Source: Bolinopsis microptera (Eukaryota > Ctenophora > Tentaculata > Lobata > Bolinopsidae). Taken from it: a DNA stretch of 64,000 nt. This document shows positions 1 to 64,000 of this stretch, piece by piece (the first letter of the stretch is position 1; each line of letters begins with the position of its first letter). The notes beneath the pieces were generated by a model that saw only the letters and a program-made list of their open reading frames with translations, did no database searches and was not told where the DNA came from. The position numbers and the translations under genes were made by a program. The stretch lies in contig NC_087080.1 in NCBI RefSeq assembly GCF_026151205.1, positions 1,318,268-1,382,267 of the forward strand, read 5' to 3'.

Positions 1-11
1 TTTAAGGGGTA

Positions 12-111
12 NNNNNNNNNNNNNNNNNNNNNNNNNNNNNNNNNNNNNNNNNNNNNNNNNNNNNNNNNNNNNNNNNNNNNNNNNNNNNNNNNNNNNNNNN
101 NNNNNNNNNNN
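12..111. other. assembly gap (100 N)
   Basis: A run of exactly 100 N, the usual placeholder for a gap of unknown length. It lies inside or beside the satellite that follows, so the distance to the missing 5' exons of the SNAPC3 gene is unknown. Confidence 0.98.
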
Positions 112-299
112 AAATTTTAATTAATTTTTAAAAGCCTGCAGCAGCAACAAGTTAGTTACCATGGTTACACTAATAATTACACATAATTACCATGGTTACA
201 CTAGTAATTACACCCCATGGTTTAGCAACAAGTTATGAAGTTAGTCCTTCTGGACATTTTACTAAGAAACGTCTGATCATTATTTAATCAGCTGATTAT

Positions 300-1610
300 A
301 GGTGACATGAGACCAAATTGAGGTACTGGAAGTCAAAATCCCGGAGAAAATGGAAAATCATATTGTCCCAATCTCTGTCCCATTTTCAGTTTTTGAGGAT
401 GAAATTTCCAGGACCGAAATTTTACAGTTTTGACTGATTTTTTCACCTGCAACTAATTAGTAAGTCAACTATAGATGCCAAATGACACGATTGAGGTGCT
501 GGAAGTTTGATTTCGGTCGGAGGAAGCCCACAGCAGACCGCTTGACAAGACGAAAAGTTGTATTTTCAAAATCCTGTCCCATTTTCAAATATGAAATTTC
601 TTGAACACAAATTTGACAGAATGGATAAAATTTTTGCCTGGAAACCAATTAGTCATTTTATTGATGATGGTATGAAACCAAATCGAGGTACTGGGAGTTA
701 AAATGCCGAATAAAATTGCAAAGTCATATTGTCCCAATCTCTGTCCCATTTTCAGTTTTTGAAGATGAAATTTCCAGGACCAAAATTTTACAGTTTTAAC
801 TGATTTTTTCACCTGCAACCAATTAGTAAGTCAACTATAGATGCCAAATGACACGATTGAGGTGCTGGAAGTTTGATTTCGGTCGGAACAAGCCCACAGC
901 AGACCGCTTGACAAGACGAAAAGTTGCATTTTCAAAATCCTGTCCCATTTTCAAATATGAAATTTCTTGAACACAAATTTGACAGAATGGATAAAATTTT
1001 TGCCCGGAAACCAATTAGTCAGTTTATTGATGATGGTATGAAACCAAATTGAGGTACTGGGAGTTAAAATGCCGAATAAAATTGCAAAGTCATATTGTCC
1101 CAATCTCTGTCCCATTTTCAGTTTTTGAAGATGAAATTTCCAGGACCGAAATTTTACAGTTTTGACTGATTTTTTCACCTGCAACCAATTAGTAAGTCAA
1201 CTATAGATGCCAAATGACACGATTGAGGTGCTGGAAGTTTGATTTCGGTCGGAGGAAGCCCACAGCAGACCGCTTGACAAGACGAAAAGTTGTATTTTCA
1301 AAATCCTGTCCCATTTTCAAATATGAAATTTGTTGAACACAAATTTGACAGAATGGATAAAATGTTTGCCCGGAAACCAATTTATCAATTTATTGATGAT
1401 GGTATGAAATCAAATTGAGGTACTGGGAGTCAAAATGCCGAATAAAATTGCAAAATCATATTGTCCCAAGAGATGAAATTTCCAGGAGAGATGAAATTTC
1501 CAGGACCGAAATTTTACAGTTTTGACTGATTTTTTCACCTGCAACCAATTAGTAAGTCAACTTTAGATGCCAAATGACACGATTGAGGTGTTGGAAGTTT
1601 GATTTCGAGA
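300..1610. repeat. 366-bp satellite, about 3.5 units
   Basis: The phrase GAGGTACTGG recurs near 320, 685, 1049 and 1416, giving a period of about 366 bp. Each unit looks like two diverged halves: both carry a GATGAAATTTCC / TATGAAATTTCT block, then an AAATTTTACAG / AAATTTGACAG block, then an ACCAATTAGT block. The unit is therefore probably an old dimer. The last unit is disrupted near 1468-1500 by a short duplication of AGATGAAATTTCCAGG. Short open frames on the minus strand in successive units are by-products of the repeat. Confidence 0.85.
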
Positions 1611-1787
1611 GAAAGCATTAGAAAATGAAATCTAAATTTTCAAATTCTGTATCATTTTAAACGAATATAATATCTCAAAATGATCTTTAAAAGTTATCCA
1701 GTCAAAATTGCATCAAACAGTGCAAGTGACTATCATATTATGCATACACAACTCCAATATAAAGCGAATGAACTAAGAGATGATATT

Positions 1788-1955
1788 CCATAGTTACCAT
1801 AGTTACACTACTAGTAACCATAGTTACACTACTAGTAACTATAGTTACACTACTAGTAACTATATATAGTTACACTACTAGTAACTATAGTTACACTAAT
1901 AATTACACATAGTTACACTAATAATTACACATAGTTACACAACTAGTTACACATA
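1788..1955. repeat. palindromic TTACACTACTAGTAACTATAG array
   Basis: Short units of about 21 bp built on TTACACTACTAGTAACTATAG, degrading on the right into TTACACTAATAATTACACATAG. The core ACTAGT is palindromic. The array directly precedes the polypyrimidine tract of the first visible SNAPC3 exon. The same motif reappears inside the SNAPC3 intron near 2780-2810 and 2945-3000. Confidence 0.8.
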
Positions 1956-1980
1956 GTTAACCACCTCATCCCCCCCCCAG

Positions 1981-3648
1981 ACATCTCATTAGAAGAAGCG
2001 GAGATATACGATGAACTACTCAGTCCCAACTCCCTCCTCGGAGATATAATTCCCCCTGCTAACGATGATTTCTACGACGAGAAGAAAGATAAGCTGATAC
2101 CCAAAGAGCTGCATGCATACAAGTTCTTCAAAGAAATACAGATAAACAAACAAAGGCAACATCCACTCAAGAAGCAGATGACTGTTAACTATTTCAGACC
2201 TTTTGAGAAAGAGAATATTGCTTTGGATTATGATACTCAAATGTCGGTAAGTTTACCAGCCAGCCAGAAACTAGTGCTCCTATTTAAATATACTCATATC
2301 CGTAGTATAGCTTATAGCACTTTTAACTTTACCCGTCTCTAACCGAACACATAATCTTTCTTTCTTATCTAACTAAACACTTTCTCTTTCTTTCTAAACT
2401 AACTAAACACTTTCTCTTTCTTTCTTCTGTAATCAAACACTTTCTCTTTCTTTCTTCTCTAATCAAACACTTTCTCTTTCTTTCTAAACTAACTAAACAC
2501 TTTCTCTTTCTTTCTTCTCTAATCAAACACTTTCTCTTTCTTTCTTCTCTAACCAAACACTTTCTCTTTCTTATCTAACTAAACATTTGTTCTAACTTTC
2601 AGTTGGATGATAAAGAGTTAGTAAAGACTCCAGAGTTAGTTTTACAAATAGCCATGTACAAGGAAGCTAAGATGGTTAAAACTAAAGGAGTGTTCGTGTT
2701 AGCTTCTCAGACTATTGCAGAGTTTGTGGATGCTATTGACTGTACTATGGATCTAGCTCTGTGCTGGCAAGACAACTGGTTACCATAGTTACACTACTAG
2801 TTATTTAACTAATAACACACTATTTTCTTCAATTCTTCAATTTTCTTTACATTACGACAATCCACATTATTCTACTTGACATTTATAAGGTTACTTTCAG
2901 TAAGATCTAATTGTGGCTGTCTTCATTTAAGTGACAATCCACTTACACTAGTAGTTGCACTGCTAGCAACCATAGTTACACAACTAATTGCCATGGTTAC
3001 CATTTCAGTGATAATCCAATGTTAGAAGACGTTGACTGGAACTCTAAAACCAGGACCTCCTCCGCAATCTTCCTGGACGACACTATTTATATAGACAAAC
3101 GTAACCCCGGTTACGTGGATTACTCAGTGGAGATTATAAAGTTTCTAGAAATGCACGCGGGCAATTTAAACCGTGGTCAGCAGCCCATTACTAAAACTGA
3201 GGACATATCCGAAACAAGGTTTATGGATCTGGAGCTTCACCTGGGACTGCCCTATGTATTCATTCACCAGGGAGGCTGTGAACATTTGATAGTGATAGAG
3301 CAGATCAGACTGTTTCACCCGGGGGATGACCCGCGCGTAGTGAACTATCCGCGTCAAGTTTTCCGCAGCGGGCCGCGCAGATTATCCTGTGGTATTTGTA
3401 ATGAGCGGTTTGCACGGTGGATCACTTTCAACGACGAAGACGCTCCCAGTAGTCCATGTTACTTTTGTTTTGAGTGTTTCTACATGCTCCACTACTCAGC
3501 AGACTGTGAGAGGCTGAATGATTTTAACGCGTATGTTTATTTGGAGAATATGGACGATAGGGTAGGTTACCAGGTGGCTTTGCAGAAGTTTAAAGACAGT
3601 GTTAAAGTACCGGAATTAGTCAAGAAAGAGGTAGAAAATAGTAGTTGA
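1981..3648 (+). CDS. SNAPC3: snRNA-activating protein complex subunit 3, C-terminal exons (partial)
   Basis: SNAPC3 (SNAP50/PTF-beta) is the DNA-contacting core subunit of the complex that binds the proximal sequence element of snRNA genes and recruits Pol II or Pol III. Three exons join in frame: 1981-2246, 2603-2778 and 3009-3648, all with GT donors and AG acceptors. Family features seen are the GVFVLASQTIAEFVDAI segment in the middle exon. The zinc-binding C-terminus follows, with HQGGCEH, then CGIC, then CYFCFECF and LHY, in the family's order. The stop is followed by AT-rich DNA. The 5' exons, including the start codon, are not visible: the region to the left is satellite plus a gap. The first exon shown enters with two bases of a codon. 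The aminotransferase gene starts about 300 bp downstream on the same strand. Confidence 0.9.
2335..2595. repeat. intronic pyrimidine-rich array (CTTTCTCTTTCTTTCT plus spacer)
   Basis: About nine units of roughly 30 bp combine CTTTCTCTTTCTTTCT with CTAACTAAACA or CTAATCAAACA. The array fills most of the SNAPC3 intron between exons ending at 2246 and starting at 2603. It merges into the 3' splice site, so it supplies an over-long polypyrimidine tract. A 63-codon reverse open frame across it is an artefact. Confidence 0.8.
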
Positions 3649-3952
3649 TAAACTGGAGTTATTGTTTTTAGATGTTTTTAAAAGTTTGACCGAATATTCA
3701 CAATTTTTAACTTAATTTTATTATTTACTTAATTTTATTATTTATAATTTTATTGACCGATATTTATCCCGCACAGTATTTTTAATTAGAAAAATTTCAG
3801 GATACACACCAATTAAAACAAAAATTTAATGCCTAATACTAGAATGCTGATTATAATTAACTGTATCGGTAGAGTAAAATAATTTGGCTGATAACATTTC
3901 ATCATCAATAGCGACTATGATACGTCAATCTTGAATGAACTAAAAGTTACTA

Positions 3953-6900
3953 ATGTTGCGAACAGTTCAACAGTCGCTTTGTTGCCATGGTAACCGCTGT
4001 CTGTCTAACTTTGCTCCTGCTCAGAGAATCATTGTAAGTAAAGTTCCATATTTTACAAGAATGACGGATAATAATCACAACACCTATAATCTAGGTATAC
4101 TTTTAAAGCCTGACTTAGGGGTCGTTCATATATTACGTAATCACTTTTTGGAACATTTTTACCCCCCCCCCCTCCGTTATCAGTTTTACACATTGCTATT
4201 GTGTCAAAATTACACTAGCGGAATCATGCGGAACCCCCCCCCCCCCCCCCCCCCCCCAGCCTCCTCAGCTGATTACGTAATATTATGTGAACGACCCCTT
4301 ATTAACGTTTTTATTCTCTAATTTCAGGGTCACGAGAAGAACCTCTGGGTGGAATACTCCGCTCTAGCTATAAAACACAAAGCAGTGAATCTAGGACAGG
4401 GGTTTCCTGATTTTACTCCGCCTGAGTTCCTCAAGGAGGCCTGGAGTGATGCTGTCAACGTGCCCAGTGCTCATTGGTTAGTCTTATTATTAGTCCTACT
4501 CGGTTAGATGTTTTCACTTCGAGTATGTTTTCACTTAGAGTATGTTTTCACTTAGAGTATGTTTTCACTTCGAGTATGTTTTCACTTCAAGTATGTTTTC
4601 ACTTAGAGTATGTTTTCACTTAGAGTATGTTTTCACTTCGAGTATGTTTTCACTTCGAGTATGTTTTCACTTCGAGTATGTTTTCACTTAGAGTATGTTT
4701 TCACTTAGAGTATGTTTTCACTTAGAGTATGCATTATGATAACATTGAATAAAGTGCTCTTTGAAACTAACTCACTGGTCAGGTACACAAGAGGTCAAGG
4801 CTACCCCCGGCTAGTTAACGCACTGTCAGAAATGTACAGTCCCGAACTCGGACGTCAGATAGACCCCATGACAGAGATAATGACATCTGTAGGAGCGTAC
4901 GAGTCTCTCTACGCTGCTCTTACTGCCTTTACTGATCCTGGGGATGAAGTTAGCGAGATATTATTTTTAATTAATTATTAAGTAAAACAACTTATATTAG
5001 TTATTAAATAAAACAACTTGTTATTATTTCAGTCCCGTGTCTTTGTCATCTTTAACAGAGTTGGTGGTATGAATGATGAATTGTAAGCTATTTACTGAAA
5101 CTAAATAAATTTCACAAAATGTCATTATTATAATAATATGTTAAATATTTAAATATTTAAAACCACAATATTTCTCAGGTGATACTGATAGAACCCCACT
5201 TTGATAGTTACTCAGTAGTAGTGGAAGTTTGCGGAGGTAAGCCTGTGTACGTCCCCCTAAAACCAGACGGAGACCCTACAAACGCAAACAACTGGGTCCT
5301 GGACAAGGCTGAGTTTGAGGGAGCGTTCACCAGCAAGACAAAGTTACTGATGGTGAATACTCCTCACAACCCCATTGGCAAGTTGTTTAGTGCGGAGGAG
5401 ATGGAGTTTATTGCAAGGACCTGCGAGAAACACAATGTTATCATCGTCAGTGACGAGGTTTGTTGTACCGTCTTTCTTCAAGGTTTCATTTGTAAAACCC
5501 CTTATTTTATATCCCATCCCTTAATCTTATCCCATCCCTTGGCCTTATCCCGTCCCTTATCCCACCCTTTTATCCCACCCCTTATCAGTATCCATTATCC
5601 CATCCCATCCGTTATCCCATCCCTTGTCCCATCCCTTATACAGTTATACCATCCCTTATCAGTAACCCTCATCCCATCCCTTATCCCATCCCTTATCAGT
5701 ATCCCTTATCCCATCCCTTATCCCATCCCTTATTACTTTATTAAGTCCCCCGGAGGGGTATATAATTCCCCCTCACTAGGTATATGAGCGCTGTGTGTTC
5801 CCTGGGCACGTGCACCATCGTATAGCTAATGCGCCGGGAGGGTGGGAGCGCACTGTAACTGTGGGTAGCGCTGGGAAGAGCTTCTCAATGACAGGGTATA
5901 AGTTGGGATGGGCCATTGGGCCTGAGGAGCTGATCTCTAAACTGCAGACTGTACATCAGACTGCTGTCTACTCGGCTCCTACTATCTTACAGGGTAATTA
6001 ACATAATACAGGGTAATTAACATAATACAGGGTAATTATTATATATATTTAATTATTATTTTAGTTAAAATAATTATGTTAACGTGATTCTTGCAGGGTC
6101 TTCAGTTTCCATTATTTTTCAAACACTTCTTCTTTTAAACCTTGAACTTAAGGAATTGTAGTGTTGCTTACTAACTCTTCTAGAGGTGATAGCGCGATGT
6201 GTAGAGAGGGAAATAGAACTTAAAGGACAAGAGCAATCTTATCACTCCCAATTATCAAAGGTATTTCACTGCTGAACTTAGTCTGTGATGGAAATTTTAT
6301 TCTGCGAAATATGTTTAATTTCGTCCTCAACGTCTTGGTCGTTTATTTTCGTAATATTATGTTCTTTAAACTTACATTTTTTGTCGCAGTGTCTTATAAA
6401 ATTTATTTAACCTATCCCCTCCGATTTCAACTAATACGCCGTACTGTGAATAAACGTATCCCGTTAGATAATGGAGAAAGGCTGTAGCGAGATAATATCA
6501 GCGTGCGGAGATGCGGGGTTGAGTGTGGTAGAGCCCTTTGGGGGTTACTTTATCCTGGTCGATACTTCACCTCTGGGATTGGAATTTGATACTTCTCAGG
6601 TATGTGGCGGAGATATTGGTGTATTATATTTGAGTATCGTTTGTATTAAATTTGTGCGGTTTTACTGTGGAGTTTTCATGCATTGAGCTTAAGCAGGTAG
6701 GCAATATTGTGGGCATTAAATATTACTGTTCTCGTGATATGCTTAACCCAGTTGTTCAATGTTCACATGTACTTTTAGTTAACATGTACCAACTACCCAG
6801 GTTGCATATGATATACAATGTGCCCAATGGTTAACGGAACACATGAAGTTAGCTGGTATTCCCCTGAGTCTCTTCTTCGGTAAAAACAAGCACCTTTCCG

Positions 6901-6986
6901 AGAAATACCTGCGTCTCTGTTTTGCTAAATCCGAACAGACTTTGAAGATTGGAGGTGATATTATTAGAGATATTGTGGCAAAGTGA
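3953..6986 (+). CDS. KYAT: kynurenine aminotransferase / cysteine-S-conjugate beta-lyase, 8 exons
   Basis: This is a PLP-dependent class I/II aminotransferase that turns kynurenine into kynurenic acid and also acts on cysteine conjugates. Exons: 3953-4033, 4328-4476, 4783-4948, 5179-5457, 5780-5993, 6184-6260, 6468-6599, 6801-6986. They sum to 1284 nt (427 aa), with every phase matching. Family motifs in order are VNLGQGFPDFTPPEF, YTRGQGYP, the VGAYESLYAA cofactor loop, DEVILIEPHFDSY, NTPHNPIGK, VSDEVYE, and SAGKSFSMTGYKLGW with the Schiff-base lysine in GSAGKS. FGGYFILVD and a C-terminal IPLSLFFGKN..LRLCFAK complete it. It looks closer to KYAT3 than KYAT1 (TRGxGxP, GAYxSL). The N-terminal 27 residues (MLRTVQQSLCCHGNRC...) are basic and lack acidic residues, which suggests mitochondrial import. 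In this gene the YTRG motif follows W where vertebrates have Q. Confidence 0.92.
4118..4298. mobile_element. PIF/Harbinger-type MITE in KYAT intron 1
   Basis: Terminal inverted repeats begin GGGGTCGTTCATAT on the left and end ATGTGAACGACCCC on the right, each followed inward by a TTACGTAATCA-like block. The flanking trinucleotide TTA at 4115-4117 and 4299-4301 is a perfect target-site duplication, as PIF/Harbinger elements make. There is no coding capacity, and long C-runs are inside. A related copy sits at 11960-12125. Confidence 0.85.
4507..4731. repeat. 17-bp array in KYAT intron 2
   Basis: About 13 tandem copies of a 17-bp unit (AGAGTATGTTTTCACTT), alternating with TCGAGTATGTTTTCACT variants. 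The array occupies most of the intron between exons ending at 4476 and starting at 4783. Confidence 0.9.
5511..5740. repeat. CCCATCCCTTAT array in KYAT intron 4
   Basis: Irregular tandem copies of CCCATCCCTTAT with interspersed CAGTAT / CAGTAA variants, inside the intron between exons ending at 5457 and starting at 5780. It is pyrimidine-rich on the coding strand and ends about 40 bp before the acceptor. Confidence 0.85.
5986..6043 (+). repeat. three copies of an exon end plus splice donor (KYAT exon 5)
   Basis: The exon-5 end and donor, TTACAGG|GTAATTAAC, is followed by two further copies of ACAGGGTAATTAACATAAT. Three tandem potential 5' splice sites therefore lie at 19-bp spacing. I chose the first because it keeps phase with exon 6 (CAG G|AG GTG gives Q-E-V). 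The same duplication style is far more extreme in the SnoaL-like gene at 28143-35879. Confidence 0.75.
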
Positions 6987-8165
6987 ACAACTTGTTTTAG
7001 AGTTTGATTAAATGAATTATTATTATTGAAAAGGGAGATAAAGTATAAAATACTTGCCAAACACAGGATTAATAAGAGGTATGTTATTTTTAGTGATTTT
7101 TAAGTTTATTTCAGAAATGCTGTAAAGACATATTATTATATTTTATATCCAAAAACTTTTTCTTTAGCCAAATTTCTTTTATTGTTATCTATAGTAATTG
7201 GAATTGTTGTGGTAATTGGCGCTAGGTACGGTGTGATGTTTGACTGTTTCACAGGAAGCATTTTACCAACAACAGTTACCAACCTGTGGCTGATTTTATA
7301 AAATGCTCTGAAAAGATAGGTTAAATTCTTAAGATATGTAAATCTATGCTTACCTTATCTCTTGAAGATCAGTGGACATTCAGAATCAGAACAGAATGGC
7401 CAGATTGTAGATTGCTCAAATGCCAGCTAAACCTGCCGAAAATGGTGCGACAAATGGCAAATTCTGTGAAGGCAGGTGGAAATGTTTACTTTTTGTAGCG
7501 CGCGGTGACGTTTTAGTGAGGTTAATATTATCCTTACCACTTGGTGCACAAACTTAATTCGCGCGCATTTTAGCGATTCGATCACGGACCACGGTATGTA
7601 GAATGTGCATGGCAGCATTTATCGTTTAAAATCATCCCACCGGCCATTTTGTAGAGATTCTAGTAAAACAATTACTATCCATTTTTGTAAAACAATAACG
7701 AATAAAAACAAAAGGTCGGAAGTACCAGAAAACTTAGCGACAACCTCATTTTTTCGGTAAATTTCTGTCCTAAGCTTCGACATGAACTTATCACCAGTCT
7801 AAATGGATTAATGCCCATTCCTTTGATGTTCTAGGTTGACTGTAGCATTTTACTTGCTAAATAAAAGGTCCCGAAATTGAAGCAAGCTTATTGGTCCTAT
7901 TACTTTTGCACGCTAAATTGATACTGAAATAGCATCTTAAAATGTGTTCAAGTACCATCTGTATAATATTCTCAGGAAATTCCAAACCTATCCAGCGTCC
8001 TCATAGTTTTGATATCGGACAAATATGTTGTCTTAAGTAAAGAGTATTATTGAACACAGGAAATTTAAACAATTTTAAAAGTTAGTACGTAACATTAACA
8101 ATAAGCCGACTCTAGAATCTGAAGATCAATATCACCAGATATAATGGATCTGTTAAAGTTCAATC
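6987..8165. other. intergenic region between convergent genes
   Basis: This region separates the 3' ends of the KYAT gene (+) and the lectin gene (-). I see no open frame with a recognisable product, no tandem array and no clear canonical AATAAA at the expected place on either side. It is AT-rich with one more GC-rich patch near 7440-7620. Confidence 0.6.
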
Positions 8166-11100
8166 TTAAACTTGACCGGGGAAGAATGGTGGGTCTGCTC
8201 CTAATCTGTCAACTTCCAACTCTATATTCTTAGATTCGTCAAGGGGCGTCCACTCCGGGCTCTCGTTTACAGCATCTTTCTTGTTTTCATTACGGTCTTT
8301 TTTACCTCCTTTCTTGGATGCCTTTCGGTTTGATTTTGCTGATTTCTTTTCTGCTTTTGCATCTTTTTTGGCGGATTGCTTATCTTGTTTGACTTCTTTT
8401 TTAGCTGCCTTCCATTCTTTCTTTTCATCTTTCTTTGCTGCCTTCTGTTCTTTCTTTTCGTCTTTATTATCTGCCTTTAGTTCTTCTTTTTCAACTTTCT
8501 TCGCTGCCTTCTTTTCTTTCTTTTCATCTTTCTTCGCTGCCTTCTGTTCTTTCTTTTCATCTTTATTATCTGCCTTTAGTTCTTCTTTTGTGTCTTTCTC
8601 CGCTGCCTTCTTTTCTTTCTTTTCATCTTTTTTCGCTGCCTTCTGTTCTTTCTTTGCATTTTTCTTCGCTGCCTTCTGTTCTTTCTTTGCATTTTTCTTC
8701 GCTGCCTTCTGTTCTTTCTTCGAATTTATCTTCGCTGCCTTCTGTTCTTTCTTTGCATTTTTCTTCGCTGCCTTCTGGTCTTTCTTTGCCTTTTTCTTTG
8801 CCGCTTTTTCTTCCTTCCTTTCTGCTTTCTTGGTTGCTTTGTTTTGTTTTCTTTCGGCTTTTTCGGCCTTCTTAGCAGCCTTTTTATATGCTTTCTCTTG
8901 CTTTCTCTTTCTCCTCTCATTCTCTTTTTCATCGCTTAATCTTTTCTTAACTTCATCTTTTCTTAACACTTCTATTTCCCATGCAGCGTTGGCTTCTTCC
9001 ATCTCTTTGTTAACTGAAGATAAAAATGATTTTTATTGGTTCTAATATTCCAAAATTACTAGCGCCTCTCAATCTTTCAAATCCCTTCGTTTCCTCTTGT
9101 AGGAATTACAGTATATTACATTATGTGTTTATAAGTATAAGTGTTCATAATGTTACAAAACTATAATAACATGATATTGAACTCACTTGCGACACCGTGT
9201 GGGTTGCACTGGCAAGCGTACGGTCTATTCCAGTCATTCCCATAAGAATCGTCCCACTCACCCCAACGACTAACAGCTGCGTAATCTTGGCCTGATAGAA
9301 TTGGGGCCATATTAATATTCAGTAATACTCAGTAATATTCAGAAATATTCAGTCAGACTGTTTTTTGTGTGCGATGTTCGTATGTATAGTATAACATTGA
9401 TAATCTAGTTCCAAATCAAAACAAGTGATTGAAAATAGAAGTTTTCCAAATAAAACAGGATCTTACTTCCTTGTTCTTTAGTTTTTTTGTTGTCGTGCTG
9501 ATTTTTGGCCCAAGGTATTGAGAACTTGATGGGTTCCCCATCATAAAACTCAAATTCTCCCGAATCCTTCAAATCTGTCGCACCAATCCAAACCTGTGAG
9601 AAGTTTACAAGTTTACCATCGTTACAAACTGTTATTTGCAAAGCCAACGGCCTTGGCTTATAGACAACTGTGAAATGTGGACGATAAACTGCAATGTTTA
9701 TATCGGAAAATCACCAAGTAACTTCATGTCATTACTCTTTTACACAAAATTACACACAATAAAAAAAAACAGGTATTTCTGACGCTCATACCCAATTCTC
9801 GTGATGGAACTTCTTATCGTACCGATGATCGTCATAAACTGTTTTAACCGCCTCCACTAGCAGGTCGTTTTCTGCTTTGTTTCTGATCTTGGCAAAATAG
9901 AATCCGCGTCTCTCGCAGTCTGACTTGGCTTCGTGCCATGTTTTAAGCTCAGGGAATACAATGTAGTGGACCGGGACTGAAATATTTTAATTAATTTTCT
10001 AAAATGAGTTAACTCACTCAGGCTCACATTCTTTGCCTGATTGGAACTTTCCATTTGCTCTAAGAAAATGAAAGGTGCTGAAATTATCTTAAAATGCTGA
10101 AATTATGCGAAATAATTTCATCGAAAAGCTCTAATAATAATATTAATAAGGTTAATAGTAATAAAAGACATTTAATTAAAGAGTTTACCATTGAATTTGC
10201 AGATGTAAGGATGGAGTGCTGACTTGACCTTGTCATCCCAAACCCCACTCGAGTCCCCTTCTAGAACTTTCCTAAAGATTGTAGCAGCGGTCTGGTAATC
10301 ATCCTCAACTTTTAACATGTCCGGCTGGATCTGTTCGTCTGAACTCCTCCTCTGAGAGTGGCATTAGTTTTTAACAGTAAGTGTTGTGGAGGATTTAGCG
10401 GCTCGCTTACACAAACCAACATTTTTATCTCTTTTGAAAATAAATGAACAGAAAACTTGAACCCAGGTTAACTGAAACTCGCTGCTTTGCTGGAGGATCA
10501 GGAATGACAAAAAGATCTCCTCTCTGTGGGGTGGTCACACAATGTGATGGCCTTGTTAAAGCTTAACAAATCTCAACATAGGTGACATAGGTTAACTGAC
10601 CGTCATCCAGTTTCCGTAGCTAGTATGGTCGAGTGTAGTGCCGTCAGTCCACTCCCAGTCCTCCTGCATCCACACCAACTTAGCAGCTCCTTCTGGCCGG
10701 GCCTCTGTCTTCTTCACTTTCTCTAGCCCTATCCAGGCCCAGTTAGAGGCACCTTCGTATCTTGTTCCCTGTGTACTTAGTGTTAAGTATTTTTGTGAAG
10801 TAAACTATGCACGTTTAACGTTCTGCCTTATTTTAACGTGCTATTAATTGAATTATTAATTGATTTATTAATTGATTAGTCGGTCTACTAATTGACTAAT
10901 TGATTTAAAACCCCAAAAACTAACGAACCTCAAGTTCTTCTCCCCCGTAGGCGTATTGAAACATGAGAGTAGCGATCTTATTCTCCATTTCACTGTGCAA
11001 ACTAGCCAGCTTCCTGCCTCCTGGTGTTGGGAAGCCTGGACAACATTTGCTTTAATTATTATTAGCTAGGTACAAGGTAGGTCACTAGGTATGTAAATGT

Positions 11101-12459
11101 AATCAAATTTATCAATTTTTAACGAAAATATTTTCACAGTAATACTAATGTGTTTTAGCTAAAAAAAATTATAGTCCCCGCAATTTTTAAGTTTAGAGGA
11201 ATAACTAACCAATCCAAGAGCTGTTTTCACATTTCTGTTTCGCTGTTTCGTAGTCACTCAAATCCGTATGAACAGAAAACCCGCATGCTGCAATTATCTC
11301 CGTAATTAACGAGTTAATCACGATAATCAGAATAACTATGAAGGGGTACAAACAGTACAACTAGAAGACTTAAATTAAGTGCACCCCTATTTACCTATTA
11401 GGCACGTACCCCTATATATTTGGCACTAGGCGCCCTATTTGGCACTAGGCGCCCTATTTGGCACTATGCGCCCTATTTATGATTTAGCACTAGGCACCCC
11501 TATTTGGCACTAGACGCCCTATTATTATTTGGCATGGCACTAGGCGCCCTATTTGGTACTAGGCGCCCTATTTGGCACTAGGCGCCCTATTTGACACTAT
11601 GCGACCTATTAGTATTTGGCACTAGGCACCCCTATTTGGCACCAGGCGACAGGCATTGTTCGATTTTGCAGACCTTGTAATCAAACGCAACATATTAAAA
11701 TACATTAGAAAAGTAAGCATAACTTACTAGCGTGAGCGCTGAATTGCTCAGTAGATTTGTCTAATCTACTCAGCTCATCTCGGGTGTTCTCTATCAAGGG
11801 TGTCCAGATAGCGTTCCTTATCTTTTCCTCCAGCCTCATCTCCTGCTCCTCCTCCTCTCTGCAGAGTACAGTTTAAAGTTTTGTTAAGTTCGATTATTTA
11901 GTAATAATGAATAAATAAAAATCTAGTCGTGTTGTCAATATTATATATATACATTATATGGAGTCGTTAACATGTTACGTAATCACTTGTTGGACAATTT
12001 TAACCCCCTCCCCCAGCTCCGTAATCAGTTTTACACGTCATAGCTATTGTGACAAAATTACACTATCGTAATCATTTGGAAACCCTCTCCTCCCTCGGCT
12101 GATTACGGAATATGTGAACGACTCCATATTGTTCTGTCTTTCTTCCATCTCTCTTCCATCTTTGTTTCTGTCTAGTTCTAATGTACCGTCACAATAGTGA
12201 CTTTAATATAACGTTTGAAGATTATCATTGATCCGACTCGATCACTTAATATAAATCACTAAACATATTTATTTATTTATGATAAACATTACTATTAGCC
12301 TATAGTTATGTTTTACAATACAATTAGCCGTGTTTTTATTTAGAAAAGTATAGAAAAAATGTTGAATAATATTATTTATACTTTTATAGTAGAATAAGCA
12401 ACTTACGTTAGGGAGATGGCAGATGCCACTGCGAAGAGAACGATCAAAAGCAACAACAT
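8166..12459 (-). CDS. secreted protein with two C-type lectin domains and a Lys/Ala-rich tail, 11 exons
   Basis: Exons in transcription order: 12407-12459, 11728-11858, 11210-11287, 10929-11035, 10601-10768, 10189-10351, 10018-10059, 9792-9976, 9467-9593, 9187-9291, 8166-9013. All phases match, giving 668 aa. It begins with a signal peptide (MLLLLIVLFAVASA), then an acidic helix rich in E. The first CTLD has YETAKQKCENSSWIG, ASNWAWIGLEKV, WEWTDG and HPYICKF. The second has WHEAKSDCERRGF, AENDLLVEAV, VWIGATDLKDSGEF, WGEWDD and RPYACQC. Such domains bind carbohydrate or protein ligands outside the cell. In CTLD1 the outer cysteine pair is present, but the inner disulfide cysteine expected before HPYIC is missing. 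No EPN/QPD-WND calcium-site set is evident. The last exon is about 280 codons. Most are 10-11-residue variants of KKEQKAAKKDE, very basic and probably helical, ending in an acidic segment and PPFFPGQV. No transmembrane segment was seen. Confidence 0.85.
8400..8900. repeat. coding minisatellite encoding KKEQKAAKKDE-type repeats
   Basis: On the plus strand it reads as TCTTTCTTCGCTGCCTTCTGTTC-like units of about 33 bp (11 codons), with a longer-order repeat pairing EKKAAEKD and ELKADNKDE. It lies wholly in the last exon of the lectin-like gene. Because the unit is a multiple of three, copy changes keep the frame. The plus-strand open frames rich in F, S and L here are shadows. Confidence 0.85.
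11390..11650. repeat. GGCACTAGGCGCCCTATTT array in lectin intron
   Basis: About a dozen copies of a 19-bp unit, GGCACTAGGCGCCCTATTT. Some have TATTATTATT expansions or CACCCC variants. It lies in the intron between exon 2 (11728-11858) and exon 3 (11210-11287). The core GGCGCC is palindromic. Confidence 0.85.
11960..12125. mobile_element. Harbinger-like MITE, second copy
   Basis: Diverged relative of the element at 4118-4298. It shows GGAGTCGTTAACATGTTACGTAATCA at the left and TGATTACGGAATATGTGAACGACTCC at the right, with the same internal layout (C-rich tract, CAGTTTTACAC, GACAAAATTACACTA). Flanks are ATAT on both sides. It lies in the first intron of the lectin-like gene. Confidence 0.8.
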
Positions 12460-13336
12460 TATTCACCGGACTTACTAACTAAATCCTGCGTTTCTCCTAT
12501 AGTAGATAGTTGCTGTTTGAGAGCCGTACTTTTAATCTCATGGAATTAGTGTTAAAATCTATGGCAGTTTCTCGGCAGATTGTGCACATCATTTTGCGGA
12601 ACTTCTTTTCGATTACTTTTACATCACATTGGATCACGGTTACAGGTTAGGACTGTGAAGATTGGAGAACTTGATGATGTCTGACGGAAAACAACTTCAT
12701 TGTTCAACTTTGCTGCACAAAGTCTGGGCGTGGTTTATTTAATTACTTCGACTGTTGTGTTACAATGGTAACTATGGTAACTATGCAGGTAACTATGGTA
12801 GGTGTTGTCGACGGTCACAGATGCAAAATATAAGGGCTGTGGGTGCGGAATCGCACTATTGACCGCATAATACCGCATTATTCGTCCTAGTATCAGAGTT
12901 ATGTACTTCAACTTGGTAATATTAATAACGACTATGTCTAGGTTCAAACGTTTTTTCATGACGTAAAATTAAATACTTTTAAACTCAAGAAAAACATATT
13001 TTTCTTCCGAAAAATATTCCCAATAAAGTTGTTTACTATTATTATCAGATTGTAATAAATGCATTGACTTTTAATACTATCGATATTTTATTTAAACAAA
13101 GGAAAAAGAGTGAATTTATTAAATACTTTTCAAACTTTACAGAGTACAGCAATTACAACGTATGAAATAAACTCGAATAGATTATTGCCCCCGTCTGTAA
13201 AATCTGACGGGAGACCAAACACGGTACTGCACAGTAAAACGTGCCCGCAATTACATGGCCCCGGCCGATATGATTTTTAAAAGTGTGAAACAAATTGTGA
13301 TAAAATAAATGTGTGGTGAAGCTAATGTGAAACAGT
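12460..13336. other. upstream region of the lectin-like gene
   Basis: This holds the putative promoter side of the minus-strand lectin-like gene and then AT-rich DNA. A short GGTAACTATG-type repeat lies at 12760-12800. The sequence GGAATCGCACTATT near 12848 recurs near 18647, suggesting a dispersed repeat. No gene is recognised. Confidence 0.5.
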
Positions 13337-14248
13337 TCAAATTTCTTCAGACGAGGCTGATACACTGTTCTTATCAGAGCTGACAATCTTATTGTTCCTT
13401 ATGAAATGAACTCTGTTAGGCTCTGTTTTCCTCTTCTCTTTCAATTCCTCCCAGAGCTTCTTGTAAGCTCTCCTTTCTTCCACTGATCTGTCTGGGCAAA
13501 TGTAGATACTTTTATAGCCCTCTTTTGTGCGTAGTAGTTTCGCTTTTCGCAGCACCTGAGTAACCATATCAGAGCTATTTAGAGATAGTTTAGTAGGTCG
13601 TATTAATGTGCCGGCTCTCTTCAAACCAACTCTACAACAGTCACGAAATGAAGGTTTCTCGTTTATCTCACCAAGAACTTCAGCAACTTTGTTTTCTAAC
13701 TTCTCGCCGTTGGATTCACTTATTCCGTAGATTACGACGTTTCTGCTTCTTTCATCCTTTTCAGCTATTGTCTTAACTGCAGTACAGATCTTCTTTGGCG
13801 TAAGAGCAGCTGCACAAGTCTTCTTCAGGGCAGAAGAATATGATTTCATCTCTGTCTGCACAGTTGTTTGGACAGACTTGAGTTCTTCGTCCTTCTTTTC
13901 AATGAGCTGCTTCTGCAAATCAATGACAGTTTTCTGCTCCGCGATTAATGAAATGTTCTGTTTATCTACTCTCTCCGCAGCCATTTGCAAATGAGGAGCT
14001 GCATAACGATTCAAAATGAAACAAACAGTTTGCAGCCAATCACACAGTTTTTCTTTCGAAACTGATTGCTTGTTCAGGTTTTTCAATACTAGATCTCCGT
14101 ATTCCTTAACATCCAGTTCATGGCACATTTCATTGAAAACACTGTTTGTAGCTCTCGCTACCTGATCTGCATGTCTGGCACTAAACAGATCATCATTATC
14201 GGGGTCATCGACCAAATGCTTCGTATGTTCATGGTATGAGTACTGCAT
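13337..14248 (-). mobile_element. LINE ORF1-like protein (coiled coil plus RRM-like domain)
   Basis: Intact 303-codon frame. The N-terminal third is helical. Residues about 105-160 form a probable coiled coil (DKQNISLIAEQKTVIDLQKQ...). Residues about 180-290 resemble the RRM-type nucleic-acid-binding domain of non-LTR retrotransposon ORF1 proteins: RSRNVVIYGISES, CCRVGLKR, RPTKLSLNS, KAKLLR, IYICPDRSVEERRAYKKLWEEL. ORF1 proteins bind element RNA in the retrotransposition particle. It lies 3' of the reverse transcriptase at 14691-16146 on the same strand, the opposite of normal LINE order, so the two probably belong to different insertions. No reverse transcriptase follows it within the neighbouring kilobase. 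It could also be a domesticated single gene. Confidence 0.6.
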
Positions 14249-14690
14249 CGTGTATATTCCAATGTACAGTTCTTGACAAAAGAATAACTTTTCAAGCTTG
14301 ATTGTAATCCCACGACAGATTGGAATTTAGTCACTTTATTCACGTTAGTCGTTTATACACAGATACACATATAATAATGTGTTGGAATGGTATGTTGTAA
14401 TTTGTAAAGTTATAATAATATTGAATACTCTCTTGTCTATTATTATTACATCGAGATGGCAGGGCCTACTCTCATGCTGTCTATAGGTGATGATTAACTC
14501 TGAAAAACTGGGGACAACTGGGGAATGATCCCAGAACCTCCACATATCGTCATATCGCGTGCCTTGCTTTACCTATTGATGTTATTAAATTATTATTAAT
14601 TATTAAATCAAAGTTCTAAACAAGGGATAGTTTAAAAAACAACGCCCAAGTCTAATCTTTCCCTAAAACAAAAACTAAAAATTAAAAACT

Positions 14691-16146
14691 TCATTGCAAT
14701 TTCCGCCAATATCTCTTGTCATAACTCAAATTACGGAGATAATGCAGGTCAAAGATATTATTTAAATAAAGATTTCTTTTACATAAATCATGCACAATCA
14801 GCGAGAATAGATTGCTTTGGGGTCTTCCTCTTCTCCCTGGTAAGTCCAGTGTATTGATGGCAAAAATGAGGGAAGAAAACGCTGGTCCGTCAATAGGACC
14901 CCGCAAAACATGTCCTAACATTCTCCACCGACTACGGGCCACTTTTTCTGACAATGGTTCAGCATTGCAGCGTTTATACAAGTTTTTGTTGGAGATGACT
15001 CCTGGGTACTTTATATTCAAAATAGTGCGAAGATGTCTGCGGTGAACAACATCTAGTTTTTCAAGGAATATTTTGGGGACGGCCCAACAGGATGAGTTGT
15101 ACATAAGAACCGATACGACTAAAGCATTATACAGTATTAGACGTTTGTTTAGGGGCAGTTTATCACTCCAGGCCTTCTTGTAATTGTTAAAGGCAGCATA
15201 TCCCAGGTTTATGCGACGCTGAATATCAGCTTTGCTACACAAGACGGACCCTAGAGTGATACTTTTCCTCCATGCTTCATTCCCCGACACTAATTTTCCA
15301 TCACTGTCGACTTCACCCGTACTAGCTAAATAAACATGAGTGAAGTCCGTTTTGTCTTCATTGACAAAGAGGTTCCATTTCTCGAGTATAGCTGTTGCCT
15401 GGGGCAAAATAGCTCTCAAGTTGTCTTCCTCTTCATCATTGAAGTCAACATCATCAGCATATTCAGTGTCAAGTGGAAGGCCAGCAATAGTAATCGGGGG
15501 GATCGGCCTATCTAAACTGATTGTTATAGTCCATCTAAGTTCATTCAAAGCACCAGCCAAGACAAGGGTGAACAGACAGCCGGATAGACAGTCACCCTGG
15601 AAAGCTCCAAGGAGACTTAAAAACTCGGCTGAAAGAACTCCATTTACCTTCACCCGTAGCTTTGTGTTGGACAACAACAACCGGACAATCCTCAGCTCAT
15701 CCTCAGTACAGCCACACAGTTTCAGGAGTTCAAGAATCGTAGTGCGTTTGATCGTGTCAAATGCACTAGACATATCAATGCCCATGCGATGATACTCCCA
15801 TTTCTTTCTTTGGACAACTGACAGTAGAACTCGCTGACACCAAACAATATCAGCACAAGAACGAGCGCGTTTATATGCGCACTGCCATGGACCAGTGAAG
15901 GCGTTCACTTTTTCTTCTATCCTTTTAAGAGTAGCCATAGACAGAATTTTTCTGGCTGCATTGGACAAGGTGAGTGGACGTAAATTCTTCAGAGGACCAA
16001 TAGGTTTTTTTGGCTTCTGTAAGGGTGTTATAGTAGCCTCTCCAATGGAAATGGGGAAAGTATGTGTCTCGAAACAACTGTTGATGATTCCAGCATAATG
16101 TTCATGGACTGTACTATTAGAGTACTGATGTAATAATAATAAATAA
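14691..16146 (-). mobile_element. 5'-truncated non-LTR retrotransposon reverse transcriptase
   Basis: Open frame from about 16146 down to the stop at 14691. It continues upstream of the first methionine through HEHYAGIINSCFETHTFP and PLKNLRPLTLSN. Reverse transcriptase motifs in order are GIDMSSAFDTI (motif A aspartate), GAFQGDCLSGCLFTLVL (motif B, an unusual form of the usual PQGxxLSP) and LDTEYADDVDF (motif C, YADD). A C-terminal segment with RWRMLGHVLRGP and GRRGRP is typical of LINE tails. The catalytic aspartates are present, but the N-terminal endonuclease domain and ORF start are absent. The 5' edge abuts a TAATAATAAATAAATG simple sequence, as in ordinary 5'-truncated LINE copies. Confidence 0.85.
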
Positions 16147-16568
16147 ATGTTTCACAGCTTGGCAATTGATCGGTGTAGTTGGTGTTGTACAGTGTACACG
16201 AGCGTGCTAAATCACTCTACAGTCGATCTTCGAGATTTTTCTAAAACGGCACCCGGCAGTTGAAACCAATTTGAATCGATGTATTTTTGGACGCTGATTT
16301 CGAATCAACCCCCATGACAATGACATAGGGTTAAAATGCTCCCCTGGCGAGATATTAGCGAAAAACTGTCTAGATCACGTGATATGACCGTATAAGGAAG
16401 CTGGTCTAATTTTTGTTAGGGTTAGAGTTTCAGTGTATGCTTTTCTTAAAGATTGGGTTAGGGTTAGGGTTGGGATCAGATTAGAGGACTAGGATTTCGA
16501 ATAGTCATTTAGGGCCAGCTAGAGAACGTGTTTAAAAAGTCACGTGACAGTCGAGTGTAGAGTGATTA

Positions 16569-17364
16569 CCTTATCGGACCTTATTTGGACGGACATTACT
16601 TGAACGCTGGAGGCCCTAGCGTTCATCTTAATGTCCGTTCAAATAAAGTCCGTTCAATTAATGTCCGTCCAAGTTAAAGTCCGTTGACATTTTTTCAAAA
16701 AATTTTCCATTTCGAACTTTTTGTCCAGAATATGACAACTTTAAGAACTTTATTGTGCCGTAAGTTAACGACGGAAAGGTTCTCCTTGGTCTTCCGGAGG
16801 CACAGAAAACTTTACTTGTTCCAGCCTCTAGATATTACGGTAAATCGTGTTGCCAAGGACATTGTCCGACGTTGTTATAGCTCATATTACTCAGGGGAGG
16901 TAATGAAACAGATAAGTGATCGGAAAGCTCCACGAGATGTTAAGGTTAACCTTAAGTTGTCTAAGATAAAACCACTTCACGCCGAAGGGCTTGTAAAAGT
17001 TAACACTGAAATGCAGGACCGGGGTAGTTTGATAAAAAAAGGTTTCCATATAAAAGCTAGAATTCACTGATGCTTTAAGCATGGACTATTTCATGCACGA
17101 AAACCCATTTGATGAAGATGATATGTGATATTAGAAACTGATAATGTACACATATTTTAACATTTTTACTGCTCAATGACTGCTTTTCTTACTTACTGTA
17201 TAAAAAATGGATTTAAAAATCATTTGCTGAAATTAAAAAAACGTCAAATTTTTTTTTTTAATTCGGATTTTTGATGGTTTTGAATGCCTTCGAGCGTTCA
17301 TATTAATGTCCGTTCATAATTATGTCCGTTCATGTAATGTCCGTCCAAATAAGGTCCGATAAGG
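16569..17364 (+). mobile_element. pogo-like DNA transposon remnant, 796 bp, TA target site
   Basis: A 31-bp perfect terminal inverted repeat begins CCTTATCGGACCTTATTTGG on both ends. The subterminal regions repeat AATGTCCGTTCA-type motifs. TA flanks both sides (16567-16568, 17365-17366). The MITE copy at 48129-48502 serves as a paralogous empty site: it reads GTGTAGAGTGATTAATCATC without interruption, which fixes the boundaries to the base. Inside, 16684-17070 codes for a transposase C-terminus only. Confidence 0.88.
16684..17070 (+). pseudogene. truncated DDE-superfamily (pogo/Tigger-type) transposase C-terminus
   Basis: A 128-codon frame. FQPLDITVNRVAKDIVRRCY corresponds to the LQPLDVSVNKPFK motif that ends the DDE_1 domain of pogo/Tigger/jerky transposases. 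PLHAEGLVKVNTEM and LIKKGFHIKARI match the following helical part. The helix-turn-helix DNA-binding domains and the first two catalytic acidic residues are missing, so it cannot be active by itself. The initial methionine is arbitrary. The element is an internally deleted derivative that would depend on a full-length relative. Confidence 0.65.
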
Positions 17365-17597
17365 TAATCATCACCCCAGTGTACACACTGCACTGATAAT
17401 AATATCACGTTGTACGTGTAATGTAAATAGTGTGGATGTATGCGAATATATAATCTACAAACTGAATACTAGTCTATATAATACTATATAATAGTCACGA
17501 GTGAAACTCATTGAAAGACATAACATAAGACACCTTGTATTGTAGCTTAAATTTAATTATGTGTAAAAAAGAACATTTGTGTTAGGCAACGTTATTA

Positions 17598-18492
17598 TAC
17601 AGGGTGTCCCAAAAAATTCGCCCCATTGAGAAAGCCTCCTCATTTCCTCAATTTTCCTTTAATGGTACTCATGTCTTAGTATGTTTACCTAAAAGGGTTG
17701 GGACTGGGAGATTTGTTTGTGACTTCTGAAAACTTAAGCAAACTATTTTGCCAAGAGGAAAAGGACTTTTGTCATGAATTTAATTGTAAACTGTTCCTTT
17801 TTGTTTCATCTAACTTCCGATCAACGCAGTTAATGCATGAAACCCAAAAATGAACAATAGGCCGAATTTGCATAAATTATGCAATTTTTTATTCGAAAGT
17901 CGCTAGTCGTTGATTTTCTAGCTTTAATGGTCGCACATGTTCCTTGATAAGTGTACTGACAGATCAAGCTAGCCAAAAATTCAAAATAATATGAAAATAG
18001 GGCAAAATTAAGCCGTTGAAGGTTAAAAAAGTTGTATCACGTGGTGACCCCCACGGTCGCTTCACTGTAGAGTTTCGACGATACAGGGGGAGCCGCGCAC
18101 TCGTGCGCGGCGGGTCATACAACGTATGACAAAAAAAGGGTGTGGCCCAAAAATGCCCCCAAAACATGCTGGACCATATCAAAAACCTCCATTTCAGTTC
18201 TCATTGTGAAGAAGACTTTCAATTGTGTCTGTATATGCCTGGTTTATAACTTGGGGCAGACTAAACGTTTCAAAACTAGGATTCCATCATGGACGAAAAC
18301 GATCACCTATTCTGGGATCACACCAAGATTTCTTCGCATATCTTTATCATCGAAAAAATGTTGCCCATCAAGTTCATATGAGACTCCCAATGGTCCTAAA
18401 AAAGTCTCCTAACCCTTTAGAAAATCATACTAAGAGATCAAAACCAATGAGTTAAACTGAGAAAATTAGGAGGGTTTTTTATTACACCCTGT
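17598..18492. mobile_element. Tc1/mariner-like MITE (about 890 bp)
   Basis: The left end TA-CAGGGTGTCCCAAAAAATTC and the inverted right end CAGGGTGTAATAAAAAACCC stay alignable for about 80 bp inward (CCTCCTCATTTCCTCAATTTT against CCTCCTAATTTTCTCAGTTT, then CTTAGTATG on both). CAGGGTGTCCCAAAA is a mariner-type terminus. The right flank does not show TA, so that edge is degraded. I recognise no transposase motif in either strand. Confidence 0.6.
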
Positions 18493-18940
18493 GGCTGTAC
18501 TACTGACTACGCTGCTGAATAATTCAACCTGCGCGAACTGAAAATTTGGGAATTGTTTAGCTTAATTGCAGTGCTTTTTGACTCAAAATTTGTCGCAGTA
18601 AAAAAAACGTTCCAGGTAATACTAATGAGGTAATAGGCATGAGGTGTGGAATCGCACTATTTACAAAAATGACCGCACCTACATTGTACATGTTGCCTTC
18701 ATTGACGGAGTCAACCATGTCAGGAAATGAATGTTCACTAGCTGGATTGTTCTCAAAATATTGTCTCGCAAGGCATTCCACATTACTAGGATTGTCACCA
18801 ACATATTATCTACAAGGTACACGCTTAGGTACTGATAAAATCATGGACAATCATTGGAAGTTGGAACTTATACTTATAGTTTCATCATTTAATCCTTGTC
18901 ATACGTTGTAGACCTGCCACGCACGAGTGCGCGGCTCACA
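18087..18940. repeat. inverted pair of a GC-rich palindromic block
   Basis: GAGCCGCGCACTCGTGCGCGG followed by GGGTCATACAACGTATGAC at 18090-18130 returns in inverted orientation at 18898-18937, with a few mismatches. The spacing is about 850 bp. The core GCGCACTCGTGCGC is itself near-palindromic. The pair overlaps the right end of the mariner-like MITE, so either a second element nests there or this pair marks its own terminal repeats. Confidence 0.7.
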
Positions 18941-19039
18941 GGATCGAGGGCCAAAGTGCAAAGAAACTGCTGCTAACTGCTGCTAACTGCTGCTAACTGC
19001 TGCTAACTGCACTGCTAACTCAAACTGCTGTTAAGTTAG

Positions 19040-19240
19040 CAGCAGAAAATTATACCAACTTCCTTATATGGTCATATCACGTGATCGAGACAGTTTTTCG
19101 CCGATATCTCACCCGGGGAGCTTAACCCTATGACTATAAGTATGTCATGGGGGTGAATTGGAATCAGCGTCCAAAAATACATCGATTCTAGTTGGTTTCA
19201 ACTGTCAGGGGCGCTTTTAACACGGTCGCATAGACTCCAA
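19040..19240 (-). mobile_element. telomere-motif MITE, copy B (fragment)
   Basis: Reverse-strand, partial relative of the element at 16199. It shows CTTCCTTATATGGTCATATCACGTGATCGAGACAG, then ATGTCATGGGGGTGAATTGGAATCAGCGTCC and ACATCGATTC. The TTAGGG-containing half and the end with GAGTGTAGAGTGAT are absent. Confidence 0.75.
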
Positions 19241-19605
19241 GGTTGATTTTGCAGAATATGAAAGTTTTTGTGGATTATATTTAATCGGTCACGTCAAACT
19301 CAACATGATGAGAATGTCATAGTCATTATTTTATTAAATTAATACTATTATAAGTGTGAAGTAAAACAAAAATTAAACATTCAGAGATTTAATCGAGTTT
19401 TTCAAAAATGTTTTGCTTTACTTAGCTTTTCAATTCAATTTCAACAAATGTTCCAATGCACAATAATGAATAAGCAACACAAATGCCTTTTAAGCAAAGT
19501 ACATTTAATCCCCCGCAGCATATTAAAATTGTTTATTATTAATTTCCAGTGTCCAGCTCTTTTTAGGATTCCGATTACTCCTCTAAGTTTCGTTTTCTTC
19601 ATCAC

Positions 19606-20643
19606 TTAAACTTCTCCGGAAATCCTATTTCTGCAAATTTTCCCTCTTCTGCCCGGAGGACACATTTGTTGTCGCTCCTCTATCTCCACAAGTCCCTGCA
19701 TTCTCCGTCTGCAGTGTCTGCCCTCCCTCCCTCTCGGACACATAGACTGTCGCTCTTTCAACTCCTCTACCTCCTCTACCTCCTCTACTGCTGTGTTTGT
19801 CTCCTCTACCTCCTCCACTGCTGTGTTTATCTCCTGTATATCGGTCAGATCTATCACAGAGTCGTCTTCAGCACTGAAACAGTGTTAATGTAAAGGAAGG
19901 AAAACAGCTGTTAGTTATGGAGTTCGGGCATTATATAGTGTACTGGGGGTCGTTTACTTATATATTGAGGGGGGGGGGGGGGGGGTTAGCGAGGTGTTTA
20001 CTTATTTATTGAGGGGGGGGGGGGGGGGTTAGCGAGGAGTTTACTTATTTATTGAGGGGGGGGGGGTTAGCGAGGAGTTTACTTATTTATTGAGGGGGGG
20101 ATTAGCGAGGAGTTTACTTATTTATTGAGGGGGGGGGGGGGGGGGGTTAGCGAGGAGTTTACTTATTTATTGAGGGGGGGGGGGGGGGGGGTTAGCGAGG
20201 AGTTTACTTATTTATTGAGGGGGGGGGGGGATTAGCGAGGAGTTTACTTATTTATTGAGGGGGGGGGGGGGGGGGGGGTTAGCGAGGAGTTTACTTATTT
20301 ATTGAGGGGGGGGGGGGGTTAGCGAGGAGTTTACTTATTTATTGAGGGGGGGATTAGCGAGGAGTTTACTTATTTATTGAGGGGGGGGGGGGGTTAGCGA
20401 GGAGTTTACTTATTTATTGAGGGGGGGGGTTAGCGAGGAGTTTACTTATTTATTGAGGGGGGGGGGGGGGTTAGCGAGGTGTTTACTAATTTATTGAGGG
20501 GGGGGAGGGGGAGCTAGCGAGGAGTTTACTTATTACGTAACCCAGCTGCGAGGAGCACCTCGCCCGATGTTTTGTCAAACATACCTGACATCTTGAAGAG
20601 TAGTGAGAACAAAAAGGGTCACACTCAGAATAACAGTCAGCAT
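19606..20643 (-). CDS. small secreted precursor with two C-x8-C basic repeats, 2 exons
   Basis: Exon 1 is 20585-20643 and exon 2 is 19606-19873, joined in phase (AG|T), giving 108 aa. Exon 1 encodes a signal peptide, MLTVILSVTLFVLTTLQDV. Exon 2 opens with an acidic linker (AEDDSVIDLTD..., TAVEEVEE repeats), followed by two basic units. These are ERQSMCPRGREGRHCRRR and ERQQMCPPGRRGKICRNR, each with cysteines eight residues apart. The architecture, intron phase and unit are the same as in the larger gene at 37133-38731, so the two are paralogues. I know no family for it. An acidic pro-part before cationic cysteine peptides is common in precursors of antimicrobial or signalling peptides, but function here is inference. 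Residues before the unit are ERQ rather than the dibasic KRQ of the paralogue. Confidence 0.7.
19945..20515 (+). repeat. array with variable G-runs (GAGG...G-TTAGCGAGGAGTTTAC)
   Basis: About 13 units share a constant part, TTAGCGAGGAGTTTACTTATTTATTGA, each followed by an uninterrupted G-run of roughly 7 to 19. The array fills the intron of the small precursor gene on the opposite strand, where it reads as C-runs. G-runs of this length are slippage-prone and can form G-quadruplexes. Confidence 0.92.
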
Positions 20644-20940
20644 ATTGGCTAACAAAAGACAAGGGTAAAAGGGTTGCGCAAAGTATAATGCTGGGAACTG
20701 GAGATTCAGGACGGAACTGTACGCTTTTAAACAACTGATCCAGGACTGTGATATAAATCCGATCAAAAAGTAATCTCATGGGATTCACATTACAATAACT
20801 ACTAGTACAATAACTTGATAGCTATGGAACTTCTGGAGCGTTTACTCGTTAGAGAGCAGATTTACAATTTCTTTTCTTCAGGAATATGGGTAAATTCATT
20901 AAATATGCGATATGAATTAGATTATTATGCGTGATCTGCG

Positions 20941-23900
20941 TACAGTACACTGATTGGTTAATAGCAGTCACGTGTTCTGCGTACAGTACACTGATTGGTT
21001 AATAGCAGTCACGTGTTCTGCGTACATTACACTGATTGGTTAATAGAAGTCATGTGTTCTGCGTACAGTACACTGATTGGTTAATAGCAGTCACGTGTTC
21101 TGCGAACAGTACACTGATTGGTTAGTTGCAGTCACGTGTTCTGCGTACAGTACACTGATTGGTTAATAGCAGTCACATGTTCTGCGTACAGTACACTGAT
21201 TGGTTAATAGCAGTCACATGTTCTGCGTACAGTACACTGATTGGTTAATAGCAGTCACGTGTTCCGCGTACAGTACACTGATTGGTTAATAGCAGTCACG
21301 TGTTCTGCGTACAGTACACTGATTGGTTAATAGCAGTCACGTGTTCAGCGTACAGTACACTGATTGGTTAATAGCAGTCACGTGTTCTGCGTACAGTACA
21401 CTAATTGGTTAATAGCAGTCACGTGTTTTGCGTACAGTACACTGATTGGTTAATAGCAGTCACGTGTTTTGCGTATAGTACACTGATTGGTTAATAGCAG
21501 TCACGTGTTCTGCGTACAGTACACTGATTGGTTAATAGCAGTCACGTGTTCTGCGTACAGTACACTAATTAGTTAATAGCAGTCACTTGTTCTGCGTACA
21601 GTACACTGATTGGTTAATAGCAGTCACGTGTTTTGCGTATAGTACACTGATTGGTTAATAGCAGTCACGTGTTTTGCGTATAGTACACTGATTGGTTAAT
21701 AGCAGTCATGTGTTCTGCATACAGTACACTGATTGATTAATAGCAGTCACGTGTTCTGCGTACAGTACACAGATTGGTTAATAGCAGTCACGTGTTCTGC
21801 GTACAGTACACTGATTGGTTAATAGCAGTCACGTGTTCTGCGTCCAGTACACTGATTGGTTAATAGCAGTCACGTGTTCTGCGTACAGTGCACTAATTGG
21901 TTAATAGCAGTCACGTGTTCTGCGTACAGTACACTGATTGGTTAATAGCAGTCACGTGTTCTGCGTCCAGTACACTGATTGGTTAATAGCAGTCACGTGT
22001 TCTGCGTACAGTACACTGATTGGTTAATAGCATTCACTTGTTCTGCGTACAGTACACTGATTGGTTAATAGCAGTCACGTGTTCTGCGTCCAGTACACTG
22101 ATTGGTTAATAGCAGTCACGTGTTCTGCGTACAGTACACTGATTGGTTAATAGCAGTCACATGTTCCGCGTACAGTACACTGATTGGTTAATAGCAGTCA
22201 CATGTTCCGCGTACAGTACACTGATTGGTTAATAGCAGTCACGTGTTCTGCGTACAGTACACTGATTGGTTAATAGCAGTCACGTGTTCTGCGTACAGTA
22301 CACTGATTGGTTAATAGCAGTCACGTGTTCTGCGTACAGTACACTGATTGGTTAATAGCAGACACCTGTTCTGCGTACAGTACACTGATTAGTTAATAGC
22401 AGTCACGTGTTCTGCGTACAGTACATTGATTGGTTAATAGCAGTCACGTGTTCTGCGTACAGTACACTGATCGGTTAATAGCAGTCATGTGTTCTACGTA
22501 CAGTACACTAATTGGTTAATATAGCAGTCACGTGTTCTACGTACAGTACACTAATTGGTTAATAGCAGTCACGTGTTCTGCGTACAGTACACTGATTGGT
22601 TAATAGCAGTCACGTGTTCTGCGTCCAGTACACTGATTGGTTAATAGCAGTCACGTGTTCTGCGTACAGTGCACTAATTGGTTAATAGCAGTCACGTGTT
22701 CTGCGTACAGTACACTGATTGGTTAATAGCAGTCACGTGTTCTGCGTACAGTACACTGATTGGTTAAAAGCAGTCACGTGTTCTGCGTCCAGTACACTGA
22801 TTGGTTAATAGCAGTCACGTGTTCTGCGTACAGTACACTGATTGGTTAATAGCATTCACTTGTTCTGCGTACAGTACACTGATTGGTTAATAGCAGTCAC
22901 GTGTTCTGCGTACAGTACACTGATTGGTTAATAGCAGTCACGTGTTCTGCGTACAGTACACTGATTGGTTAATAGCAGTTACGTGTTCTGCGTACAATAC
23001 ACTGATTGGTTAATAGCAGTCACGTGTTCCGCGTACAGTACACTGATTGTTTAATAGCAGTCACGTGTTCTGCGTACAGTACACTGATTGGTTAATAGCA
23101 GTCACGTGTTCTGCGTACAATACACTGATTGGTTAATAGCAGTCACGTGTTCCGCGTACAGTACACTGATTGTTTAATAGCAGTCACGTGTTCTGCGTCC
23201 AGTACACTGATTGGTTAATAGCAGTCACGTGTTCTGCGTCCAGTACACTGATTGGTTAATAGCAGTCACGTGTTCTGCGTACAGTACACTGATTGGTTAA
23301 TAGCATTCACTTGTTCTGCGTACAATACACTGATTGGTTAATAGCAGTCACGTGTTCCGCGTACAGTACACTGATTGGTTAATAGCAGTCACGTGTTCTG
23401 CGTACAGTACACTGATTGGTTAATAGCAGTCACGTGTTCTGCGTACAATACACTGATTGGTTAATAGCAGTCACGTGTTCTACATACAGTACACTGATTG
23501 TTTAATAGCAGTCACGTGTTCTGCGTACAGTACACTGATTGGTTAATAGCAGTCACGTGTTCCGCGTACAGTACACTGATTGGTTAATAGCAGTCACGTG
23601 TTCTGCGTACAGTACACTGATTGGTTAATAGCAGTCACGTGTTCTGCGTACAGTACACTGATTGGTAAATAGCAGTCACGTGTTCCGCGTACAGTACACT
23701 GATTGGTTAATAGCAGTCACGTGTTCTGCGTACAGTACACTGATTGGTTAATAGCAGTCACGTGTTCTGCGTACAGTACACTGATTGTTTAATAGCAGTC
23801 ACGTGTTCTGCGTACAGTACACTAATTGGTTAATAACAGTCACGTGTTCTGCGTACAGTACACTGATTGGTTAATAGCAGTCACGTGTTCTGCGTACAGT

Positions 23901-26490
23901 ACACTGATTGGTTAATAGCTGTCACGTGTTCTGCGTACAGTACACTGATTGGTTAATAGCAGTCACGTGTTCTGCGTACAGTACACTGATTGGTTAATAG
24001 CAGTCACGTGTTCCGCGTACAGTACACTGATTGGTTAATAGCAGTCACGTGTTCTGCGTACAGTACACTGATTGGTTAATAGCAGTTACGTGTTCTGCGT
24101 ACAGTACACTGATTGGTAAATAGCAGTCACGTGTTCCGCGTACAGTACACTGATTGGTTAATAGCAGTCACGTGTTCTGCGTACAGTACACTGATTGGTT
24201 AATAGCAGTCACGTGTTCTGCGTACAGTACACTGATTGGTTAATAGCAGTCACGTGTTCTACGTACAGTACACTGATTGGTTAATAGCAGTCACGTGTTC
24301 TGCGTACAGTACACTAATTGGTTAATAGCAGTCACGTGTTTTGCGTACAGTACACTGATTGGTTAATAGCAGTCTAGTGTTCTGCGTACAGTACACTGAT
24401 TGGTTAATAGCAGTCACGTGTTCTGCTTAAATTACATTGATTGGTTAATAGCAGTCACTTGTTCTGCGTACAGAACACTGATTGGTTAATAGCAGTCACG
24501 TGTTCTGCGTACAGTACACTGTTTGGTTAATAGCAGTCACGTGTTCTGCGTACAGTACACTGATTGGTTAATAGCAGTTACGTGTTCTGCTTAAATTACA
24601 TTGATTGGTTAATAGCAGTCACGTGTTCTGCGTACAGTACACTGATTGGTTAATAGCAGTCACGTGTTCTGCGTACAGTACACTGATTGGTTAATAGCAG
24701 TCACGTGTTCTGCGTACAGTACACTGATTGGTTAATAGCAGTCACGTGTTCTGCGTACAGTACACTGATTGGTTAACAGCAGTCACGTGTTCTGCGTACA
24801 GAACACTGATTGGTTAATAGCAGTCACGTGTTCTGCGTACAGAACACTGATTGGTTAATAGCAGTCACGTGTTCTGCGTACAGTACACTGATTGGTTAAT
24901 AGCAGTCACGTGTTCTGCGTAAATTACACTAATTGGTTAATAGCAGTCACATGTTCTGCATACAGTACACTGATTGGTTAATAGCAGTCACTTGTTCTGC
25001 GTACAGTACACTGATTGGTTAATAGCAGTTACGTGTTCTGCGTACAGTACACTGATTGGTTAATGGCAGTCACTTGTTCTGCGTACAGTACACTGATTGG
25101 TTAATAGCAGTCACGTGTTCTGCGTACAGTACACTGATTGGTTAATAGCAGTCACGTGTTCTGCGTACAGTACACTGATTGGTTAATAGCAGTCACGTGT
25201 TCTGCGTACAGTACACTAATTGGTTAATAGCAGTCACGTGTTCTGCGTACAGTACACTGATTGGTTAATAGCAGTCACGTGTTCTGCGTAAATTACACTA
25301 ATTGGTTAATAGCAGTCACGTGTTCTGCGTACAGTACACTGATTGGTTAATAGCAGTCACGTGTTCTGCGTAAATTACACTGATTGGTTAATAGCAGTCA
25401 CGTGTTCAGCGTACAGTACACTGATTGGTTAATAGAAGTTACGTGTTCTGCGTACAGTACACTGATTGGTTAATAGCAGTCACGTGTTCTGCGTACAGTA
25501 CACTGATTGGTTAATAGCAGTCACGTGTTCTGCGTAAATTACACTGATTGGTTAATAGCAGTCACGTGTTTTGCGTACAGTACACTGATTGGTTAATAGC
25601 AGTCACGTGTTCTGCGTAAATTACACTAATTGGTTAATAGCAGTCACATGTTCTGCATACAGTACACTGATTGGTTAATAGCAGTCACTTGTTCTGCGTA
25701 CAGTACACTGATTGGTTAATAGCAGTCACGTGTTCTGCGTACAGTACACTGATTGGTTAATAGCAGTCACGTGTTCTGCGTACAGTACACTGATTGGTTA
25801 ATAGCAGTCACGTGTTCTGCGTAAATTACACTAATTGGTTAATAGCAGTCACTTGTTCTGCGTACAGTACACTGATTGGTTAATAGCAGTCACTTGTTCT
25901 GCGTACAGTACACTGATTGGTTAATAGCAGTCACGTGTTCTACGTACAGTACACTGATTGGTTAATAGCAGTCACGTGTTCAGCGTACAGTACACTGATT
26001 GGTTAATAGCAGTCACGTGTTCTGCGTACAGTACACTAATTGGTTAATAGCAGTCACGTGTTCTGCGTACAGTACACTGATTGGTTAATAGCAGTCACAT
26101 GTTCCGCGTACAGAACACTGATTGGTTAATAGCAGTCACGTGTTCCGCGTACAGTACACTGATTGGTTAATAGCAGTCACGTGTTCTGCATACAGTACAC
26201 TGATTGGTTAATAGCAGTCACGTGTTCTGCGTACAGTACACTGATTGGTTAATAGCAGTCACGTGTTCTGCGTACAGTACACTGATTGGTTAATAGCAGT
26301 CACGTGTTTGCGTACAGTACACTGATTGGTTAATAGCATTCACGTGTTCTGCGTACAGTACACTGATTGGTTAATAGCAGTCACGTGTTCTGCGTACAGT
26401 ACACTGATTGGTTAATAGCAGTCACGTGTTCTGCGTACAGTACACTGATTGGTTAATAGCAGTCACGTGTTCTGCGTACAGTACACTGAA
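20941..26490. repeat. 41-bp minisatellite, 135 units, most with ATTGG and CACGTG
   Basis: The unit includes TACAGTACACTGATTGG, TTAATAGCAG and TCACGTGTTCTGCG. The first TACAGTACAC begins at 20941 and the last at 26477. The distance of 5536 bp equals 135 units of 41 bp with one 2-bp insertion (near 22520) and one 1-bp deletion (near 26305). Most units keep an inverted CCAAT box (ATTGG) and the palindromic E-box CACGTG. The commonest variants (CACATG, CATGTG) are CpG transitions. The array lies upstream of the small precursor gene (minus strand) and about 1.6 kb upstream of the SnoaL-like gene. No open frame is credible. Confidence 0.97.
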
Positions 26491-27700
26491 AAAGTATTGT
26501 ACTTTTTCAGTGAGGTAACACAATAAAGCTGTGTATCATTGCGATGTTATGTGGTATGTATTATATATACAATTATGTGTTATCTTTTAATAACAATGAT
26601 AATCTGCACTTGTGACTATCACTTGTATAATATAGCCTCTATTGGGGTTCGTGGTGGTATCAGGTTGCCATGCCGCCATGGTGATGTGGTTATTATAGTC
26701 GGTAGTTCATCATCATCACCACTGGTTATGCTTTTAGTTTAATAAACTTTCTATTGATGATGTTGTTATGCTTTTAGTTTTCCAGTCGTAGTTCTGTTTG
26801 TCACAAATTATAGGCGCTGGTTTTTGACACAACAAAAACATGTTGGAATATCACGTGACAGGGGGGTTTGTAAAATCGTAGTATAATTTCTAAACACTAG
26901 TATATCTATTAAAGTGTTAATACGTGATTATGCAACGGATCCCGAAGGACATTCTGATTTCTGCGGCGTTTTACATAATGAACGAGTAGCTTTGAAACAA
27001 TTGAAAAATAATTAGGCACCACTAATTGACCACTAATTTACCACTAATTTACCACTAATTTACCACTTAAGATTTAGTGACTGACCTCATCTCGATTACA
27101 GACCACAAAAAACCGTTTCTCCTGCAAAGTTCACCTCATCAGTAATTACTTTTTAATTACTCAGAATATTTTTGCTAAGTAAGTAGATTGCTGGAAACGT
27201 AAGAATTCTCAATTTCTAACTGTAGTTACTTTGTAGACGTGAGTTCATGGCTGAATTCTCCAAAGACGGACTTAAGATTAGTGTTCTTATAAGTTAGTTC
27301 CGTGTTTCGCACGTGTTTCGCACGTGTTTCGCACGTGTTTCGCACGTTAACTGAACTTTGTCGTTGGGAAAATATTGATCTTTTTAACTTAAACTCTGAC
27401 GTATATCAGAGATCCCTATTTCGCTATTTAGTACATAATATACAATGTACAGTAAAACTTTAACTCTGATTTACCACGCCCCAATTTACTGCAAACCCCG
27501 GTTTACCGCGGGCATTTCCTTCCCCAAATAGGACTTGACAATGTGATCAAGTTGACATACATTAAATCAACAACAAAAAACCCAATTCCTCGAACCCCGA
27601 TTTACCGTGTAGACTTTCCCAAAAACTCAGCGGTAAATAGTAGTTTTAGTGTAGTAAGGAGTTGTAGTAGTTTTGAGCTGAATGTTTTGAGCTGAATGGG
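26491..27700. other. unique AT-rich sequence after the 41-bp array
   Basis: No gene is recognised. A CACTGAAAAAGTATTGTACTTTTTCAGTG hairpin forms exactly at the right edge of the 41-bp array (about 26487-26515). A TTCGCACGTG-type 11-bp repeat of four units lies near 27304-27347. ACTAATTTACC repeats lie near 27025-27065. Confidence 0.55.
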
Positions 27701-27714
27701 ATGGTTGTCTGTAT

Positions 27715-27925
27715 TAGGGTGTCTTTTGCTTCCTCTTTTGCTTCCTCTTTTGCTTTCTCTTTTGCTTTCTCTTTTGCTTTCTCTTTTGCTTTCTCTTTTG
27801 CTTTCTCCTTTGCTTTCTCCTTTGCTTTCCCTTTTGCTGTCTCTTTTGCTTTCTCCTTTGCTTTCCCTTTTGCTTTCTCTTTTGCTTTCTCTTTTGCATT
27901 CTCTTTTGCTTTCTCTCGTTTTGAA
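27715..27925. repeat. CTCTTTTGCTTT array
   Basis: About 17 tandem 12-bp units of CTCTTTTGCTTT with CTCC and CCCT variants. It is open in several frames on both strands only because the unit is a multiple of three. It lies about 220 bp upstream of the SnoaL-like gene's start codon. Confidence 0.9.
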
Positions 27926-28142
27926 GTTATCTTGCTCTTTTAATCGCTGATTACGCTGATCAAAAGTCACTATACAGGAAGATAGTGCATCTTTCTTAGT
28001 TACTAAGAGCCCCTTGCTGTAGTTCCTGTAGTTACTGCAGCAATAGTTACTGTAGTAACAAGTACTTGCTGTAGTTACTGTAGTTACTGTAGTAACAGTT
28101 TGTTACTTCGAGGATACCGTTACCGTAGTAACTGTAGTTAGG

Positions 28143-31100
28143 ATGCCGTTACCGTGGTCAGAAGTGTGCGACCCCTCAGATGGATACACTCCCCGGTGGA
28201 GTGGAACTGAGGAGTTTATAGAGGACATTACCTACAGAATATGGGAGAAAGGGGACCGGGAATTTATAAAGGAAACGTACAGTGATACCTGTCCTGTAAT
28301 AGCTTTATCAGGTTGTTATAAAGGAAACGTACAGTGATACCTGTCCTGTGATAGCTTTATCAGGTTGTTATAAAGGAAACGTACAGTGATACCTGTCCTG
28401 TAATAGCTTTATCAGGTTGTTATCTGTAGTGATACCTGTCCTGTAATAGCTTTATCAGGTTGTTATCTGTAGTGATACCTGTCCTGTAATAGCTTTATCA
28501 GGTTGTTATCTGTAGTGATACCTGTCCTGTAATAGCTTTATCAGGTTGTTATAAAGGAAACGTACAGTGATACCTGTCCTGTAATAGCTTTATCAGGTTG
28601 TTATAAAGGAAACGTACAGTGATACCTGTCCTGTAATAGCTTTATCAGGTTGTTATCTGTAGTGATACCTGTCCTGTAATAGCTTTATCAGGTTGTTATC
28701 TGTAGTGATACCTGTCCTGTAATAGCTTTATCAGGTTGTTATCTGTAGTGATACCTGTCCTGTAATAGCTTTATCAGGTTGTTATAAAGGAAACGTACAG
28801 TGATACCTGTCCTGTAATAGCTTTATCAGGTTGTTATCTGTAGTGATACCTGTCCTGTAATAGCTTTATCAGGTTGTTATCGTTACAGTGATACCTGTCC
28901 TGTAATAGCTTTATCAGGTTGTTATCTTACAGTGATACCTGTCCTGTAATAGCTTTATCAGGTTGTTATCTTACAGTGATACCTGTCCTGTAATAGCTTT
29001 ATCAGGTTGTTATTTTACAGTGATACCTGTCCTGTAATAGCTTTATCAGGTTGTTATCGTTACAGTGATACCTGTCCTGTAATAGCTTTATCAGGTTGTT
29101 ATAAAGGAAACGTACAGTGATACCTGTCCTGTTATAACTTTATCAGGTTGTTATCGTTACAGTGATACCTGTCCTGTAATAGCTTTATCAGGTTGTTATC
29201 GTTACAGTGATACCTGTCCTGTAATAGCTTTATCAGGTTGTTATCTTACAGTGATACCTGTCCTGTAATAGCTTTATCAGGTTGTTATCGTTACAGTGAT
29301 ACCTGTCCTGTAATAGCTTAGCTTTATCAGGTTGTTATAAAGGAAACGTACAGTGATACCTGTCCTGTTATAACTTTATCAGGTTGTAATCGTTACAGTG
29401 ATACCTGTCCTGTAATAGCTTTATCAGGTTGTTATCGTTACAGTGATACCTGTCCTGTAATAGCTTTATCAGGTTGTTATCTTACAGTGATACCTGTCCT
29501 GTAATAGCTTTATCAGGTTGTTATAAAGGAAACGTACAGTGATACCTGTCCTGTAATAACTTTATCAGGTTGTTATAAAGGAAACTTACAGTGATACCTG
29601 TCCTGTAATAGCTTTATCAGGTTGTTATAAACGTACAGTGATACCTGTCCTGTAATAACTTTATCAGGTTGTTATCGTTACAGTGATACCTGTCCTGTAA
29701 TAGCTTTATCAGGTTGTTATCGTTACAGTGATACCTGTCCTGTAATAGCTTTATCAGGTTGTTATCGATTGTGCTCTTAGTAAGATGAGATTGAGAACTA
29801 ACACATATTATACTGCCGTTTACAGCAGTATACTATCAATATACATTCTCCCTGCTTCAATATTGGTGACTAAATTCTCCGAGCAGAAAGTCTTATGTTA
29901 TATTCGGTTAGGATGCAATTATTTATGAGTCGGATTGTTTATTATTAAAATTTGAGTTGAAAGTAAGTTTTAAGTTAACTTGCAGGTAACTGTGAGGGAG
30001 CAGACACGATACTAAAAAACACTACAGTAACTATAGTAACTGTAGTTAACTATAGTAACTATAGTAACTATAGTAACTATAGTAACTATAGTAACTATAG
30101 TAACTATAGTAACTATAGTAACTATAGTAACTATAGTAACTATAGTAACTGTAGTTAACTGTAGTAACTGTACTCTGTAGTTAACTGTAGTATCTGTTGC
30201 TATAGTAACTGTAATAACATGTTGTTACTTTGACAGGTAACTGCGAGGGAGCAGACACGATACTAAAGAACACTACAGATCTACTGGAACAGTTCCCTGA
30301 CAGAACGCTCTACCCCTGTGATATACTGTGGAACGGTAACAACACAGCGGGTTACCACTCTTCCCAACTCATCAGTACAAAGTGCACTTATCATCACACT
30401 AACTCTGCGGGGAGTCAGTACAGTTGGGCCTCTCACCTCAAGCAAGCTCGGATATGGGTTAGTAATTATAGAAATTATAGAAATTAGAAAGATCTGTACA
30501 GTTAAACACGTGTGTCAGATCAAAACTGAAGATTTAAAAGAAAATAATCTCAGTAATCAAACAGAAAATAAAAGGAACGATTTCAAGATGAACTCTGATT
30601 ACTGAGACTTCAAAAATCACAGCTTACTTTTAGGAAATCTTTCACGAAATAAGTTGCAAGTAACATTTCTAGTCTCAAGAATGTGGGTCTCTTCGAATTA
30701 TTCACTGTAGTAACTATAGTATTAGTAACTATAGTAACTATAGTATAACTATAGTAACTATAGTAACTGTTGCTATAGTAACTGTAGTAACTGTAGTTTA
30801 CTGTATTAGCTATAGTAACTGTTGCTATAGGAACTGTAGTAACTGTTGCTATAGTAACTGTAGTAACATGTTGCTATTTTGACAGGTAATAGTACACCGT
30901 ATAGTAACTATAGTAACTGTAGTAACTGTTACTATAGTAACTGTAGTAACATGTTGTTACTTTGACAGGTAATAGTACACCGTGTAGTAACTATAGTAAC
31001 TACAGTAACTGTAGTAACTGTTGCTATAGTAACTGTAGTAACATGTTGTTACTTTGACAGGTAATAGTACACCGTGTAGTAACTATAGTAACTATAGTAA

Positions 31101-34100
31101 CTGTAGTAACTGTTGCTATAGTAACTGTAGTAACATGTTGTTACTTTGACAGGTAATAGTACACCGTGTAGTAACTATAGTAACTGTAGTAACTGTTGCT
31201 ATAGTAACTGTAGTAACATGTTGTTACTTTGACAGGTAATAGTACACCGTGTAGTAACTATAGTAACTATAGTAACTATAGTAACTGTAGTAACCGTTGC
31301 TATAGTAACTGTAGTAAAATGTTGTTACAGGTAATAGTACACCGTGTAGTAAAGGACGGTGTGATATTGCGGGAGTGGGTAGTGAGTGATAACAAGAGTC
31401 TGTACCAGCAGTTAAGAGTGAACCAGGAGGAGGTGGCTACACGTTGCGCGGAGAAGTGGCTCAAGGATAAACTGGATCCGGAGAAGAGCGAGTTTTGTCA
31501 TCTCAGGTTTAATTTTAAAATTTAAATTTTCAATTTACAGTTTTATTCCGCATATTTTCAATTCTGATCGAATTTATTGCATCTCATTCAAGTTTTTTTC
31601 ATTGAACTGATGTTTAGCCAAAACGAGTCCATTTTGGTAATTACATGTAAAATTCCTGTTTAATTCTTAATTCCTATCATCTCAGTTGGCTGGCAGCAGA
31701 GTTCCAGCGGGTTCAGAACACGGGGAGTATCGGAGGGGACATCAGGTTAAACCTGCAAAACATAACACCCGCTCAGCGGCCCATGTATCAGTACTTAGGT
31801 CAGAGGGTGGCTAAAATTTACCACAGAGCGTGGGGACCTGAGGGGATGGGGTCCCGGGGCAAGTTTGAGGAGCTGGTGAAACTATTGTACCACCCTCACG
31901 CCAGGTTTGAAACTATTGTACCACCCTCACGCCAGGTTTGAAACTATTGTACCACCCTCACGCCAGGTTTGAAACTATTGTACCACCCTCACGCCAGGTT
32001 TGAAACTATTGTACCACCCTCACGCCAGGTTTGAAACTATTGTACCACCCTCACGCCAGGTTTGAAAATATTGTACCACCCTCACGCCAGGTTTGAAACT
32101 ATTGTACCACCCTCACGCCAGGTTTGAAACTATTGTACCACCCTCACGCCAGGTTTGAAACTATTGTACCACCCTCACGCCAGGTTTGAAACTATTGTAC
32201 CACCCTCACGCCAGGTTTGCAACTATTGTACCACCCTCACGCCAGGTTTGAAACTATTGTACCACCCTCACGCCAGGTTTGAAACTATTGTACCACCCTC
32301 ACGCCAGGTTTGAAACTATTGTACCACCCTCACGCCAGGTTTGAAACTATTGTACCACCCTCACGCCAGGTTTGAAACTATTGTACCACCCTCACGCCAG
32401 GTTTGAAACTATTGTACCACCCTCACGCCAGGTTTGAATCTATTGTACCACCCTCACGCCAGGTTTGAATCTATTGTACCACCCTCACGCCAGGTTTGAA
32501 ACTATTGTACCACCCTCACGCCAGGTTTGAAACTATTGTACCACCCTCACGCCAGGTTTGAAAATATTGTACCACCCTCACGCCAGGTTTGAAACTATTG
32601 TACCACCCTCACGCCAGGTTTGAAACTATTGTACCACCCTCACGCCAGGTTTGAAACTATTGTACCACCCTCACGCCAGGTTTGAAACTATTGTACCACC
32701 CTCACGCCAGGTTTGAAACTATTGTACCACCCTCACGCCAGGTTTGCAACTATTGTACCACCCTCACGCCAGGTTTGAAACTATTGTACCACCCTCACGC
32801 CAGGTTTGAAACTATTGTACCACCCTCACGCCAGGTTTGAAACTATTGTACCACCCTCACGCCAGGTTTGAAACTATTGTACCACCCTCACGCCAGGTTT
32901 GAAACTATTGTACCACCCTCACGCCAGGTTTGAAACTATTGTACCACCCTCACGCCAGGTTTGAATCTATTGTACCACCCTCACGCCAGGTTTGAATCTA
33001 TTGTACCACCCTCACGCCAGGTTTGAAACTATTGTACCACCCTCACGCCAGGTTTGAAACTATTGTACCACCCTCACGCCAGGTTTGAAAATATTGTACC
33101 ACCCTCACGCCAGGTTTGAAACTATTGTACCACCCTCACGCCAGGTTTGAAACTATTGTACCACCCTCACGCCAGGTTTGAAACTATTGTACCACCCTCA
33201 CGCCAGGTTTGAAACTATTGTACCACCCTCACGCCAGGTTTGAATCTATTGTACCACCCTCACGCCAGGTTTGAAACTATTGTACCACCCTCACGCCAGG
33301 TTTGAAACTATTGTACCACCCTCACGCCAGGTTTGAAACTATTGTACCACCCTCACGCCAGGTTTGAAACTATTGTACCACCCTCACGCCAGGTTTGAAA
33401 CTATTGTACCACCCTCACGCCAGGTTTGAAACTATTGTACCACCCTCACGCCAGGTTTGAAACTATTGTACCACCCTCACGCCAGGTTTGAAACTATTGT
33501 ACCACCCTCACGCCAGGTTTGAAACTATTGTACCACCCTCACGCCAGGTTTGAAACTATTGTACCACCCTCACGCCAGGTTTGAAACTATTGTACCACCC
33601 TCACGCCAGGTTTGAAACTATTGTACCACCCTCACGCCAGGTTTGAAACTATTGTACCACCCTCACGCCAGGTTTGAAACTATTGTACCACCCTCACGCC
33701 AGGTTTGAAACTATTGTACCACCCTCACGCCAGGTTTGAAACTATTGTACCACCCTCACGCCAGGTTTGAAACTATTGTACCACCCTCACGCCAGGTTTG
33801 AAACTATTGTACCACCCTCACGCCAGGTTTGAAACTATTGTACCACCCTCACGCCAGGTTTGAAACTATTGTACCACCCTCACGCCAGGTTTGAAACTAT
33901 TGTACCACCCTCACGCCAGGTTTGAAACTATTGTACCACCCTCACGCCAGGTTTGAAACTATTGTACCACCCTCACGCCAGGTTTGAAACTATTGTACCA
34001 CCCTCACGCCAGGTTTGAAACTATTGTACCACCCTCACGCCAGGTTTGAAACTATTGTACCACCCTCACGCCAGGTTTGAAACTATTGTACCACCCTCAC

Positions 34101-35879
34101 GCCAGGTTTGAAACTATTGTACCACCCTCACGCCAGGTTTGAAACTATTGTACCACCCTCACGCCAGGTTTGAAACTATTGTACCACCCTCACGCCAGGT
34201 TTGAAACTATTGTACCACCCTCACGCCAGGTTTGAAACTATTGTACCACCCTCACGCCAGGTTTGAAACTATTGTACCACCCTCACGCCAGGTTTGAAAC
34301 TATTGTACCACCCTCACGCCAGGTTTGAAACTATTGTACCACCCTCACGCCAGGTTTGAAACTATTGTACCACCCTCACGCCAGGTTTGAAACTATTGTA
34401 CCACCCTCACGCCAGGTTTGAAACTATTGTACCACCCTCACGCCAGGTTTGAAACTATTGTACCACCCTCACGCCAGGTTTGAAACTATTGTACCACCCT
34501 CACGCCAGGTTTGAAACTATTGTACCACCCTCACGCCAGGTTTGAAACTATTGTACCACCCTCACGCCAGGTTTGAAACTATTGTACCACCCTCACGCCA
34601 GGTTTGAAACTATTGTACCACCCTCACGCCAGGTTTGAAACTATTGTACCACCCTCACGCCAGGTTTGAAACTATTGTACCACCCTCACGCCAGGTTTGA
34701 AACTATTGTACCACCCTCACGCCAGGTTTGAAACTATTGTACCACCCTCACGCCAGGTTTGAAACTATTGTACCACCCTCACGCCAGGTTTGAAACTATT
34801 GTACCACCCTCACGCCAGGTTTGAAACTATTGTACCACCCTCACGCCAGGTTTGAAACTATTGTACCACCCTCACGCCAGGTTTGAAACTATTGTACCAC
34901 CCTCACGCCAGGTTTGAAACTATTGTACCACCCTCACGCCAGGTTTGAAACTATTGTACCACCCTCACGCCAGGTTTGAAACTATTGTACCACCCTCACG
35001 CCAGGTTTGAAACTATTGTACCACCCTCACGCCAGGTTTGAAACTATTGTACCACCCTCACGCCAGGTTTGAAACTATTGTACCACCCTCACGCCAGGTT
35101 TGAAACTATTGTACCACCCTCACGCCAGGTTTGAAACTATTGTACCACCCTCACGCCAGGTTTGAAACTATTGTACCACCCTCACGCCAGGTTTGAAACT
35201 ATTGTACCACCCTCACGCCAGGTTTGAAACTATTGTACCACCCTCACGCCAGGTTTGAAACTATTGTACCACCCTCACGCCAGGTTTGAAATTATTGTAC
35301 CACCCTCACGCCAGGTTTGAAACTATTGTACCACCCTCACGCCAGGTTTGAATCTATTGTACCACCCTCACGCCAGGTTTGAAACTATTTTACCACCCTC
35401 ACGCCAGGTTTGAATCTCCACAAACAAACAGCACCGATTGTACGGGGTGGACGGAGTTGACTTGCTTGTATGATACGTTTATTCTTGGTGGCCAGCAGGG
35501 TAAAGAAGTGATCATGACACTGGACTGGGTCATCATTAAACCTGGTCACGACAGAAGGAAGATTTTAACGAACGGAGCCACACCAAACGCCTGGAGATAC
35601 CCCTATCCTGAGGATGTTAACCTCCAAATGGAGCTGGAGAGTAAGTTTGCCAACTCTGACCAGGTATCAGAGTCCTTCACCATGTCTATAAGATGGTGTT
35701 TGGTGGGCTACCAGAAGCAAGAAAACCCTGATATTTTAGTGCCGTTGGTGCTGTTGGCGGAGTCGCATTTGGATTGTGTGGGTTTCAGAGTTATACGGGA
35801 CATTACTGTTTACGATAGGGTGGCTGTAGATGCCCAGGTTAAGCTAACTACTGAAGTTGTTCATAATGTAATAATATAA
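28143..35879 (+). CDS. two-domain SnoaL-like (NTF2-fold) protein, 5 exons split by tandem arrays
   Basis: Exons 28143-28311, 30237-30457, 31331-31506, 31686-31904 and 35408-35879 join with matching phases into 418 aa. The first half resembles SnoaL-like/ester-cyclase domains of bacteria: FIEDITYRIWEKGDREFIKETY, PVIALSGNCEGADTIL, NTTDLLEQFPDRTLYPCDILW, GYHSSQLISTKCTYHH, then VKDGVILREWVVSDN and QQLRV. The second half repeats the fold: VAKIYHRAWGPEG, LVKLLYHPHARFE, GWTELTCLYDTFILGG, and MSIRWCLVGYQ. SnoaL-type folds form a cone-shaped pocket for small hydrophobic substrates; the reaction here is unknown. There is no signal peptide, so it is probably cytosolic. The stop at 35877-35879 follows an array-bearing exon end. 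A copy 800 bp downstream reads HNVQF-stop, which may be the older C-terminus. The splice model rests on phase and homology, not on RNA data. Confidence 0.78.
28275..29766 (+). repeat. array of about 32 copies of exon-1 end plus splice donor
   Basis: Each unit contains GTGATACCTGTCCTGTAATAGC followed by TTTATCAG|GTTGTTAT. It thus repeats the last 30-odd coding bases of exon 1 and its 5' splice site. Linkers vary (AAAGGAAACGTACA, CTGTA, CGTTACA, CTTACA), so units are 39-52 bp long. The first donor, at 28312, is assumed in the gene model. Any other would add exon-like repeats and mostly break the frame. Confidence 0.93.
29985..30236 (+). repeat. partial copy of exon-2 start, then a TATAGTAAC array
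   Basis: The acceptor and beginning of exon 2 (CAG|GTAACTGTGAGGGAGCAGACA...AACACTACAG) appear first at 29984-30025. They then dissolve into about 13 copies of TAACTATAG, and appear again intact at 30231 as the real exon. The array therefore seems to have grown between two copies of the exon start. Confidence 0.85.
30700..31336 (+). repeat. five decoy copies of exon-3 acceptor within TATAGTAAC repeats
   Basis: TTGACAG|GTAATAGTACACCGT, the 3' splice site plus first codons of exon 3, occurs about every 75-90 bp near 30882, 30964, 31056, 31148 and 31231. The used copy follows at 31331. Spacers are TAGTAACTATAG and TGTAGTAACTGTTGC repeats. Only the last copy continues into AAGGACGGTGTG, the conserved coding sequence. 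Confidence 0.9.
31905..35407 (+). repeat. intron made of 113 exact-length 31-bp units carrying AG|GT
   Basis: The unit consists of TTTGAAACTATTGTACC followed by ACCCTCACGCCAGG. The span between the first and last AG|G junction is 3503 bp, which is 113 x 31 with no net indel. Variation is limited to a few A/T or A/C changes (GAATCTATT, GAAAATATT, GCAACTATT), and runs of identical units exceed 40. Since 31 is not a multiple of three the array cannot be translated. Splicing from any unit's CAG|GTTTGA to the final CCAG|G restores GCC-AGG-TTT-GAA (A-R-F-E). Confidence 0.97.
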
Positions 35880-36700
35880 TAACTGTAGTAACTATAGTAA
35901 CTGTTGCTATAGTAACTGTTGCTATAATAACTGCTATAGTAACTGCTATAGTAACTGTAGATGCCCAGGTTAAGCTAACTACTGAAGTTGTTCATAATGT
36001 AATAATATAATAACTGTAGTAACTATAGTAACTGTTGCTATAGTAACTGTTGCTATAGTAACTGTTGCTATAGTAACTGTTGCTATAGTAACTGTTATAG
36101 TAACTGTAGATGCTCAGGTTAAGCTAACTACTGAAGTTGTTCATAATGTAATAATATAATAACTGTAGTAACTATAGTAACTGTTGCTATAGTAACTGTT
36201 GCTATAGTAACTGTTGCTATAGTAACTGTAGATGCCCAGGTTAAGCTAACTACTGAAGTTGTTCATAATGTAATAATATAATAACTGTAGTAACTATAGT
36301 AACTGTTGCTATAGTAACTGTTGCTATAGTAACTGTTGCTATAGTAACTGTTGCTATAGTAACTGTTGCTATAGTAACTGTTGCTATAGTAACTGTTGCT
36401 ATAGTAACTGTTGCTATAGTAACTGTTGCTATAGTAACTGTAGATGCCCAGGTTAAGCTAACTACTGAAGTTGTTCATAATGTAATAATATAATAACTGT
36501 AGTAACTATAGTAACTGTTGCTATAGTAACTGTTGCTATAGTAACTGTTGCTATAGTAACTGTTGCTATAGTAACTGTTGCTATAGTAACTGTTGCTATA
36601 GTAACTGTTGCTATAGTAACTGTTGCTATAGTAACTGTTGCTATAGTAACTGTAGATGCTCAGGTTAAGCTAACTACTGAAGTTGTTCATAATGTTCAGT
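35830..36700 (+). repeat. six copies of the gene's 3' coding end separated by ACTGTTGCTATAGTA arrays
   Basis: GTAGATGCCCAGGTTAAGCTAACT...GAAGTTGTTCATAATGT occurs six times between 35826 and 36692. The spacers are TAATAATATAATAACTGTAG plus 2 to 9 copies of a 15-bp TATAGTAACTGTTGC unit. The final copy ends HNVQF-stop instead of HNVII-stop, which I take as the pre-expansion C-terminus. Confidence 0.92.
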
Positions 36701-37132
36701 TTTGACATTTTTCAGAGGCGAGGTTTGTAGAACTTTTGAACAATTGGGATAGGAAATTCAGATGTTTAATATACTTTCGATTTAATTGATATTTTTATGG
36801 GCTGCTGCACTTTACTTGAGTAAATTACAAGTTTTTAATGAACCCAATCGAAACAAAATAATTTGACATTGTATTGAAGATGAAAATGTATAATATATTA
36901 CAGGAATGAAATTTTAAAAGAACTCAGCACAATAAAATCAACATTATACTATTATAGTTGAATTAAAAATAAATAACCATTCGTTATTATCATAGCTTTC
37001 ATTCCCGAATCATAATTTATCCGTGAAGACTTGCCTACTTTAATAGTTCTCACTGACATTATAACTTTAACGTCTCCATTTCTTTCTTTCCAGATTTCAC
37101 CCCCAGCACACGTTTTCTACATTCCTTTCCCT
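36700..37132. other. intergenic AT-rich sequence
   Basis: This lies between the 3' end of the SnoaL-like gene and the convergent 3' end of the large cysteine-repeat gene. No gene is seen. A degraded, out-of-frame trace of the 75-bp peptide repeat continues past the stop, near 37090-37132. Confidence 0.55.
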
Positions 37133-38731
37133 CTATTCCCCCTGGAGCATACGTTTTCTACATTTCTTACCCCCTTTTCCTTCTGGGCACATCACTTGTC
37201 GTTTCTCCACAGAGCCTTGTTTCATACGTTGTCTACAAGCTCTACCCCCTTTTCCTCCTGCACACATCACTTGTCGTTTCTCCACAGCGCCTTGTTTCAT
37301 ACGTTGTCTACAAGCTCTACCCCCTTTTCCTTCTGGGCACATCACTTGTCGTTTCTCCACAGAGCCTTGTTTCATACGTTGTCTACAAGCTCTACCCCCT
37401 TTTCCTTCTGGGCACATCACTTGTCGTTTCTCCACAGAGCCTTGTTTCATACGTTGTCTACAAGCTCTACCCCCTTTTCCTCCTGCACACATCACTTGTC
37501 GTTTCTCCACAGTGCCTTGTTTCATACGTTGTCTACAAGCTCTACCCCCTTTTCCTCCTGCACACATCACTTGTCGTTTCTCCACAGCGCCTTGTTTCAT
37601 ACGTTGTCTACAAGCTCTACCCCCTTTTCCTCCTGCACACATCACTTGTCGTTTCTCCACAGAGCCTTGTTTCATACGTTGTCTACAAGCTCTACCCCCT
37701 TTTCCTCCTGCACACATCACTTGTCGTTTCTCCACAGCGCCTTGTTTAGTACGTTGTCTACAAGCTCTACCCCCTTTTCCTTCTGGGCACATCACTTGTC
37801 GTTTCTCCACAGCGCCTTGTTTCATACGTTGTCTACAAGCTCTACCCCCTTTTCCTTCTGGGCACATCACTTGTCGTTTCTCCACAGAGCCTTGTTTAGT
37901 ACGTTGTCTACAAGCTCTACCCCCTTTTCCTTCTGGGCACATCACTTGTCGTTTCTCCACAGAGCCTTGTTTAGTACGTTGTCTACAAGCTCTACCCCCT
38001 TTTCCTCCTGCACACATCACTTGTCGTTTCTCCACAGCGCCTTGTTTCATACGTTGTCTACAAGCTCTACCCCCTTTTCCTCCTGCACACATCACTTGTC
38101 GTTTCTCCACAGAGCCTTGTTTCATACGTTGTCTACATTTCTTACCCCCTTTTCCTTCTGGGCACATCACTTGTCGTTTCTCCACAGAGCCTTGTTTCAT
38201 ACGTTTTCTACATTTCTTACCCCCTTTTCCTCCTGCACACATCACTTGTCGTTTCTCCACAGAGCCTTGTTTAGTACGTTGTCTACAAGCTCTACCCCCT
38301 TTTCCTTCTGGGCACATCACTTGTCGTTTTTCCACAGCGCCTTGTTTCATATGTTGTTTTCTGCATTTCTTACCTTCTATTCCTTTTTTTCTTGCGCACA
38401 TCATTTGCGCCCTACAAGCTACTGGTCCATCAGCACAGGGAAATTGTCGCTCTTCAACCTGCTCCCGCAACTGCTCTCGCACCTGCTCTACATCTTCTAA
38501 CTGCATTTCTTCCTCAAATAACTCCTCGACACTGAAATGTAATTCATCGTAACACAGCGTATGTGATAACGAGCAATTACAGCTGCAATCACAAATAACC
38601 TTTTTAAAAGTTTTCGACGATAAGAATAACATGACATTCTGTAAAATAAAACCGGATGATTAATAATACCTTGCACCCTGAGCAGAGGATAGTGCTAGGA
38701 GGGTCAGACCCAGAATCACAGTTATCTGCAT
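37133..38731 (-). CDS. large secreted precursor with 16 cationic C-x8-C peptide repeats, 2 exons
   Basis: Exon 1 is 38670-38731 and exon 2 is 37133-38531 (phase AG|T), giving 486 aa. The signal peptide is MQITVILGLTLLALSSAQGA. An acidic segment follows (VEELFEEEMQLEDVEQVREQ), then a diverged unit with PCADGPVAC and MMCARKKGIEGKKC. Next come 16 near-identical 25-residue units: (S/A)VEKRQVMC, PEGKGGRAC or AGGKGGRAC, RQRMKQG. Every unit starts with a dibasic KR before Q and holds two cysteines eight residues apart. This is the layout of a multi-copy peptide precursor: cleavage after KR would free an N-terminal glutamine, able to cyclise, on a basic disulfide loop. Whether it is processed, and whether it is a signalling or antimicrobial peptide, is inference. 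The paralogue at 19606-20643 has two units. The plus-strand open frames across this interval are shadows. Confidence 0.8.
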
Positions 38732-38744
38732 ATCTAAAATACTG

Positions 38745-38985
38745 TCATGTTATCAATTAACAAGGAATTTAACATTCTGTTTCGGTTTGGTAGGTATAAA
38801 TCAACAAAGAATTTAACATTCTGTTTCGGTTTGGTAGGTATCAAAGTATCAATTAACAAGAAATTTTACATTCTGTTTCGGTTTGGTGGGTATAAATTAA
38901 CAACGAACGTAACATTCTGTTTCGGTTTGGTAGGTATAAATTAACAACGAACGTAACATTCTGTTTCGGTTTGGTAGGTGGATAG
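38745..38985. repeat. 47-bp array upstream of the large precursor gene
   Basis: About five units contain TTAACATTCTGTTTCGGTTTGG and TAGGTATAAAT(C/T)AACAA. It starts 14 bp upstream of the start codon of the minus-strand precursor gene, so it occupies its promoter or 5' UTR. Confidence 0.88.
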
Positions 38986-39229
38986 TGTTGATCCTCAGAT
39001 TGTAGTCAAATTAAAAGCTCAGCGGTTAACTCCTATATTACAGGGACAAAAGGAAATCGTGGCATGTACGGGATTGCGATTTTTTTCCATTATTTGCGAC
39101 AAATTTTATATGTCGTCTGTTATAAAAAATGACGAAAAATCGCGGTATCGCGATTTTTGGCCAAAATAATCGCGATTTTCTTTTGTCCCTGCTATATTAC
39201 TGCTAAATTACTGCTAAGTCCGATAAGGT

Positions 39230-41074
39230 ACTTGGTGGTATAAGCTCACTGGTGACAGATAAGGTACTTGCTGGTATCAGCTCACTGGTGACAGATAAGG
39301 TACTTGGTGGTATCAGCTCACTGGTGACAGATAAGGTACTTGCTGGTATCAGCTCACTGGTGACAGATAAGGTACTTGCTGGTATCAGCTCACTGGTGAC
39401 AGATAAGGTACTTGCTGGTATCAGCTCACTGCTGACAGATAAGGTACTTGCTGGTATCAGCTCACTGGTGACAGATAAGGTACTTGCTGGTATCAGCTCA
39501 CTGGTGACAGATAAGTTACTTGGTGGTATCAGCTCACTGGTGACAGATAAGGTACTTGCTGGTATCAGCTCACTGGTGACAGATAAGGTACTTGCTGGTA
39601 TCAGCTCACTGCTGACAGATAAGGTACTTGGTGGTATCAGCTCACTGGTGACAGATAAGGTACTTGCTGGTATCAGCTCACTGGTGACAGATAAGGTACT
39701 TGCTGGTATCAGCTCACTGGTGACAGATAAGGTACTTGCTGGTATCAGCTCACTGGTGACAGATAAGGTACTTGGTGGTATCAGCTCACTGGTGACAGAT
39801 AAGATACTTGCTGGTATCAGCTCACTGGTGACAGATAAGGTACTTGGTGGTATCAGCTCACTGGTGACAGATAAGGTACTTGGTGGTATCAGCTCACTGG
39901 TGACAGATAAGGTACATGCTGGTATCAGCTCACTGGTGACAGATAAGGTACATGCTGGTATCAGCTCACTGGTGACAGATAAGGTACTTGCTGGTATCAG
40001 CTCACTGGTGACAGATAAGGTACTTGGTGGTATCAGCTCACTGCTGACAGATAAGGTACATGCTGGTATCAGCTCACTGGTGACAGATAAGGTACTTGCT
40101 GGTATCAGCTCACTGGTGACAGATAAGGTACTTGCTGGTATCAGCTCACTGGTGACAGATAAGGTACTTGGTGGTATCAGCTCACTGGTGACAGATAAGG
40201 TACTTGGTGGTATCAGCTCACTGGTGACAGATAAGGTACTTGCTGGTATCAGCTCACTGGTGACAGATAAGGTACTTGCTGGTATCAGCTCACTGGTGAC
40301 AGATAAGGTACTTGCTGGTATCAGCTCACTGGTGACAGATAAGGTACTTGCTGGTATCAGCTCACTGGTGACAGATAAGGTACTTGCTGGTATCAGCTCA
40401 CTGGTGACAGATAAGGTACTTGCTGGTATCAGCTCACTGGTGACAGATAAGGTACTTGGTGGTATCAGCTCACTGGTGACAGATAAGGTACTTGGTGGTA
40501 TCAGCTCACTGGTGACAGATAAGGTACTTGCTGGTATCAGCTCACTGGTGACAGATAAGGTACTTGGTGGTATCAGCTCACTGGTGACAGATAAGGTACT
40601 TGCTGGTATCAGCTCACTGCTGACAGATAAGGTACTTGCTGGTATCAGCTCACTGGTGACAGATAAGCTACTTGCTAGTATCAGCTCACTGGTGACAGAT
40701 AAGCTACTTGCTGGTATCAGCTCACTGGTGACAGATAAGCTACTTGCTAGTATCAGCTCACTGGTGACAGATAAGGTACTTGGTGGTATCAGCTCACTGG
40801 TGACAGATAAGGTACTTGCTGGTATCAGCTCACTGGTGACAGATAAGGTACTTGCTGGTATCAGCTCACTGGTGACAGATAAGGTACTTGGTGGTATCAG
40901 CTCACTGGTGACAGATAAGGTACTTGCTGGTATCAGCTCACTGGTGACAGATAAGGTACTTGGTGGTATCAGCTCACTGGTGACAGATAAGGTACTTGCT
41001 GGTATCAGCTCACTGGTGACAGATAAGGTACTTGCTGGTATCAGCTCACTGGTGACAGATAAGGTACAGAAGTT
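39230..41074. repeat. 36-bp minisatellite, 51 units, open in one frame
   Basis: Units consist of GGTGACAGATAAGGTACTTG followed by CTGGTATCAGCTCACT. GGTGACAGAT starts at 39251 and recurs exactly every 36 bp to 41051. One plus-strand frame stays open for 610 codons as VTDKVLAGISSL repeats. Every variable site (GTG/CTG, GTA/CTA/TTA/ATA, CTT/CAT, GCT/GGT, GGT/AGT) changes the amino acid in that frame. No splice signal, signal peptide or non-repeat domain adjoins it. I call it a non-coding array. Confidence 0.9.
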
Positions 41075-41084
41075 ATGGCGCTAA

Positions 41085-42722
41085 AATGTGCTTTATATCG
41101 CGAGAGCAATCTCATGGAAAACTTATCTGGATATAAATGAGCTGGTGGTGGCTGCAGATCTCATTATAAGTTAAATACAGCGTTGAGATATCAAATTTAT
41201 GATTCGCAGAGGCCGACTAAATAAGATTTTAGAGCATAAAATAAAATATTGATCTCGGAAAGTATAAATGAAAATTAAAAACAGGATGAAACTGATCGCA
41301 AGAGAATTTGTAATACGCACACTACACGGTAACTCATTGTTTGCTTGATTAGCACTCTCTGACTCTCCCATTACGGAGAGACGAGCCACGGTTTGCTAAT
41401 AAAATATCTGTGAGCAGGATTCAAGCATATTGATTATTTTCCGCTGGTAGTTTAAGTTTAGTACCTTATTTTATATTATAGTAACCAGTTTAGTAACCAT
41501 GGTAACCAGTTTAGTAACCATGGTAACCAGTACCGGCTCTCTGAGATGAAATTTAGGACAGGTGTAGTACAAGTTTATCTCTGACGAGATAATCTTTACG
41601 GCTCATAGTGTAGAACTTATCAAAACTCAAAAGAGTAAATTGAAATACATGTGGAACAGCACTAGGAGATCAAGTGGTGCCTGCTTTAGTCGTGTAGAAA
41701 TGAAGCAAACTCAATGAACCGTAAAACCGGAAAAGTAACAGGCCTCAAGAAGTTACTTGAGCATTTATAGAAATTACTTTATCGGAATTTTGATTAGGAA
41801 AAGCAAACTCAATAATCCATGTTCCGTGTTTATTATATGATTTGTTGTACTTAAGCCTGATGAGAGACTGTTTATTAGTGGACACTGGACAGTCATTATA
41901 ATTATGTCCTACCAAAGTGAACAGTAATCTGTGACTACCAAATTAATCAGTGATAGCGTAATCCTGTTTAAATAGTGAGGTACAAAAGAAGAGTACGCAC
42001 CTTGCGTTGACAAAAGTAAAAGATATTTCGTATGCCAGGCAAGGTGAGTGTGGTTTTTACACTCGGGAGTACCCACTAAGACTATATAAGAGGGTAATTT
42101 TCTTTACGCTGCCAGACTCTCCCTCCTTGACACGACATCACAGCCCCACAACCCCAGGTAACCTGGTAACCTGGTAACTTGGTAACCAGACTCTCCCTCC
42201 TTGACATTACCCCAAGTTATGTTTTAGTCAGGATGCCGTAAACTTCAATATTCATATAATTACATTGTCTTCACCCCCTGGACTACATCACCATGACAAG
42301 TGCGCGTCCGTAATCACAGAGATTAAACTACCAAAGAGGCAAAGACTAGCCTCGTAAACTTCTTGCTCTAACCAGAGCCATCTCACTTGCAGTAGCGCGC
42401 GACCGCCGCGTCACGCAGTACGCGTAGATTCATGGCTATGTGAAGTAAACTACCAATTTGAGTTCTAGTTTTCACAATTTCAGGTTGGAGTTGGACAGCA
42501 GGTTTACTAATATAACATACACTGTGGGATTAGAGCAGAGGCGTGGTATTTAACCAATTAACTTATTGAATAATTAAGTGACCAACTTCTTGGTGTAATT
42601 TGCAGAAAGAAGAAACGCAAATTAGGTTTGAAATAACCTTGTGAGCTTACAATACTAATAGGGTTTTAATTTTGTGTTGACCAACCCAAATCACAGAAAG
42701 TTCAGTGACCATTTAGCGCATT
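41085..42722. other. intergenic region without recognised gene
   Basis: No open frame with recognisable product. Short GGTAACCTGGTAAC motifs occur near 41485-41530 and 42155-42190, and GACTCTCCCTCCTTGACA is duplicated at 42116 and 42188. Confidence 0.5.
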
Positions 42723-42992
42723 GTTGTAGGTTTATAACCTAACAGGATGCGCGCCGAGTTGGACTCGTCGACGGTACAAATATTTTACGAGTATCAGCCG
42801 TTAAGCGCATCGTTACCACACCAATTTTTTTTCGAGAACAGTATAATATTATGTTATAATTAAATTTAAAGAAATAACGCAAAAATTAACGGGTGATACT
42901 CGTAAAATATTTGTTCCATATATTTAATTAGTTAATTGGACCGTCGACGAGTCCAACTCGGCGCGCGTCCTGGTAGGTTACAAACCTACAAC
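42723..42992. mobile_element. hairpin-type MITE, about 270 bp
   Basis: Two long inverted arms run from both ends: GTTGTAGGTTTATAACCTA, then CAGGATGCGCGCCGAGTTGG, then ACTCGTCGACGGT, then AAATATTTTACGAGTATCA. The right arm matches with few changes except for an added TCCAATTAACTAATTAAATATA stretch. The arms are about 78 and 102 bp around a loop of about 90 bp. No coding capacity, and I see no clear target-site duplication. Confidence 0.75.
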
Positions 42993-43184
42993 ACAAAAAC
43001 CGCTATTCATTAAAACATCCTGCTTCATATTTTTAAGTGGTTGGAACTAAACGACTTTTTGAAAACACAGCCACAGTAAAATTGACAATTGTGGAGTATC
43101 AGTAACCTGGGAAAACAGATAAACATAAAGATGCGGCGGAATGACATGCTAAAAGAGAGCCTGGTGACGACTGTTAACTGTTAT

Positions 43185-43553
43185 ACCTGGTAACCTGGTA
43201 TCCCGGTAACCTGGTAACCTGGTAACCTGGTAATCCCGGTAACCTGGTAACCTGGTTACCTGGTTACCTGGTTACCTGGTTACCTGGTTACCTGATTACC
43301 TGGTTACCTGGTTACCTGGTTACCTGGTTACCTGGTTACCTGGTTACCTGGTTACCTGGTTACCTGGTTACCTGGTTACCTGGTTACCTGGTTACCTGGT
43401 TACCTGGTTACCTGGTTACCTGGTTACCTGGTTACCTGGTTACCTGGTTACCTGGTTACCTGGTTACCTGGTTACCTGGTTACCTGGTTACCTGGTTACC
43501 TGGTTACCTGGTTACCTGGTTACCTGGTTACCTGGTTACCTGGTTACCTGGTA
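43185..43553. repeat. 8-bp GGTAACCT / GGTTACCT array
   Basis: It begins as GGTAACCT units with TCCC interruptions. At about 43253 it switches abruptly to some 37 units of GGTTACCT. Each unit contains the palindrome GGTNACC. The flanks ATGACATGCTAAAAG / ATGAAATGCTAAAAG and GCCTGGTGACGACTGTTAACTGTTAT occur on both sides, so the array sits inside a duplicated segment. Confidence 0.92.
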
Positions 43554-44104
43554 ATGAAATGCTAAAAGCGCCGCCCAGTGGCCTGGTGACGACTGTTAAC
43601 TGTTATATCTGAGCAAGGGACATTAAAATCTCTCTGTTGAGTGACCCTGTAAACCGTGTTTACCAAGAAAACAACAGCACAGCGGGTTCTCTCAAACTTT
43701 AAAAGCTTAGTTCAGTAACCAAGAACATTAGTTTAAAGATAACAATGGGAAGTGAAGAAAACCATTGTTTTCTGTTGCAGTATTGTCGTTACTTTTAAAG
43801 TTCTGTTGTTTTCATGTAACCCGTTTTGTGGCAAGCAAGATTGTTATTGGGGTGGTTTATTTCAATGGTAAACTTTGTGAGGGTGGTCAAGTCTTTAGCC
43901 TTATTAAAGTATTAAAGTATTAAGTAGGAGTGAGATCTTTAGGCTTTGTTTTGGATCCTGGACTTGGAGCGAGAACGTTAGGCTTTGTTTTGGATCCTGG
44001 AGTGAGATTGTTAGGCTTTGTTTTGGAGACTGGTAAGCGTCAGGATCGGCAACAGTAACTTAGTCTGAAAACCCTCAATCGGTAAATAGCAATATAAATG
44101 GGTG

Positions 44105-44199
44105 GGCGACAATTGACCCCTCGACAATTGATCCCTCGACAATTGAATATTGATCCCACGACAATTGACCCCATGACAATTGACCCCCGACAATTGACC
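44105..44199. repeat. degenerate GACAATTGACCCC repeats
   Basis: Six or seven copies of GACAATTGACCCC with TCGA, ATGA or CCGA joints lead directly into the CCCTGA hexamer array, which may have grown from their CCCCTGA end. Confidence 0.8.
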
Positions 44200-45633
44200 C
44201 CCTGACCCTGACCCTGACCCTGACCCTGACCCTGACCCTGACCCTGACCCTGACCCTGACCCTGACCCTGACCCTGACCCTGACCCTGACCCTGACCCTG
44301 ACCCTGACCCTGACCCTGACCCTGACCCTGACCCTGACCCTGACCCTGACCCTGACCCTGACCCTGACCCTGACCCTGACCCTGACCCTGACCCTGACCC
44401 TGACCCTGACCCTGACCCTGACCCTGACCCTGACCCTGACCCTGACCCTGACCCTGACCCTGACCCTGACCCTGACCCTGACCCTGACCCTGACCCTGAC
44501 CCTGACCCTGACCCTGACCCTGACCCTGACCCTGACCCTGACCCTGACCCTGACCCTGACCCTGACCCTGACCCTGACCCTGACCCTGACCCTGACCCTG
44601 ACCCTGACCCTGACCCTGACCCTGACCCTGACCCTGACCCTGACCCTGACCCTGACCCTGACCCTGACCCTGACCCTGACCCTGACCCTGACCCTGACCC
44701 TGACCCTGACCCTGACCCTGACCCTGACCCTGACCCTGACCCTGACCCTGACCCTGACCCTGACCCTGACCCTGACCCTGACCCTGACCCTGACCCTGAC
44801 CCTGACCCTGACCCTGACCCTGACCCTGACCCTGACCCTGACCCTGACCCTGACCCTGACCCTGACCCTGACCCTGACCCTGACCCTGACCCTGACCCTG
44901 ACCCTGACCCTGACCCTGACCCTGACCCTGACCCTGACCCTGACCCTGACCCTGACCCTGACCCTGACCCTGACCCTGACCCTGACCCTGACCCTGACCC
45001 TGACCCTGACCCTGACCCTGACCCTGACCCTGACCCTGACCCTGACCCTGACCCTGACCCTGACCCTGACCCTGACCCTGACCCTGACCCTGACCCTGAC
45101 CCTGACCCTGACCCTGACCCTGACCCTGACCCTGACCCTGACCCTGACCCTGACCCTGACCCTGACCCTGACCCTGACCCTGACCCTGACCCTGACCCTG
45201 ACCCTGACCCTGACCCTGACCCTGACCCTGACCCTGACCCTGACCCTGACCCTGACCCTGACCCTGACCCTGACCCTGACCCTGACCCTGACCCTGACCC
45301 TGACCCTGACCCTGACCCTGACCCTGACCCTGACCCTGACCCTGACCCTGACCCTGACCCTGACCCTGACCCTGACCCTGACCCTGACCCTGACCCTGAC
45401 CCTGACCCTGACCCTGACCCTGACCCTGACCCTGACCCTGACCCTGACCCTGACCCTGACCCTGACCCTGACCCTGACCCTGACCCTGACCCTGACCCTG
45501 ACCCTGACCCTGACCCTGACCCTGACCCTGACCCTGACCCTGACCCTGACCCTGACCCTGACCCTGACCCTGACCCTGACCCTGACCCTGACCCTGACCC
45601 TGACCCTGACCCTGACCCCGACCCTGACCCTAA
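44200..45633. repeat. telomere-like hexamer array, 239 x CCCTGA
   Basis: Exactly 1434 bp, or 239 hexamers, of CCCTGA (TCAGGG on the other strand). The only deviations are one CCCCGA three units from the right end and a final CCCTAA, the canonical metazoan telomere hexamer. TCAGGG is a known variant of TTAGGG. The open frames of Gly-Ser or Arg-Val repeats on the minus strand are artefacts. Confidence 0.97.
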
Positions 45634-46510
45634 CATCAGTGACAACATTAATGTATAACACTGAGGAATGGATATTATTGGTGGAGTTTTAGAGATTATT
45701 AAGATCTAATTATCTGACTGTTAAGTGTTGTCATGGTAACTGAGAGGAAGACGTGTTGTAATTGTGATATTTAATGTGTCTTGCGATAGTCAAGTGTGAG
45801 GCTTTTAAGTTTTAAAATTATTAAATCTAAAAACTTAAAAAATTACATCATACATGAATTTTAAACCTCACTTATTACATTTTATAACTTATATATTATA
45901 TAATCCTACGGTAAACCTCAAACCTGGTAAGTTACCTCCAATAACTGCCTAAAAGCAATGACATTTATATAAAAGAGTTTGTAAAGCTCCTTTCCCAGTC
46001 ATGTTCAACATTATTATATAACAGTATATCTCAAAGCACGCTATACATCCAATCAGAGGGCCCCAATACGACCCAATACGAGCACGTGACGCTCTGGTTA
46101 GCCAATAGGAACACTCGAAATACGACCACGTGACTCATGTTAGCCAATAGGATCACTCGAAATTAGTACCGAGAAAGACGGTGTAAAGCTGTAAGCAGCA
46201 ACACTGCAAGTTAATATTGCGGGGTATTGTGTACTTTTTTATTTCTGATACTCTTTTACATTAAACTACTTTAGTGGTGATAAGTTTTACTTCGTTTAGT
46301 TTGTGAACAGTGCGGATGTTACTTAAGCTTATTTCAGTTGTATGAATCAAATTTTGTTATTTTAATTTTGTTCAATTGTATTTTTGTTGTTTTCTTGATA
46401 ATCAAAAGCTTCGAACAATGACTATCCGAAATATAAAATTTCAGTTTAGAAATGAAAAAATTAACCTTTTCAAATTTTAGGGAGAGGCTAAAATTAATGT
46501 AGTAATTTAT
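45634..46510. other. unique AT-rich region with a duplicated CCAAT/CACGTGAC block
   Basis: No gene is recognised. Near 46047-46165 a block containing CACGTGAC, (G)TTAGCCAATAGGA and CACTCGAAAT occurs twice. It combines a CCAAT box with a CACGTG motif, the same pair of sites as in the 41-bp array, but in a different sequence. Confidence 0.5.
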
Positions 46511-46511
46511 A

Positions 46512-46785
46512 GTTATACCAGATGTTACCATAGCAAAACGTTACCAGATGTTAACCCATAGCAACACGTTACCAGATGTTCCCATAGCAACACGTTACCA
46601 GATGTTACCATAGCAACACGTTACCAGATGTTACCATAGCAACACGTTACCAGATGTTACCATGGCAACACGTTACCAGATGTTACCATAGCAACACGTT
46701 ACCAGATGTTACCATAACAACACGTTACCAGATGTTACCATAGCAACACGTTACCAGATGTTACCATAGCAACACGTTACCAAAT
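46512..46785. repeat. 26-bp TTACCATAGCAACACGTTACCAGATG array
   Basis: About ten units of TTACCATAGCAACACG followed by TTACCAGATG, with minor changes (CATGGCAAC, CCCATAGC). It ends at the boundary of the MITE copy that follows. Confidence 0.92.
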
Positions 46786-46854
46786 GTATTGCGAGGTGAT
46801 TACACAGAACTGCAAACTGCTTGTAAATCATGTACCTTGGTCAAGGACACATTC

Positions 46855-47240
46855 TGATAGAACAGATCGAATATTTGATCTTCGAAATTATTCTAAAATC
46901 TTTTGAAACCGATATAAATCGATGTATTTTCGGACGCTTATTTCAAATCACCCTCCATGACATAGGGTTAAAATGCTCCCCTGACGAGATATTGGCGAAA
47001 AATTGTCTCGATCACGTGATATGACCGTATAAGGAAGTTGGTTTAATTTATCGTTAAGGTAACTGTTAGTGTTAGAGTTTCAGCATATGCTTTTGTTAAG
47101 GATTGGGTTAGGGTTAGGGTTTGGATCAGATTAGAGGGTTAGGGCTTCGAATAGTCGTTCAGGGCTAGCTAGAGAACGGGTTAAAAAAATCACGTAACAG
47201 TCGAGTGTATCTGTGTATAGTGATTCAATCACCATCCACA
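46855..47240 (+). mobile_element. telomere-motif MITE, copy C
   Basis: Same order of landmarks as copy A: GATCTTCGAAATTATTCTAAAA, ATAAATCGATGTATTTTCGGACG, CATGACATAGGGTTAAAATGCTCCCCTG, TCACGTGATATGACCGTATAAGG, then GGGTTAGGGTTAGGGTT and CACGTAACAGTCGAGTGTA. It is not interrupted. The left terminus is altered. Confidence 0.82.
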
Positions 47241-47345
47241 AATGTGCAGAAGTAGAGTTATCATAGTTACCATAGTTACCATTATAGTTACCATAGTTAC
47301 CATAGTCTAGATTAATCATTATTAGTATTATATGGTAAATAAGTT

Positions 47346-47655
47346 AAATCAATCCCCCAATCATGGTGACTAATAGTTAAGTTTACCCCCCAATCATGGT
47401 GACTAATAGTTAAGTTTACCCCCCAATCATGGTGACTAATAGTTAAGTTTACCCCCCAATCATGGTGACTAATAGTTAAGTTTACCCCCCAATCATGGTG
47501 ACTAATAGTTAAGTTTACCCCCCAATCATGGTGACTAATAGTTAAGTTTACCCCCCAATCATGGTGACTAATAGTTAAGTTTACCCCCAAATCATGGTGA
47601 CTAATAGTTAAGTTTACCCCCCAATCATGGTGACTAATAGTTAAGTTTACCCCCC
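47346..47655. repeat. 33-bp array (CCCCCCAATCATGGTGACTAATAG...)
   Basis: Nine units containing CCCCAATCATGGTGACTAAT and AGTTAAGTTTACC. The last C-run has grown to 13. A reverse open frame of seven identical 11-residue units arises from the length being a multiple of three. Confidence 0.93.
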
Positions 47656-48128
47656 CCCCCCCTAATTAGCTATTTAATGTGTACGTTATTCTTGATTTGT
47701 AACGTGAGCCACGTCTCAACGAAGGTCCACATTAATTTAGCATAATCAGTCTGTGAAAATGGTAGTAGTAGTAGTAGTAGTAACCATGACAACATCAGTC
47801 TGTGCAAATGGTGCTCTCGATCCACATCTAGTCTACAACAATTGTGGACAGAAGAATGGAATTAGTTTGAAATGTCTTTACATAAACCTTTACAGTTATT
47901 TGCGTTGTTAATCTCATTCCTTTAAATCGGCCAGTAATTTTTTCCTTTTCACCCTTTTGAAAAAAGGCAATAGTGAAAGGTTATGAATGGACGTTTTTGC
48001 AGAAAATCGTGGATTTTGGAGATTGCAGTAGGTGGGTTTGAACATGTCGTGGGTACTTCCGTATGTTACCATGCAACGAAAAAGTTGCGCGCGTGCGAGG
48101 ATTGCTTGCGGAGATGTGATGTATAGGG

Positions 48129-48502
48129 ATGATGATTAATCACTCTACACTCGACTGTCACGTGACTTTTTCAACCCGTTCTCTAGCTGGTCCTGTACGA
48201 CTATTCGAAACCCTAACCCTCTAATCTGATCCCGACCCTAACCCTAACCCAATCCTCAGCAAGAGCATATGCTGAAACCCTAACCCTAACGAGAAATTAA
48301 ACTAACTTCCTTATACGGTCATATCACGTGATCGAGACAGTTTTTCGCCAATATCTCGTCAGGGGAGCATTTTACCCTTATGTCATGGGGGGCGATTCGG
48401 AATCAACGTCCGAAAATACATCGATTGAAGTTGATTACAACTGTTGGGAGTCCTTTTAGAACAATCTCGAAGATCGACTGTAGAGTGATTTAGCACGCTC
48501 GG
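48129..48502 (-). mobile_element. telomere-motif MITE, copy D (uninterrupted)
   Basis: Reverse-complement copy with both ends: TTAATCACTCTACACTCGACTG at the left and CGACTGTAGAGTGATTTAGCACGCTCGG at the right. Inside are CCCTAACCCTAACCC and CGGTCATATCACGTGATCGAGAC. Its TTAATC junction shows the pre-insertion form of the target site used by the pogo-like element in copy A. Confidence 0.87.
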
Positions 48503-49440
48503 ATGTATAGATAGCCTGTGATCTATGAATGCGCGGCGCAACTGTGTTTTACTGTATACGATGTAATGTATAATATTAGGTTATAAGCCCAATTTGTCCG
48601 TGGCACGCGTAGTATATCCACCAGCGGGCTATATTTTGTCATCTGAGCACTCGCAGCCCGATGTTACAAGACACAGTGCGCGTCCAGCCCGCTTAAAATA
48701 CAGCACGCGAGCAGACGACACTTAACGTGACAAGTAAAAATACAGCCAATATAGCCCACATGAAATTTGTCCAGTAGCGATATATTTTTTTGTCCGGTAG
48801 GGCTGATGATACATCTCGTGAGCAGATGACATGAAATTTGAACACTGAACAGTGTTATTGATCCACACTTACACACTACACAGTACACTTTAATAGTTCC
48901 CACGGCAATATGTGGATGTAAAGAATGTATCAACTCTGAACTCTGAGCTGATCACCTTATATCACGCAGGTTGCCATGATTGGCTCATAATTAACACGTG
49001 ACACACTGTTACTATGGTTACCAAATTCGTGGAGACGTTAAGTCTAAGCCGGTGATATTTTTCAGTATCGATAATTGTTTTGTGTTTACCATTTTCAGTT
49101 CACTATTTCAGTTGATAAACCTTGAAATTTAGGCCGACATTTTACGTGTTATTCTATTGTGTTCCCGAAAGATATTTTGCCCTGTTTTTGTTTTGAAACT
49201 GCCATTTAAATTGATGTTATAAATTTGATCTTTAACTTTCATATTCAATGTCCATGATCAGACTGTGATCTCGAGCTCTCTGGGTTACTACTTTTGATTG
49301 TCCAGTCACTCAGTAGCTGCTACAGAAACTCTAGTAACTGGTTACCCGGGTAACACTGGTTACCCTGGTAACTGATAATGACAACTCACGTGGTAGTAGC
49401 AGCTGCTCTGTGGCGACTGGCGGTGCTTGTTCTGGTTCCA
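48503..49440. other. unique region without recognised gene
   Basis: No product recognised in any frame. The sequence ACATGAAATTTG recurs at 48759 and 48829. GTAACTGGTTACCCGGGTAACACTGGTTACC near 49334-49364 is palindromic. Confidence 0.45.
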
Positions 49441-49690
49441 GGGAGGGAGAGAGGTAGAGAAGTAGAGAGGGAGAGAAAGAGAGGGAGAGGAGGAGAGAGG
49501 GAGAGGAGGAGAGAGGGAGAGGAGGAGAGAGGGAGATGAGGAGAGAGGGAGATAAAGAGAGAGTGATAGAGGGAGAGAGGGAGGTAAGGAGAGTGGGAGA
49601 AGGAGAAAGGAAGATAGGGCGAGAGTGAGAGAGTGAGAGAGGGTGAGAAGGAGATAAGGAGATGAGGGAGAGAGGGAGAGAGGGCCTATA
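49440..49690 (+). repeat. polypurine GAGAGGGAGAGGAGGA tract
   Basis: About 250 bp of nearly pure purine on the plus strand, with units such as GAGAGGGAGAGGAGGA. Mirror-symmetric polypurine runs of this length can form triplex DNA. A minus-strand open frame of S, L and P arises from it. Confidence 0.9.
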
Positions 49691-49989
49691 TTTTGATCGT
49701 TTACAATAAAATTATATGTACATGAAACAATGAGCTGAAACATTGTTTGATAGCGGCCGGTTTTTCGTTCTATAGTCAGTCATTTTGGCCTGTTCTACAT
49801 CTTAAACTAAAAGCAACATGATTTTCTCGTAAAATTTCTGAAATCTTGTACATTAATTTGCTGTGATTGTTGGAAACTGAAGCTTCGTGATAAACGCCCA
49901 CTTGTGGATATATTACATTGTTGATATATTTGCATTTATAAAACTTAGTAAATGATCATCTAATTAGTGGCATTACAACTACACTTGAG

Positions 49990-50162
49990 AAGCGCCCGCT
50001 CATGGATATACACGATATCATTCCTCGCCATGAGGGCGGAACTATCGTATAGCACTCGGGCCCGTTGGGCCCTCCGTGCTATACGAAAATATCTCCGCCT
50101 CGGGCTGGCGCCCTCGTGGAGATATAAAATATTGCACGCGCACGCGCGTGCAATATTTAGTA
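49990..50162. other. four consecutive GC-rich hairpins
   Basis: Adjacent inverted repeats: CGCCCGCTCATGG with CCATGAGGGCG (49993-50038); TCGTATAGCACTCGGGCCC with GGGCCCTCCGTGCTATACGA (50045-50085); ATATCTCCGCCTCGGGC with CGCCCTCGTGGAGATAT (50089-50125); and AATATTGCACGCG with CGCGTGCAATATT (50127-50158). The surrounding DNA is AT-rich and unique. It could be a structured RNA gene, a compound DNA element or a remnant of one; I recognise none. Confidence 0.75.
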
Positions 50163-50517
50163 CTGCCCTCAAGGCTGCGGTGATATCTATATGTATTGAT
50201 GTGTACACGAGTATAGTTTACCTTTGCTTACAATTTAAGTTATTTGCTTTACAAGTTAAGTTCTTTGGCAATTGGATTGAATTTCAAGTGTTTCCTGTAC
50301 TTAATGCACAATTTATCAATATTATTATCATGAAGATTGAAGTGAGCTGATTGGAGCTTATATGTTATACTTAAGTTTATAGTAAATGTGAAATGGAAAC
50401 CTAGCGTCCGCCAAAACGAAACAACGGGCGCAATTCTTGTTAAAAGAATATTTTAGGGATTACTTGCACCATATTTTTTTCTAAATATAACGATACTACC
50501 ACTTCATAGTTCATATG

Positions 50518-50985
50518 GTAATCTAGTAACCTGGTAACCTGGTAACCTGGTAACCTGGTAACCTGATAACCTGGTAACCTGGTAACCTGGTAACCTGGTA
50601 ACCTGGTAACCTGGTAACCTGGTAACCTGGTAACCTGGTAACCTGGTAACCTGGTAACCTGGTAACCTGGTAACCTGGTAACCTGGTAACTTGTTAACCT
50701 GGTAACCTGGTAACCTGGTAACCTGGTAACCTGGTAACCTGGTAACCTGGTAACCTGGTAACTTGTTAACCTGGTAACCTGGTAACCTGGTAACCTGGTA
50801 ACTTGTTAACCTGGTAACCTGGTAACCTGGTAACTTGTTAACCTGGTAACCTGGTAACCTGGTAACCTGGTAACCTGGTAACCTGGTAACCTGATAACCT
50901 GGTAACTTGTTAACCTGGTAACCTGGTAACCTGGTAACCTGGTAACCTGGTAACTTGTTAACCTGGTAACCTGGTAACCTGACTA
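50518..50985. repeat. 8-bp GGTAACCT array with GTTAACCT variants
   Basis: About 58 units of GGTAACCT. Every few units one reads TTGTTAACC or GATAACCT, giving a loose higher-order period. It abuts the LINE fragment at 50986 directly. Confidence 0.93.
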
Positions 50986-51065
50986 AATCGCTGGTCAGCA
51001 GTTTAGGATGTCTGATGCAGTGTCCCGCCATTTTTAATCTCCTGCTTCGTAACTTATAATATATA
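50986..51065 (-). pseudogene. LINE reverse-transcriptase tail fragment
   Basis: The reverse strand reads YKLRSRRLKMAGHCIRHPKLL, then TSDLV. It matches the same C-terminal LINE segment seen at 60120-60200 (KLKLVGHCIRRPELL, IGDLV). The rest of the element is missing, and the fragment ends where the GGTAACCT array begins. Confidence 0.6.
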
Positions 51066-51176
51066 ACTTGTAATATATAACAAAGAAAACCCTCATTCGC
51101 AATGAACACATTTATAATAAAACCTGAACACTCAGCAGGGAGTGTCAACAACTGCAGAGCTCCATCCCTGCTGGAG

Positions 51177-51846
51177 TTACCATAGTTATCATAGTTACCA
51201 TAGTTACCATAGTTACCATATTTACCATATTTACCATATTTACCATAGTTACCATAGTTACCATAGTTACCATAGTTACCATAGTTACCATAGTTACCAT
51301 AGTTACCATAGTTACCATATTTACCATAGTTACCATAGTTACCATAATTACCATAGTTACCATAGTTACCATAGTTACCATAGTTACCATAGTTACCATA
51401 GTTACCATAGTTACCATAGTTACCATAGTTACCATAGTTACCATAGTTACCATATTTACCATATTTACCATAGTTACCATAGTTACCATAGTTACCATAG
51501 TCACCATAGTTACCATAGTTACCATAGTTACCATAGTTACCATAGTTACCATAGTCACCATAGTTACCATAGTTACCATAGTTACCATAGTTACCATAGT
51601 TACCATAGTTACCATAGTTACCATAGTTACCATAGTTACCATAGTTACCATAGTTACCATAGTTACCATAGTTACCATAGTTACCATAGTTACCATAGTT
51701 ACCATAGTTACCATAGTTACCTTAGTTACCATAGTTACCATAGTTACCATAGTTACCATAGTTACCATAGTTACCATTGTTACCATTGTTACCATAGTTA
51801 CCATAGTTACCATAGTTACCATAGTTACCATAGTTACCACTACCAC
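51177..51846. repeat. 9-bp AGTTACCAT array, about 74 units
   Basis: Nearly perfect AGTTACCAT units, with scattered ATTTACCAT, AGTCACCAT and TGTTACCAT variants. Open in several frames on both strands (His-Ser-Tyr or Met-Val-Thr repeats), which is an artefact. Confidence 0.95.
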
Positions 51847-51899
51847 CTTATCTTTCTATTTTGCGAGAACTATTGTAAAGCTGAGTGCATTGCGTGATC

Positions 51900-52625
51900 G
51901 AGCAAAACTTTGCCGGCTGGGATGTCCTTATTTGGTCAAATTATACCGCTTGCTAGATCGCTTGCGGTTCTCTAGAACCCGCGGTGATCATTTTATTTCT
52001 GTATTTTATTACAGGTCAGTTTTTTCGCGACAGTGAAAGGTTATAATGGTCTTTAATAACCGGCCATTACGTGAACAACTCGTTCAATCAGAGGATGGAT
52101 TATTTTGAGTGTTATTTTTGATCAATTGTCAGAATCATGAGACAGTTCTTACGTCAAATATAACGTTAAAGCTTTATTTTTCTCAACAGCTTTACTATTT
52201 TTATATCTATTGAAAGCAATTTTGAAAGATTTTATTTTTTGTTTGACTGCGCTACTATTTTTGAATTAAATTGCAAAAGGTTTTTATGGATGAAACTTTG
52301 CTTGTTGAAGCATTTTTATATTTGTTTAGGTATTTTTTATATTGCATATTGACGCGTAGTGGATGGTAATGGTTCAATTGGTTTCAAGCACAGGTCGCTC
52401 TCAAATCCAAAGATAAGCAGTGACCTTCGGTGCTTAAAGCCTCCACTAATTTATTTACCACTGATGTCGGTAGAGTTAGACTCTGCCGTAAAAAAAAATT
52501 GTTCTATCAACTAATTGTTTTTTAATTACTTTAAGGTCGGATATACTAGATTTAAATATATAATTGTTCTATCAAATAATTTTACTTACATATTTTTAAC
52601 ACACTAGTTAGAAGAACTTACAATG
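51900..52625. other. AT-rich region upstream of the acidic ORF
   Basis: No gene recognised. It may hold the promoter or an upstream intron of the ORF at 52628. An AG at 52608 (ACACACTAG) could be an acceptor, but this is not decisive. Confidence 0.4.
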
Positions 52626-52627
52626 AC

Positions 52628-54868
52628 ATGAGTTACAAGAGCCTTGGTAACCTGGACAGTTTGGACATGAGTTCCAGTAACCTAGGTAACCCTGACCCTA
52701 ACGAGGAGGTCCCTCCTCCCAGTCCTCCCCCACAATCTGGTTGCTTCACCTGTCTCGCCTGCAGCCTGGTCGGCAAGATAGACACGGAGCTGGCTGCTGT
52801 AAGACGGAGAATGTTCGTATCTTCTGAAGGGAGCTCCCCGGACCAAATGGATCCTCCTCCCCCGCGAGTGTTTACTTCAGAGACTTTAGATAGGAAGCTG
52901 CAGAGTCTGACCTCCAGTGAGCATTCCTCTGACACAGATAGTGAGGGTCCGTGTAATATCCAGGGTCTACTCAAGACCAGTGGAGGTGGTAGTAACCATG
53001 GCAACAGTGGAGGTAGTAGTAACCATGGCAACAGTGGAGGTGGTAGTAACCATGGCAACAGTGGAGGTGGATACCCCAGCAGGGATGGAGCACTGTCCGA
53101 CTATCTGCCAGATGATCATGACGTGTTTTCTCCTGTCCTGGTCAGAGAGTCTCCCTCTATCGTCATTGAGTTTATTGATGATACGAGGCTCATGAAGGAG
53201 ACAGTTGCGTCAGAAGGCTGTGAAATAAAGTCAAAGTCTTTGACCGATGACAACACACCATTAGAGGATATTGAAATAGTGGTTGATGATGTCGCAGAGA
53301 TCCATTCACATGAAGTAGATGGTCAAGGTGATGTAAGTTTGCAAAATAATGATGAGTCGGAGGATCAGATAAAACAGTTGGAAGATTTTTTCAACGGTTC
53401 GGATGGATCAGGAGATATGGTGACTGATGAAATACTTCAAGAAATTGCGGTTTCCCTGGATGAGGAAAAAGATAAAACTATCTCATTGGACAGTGATTTG
53501 CTTCAGTACATTGAACAGCAACTTCACAGGAACAGAGACACGGAGACTCCGTCTCAAGATCCAACAGAACCGTCTGAGATCTCCGAGATTCCAGAACCAA
53601 TTGAAACTGGGGTGATAGGGTTAGATGATGAGGCGAAAGGTTCGGATAATCAAGAGGAGGACGAGTATAAAGCATTTAGAGAGCGGGCTTCTGAGTTTCT
53701 TGTTAATGTCACGTGCACTTCTGTTGCTACGGAAACAAGACCATGTTCAACCATGGACGACTGTGGAACTGAGCAAATTCAAAGTGAAGTTTCAGATGGC
53801 AGTGTTGAAGAGGAACTCTTTGAAAGTTCAACTACATATTTTGATCAGGGCGTGGAAACAAGTCGATTGGAAAAAGGATTGTTCGATGATGAAATTGAAA
53901 ATTGTGATGAAGTTGAAACTGAAATGGACTTACGAGATACTAGAAATTCTCAATCGCCTGATACCAAAATTGCTCGCGAACTAACAAATGTAGTTTTGTC
54001 GAACGTAACCCAAGAAGATAATATTAACCATAGTAACCAAAAAGATCTTGATTCAGCTGTCGAGTGTGCCCAGGTAGAATCAGACGAAGTTTTATGTAAT
54101 TCAGCAGCTGATTCTTTAGCCCAGGTTTCAATTCATGAAGCTGCTAATATCGTTGTTTGCGAACCTATTGACTCTCCCATTCATGGTTCAACTGACGAAG
54201 CTGAATTTGATTCTCCGACAGAAGGAGATCCTTCTACTCAGATGATCACACAAAATGAAACATACGATTTATCAGGATTTGGTGAGCCTCTTGCAGACGA
54301 GATCTTGCAAAATGAAGCCGAGGAAGAGAATATGTTACCTGAATCACGACATCATCACCACGAACTTGACTCGGTGAACCCAAACAAAACTTCTGTCAAA
54401 ATGGACATACAGAGCGACGTTACTGTTGATGATAGTCAGATAATGGTAGATGGATCACAGTACCTTACAACTGGTCACGATGAAATAGAACCTGAATTAA
54501 TCTCCTCAGGTCCAATGTTCACCCCACCTGAAGAAGAAGAGAACTGTCCACTGCTGTCAAGTGAGGTAGTGGAGGTGAACGAGAAATGTAGAGAGTGGAT
54601 CAACTCAACTTCCTCCTGTGATGAGATATTTCACAGTTTTGAAACGAAGACAGACCGTGAGGACCAGGTGGAGACTGATGGTCGAGACATATCCCTGGAC
54701 ATGTTACATGAGAGAGCGAGGAACCTGGGAATAACAATAGAATTGGCAGGAGGATGTGGAGGGCGCAATGAGGAGAAGATCCAGAGCCCATCGAACTTGA
54801 GGAGAAATACGAGCCAAAGAAATATTAGAGCAAACTCCCGAGACGGACTATCATTGATCCAACGATAG
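52628..54868 (+). CDS. long acidic, disordered protein of unknown function (746 aa ORF)
   Basis: A single uninterrupted frame of 746 codons with no simple-repeat origin, so probably a real exon or an intronless gene. The N-terminus has NLDSLD/NLGNPD repeats, a proline run (PPPSPPP) and GCFTCLACSLVGKID. Residues about 117-148 hold four Gly/Ser-Asn-His-Gly units (GGGSNHGNS). The rest is strongly acidic and rich in S, E, D and T, with TDEILQEIAVSL and DLLQYIEQQL as possible amphipathic helices. The C-terminus has LDMLHERARNLGITIELAGG and RRNTSQRN. I recognise no family. A scaffold or adaptor role would fit such composition but is a guess. Coding-like sequence continues in other frames after the stop, so the 3' end may be frameshifted or mis-assembled. 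Confidence 0.65.
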   Translation: MSYKSLGNLDSLDMSSSNLGNPDPNEEVPPPSPPPQSGCFTCLACSLVGKIDTELAAVRRRMFVSSEGSSPDQMDPPPPRVFTSETLDRKLQSLTSSEHSSDTDSEGPCNIQGLLKTSGGGSNHGNSGGSSNHGNSGGGSNHGNSGGGYPSRDGALSDYLPDDHDVFSPVLVRESPSIVIEFIDDTRLMKETVASEGCEIKSKSLTDDNTPLEDIEIVVDDVAEIHSHEVDGQGDVSLQNNDESEDQIKQLEDFFNGSDGSGDMVTDEILQEIAVSLDEEKDKTISLDSDLLQYIEQQLHRNRDTETPSQDPTEPSEISEIPEPIETGVIGLDDEAKGSDNQEEDEYKAFRERASEFLVNVTCTSVATETRPCSTMDDCGTEQIQSEVSDGSVEEELFESSTTYFDQGVETSRLEKGLFDDEIENCDEVETEMDLRDTRNSQSPDTKIARELTNVVLSNVTQEDNINHSNQKDLDSAVECAQVESDEVLCNSAADSLAQVSIHEAANIVVCEPIDSPIHGSTDEAEFDSPTEGDPSTQMITQNETYDLSGFGEPLADEILQNEAEEENMLPESRHHHHELDSVNPNKTSVKMDIQSDVTVDDSQIMVDGSQYLTTGHDEIEPELISSGPMFTPPEEEENCPLLSSEVVEVNEKCREWINSTSSCDEIFHSFETKTDREDQVETDGRDISLDMLHERARNLGITIELAGGCGGRNEEKIQSPSNLRRNTSQRNIRANSRDGLSLIQR

Positions 54869-55200
54869 AAGAGACTCCAGATTTTAGAAGCATCCACCCT
54901 GCCAGCAGTATATCCGATGACCCCGCGGGGACTTACGATAACAGCTGATAATTTGTATCTGAAGTTGATGAGGAACAAACCAAGACTGAGCCTAGTCCAG
55001 TAATCCAGAGACACTGGAAACCCTCTGTGACTGGATGAGGACGACATGTCAGCGCCCTGAGGTCCCCGAGGTATCAGCGGTCTGACCAACCTCTGATCCT
55101 CCTAGGAGATCTGAACAAGACCCCCAACTTTGTGCTCCCTGCCATGGAGTTACTTCTCTGGACTGGCATTTCTAAAACTTTAAACGGAACAAAAGTCTAG
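54775..55200 (+). pseudogene. coding-like continuation in shifted frames after the acidic ORF
   Basis: Past the ORF's end another frame reads RRTIIDPTIEETPDFRSIHP, then ASSISDDPAGTYDNS-stop. Further on, other frames read EVDEEQTKTEPSPVIQRHW and SDQPLILLGDLNKTPNFVLP. Composition and lack of low complexity suggest former or misread coding sequence. One or more small indels, real or assembly errors, would explain it. Confidence 0.35.
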
Positions 55201-57968
55201 AAACGATCACTCGAGTTCGGATCCTGGAACCCCGAGGCAGACTCCGGGTACGCACGTGCAGTGCTCCGACTCACGCCCTTAACATGAGCACGACCTCGGT
55301 AAGGAGGTGATGAGGGCCGTGTTTGGGATTGAGGCAGGCAGGCTTTAGATGTGGGGTTAATAGAAGCATTTAGAAGTTCTAGAAGTTCTAGAAGGTTCTA
55401 AAGGTTCTAGACGGTTCTGAGTAATTGAGCATGGCTGCGCGCATCATGTACTCTGTTTTTTAGGATAATGTGTCATCGTGTTGATTGAAAGGTTGAAAAT
55501 CAGTAAAATTGACGATTGTACAAATCGTCCGATACAAGATGCTAATGATAATAAATTGAAAAGGTATACTTACCCTGTATCTAAGAGTTGGACGAAATCT
55601 TTCTATTGAACACATAGGCAATCACGCGTAATTTTTTCGGCTGGTTTTTTTAAATTTTCAATTCAACCAACGATGGCACAAATGCATTTAAAGTTAAACA
55701 ATGATTTTTGGGTCACTTGTAGAACTTGGCTGTGACATTGAATGTTTGGCAGGATGATCACTTATCTGAGAAGTAACACGTGTAGAAGGTGTTTTACCTT
55801 TTAAAGTAGCAATAGAATATCATGCAGCCAGCAATGATTTATGTAGAAAATCATTTTAATTTGGATCTGATTCTTATGCCTGATTTCCCAAACCTAGCAA
55901 TGAATATTTTGCCTACGTTGCTTGCACTTGTATAAAGTCTGTTGAAGCATTAGTACGGCGTTGCCTGCGACATGCTAACCACACCATACTAGAAAGCTTG
56001 CTTTAAAATTAATTACATAAGAACCTGATTCTTACGGATTCTTAATTATAATTACTAAGCTGCGAAGCGGAAACAACACGTTAGTATTTAAAGATTGCTT
56101 TAACTGCCGTGATTTGCCCGAAGTGACTTGTTTGAAAATCTATCAACTGCTGATTTGGAAATGTATTCTGGCTTCGTTTTTTTCTGCTGCTATACACACC
56201 GCAAGTTTTTTATTTATTCTGGTTTACCTCTGCATTCTAATTCTTGCCCAACATTTTTCGCTGATTTTGACTTTTGCTTCGATCTTATTTCTGCGCCCCT
56301 GTTATCTTTCCGACAGTGGATTTGAAAGTCTAATAATGCATAATATGGTGTAGTAACAGTTTGTTTTTACTCATTCGTTGAAGCTGATTTTAAAACTCCA
56401 TCTAGAATATTATGCTGAATTTAACTGATCAAACTTTAAAACCTGTGTTTTTGGTTTAATCCACTGTTCTATTATATAGGACTATATTGCGTTATCACTT
56501 CATACAAAATATGGATGTCATATATTATGTAGGTGGTAAAAGTAATCTCTTTGGAATGGTTTACTGTGTCCAGCAATGCTGGTCAAATAACCGTCCTGAT
56601 AAGGTAAATAAACACAAAAACACTTAAATAAAAAACAAAAAAGACGGTTTTTCCGAATTTTCTGATGGCTTATACCTTGCGTGAAAGAGTATGTCATCCA
56701 AGGGCGGTGGGTTTTCTCAAAATCATCAGAACTTAAACAACATGGTTATTAACCACGTACCATTATTAGACAGGACGTGTTAGTTGCAAGTACCGAGCAA
56801 TAACACCTCTCCCATGTCATGATATTTATGCTTTATTTCCTCCAAGATATTACTAATTTTAGGAGCTTCTTTGAATTGGCTAGAACATTAAACAGGAGCC
56901 CCGGTTATATATTGACCGATATATTTTCAAGCATTAATTTATTTTTTTAGCTCAGTATTCTTGATAGCCTTTCTGGATGACTAAGTTCAAACACTGCTGA
57001 TATAAATTATCTTAAAGCGGTGTCCATTAAATTTCAATTTATTATGATTATTATATAAGAAGAGTCCGTCTCAGAAGTTCTGAACTCACTATTAAGTATT
57101 GGAGCGTCTTAAAACTTGGTTTTAAAGGGAAATTATAGTTTTGTTGGAATTTAATCTTCATCCAGTTTTATTTTATTTGTTGCGGTATAATGGATTATAA
57201 TTCAGACTTTCAAGTTTGGTGGGATAAACAAATGATATCAACAATGTAGAGTAAGATATAAATCGACTAATAGGTATATATTTAATAACACAAACCTGAC
57301 TTAAAATGATTACTTTTTTAATTATTTGGATATTCAATATTATAAATAATAAATCAACGTTTACATGTCAGGCCATGGCAAAATTACAATGACATATTTT
57401 ATATACTAATTGATAAATGGTACTGCAATATAAGTTTGCTTAATGTTTTGGCCGGATGAAAACTATAACTAAAAGAGAAAAAAAAAACTGATTTCACATA
57501 AATAATCAATTCGGCTGAACCAACACATAGCAAGAGCCACATTAATGTATGGGCCGTTCTAACAAAATTGAATGCAAACAATAACAAGAAATCAACATAT
57601 CAGTAAATAATCATAAGCATTTTGTTTCTTACAATTCCGTCACAACTGACATATAGAAGAAAAAAAGAAGAAGACAAGCGGAGAGGATATTGGACGGACA
57701 GAATAGTAACCAACAAAAACACATTCTGAACTCATAAGAACTGATGAGCTAATCAGCCAGACTGTATCGGCAGCCCAGAGGTTACTTGATCGTTTTGGCC
57801 CTTAAAGTAGAAATCCGCTCTGACTGCCGATACATACTGTAGACTATTACCATTTCAGCATAAACAATGGAAGTAAGTTTTATATAACAATGGAAGTAAT
57901 TTTTTTAAATACACTAATTACATATCTTAGTCGCAAAAGTCTTATGAAAGTCTTAAGGCAATCACCTT
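55201..57968. other. long region without recognised gene
   Basis: About 2.8 kb, AT-rich, no product recognised on either strand and no tandem array. The one clear local feature is a run of alternating AGAA/TTCT at 55368-55415. Confidence 0.5.
55368..55418. repeat. AGAAGTTCT/TTCTAGAA cluster
   Basis: AGAAGTTCTAGAAGTTCTAGAAGG, then TTCTAAAGGTTCTAGACGGTTCT. TTCTAGAA has the TTCnnGAA spacing of heat-shock-factor half-sites, but the GAAnTTC joints are one base short of a perfect heat-shock element. Confidence 0.5.
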
Positions 57969-58063
57969 TCAAAGTCTTTCTCTAACTACGGTGTAGGCGA
58001 ATGGAGTGTCTCGATCTTTAACTAACAGTTGGCCGTCAACGAATGGTGGAGGAAGTCCTGGGT
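57969..58063 (-). CDS. probable last exon of an unidentified minus-strand gene
   Basis: After an acceptor (TTGTTTTCAG) the frame reads PGLPPPFVDGQLLVKDRDTP, then FAYTVVRERL-stop, entering with two bases of a split codon. Composition is protein-like and not repetitive. I could not find the preceding exon with confidence, so the gene's identity is unknown. Upstream exons would lie above 58100 on the minus strand, where the sequence is AT-rich with C-runs. Confidence 0.4.
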
Positions 58064-58099
58064 CTGAAAACAATATCTTAAAACCAATTTAATAACGTA

Positions 58100-59560
58100 A
58101 CGAATTGAAAACTACTTGTAAATTGGCAAACGTGTAAATATAGTTACAAAAATGAATGTCAAGTCTTGCTCTATGATACAACATTTATCAATTCATATGT
58201 CTGGTCTTCGACCTCCTTTCCGCATTCAACGCTTCAACTTAAGGGGGGGGTTCACCCTGATATTGTTGTGAAACTTGGTTTCGAGATAGCAGTTGACCAC
58301 TAACTATAGACCTAGTGACCGAACTTTTGAGGGGGTCCCGGACCCAACCGCAAACGGTGCCCGCGGGGCCAGCCACGCCCTATTTTAGTTTTTCCCCCCT
58401 CCCCCCCCCCCAACCAAATTAGGCCCAATTTAGCCAAATACCCTGAACATGCCAAATCCAGATTTTAGGTAATCTACCTTGTAGGCTAGTGATTCCCTGA
58501 ACTCGTATATGAATTTTCATCAAGATGGACAAAAAATGACTGAGTTATGAGCACAACCAAGGACCCTATTTGGGCATACGCACCAAATTTTGATCGAGTT
58601 TGGCCCATAAATTGGTCAAATATCCAATATTTTTGAATGAAACTACTTAATATGGAAGGTAGTCCTATACTACCACATAACTTTTATTTTATGCCACCCT
58701 TACCTACTTTATTTTATTCTTATGAATCATGTATATTGTAGGTGCATGACAGGCGCAATCTGAGCTGACCACAATTCCGAGTTTAAAGAACGGCCCTTTG
58801 TTTCCGAGGTTCGATTTTTAAGCCCCTCGTCACAACAGCTACAATCGCTTACTACTGGACGATCATAAAGACCAGGTCGCGTAAGCTTTTGTAGGCCCGA
58901 CTGTACATTGAGCCAGTTACGCAATCGTTTAAATTAAGAATATTTACGCATATGTGAAACCACCTAGACAAGGGACCCAGTCTGTACCGAGGATGCACCG
59001 GAGGGGATTGGCACTCCTGGGTGCCACCTGACGGTCCTGGCCAATAGAGTGGACTTAGCTGTCACAACTGGAACTTTTTTTCGCTTGCTTGCAGTACACA
59101 TAAGTATATCGTATCTCCTAAATGATTATATTTCCATAATACATGGGTAATTTTCACTTTGTGGGGTTCAAAAAGATAAGATACTAGCTAGGTGTGGACT
59201 GTCGTCCCCTTACCACCCTGTTTCACTTGCCTGGTGACGTATTTCCAGTCCTGGGGGTGACCAACTCCAGGTAGTGAACACCAGGTAGCCCGAAAACACA
59301 GCCGACTAGAGGGTACCAAGGCAGTGTGTTAATTCACATTTCGTTAGACACGGGGTCTTCAGTTACTCTCCATCAGTGTTGTAATATGATTTAGCGTGTT
59401 CTTAGATCCTCCTATACTGTTACACTCCACCTGGGATTAGGATAATTATTATTATAAAGGACTCCATTTTCCCAAATTGGAATATATATCTACTACTCTA
59501 TGCAGACGTTGTAACTGAACTAACCGTCTCGGCTGACGAAGGAGAATCAATTATTCTTGG
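58100..59560. other. region without recognised gene
   Basis: Unique sequence with a C-run near 58395-58415. No product recognised. On the minus strand, 59235-59310 has a protein-like stretch (GYLVFTTWSWSPPGLEIRHQ), which could be an exon of the gene ending at 57969, but splice signals are weak. Confidence 0.4.
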
Positions 59561-59607
59561 CGCCCGATCAAGCTGGTACCGACAATAGCAAGTAACAACA
59601 CGGTATT

Positions 59608-59925
59608 AGCAGGAATCCTCGTAGATATGTGACATTAATTGAGAATAAGGAACTACGATGTTGTACGTCACAACATGGCCTGATGACGTCACAACATGGC
59701 CTGATGACGTCACAACATGGCCTGATGACGTCACAACATAGCTCACTGTACAACTCCTCGTAGATATGTGACATTAATTGAGAATAAGGAACTACGATGT
59801 TGTACGTCACAACATGGCCTGATGACGTCACAACATGGCCTGGTGACGTCACAACATAGCTCACTGTACAACTCCTCGTAGATATGTGACATTAATTGAG
59901 AATAAGGAACTACGATGTTCAACTA
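59608..59925. repeat. nested repeats with TGACGTCA (CRE) palindromes
   Basis: Small units of 21 bp, TGATGACGTCACAACATGGCC, lie inside a larger unit with CTCCTCGTAGATATGTGACA, TTAATTGAGAATAAGGAACT and ACGATGTTGTACGTCACAAC. The larger unit occurs three times (near 59620, 59755, 59872) and carries three, two and no extra small units. Perfect CRE octamers TGACGTCA lie in most small units. Confidence 0.9.
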
Positions 59926-60345
59926 TAGACTGAAGGATATCTGTAAATCCAAACTCTTAAAGAGTCTAAATTGCTCATAGAGGCTTGTGAGTCAGTACTA
60001 CTCTACGGATCAGAAACCTGGACACTGACAAAGGCTCAAGAGAAACGTTTGGACGGGACATACACAAAGATGCTGCGTATGGTGCTGGGTATCTCATGGA
60101 AGGACAAGGTCTGTCAAACAAGTTAGGAAACTGGAAATTAAAATTGGTGGGACACTGCATCAGACGTCCTGAGCTACTTATCGGTGATTTGGTCTTATGG
60201 GAACCTATGCATGATAGAGAACAGCAAGGCCGACCAATACAAAGCTACTTGTATATGTCACTGAAGGATGTTCATGGGACTAACTCTAAAGAGGAACTGC
60301 GAACCCTGATACGGGACAAGGATATATGGAGGGGGTTGTCTGAAG
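59926..60345 (+). pseudogene. LINE 3'-end remnant with a frameshift
   Basis: NYRLKDICKSKLLKSL in one frame, then ACESVLLYGSETWTLTKAQE and KMLRMVLGISWKDKV in another. A third stretch reads KLKLVGHCIRRPELL, IGDLVLWEP and GRPIQSYLYMSL. This is the typical post-RT tail of a non-LTR element. At least two frameshifts are present. Immediately downstream a Penelope-like element begins, and a single open frame runs across the junction. Confidence 0.75.
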
Positions 60346-60379
60346 TAGATCGGACTTTGTTCCGACATAATATGTATAT

Positions 60380-62004
60380 ATATACCACTAAACTACAGAA
60401 AGTCCTCAAGAAACTACACACCGACAAGAAGATCACGACCGACCTATACCACAAGATGCGCAACCTACATCCTAGATGGCCTCAACTTTACAGACAACCT
60501 AAGATACACAAACCCGGCGCACCTATCCGTCCCGTAGTAAGCTTCTACAACACCCCCCTACAAGCCCTCCACAAAGTCCTCGCTTCTTTTCTCAAACCCC
60601 TAGCCCAGAACCCCTTACGCCTCAAAGACTCTTCCGACTTCAAACACCGCTTCGACTCCTCTCTCAATCCATCCTTCCACTACCACGCCTCCTTAGACGT
60701 CCAATCCTTGTACACCTCCTGTGACATGCGCCTAGTAGCCCTCAAAACTGTCATCTCCTCCTTTGAACAGAACCCCTCTCGTCTTCCCCTCAATGTCACC
60801 ACCACCACCATAGGCTCCCTTATCAACTTTTGCCTTGACAACTCATACCTTGAATTCAACTGCTCCTTCTACTCCCAAGACGAAGGTGGTACAATGGGAT
60901 CCCCCCTCATTGTTGAACTAGCTGAAATCCGCCTTGCTGAAATCGAGACCTTAGATTTATCCTCATGTCCTGACCCTCCGAACACTTACTCCCATTTTTT
61001 TGACGACGGCCTTGGATCTTTCAGAGACAGAAACCACGCAGAATCCTTCCTTACATTCCTTAACTCCCTTAGCTGAAGACCTCAACTTTACCCAAGAACA
61101 TCCCTCTACAGACGGAACTATACCCTTCCTTGACGTTCTCATCCACCCTGACAAATCCACATCAGTCTACAGAAAACCCACCCACACCAACCTCTACACC
61201 AAGTACTCCTCCTGCACCACCAACTCATCTAAGAACGCAGTCATCCGATCACTGACCAGAAGAGCCCACAACATCTGCTCACCCCAACACCTTGACGACG
61301 AATTCCAGACAGTACGACACGTTTGCCTCCAGAACGGCTTCCCTCCTCACCGCATCACTACCATCATGGACGAAGTACAACGGAAATTCACCAACCCCTC
61401 TCGCCACTAATCCCTAGCCTCATTCAACTGACAGACCCGTGAACATGCCCTTAGTGTTTCTCTTCCTTTCCATCCCTCCCTATCGAAACCCATCTCCAAG
61501 ATACTCGGACAACACGACATCAAAGTCACCCACTCCTCTGCTACCTCCCTCCGCAACCTCCTCACCAAAACGAAGACCACACCCCCTACTCACCTCACTC
61601 CCAACACCATCTACGAAATTTCCTGCTCACAGTGTCCCTCCAAATACGCCGGACAGACCTACAGACCCTTGGTCCACCGCATGAAAGAACACGAACGATG
61701 TTACAGACTCAACAACGCCATCGACGAATCCACAGACAGAATCAAATCAGCCCCTGCACATCATGCCCTGACCACCGGCCACACCATCTCCTGGAACAAC
61801 ATCGAAGTCCTCAAATCCCTCACCTCACGCTCCCAACTTGACCTCACAGAACATGCAGCTATACAAATACGACAACCAGCCATGAACAGAACAGACCGCG
61901 CACCCAAATGTAGTTCTCTCTGGGACCCCATTCTTCCTAAAATTGCCAAATCCTTAAAGTCCAGACCATCTGGCATTTCCTTCTCAACCTCAACAGAAGA
62001 CTAA
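60380..62004 (+). mobile_element. Penelope-like element (RT plus GIY-YIG endonuclease), decayed
   Basis: Three frames cover one ancestral protein: 60380-61076, 61000-61410 and about 61430-62004. RT part: LYHKMRNLHPRWPQLYRQPK, then IHKPGAPIRPVVSFYNTPLQ, then HASLDVQSLYTSC, EGGTMGSPLIVELAEI and SHFFDDGLGSF (the YxDD-type motif as FFDD). Then IPFLDVLIHPDKSTSVYRKPT and VIRSLTRRA. The endonuclease part has YEISCSQCPSKYAGQTYRPL, then VHRMKEHERC and EHAAIQIRQPAMNR. RT plus GIY-YIG in this order defines EN-containing Penelope-like elements. A frameshift near 61070 and a stop near 61410-61430 make this copy inactive. Confidence 0.88.
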
Positions 62005-62139
62005 ATTTTTATTGACATTGTACTGTAATTTTCACTTTCTCACCCACACCCCTCCCACCCTCCATCCCTGACGCCACTCAATCACATATAAGCATTGTCC
62101 ACCACATCACATTCAGCTGACGACGATTAACACATGTTT

Positions 62140-64000
62140 ATTGAAAGCTTCTACAAGTTAAATCATCGTATCTCTTATATGTTTCTAACCCAACTCCACT
62201 CAATTGTATATAATATATATTTATATATGGGTTAATAAGACCTGCATAAGCCAGGGTAACGGCCCATAGCAGGGTAACCAGGATGGCCCAGTAGCCAAAA
62301 ACTTGATTAACTAGCAAAGATAAAAAGGTAACAATAGGTAATAAATAGCTAACAATACTATACCAGTATTTAAGATGCATAGTCCAGAAAGATCAAACTG
62401 GGTTGCCCCTTAGTCTTAGTTAGTCTTAGTTAGTCTTTTGAGAGAATCCATAGATGACTGCCGTATTCTTCTCTCTGTTTCCTTTCTTCTATGTGTTGTT
62501 GTAACCTAACTGTAACGTGGAGTTAAAGAAATGTCTTGTATGGTATACTATGGTCCTGAGAGGTAACACGTTAAAAGATTATCTTAAAGGGCGGTAGAGG
62601 TCAATGTAACAAATAGTACAGCAAGACAAAGGGAGCTTCATTACACGCTCTGAAGAAGGGGAGGGGAGTTCCGACATAGTAGTAGTAGTACTCTTATTAT
62701 TCCTAGATCTAACATGCTGAGATTAATAGAAAAAGTAATCTACCTCTAGAACGAACCTAACACGCATGATGGTTTTAGGAATGGTCATCTAGTTTAGGAG
62801 GAATCTTATCAACAAAACTGCAACATGTATTCGTGTCTGGTTGAACCTGGATAGAAATTACTTATTACTAGCTGCATTGATTTAGATGAATGGAGGAAAC
62901 TGGAATAGACAATTGAAAACAATATTATTATAAATTCACCTGCATAAGCCAGGGGAACGGCCCATAGCAGGCTAACCAGGATGGCCCAGTACCCAAAAAC
63001 CTGATTAACTAGCACGGATAAAAAGGTAACAATAGGTAAAAATAGATAACAATACTATACCAGTATAAAATGTATAGTTTAGAAAGATCAAACTGGGTTG
63101 CCCCTTCTGTTAGTCTTTTGAAAGAGTCCATAGATGACTGCCGTATTCTTCTCTCTGTTTCCTTTCTTCTATGTGTTGTTGTAACCTAACTGTAACGAGG
63201 AGTTAAAGAAATGTATTGTATGGTATACTATGGTCCTCAGAGGTAACAAGTTAAAAGATTATCTTAAAGGGCTGTAGAGGTCAATGTAACAAATAGTAGA
63301 GCAAGACAAAGGGAGCTTCCTTACACGCTCTGAAGAAGGGGAGGGGAGTTCCGACATAGTAGTAGTAGTACTCTTATTATTCCTAGATCTAACATGCTGA
63401 GATTAATAGAAAAAGTAATCTACCTCTAGAACGAACCTAACACGCATGATGGTTTTAGGAATGGTCATCTAGTTTAGGAGGAATCTTATCAACAAAACTG
63501 CAACATGTATTCGTGTCTGGTTGAACCTGGATAGAAATTACTTATTACTAGCTGCATTGATTTAGATGAATGGAGGAAACTGGAATAGACAATTGAAAAC
63601 AATATTATTATAAATTCACCTGCATAAGCCAGGGGAACGGCCCATAGCAGGCTAACCAGGATGGCCCAGTACCCAAAAACCTGATTAACTAGCACGGATA
63701 AAAAGGTAACAATAGGTAAAAATAGATAACAATACTATACCAGTATAAGATGCATAGTTCAGGAAGATCAAACTGGGTTGTTCCTTCTGTTAGTCTTTTG
63801 AGAGAATCCATAGATGACTGCCGTATTCTTCTCTCTGTTTCCTTTCTTCTATGTGTTGTTGTAACCTAACTGTAACGAGGAGTTAAAGAAATGTCTTGTA
63901 AGGTATACTATGGTCCTGAGAGGTAACAAATTAAAAGATTATCTTAAAGGGCTGTAGAGGTCAATGTAACAAATAGTAGAGCAAAACAAAGGGAGCTTCA
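62140..64000. repeat. 680-bp tandem repeat, nearly three units, running off the window
   Basis: Units two and three are almost identical at 680-bp spacing (62809/63489 and 62939/63619). The first copy is more diverged and spaced about 693 bp away. Recurring landmarks include AGTAGTAGTACTCTTATTATTCC, CACGCATGATGGTTTTAGGA, AGAAGGGGAGGGGAGTTCCG and CCTGCATAAGCCAGGG. Each unit holds a short hydrophobic reading frame on the minus strand. Confidence 0.93.
62242..62380 (-). CDS. possible first exon encoding a hydrophobic leader (copy 1 of the 680-bp unit)
   Basis: The minus strand reads MHLKYWYSIVSYLLPIVTF, then LSLLVNQVFGYWAILVTLLW and AVTLAYA, ending at a possible donor GCAG|GTCTTA. It would be a signal peptide or a membrane segment ending in an AYA|G-like cleavage site. 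In unit 2 the ATG has become ATA, and in unit 3 a 2-bp deletion after ATGCATCTT breaks the frame. Only copy 1 could start here. No following exon is visible, and this may be chance. Confidence 0.25.

Follow-up and report, generated by a model that had tools for sequence, protein, structure and literature searches.

Our analysis of the window, by which we mean the whole 64,000-bp stretch of DNA, suggests that an array lying between two coding segments arose by tandem duplication of an exonic segment bearing AGGT, that it grew by minisatellite expansion, and that it is removed as an intron by way of dual-specific splice sites. We give this reading as a whole a probability of about two in three (0.68). 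Of its parts, tandem duplication of an AGGT-bearing exonic segment is well supported as the origin of the array, and removal of the array as an intron is likely; the array would then be an intron made only of exon. The gene and its array comprise the following features.

28143..28311, plus strand: exon 1, with the ATG at 28143, ending in CTTTATCAG (tblastn with the intronless paralogs, splice model, spliced frame)
30237..30457, plus strand: exon 2 (tblastn with paralogs, spliced frame)
31331..31506, plus strand: exon 3 (tblastn with paralogs, spliced frame)
31507..31685, plus strand: intron 3, 179 bp (sequence, spliced frame)
31686..31904, plus strand: exon 4, with terminal 28 bp TGAAACTATTGTACCACCCTCACGCCAG (sequence, spliced frame)
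31905..35407, plus strand: the array, putative intron 4, phase 2, GT..AG (TRF, unit alignment, spliced frame)
33269..35283, plus strand: array core of 65 consecutive identical units (45-109), 2015 bp (unit comparison)
35377..35407, plus strand: last unit (113), the sole unit with G14>T
35408..35879, plus strand: exon 5 including the stop codon (tblastn with paralogs, spliced frame, dN/dS)

The array consists of exactly 113 head-to-tail copies of the 31-bp unit GTTTGAAACTATTGTACCACCCTCACGCCAG, and thus bears out the first-pass annotation, which had placed 113 x 31 = 3503 bp between the segments VKLLYHPHA and RFESPQTNS; both flanks are indeed coding, and in three intronless paralogs they lie side by side. 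The exact fit to 31 bp is automatic for a tandem array within an exon and adds no independent evidence. TRF reports a period of 31 bp and 114.1 copies (31877-35414) with a score of 6985, so that a chance origin of the repeat is out of the question. One hundred of the 113 units are identical and the remaining 13 differ by a single base, at unit position 6, 8, 9 or 14; none of the 3503 bases falls outside the exonic unit or a one-base variant of it. Each unit joins GTT, the 3 bp with which exon 5 opens, to 28 bp identical to the end of exon 4, every junction between units reads CAG/GT (the slash marking the junction), CAGGT occurs 112 times inside the array, and AG occurs 113 times, once per unit. 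Of the 113 units, 111 have GTTTGA as donor context and the other two have GTTTGC. The array core is the portion most recently expanded or homogenised. Variant units labelled B, C and DD reappear in unchanged order at a distance of 16-17 units, and the last four units carry variants, in units 110 and 113, that are absent from the rest of the array. The G14>T change in unit 113 extends the pyrimidine stretch before the acceptor (0.75 vs 0.70); this unit feeds the acceptor that must be used, and the longer stretch represents a single event. The array holds five distinct changes, clustered between unit positions 6 and 14; a post-hoc simulation gives this clustering a P of about 0.03, and we do not use it as evidence.

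Removing all 113 copies precisely restores an intact frame of 418 codons, whose product is 68% identical to a paralog. The unique part of exon 4, upstream of its final 28 bp, includes GAGGAGCTGG, and the predicted junction of exons 4 and 5 reads GAGCTGG...CACGCCAG/GTTTGAATCTCC; one variant unit of the array has GTTTGAATCT in common with this junction region. The collapsed coding sequence has a dN/dS of about 0.16, with dN 0.23-0.24 and dS 0.91-1.02 for exon 4 and dN 0.15-0.16 and dS 1.17-1.45 for exon 5, values that point to purifying selection on both sides of the array. Among the best 25 arrays from 287 kb (23 loci and the window), this is the only long one that, once collapsed, gives a long open frame in place of a broken one. 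The shorter side of the collapsed reading frame, 85 codons, is not rare by length, as it falls between the 90th (70) and 95th (133) percentiles of random points.

The site itself speaks to the ancestry of the array. We found at least three paralogs in the genome, on C8 and C10 and with open frames, and all three are intronless, with an uninterrupted YHPHARFESP across the array site; the comparison lies within one genome, and the paralogs, being wholly intronless and closely alike, may be retrocopies. A bacterial origin of the gene would make intronlessness ancestral, and two scans of bacterial and archaeal contigs, capable of revealing close relatives only, produced no relative. In the collapsed exon two copies of TGAA lie exactly 31 bp apart. 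The earlier suggestion of an origin by duplication of an AGGT segment is well supported by the exonic nature of the unit, the contiguous paralogs, the TGAA spacing and the intact collapsed frame.

How could such an array have arisen, and how might it be removed? We propose that the exon was originally uninterrupted, and that a 31-bp coding segment with CAGGT was duplicated in tandem between the two TGAA microhomologies. The duplicated segment would then have grown to 113 copies, partly by block copying of units. Each CAG/GT junction would be dual-specific, serving as acceptor for the preceding unit and as donor for the following one, and the spliceosome would link the first donor (31904/31905) to the last acceptor (35407/35408), so that the 113 units would leave either all at once or through several rounds of recursive splicing and the 418-aa protein would be restored. 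We infer the duplication mechanism, the actual splicing, its completeness and the number of its steps from the DNA.

The splice-site context of the unit is favourable on the acceptor side. The pyrimidine fraction ahead of the focal acceptor is 0.75, the same as in intron 3 and higher than in intron 1 (0.55) and intron 2 (0.45), and the ancestral form of this acceptor, at 0.70, ranks top of the 7 AGGT sites in the coding sequence; only 2 of the 103 AGs there, the focal one counted, have a context as pyrimidine-rich. Among the 1227 possible 31-bp units of the coding sequence, AGGT is present in 217 (17.7%) and AGGT in a context this good in 28 (2.3%). The donor GTTTGA is weak relative to the general metazoan consensus. 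Donors in GTT are common here, occurring in 6 of nine other predicted introns (from two genes, the host gene and an aminotransferase model), and one of these reads GTTTGT. The shortest of the nine is 179 bp, and one 31-bp copy is far shorter.

If units stay in the message, the unspliced frame runs into a TGA where the second unit begins. Retention of 1 to 7 units, each computed, gives an identical 273-aa product ending RFETIVPPSRQV, and since every number tested truncates the protein, removal of the array must be complete. It had been claimed that any of the donors joined to the last acceptor yields the same protein; for a single splice this is wrong, because the units ahead of a later donor would stay in the message. 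The claim is true only if the leftover units go by further, recursive splicing. A stronger version of our model, in which the array acts as an intron that erases itself and can expand freely, with 113 live AG/GT dual sites, a many-step recursive ratchet always gives the same protein, copy number is nearly invisible to selection, and minisatellite growth over exon edges supplies the genome with a running source of introns, seems to us doubtful. Several points also weigh against our main reading. With 113 near-equal competing sites, one should see many partial products, all truncated; a single 31-bp copy, very short and frame-breaking, means that the first step crosses a fitness valley; the paralogs, wholly intronless, may be retrocopies; and the array, with 65 identical units in a row, may have arisen too recently for a failure of splicing to have left its mark on exon 5. 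Given this homogeneity and possible youth, an intact exon 5 is no proof of splicing.

The array might instead be a recent lesion, never or hardly removed, with a truncated 273-aa protein or a decaying mRNA as its outcome, exon 5 as a fresh relic and back-up provided by the C8 and C10 paralogs. The TGA brought in by kept units, the young look of the array, the three open-frame paralogs and the density of tandem repeats (23,619 of 64,000 bp in the window vs 8,044 of 200,000 bp in the sum of 20 C8 stretches) all agree with such a lesion. However, the gene keeps all five coding segments and all four GT-AG introns intact, the unit is among the best dual splice contexts of the coding sequence (the 28 of 1227), and the sole unit with a longer pyrimidine stretch, albeit by a single event, is the last one; we consider a lesion rather unlikely, if the most serious of the rivals. 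Much less probable is an error of assembly in the copy number, where the real locus would have few or no copies: near-identical 31-bp units are difficult to assemble, but the variants are patterned (B, C and DD in their fixed order and spacing), those of units 110 and 113 are unique to the last four units, and the array has no gap, the only run of N in the window being at 12-111.

Other repeats at exon edges of the same gene bear on a further alternative.

28278..29765, plus strand: boundary-spanning array at the intron 1 donor, 32 matches including the original of the exon-1 end and donor, ATCAG/GTTGT (TRF periods 45, 52, 233)
29986..30266, plus strand: exon-2 start, two copies of GTAACTGYGAGGGAGCAGACACGATACTAAA at 29986 and 30237 (sequence match)
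30704..31352, plus strand: boundary-spanning array at the intron 2 acceptor, 6 matches including the original, CAG/GTAATAGTACACCGT, the exon-3 start (TRF, match)
35826..36695, plus strand: exon-5 end and stop segment GTAGATGCYCAGGTTAAG...AATATAA, 5 matches including the original, in and after the last exon (TRF, match)

The units at the intron 1 donor and intron 2 acceptor span an exon-intron boundary, as in the arrays called mirages, whereas the focal unit does not. One could imagine that an older, ordinary intron stood at the focal site, was overgrown by a boundary-spanning array and then lost its unique part; introns 1 and 2 do carry such arrays beside unique intron sequence, and intronless paralogs that are retrocopies would be compatible with an earlier intron. 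Against it, every base of the array is exonic unit or one-base variant, there is nothing but exon at either edge, and the two TGAA ends account for the unit to the base; we regard this history as highly improbable. Nor does the array behave as an introner: a 300-bp query bearing the unit gave at least 57 matches, 54 in the host gene and 3 in the paralogs (very common words skipped), and the acceptor motif of introns 1 and 2 (at most 1 mismatch) occurred 5 times, all in the host gene, against 1 for the backward control. In a non-redundant set of minisatellites from the 23 loci and the window (period at least 15 bp, at least 3 copies), AGGT showed no enrichment (11 of 52 arrays vs 11.5 expected from shuffles), and we accordingly make no genome-wide claim from AGGT.

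The kind of array described here is already known; what is unusual is the number of copies, a content that is purely exonic and a unit that breaks the frame. In the AGGT duplication model of intron gain (ATP2A1; Hellsten 2011, as cited in PMC4974935 and PMC3443670), an exonic duplicate likewise gives donor and acceptor, and the protein is the same after its removal; that case involves one duplication, whereas here there are 113 copies and a founder of 31 bp, too short alone as an intron. As in the human dual-specific splice-site (DSS) arrays, our array is a whole number of units long, and the same AGGT would act as both 5' and 3' site. The authors of that set suggest that new introns could arise when DSS units expand, and 45 of their 77 cases are divisible by 3 in length, which leaves others that break the frame; our copy number exceeds that of VCX3A (8 repeats), one of the DSS cases. 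Units of UBC are coding monomers whose retention is harmless, whereas here the unit breaks the frame, adds a stop and lies between single-copy coding flanks. Also comparable are the gained introns of fission yeast SPOG_01682 and SOCG_00815, made of 24-nt tandem copies of the adjoining exon with proto-splice sites and represented by spliced ESTs, one of which disagrees with the annotated intron (PMC3629103); unlike our unit, theirs is a multiple of 3, with AGGC as proto-site (PMC3629103), and they span four and two duplicates (PMC4974935) rather than 113. The amphioxus mirages (Adh3, BflGb6, BflGb9) are minisatellites across exon-intron boundaries, with 6 and 3 units in BflGb6; they carry AG/GT signals that reportedly leave splicing undisturbed, and they have been proposed as an intron source (PMC3087553). 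The arrays at introns 1 and 2 fit that description, whereas the focal array has no intronic sequence and interrupts an exon that is whole in the paralogs. Finally, ratchet points of recursive splicing, mostly in long introns, need a cryptic exon that is later skipped (PMC8605326). The array junctions share their juxtaposed AG/GT; each splice would rebuild a donor, and stepwise removal could reach the full product. The role of the required exon would here fall to the following 31-nt unit, whose donor is equal.

Intron birth is, according to PMC4974935, still argued from few cases with a known source sequence. Here the array keeps its source, its likely founder junction, the microhomology and traces of its growth steps in readable form, and the reading frame of the host gene demands complete splicing. 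It offers a natural test of spliceosome choice when 113 sites are nearly identical, and another of whether coding repeat expansions can be rendered harmless by dual-specific sites.

As for the host gene itself, its protein had no match in NCBIfam, and exons 4 and 5 alone matched no Pfam family. The gene shows weak SnoaL-like similarity in Pfam (SnoaL, E 0.0032 and 17.7 bits, against a curated cut-off of 28.4; SnoaL_2, E 0.048), and a PDB search gave one match, a putative polyketide cyclase, at E 0.33.

A unit-by-unit reading of the sequence bears out the array of 113 tandem 31-bp units that the first-pass annotation had placed at 31905-35407: all are exact in length, 100 are identical and 13 carry a single change each, and no gap was found inside the array. 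The exon model of the surrounding gene, which comes from tblastn with three intronless paralogs together with a splice model, has five exons and four GT-AG introns, and gives a spliced frame of 418 codons. The protein's SnoaL-like similarity is weak, scoring below the curated cut-off. The host genome is eukaryotic (264.65 Mb, 232 contigs), and the window corresponds to C9:1318268-1382267 in it.

Exons of the gene and the array (window positions)
28143-28311, exon 1
30237-30457, exon 2
31331-31506, exon 3
31686-31904, exon 4
31905-35407, array of 31-bp units, inferred intron 4
35408-35879, exon 5

We consider an origin of the array by exonic duplication very likely (probability about 0.95). In the collapsed exon, with all units removed, TGAA stands at offset 191 and again at 222, exactly 31 bp apart and flanking the unit, a spacing that would suit a single duplication, mediated by microhomology or by slippage, that was then expanded. 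In the paralogs (two on C8, one on C10) the upstream TGAA is absent, with CCCGGTTTGAG in place of the window gene's CCAGGTTTGAA, so that they lack the AGGT as well. Each of the three is one open frame (417-419 codons) with an uninterrupted YHPHARFESP; the gene's protein is 68% identical to that of a paralog, and the paralogs differ from the window gene by a dS of about 1.25 and a dN of about 0.2. The C10 and C8 copies share a stretch of about 1.43 kb that is ~97% identical, whereas the flanks common to the two C8 loci extend much further. The paralogs may be retrocopies or a mobile segment, and so do not by themselves prove that the ancestral site was free of an intron. The content of the array is more direct evidence, because all of it is exonic unit.

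A published model already derives new introns from duplicated AGGT and from dual-specific repeat units that expand, and the array is therefore a case of a known kind. The comparison covered PMC10809524, PMC3087553, PMC3629103 and PMC4974935. It also took in PMC2395259, PMC2812944, PMC3443670, PMC8605326 and PMC10879605, and, as these papers cite them, Rogers 1989, Hellsten 2011, Zhuo 2007, Gao and Lynch 2009 and the paper on the Adh3 mirage. Among the papers listed and the passages compared, we found no array with a similar count of exonic copies, and we do not claim that none exists.

Removal of the array as an intron is likely. Every unit junction reads CAG|GT. Among the 103 AGs of the gene's coding sequence with enough upstream sequence, the pyrimidine content at the focal site (0.70) is reached by two, the focal one included, and it is the highest among the seven AGGT sites. 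The last unit, with 0.75 (reached by 1.7% of 416 AGs from the coding sequence and paralogs), alone carries G14 -> T, a change that extends the pyrimidine run of the obligatory acceptor; this is a single event, and the edge unit may simply have escaped homogenisation. Of the 1227 possible 31-bp units in the coding sequence, 217 would contain AGGT and 28 an AGGT with an equally good tract. In the unit, TTGAA lies ~25 nt upstream of the AG and is, by eye, a passable match to the branch-site consensus. The donor GTTTGA is weak against the general consensus, but among nine other inferred introns, in this gene and the kynurenine-aminotransferase-like gene, six start with GTT, one of them with GTTTGT.

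Left unspliced, the frame stops at the TGA that begins the second unit. The earlier proposal that every donor, once spliced to the last acceptor, yields the same protein fails for single-step splicing: computed one by one, the products that keep 1 to 7 units all end at residue 273, and since the stop directly follows the first retained unit, larger numbers end there too. The same protein results only when the first donor is joined to the last acceptor, or when leftover units are re-spliced, which the AG|GT junctions would permit.

How could such an intron have started? None of the nine other inferred introns is shorter than 179 bp, far more than a single 31-bp copy. The first duplication therefore probably did harm until others were added, started out with several copies at once, or was sheltered by the paralogs. 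As to later growth, units 6-39 show the variants B, C and DD again in an unchanged order, at a spacing of 16-17 units, which points to partial growth by block copying, and the complete identity of units 45-109 (2015 bp) argues that some growth or homogenisation was recent.

We applied a collapse test to the window and 23 fetched loci (287 kb). Among the 25 best results, a clear change from broken to long open frame occurs only at the focal array, where 11 codons before collapse become 85 and 156 codons on its two sides. A candidate at 27670 (14-bp unit, 2.1 copies; 76 and 81 codons against 27 before) is doubtful, its downstream side being itself a repeat, and at L031, one of the fetched loci, a 15-bp unit in 2.3 copies goes from 7 codons to 41 and 46. 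For random points in these sequences, left uncollapsed, the 90th percentile is 70 codons and the 95th is 133; frame length alone is thus not rare, and it is the change from broken to open that counts. AGGT enrichment was not found in tandem arrays at large. Arrays with at least 3 copies occupy 23,619 of 64,000 bp (37%) of the window, which begins 1.3 Mb into contig C9, against 8,044 of 200,000 bp (4%) in twenty 10-kb stretches on C8; repeats are thus unusually dense in the window. The window's longest array, a 41-bp unit in ~136 copies at 20930-26489, lies outside the 25 best.

Repeats also touch other exon edges of the gene, counted as exact-motif matches including the original copy.

Repeats at other exon edges
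28278-29765, exon-1 end and donor, 32 matches
exon-2 start, 2 matches
exon-3 start and acceptor, 6 matches
exon-5 end and stop, 5 matches

The arrays at the exon-1 donor and the exon-3 acceptor resemble amphioxus 'mirages', minisatellites spanning exon-intron boundaries (PMC3087553). Intron 3 (31507-31685, 179 bp) and exon 3 share their final 9 bp, TCATCTCAG; a double-strand-break-repair model of intron gain predicts short direct repeats (figure legend, PMC3443670), and the shared sequence suggests that intron 3 may likewise stem from a duplication or a repair event. In the kynurenine-aminotransferase-like gene, a second window gene with a donor-spanning array, positions 5988-6038 hold 2.7 copies of the exon end and donor, TACAGG|GTAATTAACATAA.

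Other genes in the window
2935-3645, + strand, SNAPC3 segment (E 7.1e-49)
4328-6986, kynurenine-aminotransferase-like gene, identity confirmed by PDB search
14694-16151, - strand, reverse-transcriptase ORF (RVT_1, E 3.9e-18)

Elsewhere in the host genome (G000), several matches to ionotropic glutamate receptors lie in single open frames of ~900 codons, some of them clustered (C9:7533364, C12:11782391-11809362, C6:9547809 and others), and these genes are apparently intronless.
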